Positions 1-24,446 of a stretch of DNA of 24,446 bases are shown here, in pieces (position 1 is the first letter of the stretch; every line of letters starts with the position of its first letter). The stretch lies in the IMG/VR virus record IMGVR_UViG_3300017708_001215, positions 1-24,446 of that record. The stretch is one strand, 5' to 3'. The position numbers and the translations under genes were made by a program. This stretch comes from a virus. Under the pieces are notes generated by a model that was not told the origin of the DNA, searched no databases, and saw only the letters and a list, made by a program, of their open reading frames with translations.

Positions 1-3000
1 ATTGCTTACAACAAAAACATAGTAGATTTCATTGTCTGTAAGACCTGTAGCGGGAGTTGTAGCAGTATGAATTACTTTCTGCCCTCTAGATAAATTGTGA
101 TTTGCAATTGTTATAATATCAGTTGCAGTATCAACATCAGAAGCAGTAAAACTTCTAGGATCAATTACGAGTCTTCTGTGATAATCGTTATATGCCACAG
201 AAATAGTAGTTGTAATACCTGGAAGGACATTTAAAGACACATAATCATTAAATTGAAGACCATGAGTTGAACCGGTGGTTACGGTTGCACTGATCTTATT
301 AACAGTAGCAGTTAAGATATTCTCTGGATTTGTTTTTAAACTATGCTTCTCTCCAGTTCCAATACCAGTGAAGAATAATGTATTAACATAAACTGAACTG
401 TTGATACCAACAAAAGAACCAGTTGTACCAATACCAATTTTCGCAGTTGCAATTCCAATCAGATCATTAGATATTTTTCCTGCATATACTGTCTGACCAT
501 TTGTAAGACTGAAGATATCAATACCATCAGTGGATACACCGATAGAGTTTCCGCTATTATTAAAATATGTTAAAGTATCTCCAGTTGTTAATTTGTGGTC
601 TGGAAGATAAAATGCTTTAGTTGGAATGTTAATATTTGAGATTCCAGCGCCAGGATTAGCAAAAACTAAAGTTGAACCAATTCCAACTCCAGCAACCGTT
701 CCTACGCCAACGGTTTCTTGTGGATCGAAATATAATTCTCTGCTATAATCAAACTTTGATTTATTGTCAACTAAGTAAATGCCCGTTATTAACTTTCTTG
801 GGTTTTCTTCTAATAATGAAGAAGCAGTATGTGCAGAACTAACAGTTCCATCATATGCTCTTTCAACACGTATTCTAGATGATAACTTATCTACATTTAA
901 AATTCTAACTTTTTCTGTACCAATTCCCAGAACATCATTTTCTCTAAATCTTGGGAATGAAAGATCACCAGTTACATTAAAGTATGTCACTATTCCTGTA
1001 GAAGAAGTAGATTCAACATCTAGAGCAAGATTTAATGACTCTGTATGAATTCCTACCAGGAAAAATCTATCTTCAATATTAGTTGATGATGTCGATACAC
1101 CAGACAAAGATATTTTATCAAAGTTGGATAATCCATGAGGTGCAGTTGCAAAACCAATAAAACCAGCTTGACTGGTCGATGGGAAAAACTCTACATTTGA
1201 TATAGTAGACTTTGCAATACTTATATTATTGATTCTCTGTCCAGTTATTTGAGACACCACTGCATTTGCGTCATATCCACCGGTATTTTGATTATCAAAT
1301 ATGACTTTATCATTTACTTGGTAATTCTGACCACCACTGTTGATGCCAACAAATAAAACCTTACCCTTTGTAGTGTTTTCTACAATAATATTCTGCTTTT
1401 GAATTTTATTGGAATCAACAACAAAATCATACTCAGTATTTGGATTCAATACACCATATGGAGTAGTATTTCTAGACAGATTGGTTTCATTTAAATTGAT
1501 ATCATCTTGGTTTGACTTGCTATCATAGTTGTATGGGATAGGAGATGACTTATATTTGTCTCCAATAAAATATGGGAACTCTGGTTTTCTATAATTCTTA
1601 AACTGTCCACTAGACTCTATAGCATTTGTATTGATTGTAGTAAAATACGCATAAACACCGTTAGGAAATTCTGGAGTCTTGCAAAATCTTCCATTATATT
1701 CATCAAGGTCCCCAGAACCATCATAAACATAATCATTAATGAAGAATCCGTCAACATAGATTACATTACCATTGGAGTCTAATGGATTTGGTCTATCAGT
1801 AGATGGTGATAATGTATATCCAGATTTTAGTAGTTTTGGAGTTCCTCCAGTTATCGTACTGTATCCATAAGGTCCATAGATTGGATTGCCATCATATGCA
1901 TATCCAATAATTGGAGAGTGAGTGTCTGATAATATTTCTTTTCCATTCTGAAGTCTAAGGTCAGTGATAAATGTTTCTTGACCGTTTACAATCTTGGTTC
2001 CTAAAATAGATCTTCTCAGTTTTCTTGGCGAATATATGTGAGTATATTGAAGTCCATAAGAAGAATTTGCTCCCTCAAAGATTACGCCATCATCTTCAGA
2101 TAGTTTATTATTGGAAATAAGTCTATCAAAAATATTAATATTCCATACTTTTGGATTAAATCCAAACTGTGCATTCTTTCCAGCACTAATTACCTCAATT
2201 GTAGTATCTTTTTCTAAGTATGCTCTGCCACCAGCAATTACTTTAACTTCCGTTATAACTCCACCGGAAATTACAGGAGTAAGAATTGCACCATTTCCAG
2301 TTCCACTTACTTCTAAAGTTGGAGGAGCATTATATGAACTACCAGAATTAAAGATCAATACTTGAGTAATCTTTCCATCATTGATAATTGCTTTTAGTTG
2401 AGCACCAGAACCACTATCCAAACTGAAGGTTGGTTGCTTATTGTAATTTAAGATTTCAGAAGAACCATAACCAACACCACCATCTTCAACAAATACAGAC
2501 TTAACTTCTCCCCTAAAGATAGGTTGAATCTCTGCGTTGAAGTTTTGTCCAGTGAGAGTAGATACTCCAATCTCACCTTTTACTTCTACTGTAATTGAAG
2601 GGTAGTTGAAAGATTGTGTTCCAGATCCAGAAGAAGTAAAATTAATGTACTCTGCATTTGCATAGTAAAATTCTGGTGCAGTTGAACCAACACCAACTTG
2701 AGAAAGTCTTACACTATTATTATCAATATTAGTTACATAATAAGATCCATCAGTAAGTCCACCAATTGCAGTAGTTCCCGAAGTATACCTAATTAACTCG
2801 CCACTTCTATAACCATGAGACTTTAATGTGATTATATTAGATGAAGTATCAACACCAACAGATGTTGCTGTGGTTTTTCTATTCTTATATCCACTACCTG
2901 GATTAACTACTGAAATAGAAGAAATAATACTCTTCTGATTTGCACATCTGAAAGAATGATTTCCTGCGCCGTACCCAGTAAGATCAATTATGTTCGACAC

Positions 3001-5586
3001 AGAAATTGCATCATCATAATTCTTATGAAGATTTACGGTATATGCATCCTGAACAGATGCATAATATTGTGCATCTGTAGACAATCCACCAACTGCAGTC
3101 TGTCCATCAGTTTTGTAGATTACTAACTCACCATCTCTAAATTTGTGAAATGATGAGAATTTAATAGTGTTGTTTGTTAAATTAACTAATCCAGCATCTT
3201 GAATAGAGTTAAAACTAACTGAATGTGAAATAGACTTAAGAATTGGTTTTGCAACCGCACCTTTACCACTTCCGCCACTAATTGTAACTATAGGATTTGA
3301 AACATAATCAAAACCAGGGTCTATAATGTTAATTCCATCCAAAGAACCTTCTATGCCACAGAAAGCAGAAAGACCTGCTCCTACGTCTCCTGTGGTCTGT
3401 AGAATGGGTGGATTGACTATATCATAATCCTCACCGTTTGAAAGGATATCGACAGTCTGAATTGCACCGTAGAAAACAGAGTCTCTAGACTTATAGTTTA
3501 AAATCTCTACGCCATTAACAAGAATACCCGTAGTTCCTGGAAGTGTTGTATGCTCTACACTATCAGTTACCGGATCTTGAATTTTTCTAATAAGTTTTTG
3601 AGTTTCTAACTCTTGATAAGCAAAATCAGTGTATCTTAAGATACTATTGGTCACCGTTCCAATAAGAGTTATATAAATGCCACTACTAATATTTGCTCTG
3701 CTATTAGACAATCTAATAGTACTATTATCAATTCTTTTGACGAAATATACTCCTTCATCTATATTAAGAGTATTAGTAGAACTTTCTGGAATATAGGTTA
3801 CTGAATCTCCAGTTTGAAATCCGTGGTTTGCAAATGTAATATCTAAACCATTAAATGTTCCAGAGAACTTTATAGATCTATCAGTGATATCAAGGGGTTC
3901 ATTCAGATAACTTGGGATAGATGAAGATGTAATATATAAAGATTCCTTATCAGAGTAAACATTCTGAACGTTTGTGGAGTAAATGTCAGAAGTTGGATAT
4001 ACGCTAGAGTCAGACTTTGATATTAGTTTCTGAATATTTTGTACTGTTTGTGGTTGAATTTGTCCTTGGCCACCAACAATAATACTATTTTTGTTTAAGA
4101 TGGAAATGACATTTGTTTCCTTTGTAGTTCCATCATTAAAAATTATATTTGCAGAATTGCCAATAGAAAATCCATGCTCATCAGTGGTGTTGATTATGTA
4201 TTTAAAGTTTACATTATCTACAACTGATGCCGAATCTACAGTATACTTTGTTGCAACGTTAAAGAACCAATCATTTCCAAAAGAAGAACTTAAAGTAATA
4301 CCTAAATTTTTATTTTGTATTACGTCTCCTGGTTGATAATAATAAGGATTCGCGTAAAAATCTAAGTCAGAGATAACTCCAGTAACTCTAACTTTAACTT
4401 TTGAATCTTTATCATTCGGATCTGTTAATACATATGCAAATGCATCAACTCTCACATTCTGCTTTGGTTCAATATCACGAGATATTCCACTACACTCATA
4501 AAATTGAGTTAATGATTTTGACTTATATTCAATCTCAATAACATCGGTATCAGAGTAATTAAGAATTAAAGTTCCTGATGAAGGAAATCCAACAGTAGAA
4601 TCTACATCAATAGTAGTGTCTCCTACCAATGTTTTCGTAATTACTTTAGTAGTTGCATGAATAGAGAACTTTCCAAAGATAGAACCTTCAACATCAATAT
4701 CTTTGTCATAATCAAAATCTAAACTTATGACATAATATGTTTTGCCGTCTCTTAAAATTTCCTCAACTTTATTAATAGAACCATTTGCAGCAGGATATTC
4801 ACTAGTTTCATCCTGGAAAAGAGTTCTATTTTCTAAATCATCTGCACTACCTTCTAATAATTCTACAACAAGGTCTCTAGAAACTCTATATTCTGCATCC
4901 GAAGGAATAAAAAGATAGTCTCTCGGTTTGATGACTTCTACATCTTCACCATAAAGTGCTCTGAATAAAATTTCAAAAGATTGGTCTGCACCCTTTGAAG
5001 TATAAAAGTCGTTAGATTGCTTGAGAAAAATTCTTTCATCGAGACCAGTATATAACTCTCTATTTTCAAATCCTGGAGTTATTTGCTTTTTAACTTTAGT
5101 GAAGAACTGCTTTAAGAAAAGTACACTTAAATTAGTTACAGTGCTTCCAGATATGTGTTGATCAATATCGGTATCTTCAAATACTAACTCATCAGGAGTA
5201 TTCGATCCTTGGTATGAAGTGACACCACTAAATCCACGAATACATCCAGTAAACGTGGTGGAAGTAATTCCAGTATATGTAATAATTTCAGAACCAATCT
5301 TAATCAATCCATAGGACTTTGGAAATCCATAAGTTGATTTAACGGTAATTGTATCATCAATAAAAGATACATCAGCACCCAAGGTCGTTGAATCAACAAT
5401 GTTTGTTAAATTATCTACCTTTACATACTGATCGATATTCTGTAGAATATCTAAAGTTGAACCTTGACCCTCTAAAGAAAGGTAATATTGTGATAAAAAC
5501 TCACTTACAAGAGGAAATTCTTCTCTTACAAACTCAGGAAGTTGATTTGCAACGATTGCACTAATCTTGATTCTAGTTTCTATCAT
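1..5586 (-). CDS. Giant virion structural (tail/baseplate) protein with YHYH motif, 3' end outside window
   Basis: An uninterrupted minus-strand frame opens with ATG at 5586 (MIETRIKISAIVANQ) and stays open to base 1, giving 1862 residues with the C-terminus beyond the window. Residues 1223-1242 hold the YHYH-domain signature (HSPIIGYAYDGNPIYGPYGY), common in very large cyanophage virion proteins. Imperfect beta-type repeats with Gly-rich ends recur, e.g. around residue 763 (PIVTISGGSGKGA) and before the YHYH motif (PPTLEVSGTGNGA); they suggest elongated beta-structure. The gene starts 3 nt after the gp6 stop, so it is probably co-transcribed and co-assembled with the baseplate wedge. In T4 the gene after gp6 is gp7, so a gp7-like wedge role is inferred from position, not from sequence. 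It could also be a tail-fibre or baseplate-tip protein. A structural role is quite certain; the exact role is not. Confidence 0.85.
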   Translation of the reverse strand, partial: MIETRIKISAIVANQLPEFVREEFPLVSEFLSQYYLSLEGQGSTLDILQNIDQYVKVDNLTNIVDSTTLGADVSFIDDTITVKSTYGFPKSYGLIKIGSEIITYTGITSTTFTGCIRGFSGVTSYQGSNTPDELVFEDTDIDQHISGSTVTNLSVLFLKQFFTKVKKQITPGFENRELYTGLDERIFLKQSNDFYTSKGADQSFEILFRALYGEDVEVIKPRDYLFIPSDAEYRVSRDLVVELLEGSADDLENRTLFQDETSEYPAANGSINKVEEILRDGKTYYVISLDFDYDKDIDVEGSIFGKFSIHATTKVITKTLVGDTTIDVDSTVGFPSSGTLILNYSDTDVIEIEYKSKSLTQFYECSGISRDIEPKQNVRVDAFAYVLTDPNDKDSKVKVRVTGVISDLDFYANPYYYQPGDVIQNKNLGITLSSSFGNDWFFNVATKYTVDSASVVDNVNFKYIINTTDEHGFSIGNSANIIFNDGTTKETNVISILNKNSIIVGGQGQIQPQTVQNIQKLISKSDSSVYPTSDIYSTNVQNVYSDKESLYITSSSIPSYLNEPLDITDRSIKFSGTFNGLDITFANHGFQTGDSVTYIPESSTNTLNIDEGVYFVKRIDNSTIRLSNSRANISSGIYITLIGTVTNSILRYTDFAYQELETQKLIRKIQDPVTDSVEHTTLPGTTGILVNGVEILNYKSRDSVFYGAIQTVDILSNGEDYDIVNPPILQTTGDVGAGLSAFCGIEGSLDGINIIDPGFDYVSNPIVTISGGSGKGAVAKPILKSISHSVSFNSIQDAGLVNLTNNTIKFSSFHKFRDGELVIYKTDGQTAVGGLSTDAQYYASVQDAYTVNLHKNYDDAISVSNIIDLTGYGAGNHSFRCANQKSIISSISVVNPGSGYKNRKTTATSVGVDTSSNIITLKSHGYRSGELIRYTSGTTAIGGLTDGSYYVTNIDNNSVRLSQVGVGSTAPEFYYANAEYINFTSSGSGTQSFNYPSITVEVKGEIGVSTLTGQNFNAEIQPIFRGEVKSVFVEDGGVGYGSSEILNYNKQPTFSLDSGSGAQLKAIINDGKITQVLIFNSGSSYNAPPTLEVSGTGNGAILTPVISGGVITEVKVIAGGRAYLEKDTTIEVISAGKNAQFGFNPKVWNINIFDRLISNNKLSEDDGVIFEGANSSYGLQYTHIYSPRKLRRSILGTKIVNGQETFITDLRLQNGKEILSDTHSPIIGYAYDGNPIYGPYGYSTITGGTPKLLKSGYTLSPSTDRPNPLDSNGNVIYVDGFFINDYVYDGSGDLDEYNGRFCKTPEFPNGVYAYFTTINTNAIESSGQFKNYRKPEFPYFIGDKYKSSPIPYNYDSKSNQDDINLNETNLSRNTTPYGVLNPNTEYDFVVDSNKIQKQNIIVENTTKGKVLFVGINSGGQNYQVNDKVIFDNQNTGGYDANAVVSQITGQRINNISIAKSTISNVEFFPSTSQAGFIGFATAPHGLSNFDKISLSGVSTSSTNIEDRFFLVGIHTESLNLALDVESTSSTGIVTYFNVTGDLSFPRFRENDVLGIGTEKVRILNVDKLSSRIRVERAYDGTVSSAHTASSLLEENPRKLITGIYLVDNKSKFDYSRELYFDPQETVGVGTVAGVGIGSTLVFANPGAGISNINIPTKAFYLPDHKLTTGDTLTYFNNSGNSIGVSTDGIDIFSLTNGQTVYAGKISNDLIGIATAKIGIGTTGSFVGINSSVYVNTLFFTGIGTGEKHSLKTNPENILTATVNKISATVTTGSTHGLQFNDYVSLNVLPGITTTISVAYNDYHRRLVIDPRSFTASDVDTATDIITIANHNLSRGQKVIHTATTPATGLTDNEIYYVFVVSN

Positions 5587-5589
5587 TTC

Positions 5590-7503
5590 TTATGAACGTA
5601 CTAAATTTCCGTTTGTGTAGCTTGAGGTCGTTATATACGTAGTTCCTGATGGATCTGCGCCAGAAGAAACTTCATCGCTTAACATATTTAACACACTATT
5701 GCTAGTGTCTAACTGAAGATATAGATCTTGCAATCCAATCACATCATTAGACTTTGGACAAGCAGAGATTTCAATAACTGGTTGTCTCTGCATCGTTTTA
5801 GAAGTTGAAACAATATTAATATTATCTAATAATATTTCTCCCTTTTCATAATTAATCGTTCCTACAGATCTTCTCACAATCGCTGGTTGAGTTGGAGATT
5901 CAAGTTTGAATAAAAACACTTCTCCAGTGGATTGATTATCATTCGGAGTGTCACCAAGATATACAACATCATCAATTCCAAACACTCTAAATCCAGAGGT
6001 TTTAATATTATATCCGTCAAGTCTCTTTATATAGAACTCATTTCCAAAACAAATTTCGTAGTTTGCTATACGATTTAATTTTGCTCTTAAGTCTCTTCTG
6101 ATTTGTACTTTAGTAATGTTTGATGTAATAGATTCATGACTATTATCAATAATGTTCTGGAATCTACTATACTTAAACCTTGCACCGTACTTGTTCAGTT
6201 CAATTGAGTTGGAGTAATTATCAACATTAGTAGAAACAATAGACTTAACAAAGTCTGGTCCTGGTGCTAGATTTTGGTTGTAGTAGATAGAAGAATCAAC
6301 TTCAACATACAAATACTTAAGGTCTAGTATTTCTGGAACAATACCAGCGACACTATATCTTCTTAAAATATTTTTTAAATTATCTTTAATCGAGTTAGGT
6401 AAGAATGGACCAAAGTATGGTTTGATTGTAATGAAAACCTTTCCATATTGTGGAGGTGATAAGTCTTCTCCGCCAAATACAGAAACAGATTGCGTCTCTG
6501 GATAAATTTTTGGAATTAATGCTTCATAATCTGCAGCAGTGACTGCTCTGTTTTGTGATGCATAAATTCTAGTTGCATAATTTTTAACAGAATCAACAGA
6601 TTCAATTTCTTTTCCACTTTCAGATGCACTAATAGTAGTAATTAATGAAATGCCATCCGCAACAGAGACGCCATTATTATCTGCAAGTATTCCAGTGAAA
6701 CTAAAGTTTGACATTCCATTTGCTTCTTCACCTGATGTTCTAATATATGAAACTTCAATATAATTTAACTCTTCAAGTTTCTCACCAAAAATACCATCGC
6801 CAAAAATTAATTCATATCTTTGATCTTCAATCTCTTGAATAAAGTAAACTCTTGAATCTGCAGTAATATCAAAGAGACTATCTGATAATAAAAACTTTCT
6901 ACTCGTTGTACTTGACTCTGTACTTCTAACTAAAACACTTAAAGTAGAAGTATCAATATTAGAATTGTTTAAAATATATTTCTGTGGTGGTGCAGGATTT
7001 TCTGGTTCTACAGTAAAGTTATCAACTAAAAATTCTCCTTCAAATATTTGAATACTATCGAAAGTTGCCGTCTTATTGACCACAGGAACAGTGATATCTT
7101 CTGGTATGGCAAATGTATAACTATCTCCTCCAAACGCGCTTGTAGAAGCAACTATACCCTTCTTAAGGGTGATTGCGGTTGGATTGGTAGTGAAGTCTGT
7201 AGTATCAACAGAAAAGGTAATTAAAGATCTTGATGCTGTTCTTGATCTTGGTACATATCCAATATTACGTGCTAATGAAACAACATTCTCTCTTAATGTT
7301 GCACTATCAATAAAAACCTCATTGCTAACCATGTTAGCATTATATGAGGAAATATATGTATTGTAGGCTAATACATCAACTATCGATGAAAGGTTAGAAC
7401 CTTCAAAATCATAGTCAGTAAAGTTTGAGTTTGATCGAAGATAACTCTTAATAGATGTTTTTATCTGATCAAAGTCTAGATTTGTGAAATTAACTAATGG
7501 CAT
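5590..7503 (-). CDS. gp6: Baseplate wedge subunit gp6 (T4-like)
   Basis: The 637-residue protein begins MPLVNFTNLDFDQIKTSIK, and its first ~100 residues (DYDFEGSNLSSIVDVLAYNT, then SNEVFIDSATLRENVVSLAR) match the strongly conserved start of cyanophage gp6, of the baseplate J-like family. In T4, gp6 dimers link the wedges into the ring around the baseplate hub and drive the hexagon-to-star change at infection. The length fits the family (T4 gp6 is about 660 residues). The start ATG shares one base with the gp25 stop (TAATG), implying translational coupling. The gp25-gp6 order supports both calls. No defect was seen. Confidence 0.95.
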   Translation of the reverse strand: MPLVNFTNLDFDQIKTSIKSYLRSNSNFTDYDFEGSNLSSIVDVLAYNTYISSYNANMVSNEVFIDSATLRENVVSLARNIGYVPRSRTASRSLITFSVDTTDFTTNPTAITLKKGIVASTSAFGGDSYTFAIPEDITVPVVNKTATFDSIQIFEGEFLVDNFTVEPENPAPPQKYILNNSNIDTSTLSVLVRSTESSTTSRKFLLSDSLFDITADSRVYFIQEIEDQRYELIFGDGIFGEKLEELNYIEVSYIRTSGEEANGMSNFSFTGILADNNGVSVADGISLITTISASESGKEIESVDSVKNYATRIYASQNRAVTAADYEALIPKIYPETQSVSVFGGEDLSPPQYGKVFITIKPYFGPFLPNSIKDNLKNILRRYSVAGIVPEILDLKYLYVEVDSSIYYNQNLAPGPDFVKSIVSTNVDNYSNSIELNKYGARFKYSRFQNIIDNSHESITSNITKVQIRRDLRAKLNRIANYEICFGNEFYIKRLDGYNIKTSGFRVFGIDDVVYLGDTPNDNQSTGEVFLFKLESPTQPAIVRRSVGTINYEKGEILLDNINIVSTSKTMQRQPVIEISACPKSNDVIGLQDLYLQLDTSNSVLNMLSDEVSSGADPSGTTYITTSSYTNGNLVRS

Positions 7504-7904
7504 TATCGTGTCTGCTGTAATGCGAATGATAACTGTTGCTGTAAGGCATCAACCCCTACAATATTATAACTAATCGTCACATTAAATTCATTGTTGTCGT
7601 AGTTTGGTGCCACGACTACATTAATCAATTCAACCCTTGGTTCAAAATTATTAATAGTATTTCTAATTTCATCCTCGATTAGAGATGCAGAAATGCCATC
7701 AATGTTTTCAAATAGCGATCTTGATACTCTAGAACCAAGGTCTTCATTAAAAAATCTTTCTCCTGGAAGGGTAAATACCAGATTTCTTACTGATCTTGCG
7801 ATTGCAGTCTCATTTTTGATTGCAAGAAGATCATTGGACAGTGGATTTACTTGAAAAGCACTCCCAATATCCTTAAAACCTTTACTTACCCGTTGGACAG
7901 GCAT
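7503..7904 (-). CDS. gp25: Baseplate wedge subunit gp25 (GPW/gp25 family)
   Basis: The 133-residue protein shows the gp25/GPW pattern: an N-terminal stretch with NPLSNDLLAIKNETAIARSV, then the family core TLPGERFFNEDLGSRVSRSL with the conserved E-R-x-F...G motif, and a C-terminal beta segment. gp25 lies at the inner wedge, next to the tube and sheath, and helps start sheath assembly. Usual length is about 130 residues, so it is intact. It heads the visible baseplate operon (gp25, gp6, giant protein). A late-type promoter box lies 23-30 nt upstream of the ATG, overlapping the end of the preceding gene. The ATG at 7904 has no obvious Shine-Dalgarno sequence. Confidence 0.93.
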   Translation of the reverse strand: MPVQRVSKGFKDIGSAFQVNPLSNDLLAIKNETAIARSVRNLVFTLPGERFFNEDLGSRVSRSLFENIDGISASLIEDEIRNTINNFEPRVELINVVVAPNYDNNEFNVTISYNIVGVDALQQQLSFALQQTR

Positions 7905-7926
7905 AATACAAGTATAAACGTATCTT

Positions 7927-7934
7927 TATTTATC
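7927..7934 (-). promoter_or_regulatory. T4-type late promoter box before gp25
   Basis: The minus strand reads GATAAATA, 7 of 8 matches to the T4 late box TATAAATA recognised by phage sigma gp55. It ends 23 nt before the gp25 ATG, so a transcript would start with a short leader. It overlaps the stop of the upstream small gene, so late transcription could begin precisely at the baseplate genes. Assignment is by motif similarity and context only. Confidence 0.55.
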
Positions 7935-8106
7935 AGTCTTGTAGGAAAGTTTTGTCATCAATTTCTTCATAATCTACCTCTTTTAGATCTTTTTCTTTCT
8001 TCACCGTCCATCGATCATAGGCATTTCCATAATCGGTGATTAATTCTTCAGTTCCATACTCATTTTTCATGAAATCTTGATCTCTATCAACTCTAGAATT
8101 ACCCAT
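7933..8106 (-). CDS. Small conserved-looking acidic protein, unknown function
   Basis: A 57-residue protein (MGNSRVDRDQDFMKNEYGTE...), charged, without membrane segments, ending in an acidic tail (EVDYEEIDDKTFLQD). I chose ATG 8106 over ATG 8118 because AGGAG, a good Shine-Dalgarno sequence, lies between the two and four bases before the 8106 ATG. The start overlaps the end of the upstream 228-residue gene by 8 nt (ATGGGTAA), so it is probably translationally coupled. It lies between that gene and gp25, hence perhaps late-expressed. I do not recognise a domain. Confidence 0.75.
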   Translation of the reverse strand: MGNSRVDRDQDFMKNEYGTEELITDYGNAYDRWTVKKEKDLKEVDYEEIDDKTFLQD

Positions 8107-8785
8107 TTTGCTCCTCATCAGTGTTTTTTTCTAAATTTTGACGTTCTTTTGAAGTTTTCCAAAAATATTCGTCCTCCCGACCCATTCCAAGACGGTCAAA
8201 ACCATTCTCAACCTGATAATATTGGGTAGAAACCTTAAAATCAGGCATTTTTGGTTCAACAGGGGTCAGACTGTTATCATAGATACGCATTCTATTGTTT
8301 GGATAGAGTGCATATTGTCCATTTTCAAGTTCAATTAGGTTATGAGACTTATGTTCGGCAGGATTTTCGCTTGTAGCATAGTCAACATAATCTGGATCGT
8401 GATGATAATTGTCAATAGTACATACATAAGTGCCTTTTACATTACCATAGTCCCTAGTATAAACCTCAAAGTCCATACTACCGATGAACTTCTTATCAAT
8501 ATTAACTACACCATAGTCCATACAATTCCAGAATTGTAAGTTGGGTAGATTCATATCAGGTGAAGGTGTCTCAGGATCGGTTACAAAGGCACTAATAGGT
8601 AACTTATCATACATTGCAGCATACTCTGGTAAATATGTTTCAAAATAAAAAGCACGTCCAGGAATCGATTTACACGATACCCAAACGCCTTTTACAAATT
8701 CACCATGACCACTTTGATGGTCAGTGAGATATTCTTTTCTTACCCACACTTCAACAGATGGTAAGTTAGTGATTAAACAAGACAT
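8099..8785 (-). CDS. Conserved cyanophage protein next to baseplate genes, unknown function
   Basis: A 228-residue soluble protein starting MSCLITNLPSVEVWVRKEYL. The N-terminal half (TDHQSGHGEFVKGVWVSCKS, and a Trp/Tyr-rich middle with LQFWNCMDYG) resembles a conserved cyanomyovirus protein usually found near baseplate genes, from memory and without a known function. It has many aromatic residues, no signal peptide, no transmembrane segment and no catalytic motif I recognise. The C-terminus is charged (KTSKERQNLEKNTDEEQNG). Its end overlaps the next small gene by 8 nt. The weak late-like sequence GTAAATAA upstream (about 8808-8815, minus strand) might drive it. A virion or assembly role is inferred from location only. 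Confidence 0.85.
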   Translation of the reverse strand: MSCLITNLPSVEVWVRKEYLTDHQSGHGEFVKGVWVSCKSIPGRAFYFETYLPEYAAMYDKLPISAFVTDPETPSPDMNLPNLQFWNCMDYGVVNIDKKFIGSMDFEVYTRDYGNVKGTYVCTIDNYHHDPDYVDYATSENPAEHKSHNLIELENGQYALYPNNRMRIYDNSLTPVEPKMPDFKVSTQYYQVENGFDRLGMGREDEYFWKTSKERQNLEKNTDEEQNG

Positions 8786-8806
8786 TCATAACTGCTTTCG
8801 CTATTC

Positions 8807-8935
8807 TTATTTACCTTGCCCGCGATAACGCTTCTTTGCTTTATTACGAGAGGACGCAGAAAGTAATGTATTTTGTGAACTACCTTGACGAGTTTTTTTG
8901 GGTTTTCCGGGAACATAATTACCGTTTTTCATCAT
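8807..8935 (-). CDS. Very small basic protein (42 aa)
   Basis: A minus-strand frame from ATG 8935 (or ATG 8932) to TAA 8807 encodes 42 residues, strongly basic: MMKNGNYVPGKPKKTRQGSS, then a core ending SRNKAKKRYRGQGK. Similar Lys/Arg-rich mini-proteins ending in KRYRGQG occur, as I recall, in many cyanophages; the function is unknown. The start codon overlaps the TGA of the upstream gene in an ATGA junction, the usual sign of coupled translation, which is the best evidence that this short frame is real. Nucleic-acid binding is possible from the charge but is not shown. Confidence 0.75.
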   Translation of the reverse strand: MMKNGNYVPGKPKKTRQGSSQNTLLSASSRNKAKKRYRGQGK

Positions 8936-9093
8936 TGCCATGAGTCAATTACCTCAATTTCAAATTGGTTTGGGTTGTTGTTTTCATCAGTAGTATTATA
9001 ATACTTCTGAGCATATTCGTCGAGAATCTCAGCACATTTTTCAGCACTCAGATTCTGATGTATCTTACGTCCATTACATAAGATATTATACAT
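8932..9093 (-). CDS. Small conserved protein (53 aa), unknown function
   Basis: The protein starts MYNILCNGRKIHQNLSAEKC and continues with a helical segment (AEILDEYAQKYYNT), ending EIEVIDSWQ. The pattern 'short beta hairpin, NG turn, helix, acidic end' is typical of small cyanophage proteins I have seen beside glycosyltransferase-like genes. I chose ATG 9093 because it lies two bases after the stop of the upstream gene; the frame is open further upstream, but that part is out-of-phase with the well-supported upstream gene and includes unlikely residues. It couples to the next gene through an ATGA overlap. Confidence 0.8.
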   Translation of the reverse strand: MYNILCNGRKIHQNLSAEKCAEILDEYAQKYYNTTDENNNPNQFEIEVIDSWQ

Positions 9094-9095
9094 GA

Positions 9096-9863
9096 TTAGA
9101 TAACACGAGTTTTTTCGTGACCAACGCGAATCCGCGGATCGCACCAAATATCAAATCCCTTTTCAATTGCATCAAGACAGAATGAGACATCTTCTCCACA
9201 CATGTCTTGTACTGCACCAGACTCAAAGACTTGCATCTTCGGTGCAAACCAAGGATACTCAAGATTCTCAAAGACTCCCTTCTTAATGAGCACCCATCCA
9301 AAACCTGTGTAATCTACAGTGAATGGCTTACGCCGCTTCTGAATTGAATCCACAGTCTCATGGTTCATAACTCCACCATTCTTACGGAAATCATCTTCTT
9401 CTAACCAATGTGCAACAGATGTCGTATGTCCATCTTCTGTTGCATACCATCCACCAACAATTTCTTTCTCCTCACCTTCAGCGTTTAATGCTAAATCACA
9501 CAACTGCCAAAACTTATTAGTGTCAAATACAATATCACTATCAATCCATAACTGATAATCATAATTCAACTTACCATCCCATGGAATTTGATTCGGACCA
9601 CGTAGTACATTTGCTCCAAGTACCTTACAACGTGCAAAGTTTACCATGGATGAATAATCTTGACTAATCTGAATACCCATACCATTCTGTACCATATCAA
9701 AGCACAGTTGTACAAAGTTCTTCAAAAATACAAATGAACACCCACGTCCAGGTAAACAAAATACAATCTGCTTACCTCGCATCCTTTCTTTAATAGCAGC
9801 AATATCCCACTCTTCTTCCTTCTTCTTCGGTGCTGCTGCCTTTACTGTAAATCCTTTTGCCAT
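9096..9863 (-). CDS. Glycosyltransferase-like protein (GT-A fold, family-2-like)
   Basis: A 255-residue protein starting MAKGFTVKAAAPKKKEEEWD. It carries a GT-A-type metal-binding DxD motif at residues 108-110 (LWIDSDIVFD) and, near the C-terminus, the GED...H arrangement of family-2-like transferases (GEDVSFCLDAIEKG, E224-D225, then GHEK with H249). Such enzymes transfer a sugar from a nucleotide-sugar; the acceptor here is unknown. Phage versions may modify virion proteins, DNA or host polysaccharide. The frame extends upstream of 9863 only through a TTG codon, so the ATG is preferred. It has its own perfect sigma-70 promoter (9886-9914), suggesting early expression, and is followed 2 nt later by a 53-residue gene. 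Confidence 0.8.
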   Translation of the reverse strand: MAKGFTVKAAAPKKKEEEWDIAAIKERMRGKQIVFCLPGRGCSFVFLKNFVQLCFDMVQNGMGIQISQDYSSMVNFARCKVLGANVLRGPNQIPWDGKLNYDYQLWIDSDIVFDTNKFWQLCDLALNAEGEEKEIVGGWYATEDGHTTSVAHWLEEDDFRKNGGVMNHETVDSIQKRRKPFTVDYTGFGWVLIKKGVFENLEYPWFAPKMQVFESGAVQDMCGEDVSFCLDAIEKGFDIWCDPRIRVGHEKTRVI

Positions 9864-9885
9864 AAGTCTTAAAAAACTCAATTCA

Positions 9886-9914
9886 ATTATACTGTGTTAT
9901 CTATCCGTTGTCAA
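9886..9914 (-). promoter_or_regulatory. Perfect sigma-70 promoter for the glycosyltransferase-like gene
   Basis: On the minus strand TTGACA (9914-9909) is followed by a 17-bp spacer and TATAAT (9891-9886): 6/6 and 6/6 matches at ideal spacing. The start ATG lies 22 bases after the -10 box, so the leader would be about 15 nt. The -35 box overlaps the last codons of the preceding 65-residue gene. Host RNA polymerase should read it without phage factors, which suggests early expression. Confidence 0.85.
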
Positions 9915-10108
9915 TGACTAGTGTCTACTGTTGATGTTCGGTTAACTTCACATACTTCATAACTAATATCTTCTTCTGTATAGTCAGTCTTCATAAGACC
10001 TACCATACCCTTTAATGATATCCATATATTCTTAAACTCATTCTCTGTAAGATTATTGTATATACATTCTTCCTTTGCGTAGATGTGGTATATTTTTTCC
10101 TTTTTCAT
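9911..10108 (-). CDS. Small conserved protein (65 aa), unknown function
   Basis: The protein starts MKKEKIYHIYAKEECIYNNL and contains the block LKGMVGLMKTDYTEEDISYE. Proteins with YHIYxKxxCLYxNLxExEF...MVGLMKTDY are, to my recollection, widespread in T4-like cyanophages, always small and of unknown function. The ATG at 10108 is followed by Lys codons typical of phage starts. It is preceded by a ~200-nt GC-patched leader and a consensus promoter at 10317-10346. The C-terminal codons overlap the -35 box of the next promoter. Confidence 0.85.
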   Translation of the reverse strand: MKKEKIYHIYAKEECIYNNLTENEFKNIWISLKGMVGLMKTDYTEEDISYEVCEVNRTSTVDTSH

Positions 10109-10316
10109 AGATTTTTTATGGGGAAAATTTTTTCTTATATAGCGAACCTCTGCAGCGTTTTTATATTCGCCGGAATTTTTTTTTTGAATGTGATATAGAG
10201 AGGTCGATTTGTCACCTCTGTAGGTTAGGGACTTATGCGATTTTTATAACGCCCCCGTTACGCGCCCCGCCCGTTAACACATAAGGGCACAATAACTGCC
10301 GAATACGCATACTGCC
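10109..10316 (-). other. Long GC-patched 5' leader of the 65-aa gene
   Basis: About 200 non-coding bases separate the -10 box from the ATG at 10108. They hold an unusually GC-rich patch at ~10248-10276 that can form two hairpins on the minus strand: GTTA...TAAC flanking a G/C-rich core, and TAACG-GGGG-CGTTA. Further down is a 6-bp stem with a 9-nt loop at 10199-10219 (AGAGGT/ACCTCT), and on the plus strand a run of ten T at 10176-10185. No open frame or tRNA fold was found. It could be a regulatory leader RNA; this is an inference from base-pairing by eye. Confidence 0.4.
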
Positions 10317-10346
10317 ATTATAGCAAATAAGGGGGCAATGTGTCAA
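10317..10346 (-). promoter_or_regulatory. Sigma-70 promoter with palindrome around its -35 box
   Basis: The minus strand has TTGACA (10346-10341), an 18-bp spacer and TATAAT (10322-10317), both hexamers perfect. A perfect 7-bp inverted repeat, GGGGGCA at 10331-10337 and TGCCCCC at 10353-10359, encloses the -35 box; the arms are centred 22 bp apart, about two helical turns. This looks like an operator for a dimeric regulator, though no regulator is identified. It should drive the 65-residue gene. Confidence 0.8.
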
Positions 10347-10384
10347 CAACTGTGCCCCCACTAAGTATCACTCAACTCGCACTA

Positions 10385-10648
10385 TTAGACACCGAAGTAG
10401 CAATCAGAATTGATCTCGACGATGTTAACTTTAGGGTCTCTGTAGTTAACACCGTCAGGCGTCGTTACGTCGTTGAAGGAACAACCCTCGAGAGCATCTA
10501 CGAAATTCTCATAACTACCTGCCAAACGCGCCAGGTCATAAAGACCCTCATCGTTTCCGATCCAGAGGGCAACGTTCCAGGTCTCGTAATTCGTCCAACC
10601 GTTATAGGTGGCATCGGTGAGGTCTGTCTGGAATGTGGAGACTGTCAT
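10385..10648 (-). CDS. Conserved small phage protein with NGWTNYETWNVALW motif
   Basis: The 87-residue protein contains NGWTNYETWNVALWIGNDEG near residue 17, a motif found in small proteins of many phages and some bacteria, with no known function. It ends DCYFGV. Start ATG 10648 fits a repeated regulatory element (10670-10697) placed about 22 bp upstream. The opposite strand is open over the same stretch, but that frame begins with GTG, has no recognisable family and is judged a shadow. The gene is monocistronic, with a terminator-like hairpin upstream and its own promoter element. Confidence 0.88.
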   Translation of the reverse strand: MTVSTFQTDLTDATYNGWTNYETWNVALWIGNDEGLYDLARLAGSYENFVDALEGCSFNDVTTPDGVNYRDPKVNIVEINSDCYFGV

Positions 10649-10669
10649 GAGTGAATTGAGTGATTACGC

Positions 10670-10697
10670 TATTAGGACACTTTAGAGGTGAGTAACT
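10670..10697 (-). promoter_or_regulatory. Repeated upstream element, copy 1
   Basis: The minus strand reads GTTACTCACCTCTAAAGTGT followed by CCTAATAGC. It is one of 13 near-identical elements, each upstream of a minus-strand gene. The A/T-rich hexamer at its 3' end may be a -10 box; the GTTACTCACC part sits at the -35 position. The ATG of the 87-residue gene follows after about 20 bases. Confidence 0.75.
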
Positions 10698-10726
10698 TAA
10701 AAGGGGAATAAGTACCCCCCTTAAGT
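10695..10726 (-). terminator. Terminator-like hairpin after the 110-aa gene
   Basis: On the minus strand ACTTAA and GGGG pair with CCCC and TTAAGT around a short loop, and the distal arm runs into CCCCTTTTAA, giving a short U-tract. It follows the TGA of the 110-residue gene directly and ends inside repeated element copy 1, so termination and re-initiation are compressed into about 60 bp. Confidence 0.6.
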
Positions 10727-10727
10727 A

Positions 10728-11060
10728 TCAACGACGATCTAGTGCAGCTGCCTTACGGTCTGCCTTAATCTGTGCAGCGTAACGACGCTTAACCTGTGAA
10801 AGATTTGCTACCATCTCTTTACCAATACCGCAGACTGGGGTCATTGTTTGTTCACGACCCCCGCCTGTTGTTGTTGCTTTGGTGGTAGAATCTCCCGTCT
10901 TAACTGTACCCAATGCGCGACCTGCAACCATCCCCATCGGCAACTTAGACCAGGTTTCTCCCTTACGGGGTCCGCGAGTCTTGAGTTTCTTGATAGTAAC
11001 TGTTTTGCCACTATCTTGCAGATTGTCAATGATGTGAGTCAATTGAGTGACTGAATTCAT
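10728..11060 (-). CDS. Small basic protein (110 aa), unknown function
   Basis: The protein starts MNSVTQLTHIIDNLQDSGKT. It is Lys/Arg-rich with a TIKKLKTRGPRKGETWSKLP segment, a Thr/Gly-rich linker (TTKATTTGGGREQ) at about residues 59-72 and a helical basic C-terminus (QVKRRYAAQIKADRKAAALD). Such composition suggests nucleic-acid contact, but I recognise no family. Base composition is more GC-rich than its neighbours (many GCA, CGT and GGG codons), which hints at a different recent origin. It has its own repeated promoter element upstream and a terminator hairpin downstream. Confidence 0.75.
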   Translation of the reverse strand: MNSVTQLTHIIDNLQDSGKTVTIKKLKTRGPRKGETWSKLPMGMVAGRALGTVKTGDSTTKATTTGGGREQTMTPVCGIGKEMVANLSQVKRRYAAQIKADRKAAALDRR

Positions 11061-11080
11061 TGGGGCGGTTTGCTGCTTAC

Positions 11081-11110
11081 ACTATAAGGACACTTTAAAG
11101 GTGAGTAACT
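11081..11110 (-). promoter_or_regulatory. Repeated upstream element, copy 2
   Basis: The minus strand reads GTTACTCACCTTTAAAGTGT then CCTTATAGTGTAAG, close to the consensus of the 13 copies, with a good -10-like TATAGT. The ATG of the 110-residue gene lies about 20 bases further on. The element starts shortly after the stop of the upstream 57-residue gene. Confidence 0.8.
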
Positions 11111-11125
11111 TTAATTCTTATGCAA

Positions 11126-11299
11126 TCACCATTTGTCTGGAGTACTTAAACTTTCCACATAAGCATCACACCTCTCAGAACCTTCAAGTTCGAACAACCT
11201 TTCCCAGTTGATATTGTTGGGATCAAAATCTCCCAGTGCCTCAATATTCAAGGTGATTCGATAACGTTGCTTCTGTGCTTGTTGATAGATAGCAGGCAT
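11126..11299 (-). CDS. Small conserved protein (57 aa)
   Basis: ATG 11299 to TGA 11126 encodes MPAIYQQAQKQRYRITLNIE..., with the core ALGDFDPNNINWERLFELEG and the end VESLSTPDKW. The 'GDFDPxxINWExLFELEG' pattern recurs in small cyanophage proteins as I remember them; function unknown. Support is strong: the start has a good Shine-Dalgarno sequence (GGAG, four bases before the ATG) and a consensus sigma-70 promoter at 11329-11357. The gene is the leftward member of a divergent promoter region. Confidence 0.82.
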   Translation of the reverse strand: MPAIYQQAQKQRYRITLNIEALGDFDPNNINWERLFELEGSERCDAYVESLSTPDKW

Positions 11300-11328
11300 G
11301 TTTCTCCGAGTGGTGTGAAGACTTTAAT

Positions 11329-11357
11329 AGTGTAGAATGAGCGTGGCTATATGTCAA
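11329..11357 (-). promoter_or_regulatory. Sigma-70 promoter, leftward
   Basis: The minus strand has TTGACA (11357-11352), a 17-bp spacer and TACACT (11334-11329; 4/6). The leader to the ATG at 11299 would be about 22 nt and contains the Shine-Dalgarno sequence. A perfect 8-bp inverted repeat (11358-11380) abuts the -35 box. Confidence 0.75.
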
Positions 11358-11380
11358 CCTCATAACCGTTATTTATGAGG
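11358..11380. repeat. Perfect inverted repeat beside the leftward -35 box
   Basis: CCTCATAA (11358-11365) and TTATGAGG (11373-11380) form a perfect 8-bp inverted repeat with a 7-base gap, directly upstream of the leftward TTGACA box. It could be an operator or a weak bidirectional hairpin; no U-tract follows on either strand. Confidence 0.6.
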
Positions 11381-11389
11381 AATGCTTAT

Positions 11390-11418
11390 GTTTTTTGAGT
11401 GTCAAGTCCCCAAAAAAC
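11390..11418. repeat. Perfect inverted repeat GTTTTTTG / CAAAAAAC
   Basis: GTTTTTTG (11390-11397) and CAAAAAAC (11411-11418) form a perfect 8-bp inverted repeat whose arms are centred 21 bp apart. The gap contains a minus-strand TTGACA (11405-11400) without an obvious -10 partner. The arrangement echoes two other palindromes in the window that enclose a -35 hexamer. Confidence 0.5.
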
Positions 11419-11432
11419 TTATGTGCGGGTGC

Positions 11433-11461
11433 TTGACATTTCTGCGCGGTTGTGATAGAGT
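11433..11461 (+). promoter_or_regulatory. Possible rightward sigma-70 promoter
   Basis: The plus strand has TTGACA (11433-11438), a 17-bp spacer and TAGAGT (11456-11461; 4/6, keeping the key first, second and last bases). It is the only rightward promoter I can support, in a window with no rightward genes. A transcript would cross the non-coding stretch up to about 11692, then run antisense to the small genes. Confidence 0.5.
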
Positions 11462-11718
11462 GCTCGCTAAGATCACAAGGACTGAAGACATTTAATTGAT
11501 CATAAGTGCAAGGACTATGAGACATTTAAACACACACTTTTCCACAGAAATACACCTTTATACACACATTATAAGTACTATTTCCACAAGGGTGTGGAGA
11601 ACTCATATACATTTAAAATAACATTTAATTAATAAAAAAAGCATAATCTTTATGTATAATAGCATAAAAGGGGTGATTTTACCCCCTTTATGTAATATTC
11701 AGTTGTTTTACTATCTAA
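11462..11718 (+). ncRNA. Non-coding stretch, candidate small RNA
   Basis: About 257 bases lie between the rightward promoter and the 30-residue gene. They contain an imperfect direct repeat (AAGGACTGAAGACATTTAA and AAGGACTATGAGACATTTAA, ~11478-11529) and two more ACATTTAA copies near 11610-11630, and end with a hairpin at 11663-11692. The only rightward frame (ATG 11518, 34 codons, rich in His and Thr) looks random. A small RNA is possible; no known RNA family is recognised. Confidence 0.3.
11663..11692. terminator. Terminator-like hairpin, possibly bidirectional
   Basis: CATAAA-A-GGGGT pairs with ACCCC-C-TTTATG around a 6-base loop, with one internal mismatch. On the minus strand the stem ends in CCCCTTTTATG, a usable U-tract after the 30-residue gene. 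On the plus strand it could end a transcript from the rightward promoter. Confidence 0.55.
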
Positions 11719-11811
11719 TCAGTATAGTGCCTCAATTGCCTCCAGAATGAGAAGAATATCGTTACCATTCTCAGCAGATTCGAGAGCAGCAAGGAGATCA
11801 GAATTAGACAT
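11719..11811 (-). CDS. Mini-protein (30 aa)
   Basis: ATG 11811 to TGA 11719 encodes MSNSDLLAALESAENGNDIL followed by LILEAIEALY. It is an amphipathic helix-turn-helix-like peptide with a regular Leu/Ala pattern, which is not what random sequence of this region gives. Short proteins of the type 'M-x-x-x-D-L-L-A-A-L...NG' are familiar in cyanophages. It has a ~110-nt leader with two hairpins and is followed by a terminator-like hairpin. There is no clear Shine-Dalgarno sequence, and it is short, so confidence is moderate. Confidence 0.6.
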   Translation of the reverse strand: MSNSDLLAALESAENGNDILLILEAIEALY

Positions 11812-11924
11812 TTGAAAGTGTTAGATAGGGTGTGTTTGTTCTAGGTCTTACGCTGAATACTGTGCTGCCTAGTTATTGATCTGGGACTTACCGATGCAAT
11901 GCTAACGTGCCCAGAGAGTGTTAC
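11812..11924 (-). other. Structured leader of the 30-aa gene
   Basis: This 113-base gap has no frame. On the minus strand it can form a 6-bp stem TCTGGG/CCCAGA (11880-11885 with 11910-11915) and a 5-bp stem CTAGG/CCTAG (11841-11845 with 11868-11872). It starts with GTAACACTC, a diverged form of the repeated promoter element. It may be an RNA leader with regulatory structure; it does not fold as a tRNA by eye. Confidence 0.35.
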
Positions 11925-12125
11925 TTAAGAGGATAACATATCAGATAGAACATCTTCTCCATAGCAATCAATAATCTCTTCTTTTATATCATTCAAGTCA
12001 TAATCTTTAAGGTTTTGTTCAATACTTTCAACAGCAAAAGTAATCAAAGATTTCATATCCATTCCTTCTACAATCATCTCTGCATAAGCATTCTTCAGTT
12101 GATCGATTTGATTGAGAGTCATCAT
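11925..12125 (-). CDS. Small acidic helical protein (66 aa)
   Basis: The protein starts MMTLNQIDQLKNAYAEMIVE and contains the block SLITFAVESIEQNLKDYDLN, ending EEIIDCYGEDVLSDMLSS. It is almost entirely helical and acidic. Sequences with 'D-Y-x-x-x-(E/D)-I-x-(D/E)-EIID-x-YGE-(D/E)-(V/L)-L' at the end occur in small cyanophage proteins as I recall; function unknown. The gene begins ATGATG, so the start may be either ATG. Upstream, AAGTAACACTCACTCACAC is a degenerate version of the repeated element. Confidence 0.85.
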   Translation of the reverse strand: MMTLNQIDQLKNAYAEMIVEGMDMKSLITFAVESIEQNLKDYDLNDIKEEIIDCYGEDVLSDMLSS

Positions 12126-12157
12126 TTTAAAAAGTGTGAGTGAGTGTTACTTAATGA

Positions 12158-12499
12158 CTAGGCAAAGATGTAACCATTAGAGAAATCATCGACATTATAG
12201 ACTTTACTTTGTCCTGCCATTCCTACAAACTTTCTTACAAACCATTTGTAATTCTTTTGAAATACTCCCTCTCCAGCAACACAAAACTCATCACAAAGTG
12301 CATTCAGTCTGCTCTTTGTTGTTGTTGATTGATAACCACCATCGAAGATTGTCATCGAATCATCATCAATAGTTGCAATTTGATTGCCATGAAGATAAAC
12401 GAAACTTACACCCTCAATAGTAATGACTTGAGTGTTACCAGATTTCCAATCAAGATTTGACTGGATTGCTTGACACATTTCGGTTTCGATTTTACGCAT
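12158..12499 (-). CDS. Conserved phage protein with YLHGN...STTTKSRLNAL motif
   Basis: The 113-residue protein has the features of a widely distributed phage family: an N-terminal helix (METEMCQAIQSN type), a beta region with VSFVYLHGNQIATIDDDSM, then IFDGGYQSTTTKSRLNALCD, and FQKNYKWFVRK. I remember this family from both T4-like and T7-like cyanophages (DGGWQSNTTKSRLNA form). Function is unknown. Length is normal. The ATG lies ~100 bases after a copy of the repeated promoter element, with a structured leader between. Confidence 0.9.
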   Translation of the reverse strand: MRKIETEMCQAIQSNLDWKSGNTQVITIEGVSFVYLHGNQIATIDDDSMTIFDGGYQSTTTKSRLNALCDEFCVAGEGVFQKNYKWFVRKFVGMAGQSKVYNVDDFSNGYIFA

Positions 12500-12525
12500 G
12501 ATTTAAAAGTTTTAGAAAAAGATTG

Positions 12526-12604
12526 GTGTGAGTTTATCACCAGCAGTAGAGTTGCCAACTGACTCGCTTAGGAGTGGTGATTAGGTGTCCTGTGCCCCTC
12601 ACAC
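12526..12604 (-). other. Structured leader RNA before the 113-aa gene
   Basis: On the minus strand GTGTGAG (12604-12598) pairs perfectly with CTCACAC (12532-12526), closing a 79-base domain. Inside, ATCACC pairs with GGTGAT (6 bp) and encloses an AGTTG/CAACT hairpin. The layout is that of a compact multi-stem RNA, such as a leader or an autoregulatory site. It lacks a T-loop and an anticodon arm, so it is not a tRNA. Folding was judged by eye. Confidence 0.45.
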
Positions 12605-12632
12605 TACTATGACACTTTAAAGGTGAGTAACT
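12603..12632 (-). promoter_or_regulatory. Repeated upstream element, copy 3
   Basis: The minus strand reads GTTACTCACCTTTAAAGTGT then CATAGTAGTGTGAG. It directly precedes the structured leader of the 113-residue gene; the TAGTGTGAG end overlaps the leader's closing stem. Confidence 0.75.
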
Positions 12633-12647
12633 TTAATCTAACCTAAA

Positions 12648-12887
12648 TCACATGCCATTCATGAACTCGTGTAACTCTTCTAAGTATTGCTCTTCAGTGT
12701 CAAACTGTCTACCATAGATTACACAAGGGAAAGTTTTCTTTTGAAACATAGTAGAAGTAACTTCACAGTCTTGTTTGTCATAACCCATTTCAATAAGAGT
12801 GTTTACATAAGGATTAGAAGTAGTCATAGGTTTGTAGATAGAAAGATTAGAAAGTTGTGTGAGAGAGTCGTTAAACAGATCAAGCAT
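12648..12887 (-). CDS. Small protein (79 aa), unknown function
   Basis: The protein starts MLDLFNDSLTQLSNLSIYKP and continues with NPYVNTLIEMGYDKQDCEVT, a Phe/Tyr-containing middle (KKTFPCVIYGRQFDTEEQYL) and a helical C-terminus. I chose ATG 12887, which overlaps the upstream gene by 8 nt (ATGCTTGA); the longer frame from 12923 would run 44 nt into the upstream gene and gains only hydrophobic residues. I do not recognise a family. It is probably translationally coupled to the 75-residue gene. Confidence 0.8.
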   Translation of the reverse strand: MLDLFNDSLTQLSNLSIYKPMTTSNPYVNTLIEMGYDKQDCEVTSTMFQKKTFPCVIYGRQFDTEEQYLEELHEFMNGM

Positions 12888-13107
12888 TTGTTGCTTCAGA
12901 ATATACATCATAAAACATATCAAATGCCATTAAATCATGCACAAATGAATTCATGTTTGATTGATCAGCAACCCAATCGTATGCCATATCTAAATCAGCA
13001 CCGGTATCTAATACAAACGATTGTAAACCTTCAAGTGCAGATAAAAACGCAGGATCATAAGCGATTTGTCCGCTGATTGGTCTGATCTGTTGATTAGTGT
13101 TCTTCAT
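12880..13107 (-). CDS. Small acidic protein (75 aa), unknown function
   Basis: The protein starts MKNTNQQIRPISGQIAYDPA and has an acidic, Met/Asp/Phe-rich C-terminal half (DMAYDWVADQSNMNSFVHDL). No known domain was recognised. The repeated promoter element (copy 4) abuts the ATG with no gap, so the mRNA may be leaderless or very short-leadered. The stop overlaps the next start by 8 nt. Confidence 0.8.
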   Translation of the reverse strand: MKNTNQQIRPISGQIAYDPAFLSALEGLQSFVLDTGADLDMAYDWVADQSNMNSFVHDLMAFDMFYDVYSEATNA

Positions 13108-13137
13108 ACTACTAAGACACTTTCGAGGTGAGTAACT
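13108..13137 (-). promoter_or_regulatory. Repeated upstream element, copy 4 (abuts ATG)
   Basis: The minus strand reads GTTACTCACCTCGAAAGTGT then CTTAGTAGT, followed immediately by the ATG at 13107. With a -10 box at the usual place, transcription would start at or inside the start codon. Confidence 0.75.
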
Positions 13138-13144
13138 TTTAATC

Positions 13145-13426
13145 TTATACTAATTCTTGTTGATAAGACATTAGATTCTCTTCTGTAATCTCATCTACAC
13201 TCTCTTGAATCACCTGATAGATGTAATCGTTGTTTCCTACATCATCAAAGATACGTGCAATCAATGCAGGATCATTTACCTCACTATCATAATCAAACTC
13301 ACCATTTTCATCCTTCATATGAATATCTTCCTTGGTATAAATCCATGCGGCACACTCTGCATCTTCTCCCTGTTCTTTGATCATCGATGATACTCGGTCT
13401 TGAAGTTGCTTGAGAGTGTAGTTCAT
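13145..13426 (-). CDS. Conserved acidic protein (93 aa)
   Basis: The protein starts MNYTLKQLQDRVSSMIKEQG and carries GEDAECAAWIYTKEDIHM, an acidic linker, and IARIFDDVGNNDYIYQVIQE. The layout 'helix, QGxDAxxAAxIxTKED, acidic loop, (L/I)xDVGxxDYIYQ' matches a small protein common in cyanophages as I recall; function unknown. The acidic loop suggests binding to a basic partner, but this is speculation. A shortened copy of the repeated element (13441-13450) precedes it. Confidence 0.87.
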   Translation of the reverse strand: MNYTLKQLQDRVSSMIKEQGEDAECAAWIYTKEDIHMKDENGEFDYDSEVNDPALIARIFDDVGNNDYIYQVIQESVDEITEENLMSYQQELV

Positions 13427-13440
13427 GATTTGAATGAATA

Positions 13441-13450
13441 AGGTGAGTAA
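13441..13450 (-). promoter_or_regulatory. Repeated upstream element, copy 5 (reduced)
   Basis: Only the proximal part, TTACTCACCT on the minus strand, is conserved; the AAAGTGT part is replaced by TATTCATTC. It lies 15 bases before the ATG at 13426, closer than in the other copies. It may be decayed or a different use of the same box. Confidence 0.5.
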
Positions 13451-13483
13451 ATGTTAGTTAGTCGCTTCAGTAAATGAAACTAA

Positions 13484-13756
13484 TCAACCACAACATGCCA
13501 TCGGAGAATATTCTTCGCGAGGCATCTTGTCAGTATTGTAACCAGTCACCTCAGAACCGTTAGCAATACGAGAATGCCAATCATACTTTGCTTCGATAGC
13601 AAGAATTGTGCTGTATGATTTCATACCATTAACACGGAAAGTAACGCGACGAATGAAACGACGAACAGTCACTTTCATTCCTTTGACTTCATCAGCTTCA
13701 GCAATGAATGCCTCGGGGAAGTAATCAACGATCGTGGTGCTGTTGGTGACTTGCAT
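13484..13756 (-). CDS. Small protein (90 aa), unknown function
   Basis: The protein starts MQVTNSTTIVDYFPEAFIAE, then shows alternating beta-type segments (GMKVTVRRFIRRVTFRVNGM; YSTILAIEAKYDWHSRI) and ends in PMACCG. The paired C-terminal Cys could bind metal or form a disulphide; this is not shown. No family was recognised. It has its own full-consensus repeated promoter element (copy 6). Confidence 0.85.
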   Translation of the reverse strand: MQVTNSTTIVDYFPEAFIAEADEVKGMKVTVRRFIRRVTFRVNGMKSYSTILAIEAKYDWHSRIANGSEVTGYNTDKMPREEYSPMACCG

Positions 13757-13775
13757 AACGTTGAATGGTTCTTAC

Positions 13776-13805
13776 ACTATAAGGACACTTTCGAGGTGAG
13801 TAACT
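13776..13805 (-). promoter_or_regulatory. Repeated upstream element, copy 6
   Basis: The minus strand reads GTTACTCACCTCGAAAGTGT then CCTTATAGTGTAAG; TATAGT is a good -10. The ATG at 13756 follows after about 19 bases. Confidence 0.8.
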
Positions 13806-13806
13806 T

Positions 13807-14088
13807 TCAAAATGCTAAACATGCCCAACGATCTAATTTTGTGCCATAATACTTGTTGATAGTTTGAGTTACAACTTCATTGCACTCACTATCACAAAAA
13901 CCCCATTCTTGATGTGCTTGTAGATAACGATACATTACACTTTGAGCATTGATTGCATCATCATTATCAGCAAGAAGTAGAGTGAAGAAACTATTCACCT
14001 TATCAATAACATCATCAGGAGTATCAATGTAACATTCCCATTCGCTACGCTTCAGTGTGATTGTTTTCATTGAATTAGAAATAGTCAT
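13807..14088 (-). CDS. Small protein (93 aa), unknown function
   Basis: The protein starts MTISNSMKTITLKRSEWECY; the second Met (ATG 14070) is an equally possible start since neither has a Shine-Dalgarno sequence. Visible features are an acidic helix (TPDDVIDKVNSFFTLLLADN), a Cys pair (GFCDSEC) and the end DRWACLAF. I do not recognise it. It lies about 30 bases after the 60-residue gene with no promoter element between, so the two probably form one unit. Confidence 0.82.
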   Translation of the reverse strand: MTISNSMKTITLKRSEWECYIDTPDDVIDKVNSFFTLLLADNDDAINAQSVMYRYLQAHQEWGFCDSECNEVVTQTINKYYGTKLDRWACLAF

Positions 14089-14118
14089 GAAGAATAAAAT
14101 TAGAATCTTATATGTTAA

Positions 14119-14301
14119 TCAACCTCCAAACATTTCATCAAATAATGGTGTCTCACGATTCTCACGATCATATTGTGAATTAACTGCCATAATTTCAGTT
14201 TCAATCCATGCTAACTCCATACGCTTCTTATCAAGTTGTTGACGAAGATCATAAAGTTTTTGATTGCGTTCGGTGATTGTCATCATTTTAGTCTTGCTCA
14301 T
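14119..14301 (-). CDS. Small coiled-coil-like protein (60 aa)
   Basis: The protein starts MSKTKMMTITERNQKLYDLR and is one long charged helix over about residues 9-45 (QLDKKRMELAWIETEIMAVN) with heptad-like Leu/Met/Ile spacing, ending in a flexible tail (ETPLFDEMFGG). Such small coiled coils often act as oligomerisation or inhibitor peptides; nothing specific can be said. The repeated element (copy 7) abuts its ATG. Confidence 0.78.
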   Translation of the reverse strand: MSKTKMMTITERNQKLYDLRQQLDKKRMELAWIETEIMAVNSQYDRENRETPLFDEMFGG

Positions 14302-14331
14302 ACAACTATGACAGTTTAGAGGTGAGTAACT
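14302..14331 (-). promoter_or_regulatory. Repeated upstream element, copy 7 (abuts ATG)
   Basis: The minus strand reads GTTACTCACCTCTAAACTGT then CATAGTTGT, with the ATG at 14301 directly next. The AAACTGT variant (C for G) is shared with copies 8, 9 and 12. Confidence 0.75.
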
Positions 14332-14332
14332 T

Positions 14333-14656
14333 TTAATCCTTAAACTTTTCCATTATCATAGCAATAACTACGAAAACAGAGATAGGTATAACAACATACC
14401 AATACTGAATAAGTAACCAAAGCATGAAAATAAACCCTAGCAATATAACCCAACCCATGGCATTTCCTATATCACTAAGAGTAGAACTTTCACATGGTTT
14501 ATTATAAGATCTCTCGCATTGTACTATACAACCGGGGTTTCTACGTTGCACCATACAAATTGCATCATATGCCGTCGCTGCTTCCACTGTTTCAACATAT
14601 TGCTGAAACATATCAGTTTGACCAACTTTAGGATGTACTCTAATGTCGTAAATCAT
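14333..14656 (-). CDS. Small membrane protein with two transmembrane helices (107 aa)
   Basis: The N-terminal ~60 residues are soluble (MIYDIRVHPKVGQTDMFQQY; then TVEAATAYDAICMVQRRNPG and several Cys), followed by two adjacent hydrophobic segments at about 67-84 (MGWVILLGFIFMLWLLIQ) and 86-103 (WYVVIPISVFVVIAM), ending in MEKFKD. With no signal peptide, the likely layout is a cytoplasmic N-domain anchored by a helical hairpin in the host membrane. The N-domain resembles small conserved phage proteins with TAYDAI and RNPG motifs. It could act in membrane remodelling or lysis control; function is unknown. Confidence 0.83.
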   Translation of the reverse strand: MIYDIRVHPKVGQTDMFQQYVETVEAATAYDAICMVQRRNPGCIVQCERSYNKPCESSTLSDIGNAMGWVILLGFIFMLWLLIQYWYVVIPISVFVVIAMIMEKFKD

Positions 14657-14677
14657 AACTAATCCTCATAGTGTTTT

Positions 14678-14836
14678 TCATGCTGGTGTTACACTCCATT
14701 CATCTGTTGGAACCATTGTTTTGATGACATGTTCAACATTTTCGATTCCATAAACTACAACTTTCTGAGTTGAAATGAAACCACTTTTCTTTTCACGTTT
14801 CCATGAAACAACCCATCGATCACAAGATACATTCAT
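14678..14836 (-). CDS. Small protein (52 aa), unknown function
   Basis: ATG 14836 to TGA 14678 encodes MNVSCDRWVVSWKREKKSGF and continues through a beta-rich region (ISTQKVVVYGIENVEHVIKT) to MVPTDEWSVTPA. The ATG overlaps the TGA of the upstream gene (ATGA), a strong sign that it is translated. It may be a single small beta-sheet domain. No family was recognised. Confidence 0.72.
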   Translation of the reverse strand: MNVSCDRWVVSWKREKKSGFISTQKVVVYGIENVEHVIKTMVPTDEWSVTPA

Positions 14837-15033
14837 ACCCAATTCTCTATAAATTCGTCAAGTGTGTAACCTTCGCCAGTTGATGTTTCTTCAATCAATT
14901 GTTCGATTGTAAGTTCTTCCATCTTCAAACGATATTCCTCTGGTGTGTCATCATCAGGGTCATAATCATCATGACAAAGATACTCCCATTCACGAACAAG
15001 TGCATCAATTAGTTGCTCTTTAGTATAATCCAT
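14833..15033 (-). CDS. Small acidic conserved protein (66 aa)
   Basis: The protein starts MDYTKEQLIDALVREWEYLC and continues HDDYDPDDDTPEEYRLKMEE, ending in TGEGYTLDEFIENWV. The pattern 'TKEQLxDALVxExxYLCHDDxDPD...TPEEY...ETSTxxxxTLDEF' is typical of a conserved small cyanophage protein. It is very acidic. ATG 15033, two bases after the stop of the upstream gene, is preferred to the TTG at 15039. It sits in a three-gene unit with the 128- and 52-residue genes. Confidence 0.88.
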   Translation of the reverse strand: MDYTKEQLIDALVREWEYLCHDDYDPDDDTPEEYRLKMEELTIEQLIEETSTGEGYTLDEFIENWV

Positions 15034-15035
15034 AA

Positions 15036-15422
15036 TCAAGCACCCTGATAGTATGAATTACGATAAAGATAACCACCTGCCCAATCACAATTCTCCAACA
15101 TAAACTCACGCTCTTGGATGATTAGCAGATTGAAACGAACACCTTTAGCAGGTGCTTTGTATGATGCTGCTTTGTAAACTTCACCAGTCTTCTTATCAAT
15201 GAAGGCATGAACTGATTCAGTCTCACCATTGACACATTGCATCACTTTGTGATACTTACGACCAGAGATGAGTGCATAAGAATAGTTCTTACCATTAGGA
15301 TGTGAACGTTGATGACTTTGCTGAAGAGCATCACACAGCATCAGAGCATACTTAGTGACATTCAATTGAATGGTGTTCTGAGCATCTTTTTGGGCAACGT
15401 AGTCTGTGAATGTGGTGGTCAT
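15036..15422 (-). CDS. Conserved phage protein with KTGEVYKAASYKAPAKGVR motif (128 aa)
   Basis: The protein starts MTTTFTDYVAQKDAQNTIQL. The central block ISGRKYHKVMQCVNGETESV, followed by FIDKKTGEVYKAASYKAPAK and GVRFNLL, is a hallmark of a family shared by T4-like and T7-like cyanophages and other phages; it usually ends in a tyrosine-rich GGYLYRN segment, as here. Function is unknown; the mixture of basic and aromatic residues fits nucleic-acid or protein binding. It leads a three-gene unit under repeated element copy 8. Confidence 0.9.
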   Translation of the reverse strand: MTTTFTDYVAQKDAQNTIQLNVTKYALMLCDALQQSHQRSHPNGKNYSYALISGRKYHKVMQCVNGETESVHAFIDKKTGEVYKAASYKAPAKGVRFNLLIIQEREFMLENCDWAGGYLYRNSYYQGA

Positions 15423-15439
15423 AATGTTTGGATGCTTAT

Positions 15440-15469
15440 ACTATAAGGACAGTTTGAAGGTGAGTAACT
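15440..15469 (-). promoter_or_regulatory. Repeated upstream element, copy 8
   Basis: The minus strand reads GTTACTCACCTTCAAACTGT then CCTTATAGTATAAG, with a good TATAGT -10. The ATG at 15422 follows after about 17 bases. Confidence 0.8.
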
Positions 15470-15474
15470 TTAAT

Positions 15475-16377
15475 TTACCATGTTTTTGCCATCAAAAAAT
15501 TCGCACGACTGAACTCTTTACGGTCAACAACCTTGAAGATGCCATATTGATTGCTGATAACATAACCTTCATGCAGACTATAAGTATCACCAATCATACA
15601 AGTAATGTCATCGGTTTCATTGGTGAACCAGAACAAATCGTCCTTGATAGTTGCAACCAACTTCCACAATCGCATCACATTAATATCAATATCGAATTTT
15701 TCTGCAATTTCATTTTCGTCAATGTCATTCTCAGCACGGATACAATCATTGATATGTTTTTTGACCTTTGCAGCAGTTTTATCATTCAAAAAAGAACCAT
15801 GACATAAGGTTGCCATTTGTTTGGCAAAATTACAAACGTCTTTCAAATCTTCACGATAAGGGTTCAATGAAACTTCTGGTTTTACAAAGAAACATTTATA
15901 GGTACTTTTGGGACAAAGTATCATAGGTGATGAAACTGCATTACGAAGGTCATCATCTGCCACATAGATTGTATGGGGTGCAATGATAATATCTTCTGCA
16001 ATTATTTCAGGAAAGATGTAAGTGATCGTGTTGGGACGATAAGTAAGGCTACCACCATAACCAATAAAATCACCTTGAAAGATAGAATCTGTGCGAGGCA
16101 AACAATCAAAGCAAGCATGAAGAATACGCGCAACTTTACCCTGATGGTTTTTGTCAATTTCTTCATGAGAATGATTGATTTTGATTTTTACTTTGTTGAA
16201 AACAGATTTAGTGCCAACAAAAAATGTATTGGTTGCAGGATCTGTACCCCAAACAATAGCAGGAGCACCATCCATTTTAGTGCTGATGAAACTATCAGGT
16301 TCAGAAAACCAATCAAGAACCGAAAGATCTCCAGTCAAGATAGAATCTTCAGGGTGTTGTAGGTGGGTGTTCTTCAT
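15475..16377 (-). CDS. Nucleotidyltransferase/nucleic-acid-ligase-fold protein
   Basis: The 300-residue protein carries the motifs of the covalent nucleotidyltransferase (ligase/capping) superfamily in order: motif I K-x-D-G at 34-37 (STKMDGAPAIVWG), a motif-III-like FQGDF at 100-104, motif IV EG at 270-271 (HEGYVIS), and a motif V-like FKVVDRKEF at 281-289. The middle segment LTYRPNTITYIFPE resembles the FKPNTVTY block of phage DUF6267-type proteins, as I recall them. K34 is the expected adenylated lysine. T4-like phages use such enzymes for RNA repair or DNA sealing, but the substrate here is unknown and the protein has no separate C-terminal OB domain. It is a single-gene unit; the repeated element (copy 9) abuts its ATG. 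Confidence 0.75.
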   Translation of the reverse strand: MKNTHLQHPEDSILTGDLSVLDWFSEPDSFISTKMDGAPAIVWGTDPATNTFFVGTKSVFNKVKIKINHSHEEIDKNHQGKVARILHACFDCLPRTDSIFQGDFIGYGGSLTYRPNTITYIFPEIIAEDIIIAPHTIYVADDDLRNAVSSPMILCPKSTYKCFFVKPEVSLNPYREDLKDVCNFAKQMATLCHGSFLNDKTAAKVKKHINDCIRAENDIDENEIAEKFDIDINVMRLWKLVATIKDDLFWFTNETDDITCMIGDTYSLHEGYVISNQYGIFKVVDRKEFSRANFLMAKTW

Positions 16378-16407
16378 ACTACTGAAACAGTTTAGAGGTG
16401 AGTAATT
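16378..16407 (-). promoter_or_regulatory. Repeated upstream element, copy 9 (abuts ATG)
   Basis: The minus strand reads ATTACTCACCTCTAAACTGT then TTCAGTAGT, directly followed by the ATG at 16377. It comes immediately after a strong terminator (16421-16447). Confidence 0.75.
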
Positions 16408-16420
16408 TTTACATGAGCAT

Positions 16421-16447
16421 AAAAAAGGAGGGTGGCAATACCCTCCT
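16421..16447 (-). terminator. Strong intrinsic terminator
   Basis: A perfect 8-bp stem, AGGAGGGT/ACCCTCCT (16426-16433 with 16440-16447), with a 6-base loop is followed on the minus strand by six T. It lies 8 bases after the stop of the 60-residue gene and just before repeated element copy 9. Confidence 0.9.
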
Positions 16448-16454
16448 CATAATA

Positions 16455-16637
16455 TCACTGATCAATAACAGAATAATATGCTTTGTCGATGATAACATTA
16501 AACAGAAAGGAAAGATCCTCTCCTAGTTTTTTAATTTCGTAATTATGAATACGGAGACGTGCTTTGATGTCTAAGAACAAAAGATCAAAGGTAGCATCAT
16601 AGTCCTCACGTTCCATAATCACGGTGGGACGAGTCAT
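16455..16637 (-). CDS. Small protein (60 aa), unknown function
   Basis: The protein starts MTRPTVIMEREDYDATFDLL and is mostly helical with a hydrophobic middle (LSFLFNVIIDKAYYSVID) that is too polar at its edges to be a clear membrane span. No family was recognised. It is a single-gene unit bounded by repeated element copy 10 upstream and a strong terminator downstream, which supports its being real. Confidence 0.8.
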   Translation of the reverse strand: MTRPTVIMEREDYDATFDLLFLDIKARLRIHNYEIKKLGEDLSFLFNVIIDKAYYSVIDQ

Positions 16638-16656
16638 AAAAGAATCATGTGCTTAC

Positions 16657-16686
16657 ACTACAGATACACTTTGATGGTGAGTAACT
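16657..16686 (-). promoter_or_regulatory. Repeated upstream element, copy 10
   Basis: The minus strand reads GTTACTCACCATCAAAGTGT then ATCTGTAGTGTAAG. The ATG at 16637 follows after 19 bases. It begins at the stop of the SAM-binding methyltransferase part. Confidence 0.75.
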
Positions 16687-17112
16687 TTAACTGAAGAAAG
16701 ATTCCACTCCTACAGGTTCACCAAATCCATAATCATATTCTAGTGCATTAGTACAAACGTAGTGAGGGTGATCAACTGGAACACCAATTCTTTTACACAA
16801 CTCAGCATGATTATCTTCCATAAGTTCTACTGCAAACAGCATATTATCATTGATATGTGTTAAGTCATGATACTTCAATAATTCTGTTTGCAGTGCCAAT
16901 AGGAAGTTCCCTGACCCCGCAGAATTATCAAGAAAAGTAGACTTAGGATCTTTTAGCGTAGATTTAGAGATCTCTGATACCATTTCAACACAAAGTTCAG
17001 CAGGAGTGAATACTTCACCTGTCTCATCAATTCTATCATCGGTCCTTTCAATGTCCGACCCTGTAGTAGAGTTGTGCTGATTCTTTTTAGAAGTATCGTC
17101 TTTTCTAAACAT
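16687..17112 (-). CDS. SAM-binding half of a split adenine methyltransferase
   Basis: The 141-residue protein holds the first half of an N6-adenine methyltransferase: motif X-like TGEVFTPAELCVEMV (31-45), motif I FLDNSAGSGNF (60-70, the SAM-binding Gly loop), motif II AVELMED (94-100) and motif III CTNALEYDYGFG (120-131). It stops before any catalytic NPPY motif. That motif is in the gene directly upstream. ATG 17112 overlaps that gene's TAG by 8 nt (ATGTTTAG); the longer frame from 17175 would run deep into it. Alone it could bind SAM but not methylate DNA, so it probably works as a complex with the upstream product. The first ~30 residues are polar and probably disordered. Confidence 0.82.
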   Translation of the reverse strand: MFRKDDTSKKNQHNSTTGSDIERTDDRIDETGEVFTPAELCVEMVSEISKSTLKDPKSTFLDNSAGSGNFLLALQTELLKYHDLTHINDNMLFAVELMEDNHAELCKRIGVPVDHPHYVCTNALEYDYGFGEPVGVESFFS

Positions 17113-18112
17113 AAAAATTTGGAATAAAGTTGTTGATGTATTCTCTGTCTTCTTGTGAAATGTTGTAATAGTCAAATACAGAATCGTCGTCCCATTGTTG
17201 ATTCAATGGCGGCATAGGTACACAGTCAAGGTATCTTTTAATATACAAATGTTGGGAAACTTTGTTGATAGACAGAGCAAACCTTGCAAACTTAGTCTTT
17301 AGATAAGAGACCATATTTGCTCTCTCTTCAGAACTATTCAGAAGAAAACAACGTGCTCCTTTCTTGTAACCATACAGATCACTTCTTTCATAGAAGAATG
17401 TCCAGAAGTCATCTTTACAAGTCTTAGTCTTATCTTTTGCTCTACCATCTCCACAAATTTCAGGTGCCTTCAGTGTGCAATCTGTTGCACGATCTTCCAA
17501 CTTAGCAACATGCTGATAAACATTACTAGAAATAGCAAGTTCTTTGATATTGTTGACAATATCCCAATGCTTTTCTGTTGGTTCCCAATATCCACTAGGG
17601 AGATCGTCTAGACTGTCAATATAATACTTATTGCCAGTGAAATCATACTCAACTTCAATAGGCCCAACGTGATTTTTTGCAGCATAAGTGATAACCAACG
17701 GTGCTGCAAATTGTGCAGGAGCAAAGACATAATTTCCATTGAAGAACTTCAACTTCTTGACTCTACCTTTTAGAGCATTCTTTACCTGTTTCTCAATATC
17801 TTTTGTGGTACGATACAACCAACCAGCAGGATGAATTAAACTCACATTGTCCGAATTATTAAGTGCCATGAGTAAGAACTCAAGGTGGATGTTTTTTAGA
17901 TAAGGTGGATTACCAATGGTATGAGTAAAGTGCATATATTCAAGAGATTTGCGGTCAGTAATTACATTTATTCTATCATCAATCTGCTTAATTGCATAAA
18001 TGTGTCTGGGATCATCTTCCCACACAATAATATCTTCGGGAGCATATCCTTGGTGCTTGATTGCACACAAAGAATGCAAACCTGAAGGGTCTCCAGTGAT
18101 AAGAAGTTTCAT
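17105..18112 (-). CDS. Catalytic (NPPY) part of an N6-adenine DNA methyltransferase
   Basis: The 335-residue protein has the adenine-methyltransferase motif IV NPPY at residues 68-71 (THTIGNPPYLK), a following helix-and-strand (NVSLIHPAGWLYRT) typical of the domain, and a C-terminal region (e.g. QHLYIKRYLDCVPMPPLNQQ) like the target-recognition part of type IIG/I-like enzymes. The N-terminus MKLLITGDPSGLHSLC is strand-helix-like, and VWEDD plays the part of the acidic motif II, but no FxGxG SAM loop is present. The missing loop is in the downstream 141-residue protein. The start shares one base with the helicase stop (TGATG). The likely role is DNA methylation of the phage genome, self-protecting or in a restriction-like module. 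Confidence 0.82.
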   Translation of the reverse strand: MKLLITGDPSGLHSLCAIKHQGYAPEDIIVWEDDPRHIYAIKQIDDRINVITDRKSLEYMHFTHTIGNPPYLKNIHLEFLLMALNNSDNVSLIHPAGWLYRTTKDIEKQVKNALKGRVKKLKFFNGNYVFAPAQFAAPLVITYAAKNHVGPIEVEYDFTGNKYYIDSLDDLPSGYWEPTEKHWDIVNNIKELAISSNVYQHVAKLEDRATDCTLKAPEICGDGRAKDKTKTCKDDFWTFFYERSDLYGYKKGARCFLLNSSEERANMVSYLKTKFARFALSINKVSQHLYIKRYLDCVPMPPLNQQWDDDSVFDYYNISQEDREYINNFIPNFYV

Positions 18113-20229
18113 CAGATGAACAGTTCGTCAAACAATTCTACACTAAGTTGCTGCTGAGTCTTACCTGAGCATGACAGTTTATGAAGTGTCTTACACTCAT
18201 CTTCGCTCATAGAGTGTCGAATATCGTCCGCTGCTTGAGTAATAGTGTGACTCAATGTTTTTGGATTGATAACATCCTCGTTGATTAATTGACGAACAAT
18301 CTCCTCACAATCCATAGTATCATGAATGTAATTCTCAGACTCAATTACGGTATAGATTGAGTTGACTTGCTCTCCACACTTAAGACAGTGGTAGATAACC
18401 AAGGGCACACGTTCTAGGATTGCCTTGATAGTTTCTTTCTTGGAATAAAGCATAGACTTCTCAGACTTCTCCGATTGATTCTCCTTCTTCTTGTTAGTTT
18501 TGCCATTAGCGTTGTTATCATTCAAAAGGACGGACTTAACAACATTGCCATAACTTGCTTCAAGATTTACATCAAACTCAATGTTCTCCAAGTTCTTGAA
18601 ATTCAGGCGATCTGCAATACCAGAGACCAAATTGATTGTGTTACCTACATCAGCAGCGAGAACTGCAACAACCTGATCCTGATTAAGAGTGGCAAACTCT
18701 TCATTCCACTCAAAAATAGCAGCGAAGTCAGTGTAAGTGTACTGAGTAAGTTCTGGATTAGATTCACATGCAGCTGCATAAGTTTGCCGAAGAGATTCAA
18801 GACAACGTTGCGGGCAAAAATCAATCACCTGCCAATCATGTGTGCCAGATCCTCCCCTGAATGCAAATTGTGTCCAGAATTCAATACTCTTACCCTCTTT
18901 ACAATTGATAATGGTATCAATCTTCTTCGCAGTTACTCCGCGAACGTTAGCACTTTGGGTAATAATGCAGGAAGCAACATTCTCATCGATATGCTTGTTG
19001 ATCATATCGGAATCAACTTTAGCACTGCCATGTGCAACTAGAGGAGCAAATCGTGTGCCCTTCATATACTCTGCAAATGCATCACATGCTTTTACGGATG
19101 ACAGAGTAATATAAAGATGGGTTGCATCTTTTAGAAGACGATTGTTGCAATGAACATGGCGTTCCCCAACAAACATTCTACTTACAAACTCCTGGACAAG
19201 TGCAGGTTCCATGAAGTTACCTTCCTCATCAACATTGAAGAGATTCTTCATAGCATCGGGGTCATCTCCATAGACTGCCTGATACTGAGCAGATTCATAC
19301 TTGGCAAGGATGATATTCATCGAGGGGCGATCATTCAGTCCCAACTTCTTCTCAAGTTGCTCTTCAAAATAGGAGTAAATGAAACGATTGGAATCTGGGA
19401 AATCCCATACCATTTTGTATGCAGTGCCAGTCACATACAACACGGGGCAATTAGTTGCCTCGCGCAGTTTGTTCCACTGATCGGTATTATATCCATGATC
19501 TGCTTCATCATAAACAAGCAGATCAATATCAATCGGCAGATTCAAAGTTTGACGCTGACCTTGAACAGTAGACCACAGAATAAGTTGCTTATCTGTATTA
19601 TACCAATACTCTATCTGTTTTTTATAGTCTTTGTCTTTGATGTCAATGAAGACAAGGTTATCAAAGTCGCTGAAGTTCTTGCTATCGTCCTTCCAAGATT
19701 GCATAGGGGAAGTATAACGAGATACAACCAAAGTTGCTTTGAATCCCTTATCAACAATGTGTGAAAGTGTCATGATAGATTTACCTGCACGACACTTAGC
19801 AAACAACAAGAATTCCAGATAATCTGCCTGTGCCTTAGCAACAAATTCTTTCTGATACTTTTCAAGTATAAGGGGATCTTTTTTCTCAGGAGTTGCTGTA
19901 AAGAACTTTTCTGCAATAATGTTTTTGATAATATCCAGCGTGGTCTTGTGTGAGAACCACTCTGCATATTTGCAGATGTTAGGAAGTTTCTTTAGATATT
20001 CATGAATCTCAGTATCAAGATAAGCGGAACCTTCCCACCAACCAAGTAAAACAAGTTTTTCTCCTCTTGCTTTCAAATAGTTGTGAAACTTTGCCCAATC
20101 TCCATCTTTATGTCGCTCTTCAAACGTGCGTTCAGTTTGTCCCACACCAAACACTTTGTGATCTTCAGATGCAATCAAATAGATGTTCATAATAAAAGGT
20201 TGTTCAATAGGTAAATCATACCACACCAT
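18112..20229 (-). CDS. GIY-YIG-like nuclease / SF2 helicase fusion protein
   Basis: A 705-residue protein. Residues ~14-95 look like a GIY-YIG/T5orf172-type domain (MNIYLIAS, then VFGVGQTERTFEERH, and E74 in LDTEIHEYLK). Residues ~120-480 are an SF2 helicase: Walker A AKCRAGKSI (K150), DEAD box YDEADH (240-245), motif III VTGTA (266-270), motif V SANVRGV, and motif VI WTQFAFRGG (Q454, R458). A charged linker (~571-595) leads to a CxxC (C615, C618) and a helical end. Together with the coupled methyltransferase genes it resembles a restriction-modification or DNA-processing module. ATG 20190 (MNIYLIAS), at the nuclease domain edge, is an alternative start. A replication or recombination helicase is the other reading. 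Confidence 0.8.
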   Translation of the reverse strand: MVWYDLPIEQPFIMNIYLIASEDHKVFGVGQTERTFEERHKDGDWAKFHNYLKARGEKLVLLGWWEGSAYLDTEIHEYLKKLPNICKYAEWFSHKTTLDIIKNIIAEKFFTATPEKKDPLILEKYQKEFVAKAQADYLEFLLFAKCRAGKSIMTLSHIVDKGFKATLVVSRYTSPMQSWKDDSKNFSDFDNLVFIDIKDKDYKKQIEYWYNTDKQLILWSTVQGQRQTLNLPIDIDLLVYDEADHGYNTDQWNKLREATNCPVLYVTGTAYKMVWDFPDSNRFIYSYFEEQLEKKLGLNDRPSMNIILAKYESAQYQAVYGDDPDAMKNLFNVDEEGNFMEPALVQEFVSRMFVGERHVHCNNRLLKDATHLYITLSSVKACDAFAEYMKGTRFAPLVAHGSAKVDSDMINKHIDENVASCIITQSANVRGVTAKKIDTIINCKEGKSIEFWTQFAFRGGSGTHDWQVIDFCPQRCLESLRQTYAAACESNPELTQYTYTDFAAIFEWNEEFATLNQDQVVAVLAADVGNTINLVSGIADRLNFKNLENIEFDVNLEASYGNVVKSVLLNDNNANGKTNKKKENQSEKSEKSMLYSKKETIKAILERVPLVIYHCLKCGEQVNSIYTVIESENYIHDTMDCEEIVRQLINEDVINPKTLSHTITQAADDIRHSMSEDECKTLHKLSCSGKTQQQLSVELFDELFI

Positions 20230-20277
20230 TGATTAGATGGTGTTAGAAACGATTCTAGGAATGTCTGATGGCGTTCT

Positions 20278-20307
20278 TATTAGTAGAACACTTTAAAGGT
20301 GAGTAAT
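20278..20307 (-). promoter_or_regulatory. Repeated upstream element, copy 11
   Basis: The minus strand reads ATTACTCACCTTTAAAGTGT then TCTACTAATAAG. It lies ~50 bases before the helicase ATG at 20229 and would drive the three-gene helicase-methyltransferase unit. Confidence 0.72.
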
Positions 20308-20309
20308 AA

Positions 20310-20969
20310 TTAAACACCTGCTTTTATAGATTTATGCGCCAACCCAACAAGTTTTGTACGTTCTACACCTTTAGGAGCACGACCATTCTTCTCAGTGAAG
20401 TCCTTAATAAGTTCTGCTTTTCTTGCTTTCAGTGCGGCACCCTTCTCTTTATTTTTAGCAGCATCTCTTTCTTTTCGAGTCATACCACCACCATCATCGG
20501 TTTTCCAATTACGACGTGGTTTTGATTCAGTTTTCTTCTCTTCTTTCTTTTTAGTCGTCAGAAGTTTAGTTGCTACCTTTTCTGCTTCTCTAGATGATGT
20601 CTTTGACGCTTTTGATGCTGCTTCAGTACCACCAGATGCTCTTGCTGCTGCTCTTGCTTGTGCTGCTTTTTTCCTTTCTGCTTTTACTTTATCAGCATAC
20701 GATTGTTTAACTTCAGCACTACCTCTTTCTTTTGTTGGTTGTTCTTGACGAGTGCTTACTTGTCTCTGTGTTCCAATATCTTTTCTATCTTTATATGATT
20801 TAGCAGGAACCATTTTGCCGCCGCCAACAGCTACCATTCTCCGTTTTTCTGGTTCAGATTTTCTTCTATCTGCACCAATACGTCCACCTTCTCCAGACTT
20901 TTTAATCTGAGATGAACCCATCACGTCTTTGTCATAAACTTCCGCAATAAATTGAGAAAAACTTTTCAT
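20310..20969 (-). CDS. Basic protein with T4-type capsid-targeting sequence, candidate packaged internal protein
   Basis: The 219-residue protein starts MKSFSQFIAEVYDKD. The first ten residues match, nearly residue for residue, the capsid-targeting sequence of T4 internal protein III (MKTYQEFIAE), and I-A-E fits the (L/I)-x-E site cut by the prohead protease gp21. The rest is very rich in Lys, Arg and Ala (e.g. ADKVKAERKKAAQARAAARA), as expected for a DNA-associated internal protein; GGRIGADRRKSEPEKRRMVA and KDIGTQRQ blocks recur in cyanophage homologues as I recall. In T4 such proteins are packed with DNA and injected into the host. It has a sigma-70 promoter and a late-like AATAAATA upstream. 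The alternative is a scaffold or DNA-binding protein. Confidence 0.78.
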   Translation of the reverse strand: MKSFSQFIAEVYDKDVMGSSQIKKSGEGGRIGADRRKSEPEKRRMVAVGGGKMVPAKSYKDRKDIGTQRQVSTRQEQPTKERGSAEVKQSYADKVKAERKKAAQARAAARASGGTEAASKASKTSSREAEKVATKLLTTKKKEEKKTESKPRRNWKTDDGGGMTRKERDAAKNKEKGAALKARKAELIKDFTEKNGRAPKGVERTKLVGLAHKSIKAGV

Positions 20970-20990
20970 TGGTAGTCTTGACTTATCGAT

Positions 20991-21019
20991 ATTATATATT
21001 TATTGTCCCCGAAAGTCAA
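20991..21019 (-). promoter_or_regulatory. Sigma-70 promoter with overlapping late-like box
   Basis: The minus strand has TTGACT (21019-21014; 5/6), a 17-bp spacer and TATAAT (20996-20991; 6/6). The spacer contains AATAAATA, 7 of 8 matches to the T4 late box. The -35 hexamer lies in the loop of the perfect hairpin 21004-21032. It drives the basic capsid-targeted protein. Confidence 0.7.
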
Positions 21020-21032
21020 GAGTTCGGGGACA
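21004..21032. repeat. Perfect 10-bp palindrome enclosing a -35 hexamer
   Basis: TGTCCCCGAA (21004-21013) and TTCGGGGACA (21023-21032) form a perfect 10-bp stem with a 9-base loop. On the minus strand it comes after the stop of the 72-residue gene and could slow transcription, but it is followed by AATAAATAT and not by a U-tract. The loop contains the -35 box of the next promoter, so it may equally be an operator. Confidence 0.8.
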
Positions 21033-21054
21033 CCTCTTCAACTGTCCTACTTTT

Positions 21055-21273
21055 TCAATCGTCTTGCTCTTCCTGTTGCTCTTCTTTTTTATTAAGTCTC
21101 TCGCCTGGTTTTGCTACCAGATCCGCTTCATAAAAGTATTTTACTCTTTCACGACGTGCTTCAATTAGCATATCATACTGTTTCTGTTGATCTTTAGTAT
21201 ATCGGAAATCTTGACGCCTCCAAGTTTCGCGGAGTTCTTGAAGATGTGGGAGAACGTTTACAGTTTCAGTCAT
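21055..21273 (-). CDS. Small conserved helical protein (72 aa)
   Basis: The protein starts MTETVNVLPHLQELRETWRR and has the block YTKDQQKQYDMLIEARRERV, followed by KYFYEADLVAKPG and an acidic/Gln-rich tail. The 'ETWxxQxxRYTKxQQxxYDxLxxxRRERV' pattern is familiar from conserved small cyanophage proteins; function unknown. It is mostly helical and could bind nucleic acid or protein. It lies 20 bases after the 44-residue gene with no promoter element between, so it is probably the second gene of that unit. Confidence 0.85.
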   Translation of the reverse strand: MTETVNVLPHLQELRETWRRQDFRYTKDQQKQYDMLIEARRERVKYFYEADLVAKPGERLNKKEEQQEEQDD

Positions 21274-21293
21274 TGTTTTGTGTGGTTGTGGTT

Positions 21294-21428
21294 TTAGTAG
21301 TCGATGTTGCCGTTAAGATATTCTTTCATATTGAAGTCCTTTTGTTTTTCAACAAGGTCTTCAATATCTTCAGAAACAAAGTCAAAGTTTTCCATTTCTT
21401 CAACTTGAATGTCGTCGAACCAGTCCAT
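21294..21428 (-). CDS. Very small acidic protein (44 aa)
   Basis: ATG 21428 to TAA 21294 encodes MDWFDDIQVEEMENFDFVSE followed by DIEDLVEKQKDFNMKEYLNG and NIDY. It is strongly acidic, with Phe/Trp residues spaced as in DNA-mimic-like or partner-binding peptides; that is only a resemblance. The frame extends upstream to 21485, but that part covers repeated element copy 12, so the shorter start 13 bases after the element is preferred. No family was recognised. Confidence 0.72.
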   Translation of the reverse strand: MDWFDDIQVEEMENFDFVSEDIEDLVEKQKDFNMKEYLNGNIDY

Positions 21429-21441
21429 AAGTGCTGTGCTT

Positions 21442-21473
21442 ACAATAATAAAACAGTTTGAAGGTGAGTAATA
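21442..21473 (-). promoter_or_regulatory. Repeated upstream element, copy 12
   Basis: The minus strand reads ATTACTCACCTTCAAACTGT then TTTATTATTGTAAG. The ATG at 21428 follows 13 bases later. It begins at the stop of the 145-residue gene. Confidence 0.75.
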
Positions 21474-21474
21474 A

Positions 21475-21912
21475 TCAACAGGCAAGAATGCCGTCAGGGA
21501 TTTCCACAGGTTCTGGTGCTACCATATCTTCAAACTGGTGCATATCATAAGCAAACCAGTTATCATTGCGGAAAATGTAGGAGTATTCTTCACCTTCAGA
21601 GAAAAACTCTTCCATATCTTTATCAAGACGTGGGGGACAATCTTCACCGCGTTGTGAATAGTATTGGGGACCATATTCTTTGGTTTCTTTAATCTCTCTC
21701 ACATAAGGAGCAAGTTCTTTACCAGTCCAACACTCATTTGTCCAGCAAGTAGACATATCACCACCATCAATTAGTTCTGATACTTTATCTTTAGTGGTGT
21801 AATGTGTGTTTAGAATACGACCCAACCATTCTGGATAACCGTCCCAATGATGATAAACAGAAAGAATAGACTCATCTGAAAGTTGAATACCAATTCTTGA
21901 GCGAGTTCCCAT
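21475..21912 (-). CDS. Conserved phage protein with MGTRSRIGI...HWDGYPEWLG motif (145 aa)
   Basis: The protein starts MGTRSRIGIQLSDESILSVY, followed by HHWDGYPEWLGRILNTHY and, later, ELIDGGDMS. This N-terminal arrangement (xTRSRIGxxL...SVYxHWDGYPExLG) marks a family found in many phages and some bacteria, with no established function. The acidic middle and C-terminal half are typical. Length is normal for the family. It is preceded by repeated element copy 13 with a ~70-nt leader. Confidence 0.92.
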   Translation of the reverse strand: MGTRSRIGIQLSDESILSVYHHWDGYPEWLGRILNTHYTTKDKVSELIDGGDMSTCWTNECWTGKELAPYVREIKETKEYGPQYYSQRGEDCPPRLDKDMEEFFSEGEEYSYIFRNDNWFAYDMHQFEDMVAPEPVEIPDGILAC

Positions 21913-21982
21913 GATAAAGAAAGAAAGGAAACCAGAAGACCACTCTGGTGATTGGTTTAGTGGGGCGAATGCCGCAGGTCAC

Positions 21983-22012
21983 ACTATTGAAACACTTTAG
22001 AGGTGAGTAACT
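21983..22012 (-). promoter_or_regulatory. Repeated upstream element, copy 13
   Basis: The minus strand reads GTTACTCACCTCTAAAGTGT then TTCAATAGTGTGACC. It lies ~70 bases before the ATG at 21912 and starts at the stop of the 101-residue gene. It is the last copy on the right; none occurs beyond 22.0 kb. Confidence 0.75.
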
Positions 22013-22016
22013 TTAA

Positions 22017-22322
22017 TTACTTCTTTTTTCGTTTAGACTTTGAAACGCCAGAAGTGTTTCTAGGGGTATCCAAGCGGGTGGTTCGTCTTTTACTTGAACT
22101 TGAACCTCTGTTACTACTGTTTCCAGTTGACGATTCCACATTTTTCTTGTGTTTTTTACGGGACTCAAAGGGTTCTCCATCTTTGTTACTGATCTTATAT
22201 TGTCGTGCTTTTAGTTTATATCTATCGAGGTATTTTTGCAAGTGCTCTTTACATTCAAAATGACACACAGTAGTGTCAGTCTCTAATCTCCAAGGGAAAC
22301 CATTTTGATGTTTTTCATTCAT
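22017..22322 (-). CDS. Small protein with basic Ser/Lys/Arg-rich tail (101 aa)
   Basis: The protein starts MNEKHQNGFPWRLETDTTVC. The first ~45 residues form a compact domain (HFECKEHLQKYLDRYKLKAR, then QYKISNKDGEP) resembling small cyanophage proteins with the 'FExKxxxxKYxxRYxLKxxxYK' pattern. From about residue 53 it becomes low-complexity and very basic (SSTGNSSNRGSSSSKRRTTR), ending in KSKRKKK, which suggests nucleic-acid binding by a disordered tail. I chose ATG 22322, just after the stop of the upstream membrane protein. Confidence 0.8.
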   Translation of the reverse strand: MNEKHQNGFPWRLETDTTVCHFECKEHLQKYLDRYKLKARQYKISNKDGEPFESRKKHKKNVESSTGNSSNRGSSSSKRRTTRLDTPRNTSGVSKSKRKKK

Positions 22323-22332
22323 ATAAATCAGA

Positions 22333-22566
22333 TTAATTTCGTTTGGTACACCAATAACCACCATTAGGTTTATCAGCACAAACATATACATTTGTGCCAG
22401 TATTGTTCCAGTGTCTCATGACTCCAGAAACAATAACCATATTAGTAGTGAGCAGACTGACAAATATGATGCTGCGAATGATAGCAACATAATTGTCATA
22501 AGGTTTTGTTTTGTCATCACTAAAACTCCCTAATGAATACTTCCATATCCTCCAAAGTTTCAGCAT
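22333..22566 (-). CDS. Small conserved cyanophage membrane protein (77 aa)
   Basis: The protein starts MLKLWRIWKYSLGSFSDDKT, and the pattern MLKLWRIWxYxLGSFxD(D/E)xTxPYDN...IIRxxI...LTTN...GVxRHWN matches a small membrane protein common in cyanomyoviruses as I recall. A hydrophobic segment at about 27-50 (YVAIIRSIIFVSLLTTNMVI) is the likely transmembrane helix, with the amphipathic N-terminus lying on the membrane. A Cys-containing tail follows. Its start lies 47 nt inside the upstream gene, unusually deep. The frame is open to 22590, but ATG 22566 matches the family start. Confidence 0.85.
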   Translation of the reverse strand: MLKLWRIWKYSLGSFSDDKTKPYDNYVAIIRSIIFVSLLTTNMVIVSGVMRHWNNTGTNVYVCADKPNGGYWCTKRN

Positions 22567-22801
22567 ACTTATTCTTCCTCGTATGAACATATTCTAATTG
22601 ATCCCATTGTGTTGGATAGCAAAGTAGAAGTGTGTGAATATATTTGTGTTTTTCGTTCTTTGTATATTGGCAATTAGGTTTTGGTTTGATACCAGTTTCA
22701 ATTGTGATATACATTTCGTCATAAAAATACACCCAACCCTCAACGTTTACGTGCTCTGTCTTCCATCGAACATAGTCATCAACTTGAGGAATATACTTCA
22801 T
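22520..22801 (-). CDS. Small protein (93 aa), unknown function
   Basis: The protein starts MKYIPQVDDYVRWKTEHVNV and has a beta-rich first half (EGWVYFYDEMYITIETGIKP), then a basic stretch with a Cys (NCQYTKNEKHKYIHTLLLCY) and a helical end (AETLEDMEVFIREF). The beginning resembles an SH3-like or WYL-like barrel, V(D/E)DYVRWxxExVxxEGWVYF, as in several small phage proteins; function unknown. The start overlaps the upstream TGA (ATGA). Its 3' 47 nt encode a second protein in another frame. Confidence 0.85.
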   Translation of the reverse strand: MKYIPQVDDYVRWKTEHVNVEGWVYFYDEMYITIETGIKPKPNCQYTKNEKHKYIHTLLLCYPTQWDQLEYVHTRKNKYAETLEDMEVFIREF

Positions 22802-23088
22802 GAGAAAAATGCTGCTTCCAAGGGATTTAGGTTAAGTTGCATTGCAGTATATGGACGAGTATCAGAAACGTCTACCTTATTTCCGTGCTTGGTGGAGTTA
22901 ATAGGCGCATGATAGCACTTCTTTGTTCTACTGTAGAAACCCCAGATTGACCGGGGTGGTGTGTCAGTATAAGTGAACATGCCATGGTTGATAATCCAAA
23001 TAGCAAGCATATTTTTTCGATGCTCTGTAACTTCATAAGAAAAACCTTTAGGAGATTTGTGAGGAAAATCAGGGGGCAATTCAATCAT
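22798..23088 (-). CDS. Conserved small protein (96 aa)
   Basis: The protein starts MIELPPDFPHKSPKGFSYEV and continues with NMLAIWIINHGMFTYTDTPP, SIWGFYSRTKKCYHAPINST and DTRPYTAMQLNLNPLEAAFF. The 'LPPDFPHKxPKGxxYE...IAIW...SIWGFYxxKxxxYHxPINS' layout is one I associate with conserved small cyanophage proteins; function unknown. It is aromatic-rich and soluble. Its start shares one base with the upstream stop (TGATG), and its end overlaps the next start (ATGA), so it belongs to a coupled operon. Confidence 0.88.
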   Translation of the reverse strand: MIELPPDFPHKSPKGFSYEVTEHRKNMLAIWIINHGMFTYTDTPPRSIWGFYSRTKKCYHAPINSTKHGNKVDVSDTRPYTAMQLNLNPLEAAFFS

Positions 23089-23324
23089 CAGGTAGTAAAC
23101 TCTTCAACAATACAGGAGTCAAGATCTTCTGCCAGAACATAAGTTGGTGCTTTCATGACATTCTCACGAAGGCGATTGTAGTGTGGTTGATTGAAACCAT
23201 CATCACTATTTACAATTAAGTCAAAACATTCATCATCATGTTCTGCAACTACATTCCATAACCCACCATATTCAGACTGCGGAAAAGGAACAAAGTGCTC
23301 AACAACGTAAAGATACTTGGTCAT
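23088..23324 (-). CDS. Small protein (78 aa), unknown function
   Basis: The protein starts MTKYLYVVEHFVPFPQSEYG and continues with GLWNVVAEHDDECFDLIVNS, an acidic soluble fold of alternating strands and helices, ending DSCIVEEFTT. Small proteins with a 'YxVxxHFVPFPxSEYGGxW' start occur in cyanophages as I recall; function unknown. It leads a coupled operon (next start in TGATG) under a good sigma-70 promoter (23348-23376). Confidence 0.87.
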   Translation of the reverse strand: MTKYLYVVEHFVPFPQSEYGGLWNVVAEHDDECFDLIVNSDDGFNQPHYNRLRENVMKAPTYVLAEDLDSCIVEEFTT

Positions 23325-23347
23325 CAGTTTGTGTGAATTACTCCTTG

Positions 23348-23376
23348 ATTTTAGTATAAAGTTAGGTGTCGGTCAA
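23348..23376 (-). promoter_or_regulatory. Sigma-70 promoter for the 78-aa gene operon
   Basis: The minus strand has TTGACC (23376-23371; 5/6), a 17-bp spacer and TAAAAT (23353-23348; 5/6). The -35 box is in the last codons of the 56-residue gene. The ATG at 23324 follows after 23 bases; an AAGGAG occurs in the leader but is 16 bases from the ATG, too far for a normal Shine-Dalgarno sequence. Confidence 0.7.
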
Positions 23377-23532
23377 GTTGAAGAGTTGTCTTTGCAACTC
23401 ATATTTGATAGGAATGAGATGTTGATATAAAAATGTTTTATATTCATTATCTTCAAGTAGTTCAGTCAATCTATCTACTTGCATTTGAGCAAGGATCAAC
23501 GTTTTTTTTTTTTCAGACTCTACTTTTTTCAT
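23362..23532 (-). CDS. Small helical protein with poly-A tract (56 aa)
   Basis: ATG 23532 to TAA 23362 encodes MKKVESEKKKTLILAQMQVD, then RLTELLEDNEYKTFLYQHLI and PIKYELQRQLFNLTDT. The pattern 'L-x-x-L-I-E-L-L-E-x-N-x-Y-x-x-F-x-Y-x-H-L-I-P-I' and a closing 'L-x-R-Q-L-x-N-L' is typical of a conserved small cyanophage protein. The start overlaps the upstream TGA (ATGA). The frame includes a run of 12 A (23502-23513 as T on the plus strand), where slippage or a sequencing error could shift the frame; with 12 A the frame is intact and the downstream sequence is family-like. Confidence 0.8.
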   Translation of the reverse strand: MKKVESEKKKTLILAQMQVDRLTELLEDNEYKTFLYQHLIPIKYELQRQLFNLTDT

Positions 23533-23768
23533 ATTGGCAGTTTAGCAACAGATTTTTTCTTCCGATGCCTATCTATGAAGTTAATAGCAGACTGACGATT
23601 GCGACAGACTTTGAGAACATTTGCTTGATGAACGACTGCTAATTGTGTAGTACTGCCACTAACGGGAACTGCTGCATACATCATAGGATCACCATATTTT
23701 CCAACAATGAACCCCTGCTCTACAGGTTTAGGGTCTAGAATGTCGCTCTTTTGTTGTATTAGTTTCAT
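23529..23768 (-). CDS. Small protein (79 aa), unknown function
   Basis: The protein starts MKLIQQKSDILDPKPVEQGF and has a beta-rich middle (TQLAVVHQANVLKVCRNRQS) followed by a helix and a basic end (INFIDRHRKKKSVAKLPI). The last half, with 'AVxHxxxxLKVxRNxxSAxxFIxxH', resembles a short domain found in several small cyanophage proteins; function unknown. It starts 8 bases after the helicase gene and is coupled to the next gene by ATGA, so it is the second gene of the helicase unit. Confidence 0.85.
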   Translation of the reverse strand: MKLIQQKSDILDPKPVEQGFIVGKYGDPMMYAAVPVSGSTTQLAVVHQANVLKVCRNRQSAINFIDRHRKKKSVAKLPI

Positions 23769-23776
23769 ATGATAAA

Positions 23777-24446
23777 TTAGCGACGGATCTCACTAATAGC
23801 GGGTTGACCTTGATTGAACACAACATCAACAACTGCCTGAACTTTCTTGGCAGTGCTGATACCAACTCGATCATAAGTTGGAATACAAACTAAACCAAAT
23901 GTCTTCTCACTTCCACCCAGACGGATCACACGACCGATAGACTGACTGATGCCAATGTAGTCCATGTTTCTCATGAAGATGACAGCCTCAAGTCCACTGA
24001 CGTTGATACCTTCAGACAGGATAGAGTGGTGAAGAACAACAAATTTCTTGGTCTTGTCCTTACCCCAAGTATTCAGAGTGTCAAAGAATACATCGCGATT
24101 GACTTTCTTGCCGTCGATGATTGCACCGGTCTTCGATGTAATCGTCATCCAAGAATAACCACGTTCAGCAAGTTGTAGGCAGAAATCTGAATGAGTGAGG
24201 AGATTGATGATTTGCTTTGTTGTGCGAGCACAGATCAAAGTCTTGTCAATGTTGTTGTCATCGATAGTTTCAATCAGATTGTCACAATCATCAGCAAACA
24301 TCACCTTGCGACCTTTGATCATAGGCAATTGCTTGACTACAACTTTAGGAGGAAGAATGTATCCCTGCTCAACCAACTCAGGAGCAGGAACATTGCACAG
24401 AACCTGACCATAAACAGACCAATTCATGCCTGGTTTAGTAGCAGCA
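23777..24446 (-). CDS. SF2 DNA helicase, C-terminal half (5' end outside window)
   Basis: The frame is open to the right edge (222 residues visible), so the start and the ATPase motifs I-II are beyond the window; the ATG at 24427 is internal. Seen are the segment after motif III (ELVEQGYILPPKVVVKQL), motif IV-like KTLICARTTKQI, motif V-like VLHHSILSEGINVSGL, and motif VI SQSIGRVIRLGG (Q-x-x-G-R-x-x-R). The block LEAVIFMRNMDYIGISQS is characteristic of a helicase common in cyanophages as I recall. Possible roles are DNA unwinding in recombination, replication or restriction. It is a different type from the GIY-YIG-fused helicase at 18112-20229. Family assignment within SF2 is uncertain. Confidence 0.88.
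   Translation of the reverse strand, partial: AATKPGMNWSVYGQVLCNVPAPELVEQGYILPPKVVVKQLPMIKGRKVMFADDCDNLIETIDDNNIDKTLICARTTKQIINLLTHSDFCLQLAERGYSWMTITSKTGAIIDGKKVNRDVFFDTLNTWGKDKTKKFVVLHHSILSEGINVSGLEAVIFMRNMDYIGISQSIGRVIRLGGSEKTFGLVCIPTYDRVGISTAKKVQAVVDVVFNQGQPAISEIRR

What the first reader, a model, noticed from the sequence alone, without database searches (positions are those of the whole stretch)
16687..20229. Phage-borne restriction-like module: GIY-YIG nuclease-helicase with a split methyltransferase
Three genes with overlaps of 1 and 8 nt under one promoter element combine a GIY-YIG/T5orf172-like domain, an SF2 motor and a DNA adenine methyltransferase. This gene content recalls restriction-modification (motor plus nuclease plus methylase), but the architecture matches no type I or III system I know. 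A lytic phage could use it to attack host or rival DNA while methylating its own, or to resolve recombination intermediates.
Basis: inference. Interest (0 to 1): 0.8.

Follow-up and report, generated by a model that had tools for sequence, protein, structure and literature searches.

The report
Phage restriction-like module, three-part methylase
A marine phage carries a nuclease-motor gene beside two genes that look like the two halves of one DNA-methylating enzyme, and in related phages the parts are swapped like cassettes, so it looks like a mix-and-match restriction system that could mark the phage's own DNA and attack other DNA.

Summary
On the minus strand, 20229-16687, three genes overlap by 1 and 8 nt: P1 (705 aa, GIY-YIG/T5orf172-like domain plus SF2 motor), P2 (335 aa, NPPY plus recognition region) and P3 (141 aa, methyltransferase motifs X-I-II). 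The set is conserved: of 44 P1 loci, 44 have an NPPY-type partner fused or adjacent and 43 have P3. P2 and P3 look like two halves of one gamma-type adenine methyltransferase in permuted order: Aeromonas phage Aeh1 has them as one protein, whose model matches permuted methyltransferases over both halves. Of 80 P3 loci, 73 lie beside or near an NPPY protein. In three S-CAM7 isolates the cassette is replaced exactly up to the start of P3. The segment before NPPY follows the nuclease-motor type; the part after it is shuffled among types. Homologous split systems lie on Firmicutes plasmids, so this is a new variant of ATP-dependent restriction-modification, not a new category. Nuclease activity is unproven: two positions aligned with catalytic residues are altered (Tyr to Phe, Glu to Asp). 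Some isolates carry P3 without a cassette. Methylation, cutting and target are inferred.

The parts
18112..20229 (-). P1, 705 aa: GIY-YIG/T5orf172-like domain + SF2 motor + C-terminal region
   Evidence: (PHROG 22930)
19945..20190 (-). P1 residues 14-95, GIY-YIG/T5orf172-like domain; Y17, G30, R39, D72, H76, E90 conserved; YIG Tyr is Phe, Glu position is Asp
   Evidence: T5orf172 in 3 of 29 members; modelled strand/helix order; profile comparison
18610..19884 (-). P1 residues 116-540, SF2 motor core
   Evidence: ResIII in 24 of 29; RadD Z 25.1, LlaBIII Z 22.6
18115..18609 (-). P1 residues 541-705, C-terminal region of unknown role
   Evidence: mainly helical, 558-591 disordered
17105..18112 (-). 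P2, 335 aa: catalytic NPPY half and recognition region of the methyltransferase
   Evidence: (Eco57I, sub-threshold)
17930..18112 (-). P2 residues 1-61, Rossmann-like segment before NPPY (GDPxG, VWE[ND]); follows the effector type, adaptor role inferred
17900..17911 (-). NPPY motif (P2 residues 68-71)
17108..17650 (-). P2 residues about 155-335, C-terminal (target-recognition) region, exchangeable
   Evidence: (Aeh1 fusion residues 1-249 with CamA 157-577)
16687..17112 (-). P3, 141 aa: AdoMet-binding half (motifs X, I, II; no NPPY)
   Evidence: (PHROG 4376)
17002..17019 (-). motif X, GEVFTP (P3 residues 32-37)
   Evidence: 95 of 95
16903..16929 (-). motif I, DNSAGSGNF (P3 residues 62-70)
   Evidence: 90 of 95
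20270..20306 (-). repeated promoter-like element upstream of P1
16649..16684 (-). repeated promoter-like element just past P3, upstream of the next gene

Best explanation
A phage-borne, ATP-dependent restriction-modification-like system. P2 and P3 assemble into one adenine-N6 methyltransferase: P3 gives the AdoMet-binding half (motifs X, I, II), P2 the catalytic NPPY half and the recognition region, in the permuted order NPPY-TRD-X-I. P1 joins this enzyme, probably through the Rossmann-like segment that precedes NPPY and goes with the effector type. On methylated (own) DNA the complex only keeps up the mark; at an unmethylated site (host chromosome or co-infecting phage) the motor of P1 is switched on and the GIY-YIG-like domain cuts or nicks. 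Specificity changes by swapping the NPPY-TRD part, the mode of attack by swapping the effector cassette, while P3 is kept. Shown here by comparison: gene content, conservation, linkage, natural fusions, module exchange. Inferred: assembly, docking, methylation, cleavage, target.
For: Linkage: 44 of 44 P1 loci with an NPPY-type partner (19 in one chain, 25 adjacent), 43 of 44 with P3. P3: 73 of 80 kept loci have an NPP/NYP protein upstream (49 within 60 nt, 24 at 60-800 nt); background 0 of 298 other ORFs of 120 aa or more. Split enzyme: natural fusion in Aeh1 and three relatives aligns with P2 from NPPY on and then with P3; its model aligns over both halves with M.MboIIA (Z 10.0), EcoP15I Mod (8.7), M.RsrI (8.5), CcrM (8.3). 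P3 has motif X 95 of 95, motif I 90, motif II 89, NPP[YFW] 0. P1 and NPPY part in one chain in 19 of 44 loci. Exchange: S-CAM7 isolates, 6 of 8 multi-member NPPY-TRD clusters with more than one effector type against 0 of 4 for the segment before NPPY. Homologous plasmid systems. Purifying selection.
Against: No activity data. GIY-YIG catalytic positions altered, and the domain is only weakly supported by profile (T5orf172 in 3 of 29; P1 group against the T5orf172 group E 0.0042, probability 8%). ACG-2014f C7 and US44 carry P3 with no NPPY gene beside it, although these genomes hold a weak match to another methyltransferase about 100 kb away. P2 has its own Rossmann-like segment, and the partner in S-CAM7 0809CC03 (L141 3925-4986) has by eye a motif-I-like stretch of its own. 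One P1-linked partner (L131) has NAPY. The dnmA-yeeB-yeeC relative showed no restriction in B. subtilis (PMC9973331, passages). Foldseek alone gave no match below E 0.001 for the fusion model.
Confidence: 0.6

Rival explanations
1. Methylation with a non-cutting motor: P2+P3 methylate phage DNA, as protection against host restriction or as a mark, and P1 with an inactive nuclease domain remodels or clears DNA (replication, packaging, exclusion) without cutting.
For: Tyr to Phe in 28 of 32 and Glu to Asp in 32 of 32 at positions aligned with catalytic residues; no restriction seen for dnmA-yeeB-yeeC in B. subtilis (PMC9973331, passages).
Against: Other residues of the domain (Y17, G30, D72, E90) are kept in 31 or 32 of 32 and R39 in 26; other cassettes put a different, PD-(D/E)XK-like gene (by eye) or another GIY-YIG-like domain in the same slot, which suggests a nuclease role.
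Confidence: 0.2
2. P2 is a complete methyltransferase by itself, and P3 is a separate AdoMet-binding regulator or a second-site helper.
For: P2's segment before NPPY is Rossmann-like, with [GCY]DPxG in 46 and V[WIL][ED] in 42 of 47 P1-linked partners; P3 occurs without a neighbouring NPPY gene in ACG-2014f C7 and US44.
Against: Partners with no such segment exist: NPPY at residue 9 in P-SSM2_036, Aeh1_84 and the 189-aa partner in L069; P2 starts too late to hold a motif X (sequence); P3 has X, I and II but no catalytic motif; the fusion model is one complete domain.
Confidence: 0.15
3. DNA repair or recombination module: the motor and the GIY-YIG-like domain process recombination intermediates and the methyltransferase is a passenger.
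For: The T5orf172 family was proposed to act in recombination (PMC7824862, passages); RadD is the best structural match of the motor.
Against: Tight linkage and fusion with methyltransferase halves; replacement by other nuclease types beside the same P3; recognition regions diversify and shuffle, which repair would not need.
Confidence: 0.05

Closest known systems
Plasmid T5orf172-ResIII-Eco57I protein with a separate N-6 DNA methylase half (Companilactobacillus futsaii, WP_195702120/WP_195702121; similar gene pairs in Enterococcus faecium and Paenisporosarcina)
   Same: same domains, split of the AdoMet half, homologous to P1, P2 and P3
   Different: P1 and P2 counterparts are one chain with an extra N-terminal region; 235-aa half; on plasmids; no cassette exchange examined. 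In two other plasmid loci read no such half is listed
dnmA-yeeB-yeeC of Bacillus subtilis (PMC9973331, passages)
   Same: adenine MTase, SF2 helicase and T5orf172 protein in one operon
   Different: three separate proteins, MmeI-like MTase not described as split; no restriction found in B. subtilis
Type ISP enzymes LlaGI/LlaBIII (abstract starts; LlaBIII match)
   Same: order nuclease, SF2 motor, MTase, recognition domain; 19 of 44 phage loci have P1 and the NPPY part in one chain
   Different: Mrr nuclease and intact MTase in one chain; here GIY-YIG-like domain and split, permuted MTase
Circularly permuted M.EcoKI-like methylases of jumbo phages (PMC7824862, passages)
   Same: permuted gamma-type adenine MTase in large phages
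   Different: described as methylases; the passages read do not mention a constant separate half or linked motor-nuclease cassettes
M.AquI (recalled, no call)
   Same: one MTase made by two gene products
   Different: cytosine-C5 enzyme without motor or nuclease

Membership tests
Type ISP restriction-modification | single polypeptide with nuclease, motor, MTase and TRD | tested here: not met
   three genes in the window; 19 of 44 loci join P1 with the NPPY part but P3 stays separate
Type ISP restriction-modification | Mrr-type nuclease domain | tested here: not met
   no Mrr hit in the window P1 at E up to 1, nor among the 25 families that most of 29 P1 members match; T5orf172 in 3; modelled order of elements fits GIY-YIG
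Type ISP restriction-modification | SF2 motor | tested here: met
   (LlaBIII Z 22.6, 370 residues, 4.5 A)
Type I restriction-modification | separate HsdS specificity subunit beside HsdM and HsdR | tested here: not met
   no specificity-subunit hit among the eight window proteins scanned; the recognition region is part of P2
Type III restriction-modification | complete Mod subunit in one chain plus Res subunit | tested here: not met
   the MTase is divided between P2 and P3
Gamma-type adenine-N6 MTase (P2+P3) | motifs X, I and NPPY in one fold | tested here: met
   met by P2 and P3 together, on the Aeh1 fusion and its model; not by either protein alone
Gamma-type adenine-N6 MTase (P2+P3) | m6A activity | not testable with these tools
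   needs methylomes or assays
GIY-YIG superfamily, T5orf172 type (P1 N-terminus) | fold and sequence profile | tested here: inconclusive
   T5orf172 in 3 of 29 members; profile links E 3.7e-5 and 1.6e-4 through sister domains, 0.0042 directly; element order fits; fold search did not cover the domain
GIY-YIG superfamily, T5orf172 type (P1 N-terminus) | catalytic Tyr, Tyr, Arg, Glu | tested here: inconclusive
   first Tyr 31 of 32, Arg 26 of 32; second Tyr is Phe in 28, Glu position is Asp in 32; the set of catalytic residues is recalled
Split restriction-modification systems of Firmicutes plasmids | T5orf172 + ResIII + Eco57I plus separate N6_Mtase half | tested here: met
   homologous components; gene arrangement differs
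Any restriction-modification system | cleavage blocked by methylation at the same site | not testable with these tools
   needs assays

The most novel reading that the evidence does not exclude
T4-like cyanophages run a combinatorial restriction-modification family built on a three-part methyltransferase: a conserved AdoMet half acting in trans (P3), an exchangeable NPPY-TRD specificity part, and an effector-specific adaptor joined to it at the NPPY motif. Phages reprogram both target and weapon by exchanging the cassette beside P3, and one P3 may serve several partners (two NPP genes before one P3 in five loci). It would be an inter-phage weapon that evolves by recombination of modules.
Probability: 0.45. 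Interest if true: 0.85.

Novelty: new variant of a known kind. Interest (0 to 1): 0.7.

Why it matters
[quoted passage not shown] Natural cassette swaps in near-identical isolates make the specificity directly testable by long-read sequencing. A methyltransferase whose AdoMet half works in trans with many specificity parts would also be useful for building methylation tools.

Tried and rejected
Phage-only origin: scans of the genome collection (84,980 species, by the tool's description) with the P1 alignment (96 pattern matches) and the P3 alignment (236) confirmed no relative. Each scan rests on two short peptide patterns, and tblastn against plasmids did find relatives, so I rejected 'phage-only'.

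'P3 always beside an NPPY gene' (my own early note) was rejected after ACG-2014f C7 and US44. 'Architecture without relatives' was rejected; two further plasmid loci have the large helicase and Eco57I genes but no listed separate half (the plasmid gene tables are incomplete), and in a third the half stands without a listed large gene in the stretch.

Known defence families: PADLOC gave nothing for P1, one weak type II MTase hit for P2 (0.0024) and nine weak hits, eight of them generic MTase or MTase-REase models, for P3 (best 6.7e-5). NCBIfam gave nothing for P1 and P2 and one far sub-threshold MTase hit for P3. A PDB sequence search with the P1 profile found nothing at E 0.01. The fold search of P1 lists only motor matches; no GIY-YIG entry appears there, which is not evidence against one. 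A P2-P3 complex could not be modelled; the natural fusion of an Aeromonas phage was modelled instead. The PD-(D/E)XK reading of the small genes is by eye; Pfam gave no significant hit.

Alignment A4 held one wrong row (L127), replaced in A5. In A3 the first part of the P3 rows is misplaced at the N-terminus.

Literature: all 10 searches used. From titles and abstract starts, none of the listed papers was recognised as describing this split system in phages or the cassette exchange; lists were capped and subscription papers are not held. Opened by passages only: PMC1564403, PMC9602691, PMC7824862, PMC9973331, PMC7251935. Type ISP papers: listing and abstract starts only.
Full report
WHAT IS THERE. 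The window is a 24,446-base IMG/VR virus record with T4-like baseplate genes (gp6, gp25). At DNA level this locus matches 42 phage records: Synechococcus 38, Prochlorococcus 3, 'Marine virus' 1. On the minus strand three genes overlap by 1 and 8 nt: P1 20229-18112 (705 aa), P2 18112-17105 (335 aa), P3 17112-16687 (141 aa; the ATG fits homologue starts). P1 and P3 match PHROG families of unknown function; one PHROG family (11371) matches P2 and P3 together. dN/dS is 0.09-0.27 in seven pairwise comparisons. A repeated element (TTACTCACC core) stands 77 nt upstream of P1 and again just past P3; 13 copies in the window, all on the minus strand, against 0.08 in simulated sequence.

P1. Residues 116-540 are an SF2 motor: ResIII is matched by 24 of 29 family members, best 7.3e-11 (the window protein 9.5e-4, under the curated cut-off). 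The AlphaFold model (29 sequences, pLDDT 79.3, pTM 0.77) aligns with RadD (Z 25.1, 322 residues, 4.0 A) and, among many SF2 proteins, with the Type ISP enzyme LlaBIII (Z 22.6, 370 residues, 4.5 A). The N-terminal domain is GIY-YIG/T5orf172-like, with moderate support: three of 29 members hit T5orf172 (best 2.1e-5). A profile of the other members aligns with the N-terminal domains of sister proteins that read as GIY-YIG by eye (hhalign E 3.7e-5, probability 71%), these align with a group that includes T5orf172 hits (1.6e-4, 50%), and the direct link is weak (0.0042, 8%; 20 column-shuffled controls of it gave 0.07-0.88). The modelled strand and helix order of residues 15-95 fits, at modest confidence. 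Over 32 members below 90% identity the first Tyr (31), G30 (32), R39 (26), D72 (32), H76 (28) and E90 (31) are kept, but the position aligned with the YIG tyrosine is Phe in 28 and that of the catalytic Glu is Asp in 32. The nuclease is plausible, with an altered and conserved site; activity is open.

P2 AND P3 LOOK LIKE HALVES OF ONE ENZYME. Of 95 unique P3 sequences, 95 carry motif X, 90 motif I, 89 motif II and 0 NPP[YFW]. P2 carries NPPY and the C-terminal region. Aeromonas phage Aeh1 and three relatives (L132-L135) have one protein that aligns first with P2 from NPPY on and then with P3 (window P2 28%, P3 23% identity). Its model (20 aligned sequences, pLDDT 75.8, pTM 0.70) aligns over both halves with M.MboIIA (Z 10.0, 146 residues, 3.4 A), EcoP15I Mod (8.7), M.RsrI (8.5) and CcrM (8.3); that these have the permuted (beta) motif order is recalled, apart from RsrI, whose entry title says beta class. 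The NPPY half aligns with M.TaqI 97-247 (Z 6.2, 104 residues, 2.1 A, 22% identity), residues 1-249 with CamA 157-577 (Z 6.5), the C half with BsaXI 346-491 (Z 6.0, 104 residues, 2.5 A); Z under 8 is weak by the tool's own note. Foldseek alone gave no match below E 0.001 (best CamA, 2.7e-3). Caveats: P2 also has a Rossmann-like segment before NPPY (GDPxG type in 46 of 47 P1-linked partners), but it starts too late to hold a motif X; other partners have NPPY at residue 9 and no such segment. The partner in S-CAM7 0809CC03 has a motif-I-like stretch of its own (by eye).

CONSERVED LINKAGE. From IMG/VR, 44 P1 loci were found: 44 of 44 have the NPPY-type partner (19 in one chain with P1, counted by length above 900 aa; in one of these, L131, the motif reads NAPY; 25 within 120 nt of P1's end), and 43 of 44 have P3 in the fetched stretch. 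Of 166 P3 relatives the best 80 were kept: 49 have an NPP[YFW] or NYP[YFW] protein within 60 nt upstream and 24 at 60-800 nt. Of the other 7, six have only 295-749 nt of upstream sequence, and one (L047) has a 1177-aa ORF with an Eco57I hit. None of 298 other mechanical ORFs of 120 aa or more in these loci has NPP[YFW]. Many loci are close relatives, so these are not independent events.

CASSETTE EXCHANGE. Three S-CAM7 isolates share flanks (98.3-99.3% identical on the P3 side, 94.7-99.3% on the other) and the P3 gene. Between them they carry P1+NPPY (0910CC49), a PD-(D/E)XK-like gene (by eye) + NPPY + SF2 (0910SB42), or motor-like pieces (by eye) + NPPY (0809CC03); similarity resumes one base before P3's start codon. 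In ACG-2014f, P1 is present in 2 records (layout read in C16: P3, P1, NPPY); C6 has P3, a 200-aa PD-(D/E)XK-like gene (by eye), NPPY, SF2, and that NPPY gene is found at 99% or more in 14 records, one a RefSeq copy; US44 has P3 and other small genes; C7 has P3 and no cassette. C7, C16, US44 and others hold a weak match to a different methyltransferase about 100 kb away. Over the P3 loci the effector slot holds P1, a second T5orf172/SF2 family, a PD-(D/E)XK-like gene with a separate SF2 gene, or a GIY-YIG-like domain fused straight to NPPY, besides rarer large fusions; in Klebsiella phage KpV477 a GIY-YIG domain fused to NPPY reaches E 1.9e-15.

WHERE THE JUNCTION IS. Of 138 candidate NPPY partner proteins I left out 5 of Aeh1 type, 3 without a segment before NPPY and 13 without a typed effector; none had several types; 117 remained, 88 after removal of duplicates, in 84 loci, some of them the same contig. 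Clusters of the segment before NPPY follow the effector type (adjusted mutual information 0.98; 0 of 4 multi-member clusters mixed); clusters of the NPPY-TRD part do not (0.32; 6 of 8 mixed). Cut-offs differ between the two (28% identity at E 1e-4 for the short segment, 30% at 1e-8 for the other). The window's P2 shows the same: residues 2-96 match S-CAM7 0910CC49 (P1 cassette, 43%) and residues 60-334 match S-CAM7 0910SB42 (other cassette, 50%). Reading: an effector-specific adaptor, an exchangeable specificity part, and P3 as the common AdoMet half. The adaptor role is inference.

BACTERIAL RELATIVES AND WHAT IS KNOWN. tblastn of P1 finds 12 plasmid records at 21.7-23.4% identity. In Companilactobacillus futsaii one 1481-aa protein holds T5orf172, ResIII and Eco57I (all above the Pfam cut-offs) and is followed by a separate 235-aa N-6 methylase half. 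P1, P2 and P3 align with these (single-comparison E 4e-15, 9e-7, 4e-11; P3 profile 1.7e-13). The 235-aa half has matches in 70 plasmid records; in two further loci it overlaps the large Eco57I gene by 8 nt, in two others no half is listed, and in one the half stands without a listed large gene. The dnmA-yeeB-yeeC operon forms m6A at GACGAG, showed no restriction in B. subtilis, and deletion of homologues in Vibrio crassostreae was reported to raise sensitivity to some phages (PMC9973331, abstract start and passages). Permuted phage adenine methylases have been noted (PMC7824862, passages).

VERDICT. A restriction-modification-like system of a new variant: split, permuted methyltransferase with a common AdoMet half, coupled to exchangeable motor-nuclease cassettes in cyanophages. 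Architecture and module exchange are shown by comparison; methylation, cutting and target are inferred.

Noticed in passing
window 10695-22010, minus strand: Thirteen copies of a promoter-like element (TTACTCACC core, most with a similar 35-40 nt context), all on the minus strand, 0.08 expected. Two copies bracket P1-P3; they could also serve as homology for cassette exchange.
   Followed up: partly
window 15475-16377, minus strand: DUF6267 protein with a ligase-like KxDG motif (34 of 36 homologues over 150 aa in my loci); it lies within 1.5 kb downstream of P3 in 12 of 58 P3 loci with enough sequence.
   Followed up: partly
window 23777-24427, minus strand: SF2 Helicase_C ORF close to the window's end, similar by eye to P-SSM2_039, which lies near the P3 of P-SSM2.
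   Followed up: no
L069, L070, L072, L089, L095: Two NPP[YF] genes in tandem before one P3: one AdoMet half may serve two specificity partners.
   Followed up: no
L131 4923-8177: P1-NPPY fusion whose catalytic motif reads NAPY.
   Followed up: no
L002 18669-19684: S-CAM7 has a second NPPY/P3 pair (genes 075/076) about 6 kb from the first, with only hypothetical proteins annotated beside it.
   Followed up: no
L143, L003, L139, L140: Repeats of up to about 90 nt, 71-100% identical, recur at many places around the ACG-2014f cassette sites; they may mediate exchange.
   Followed up: partly
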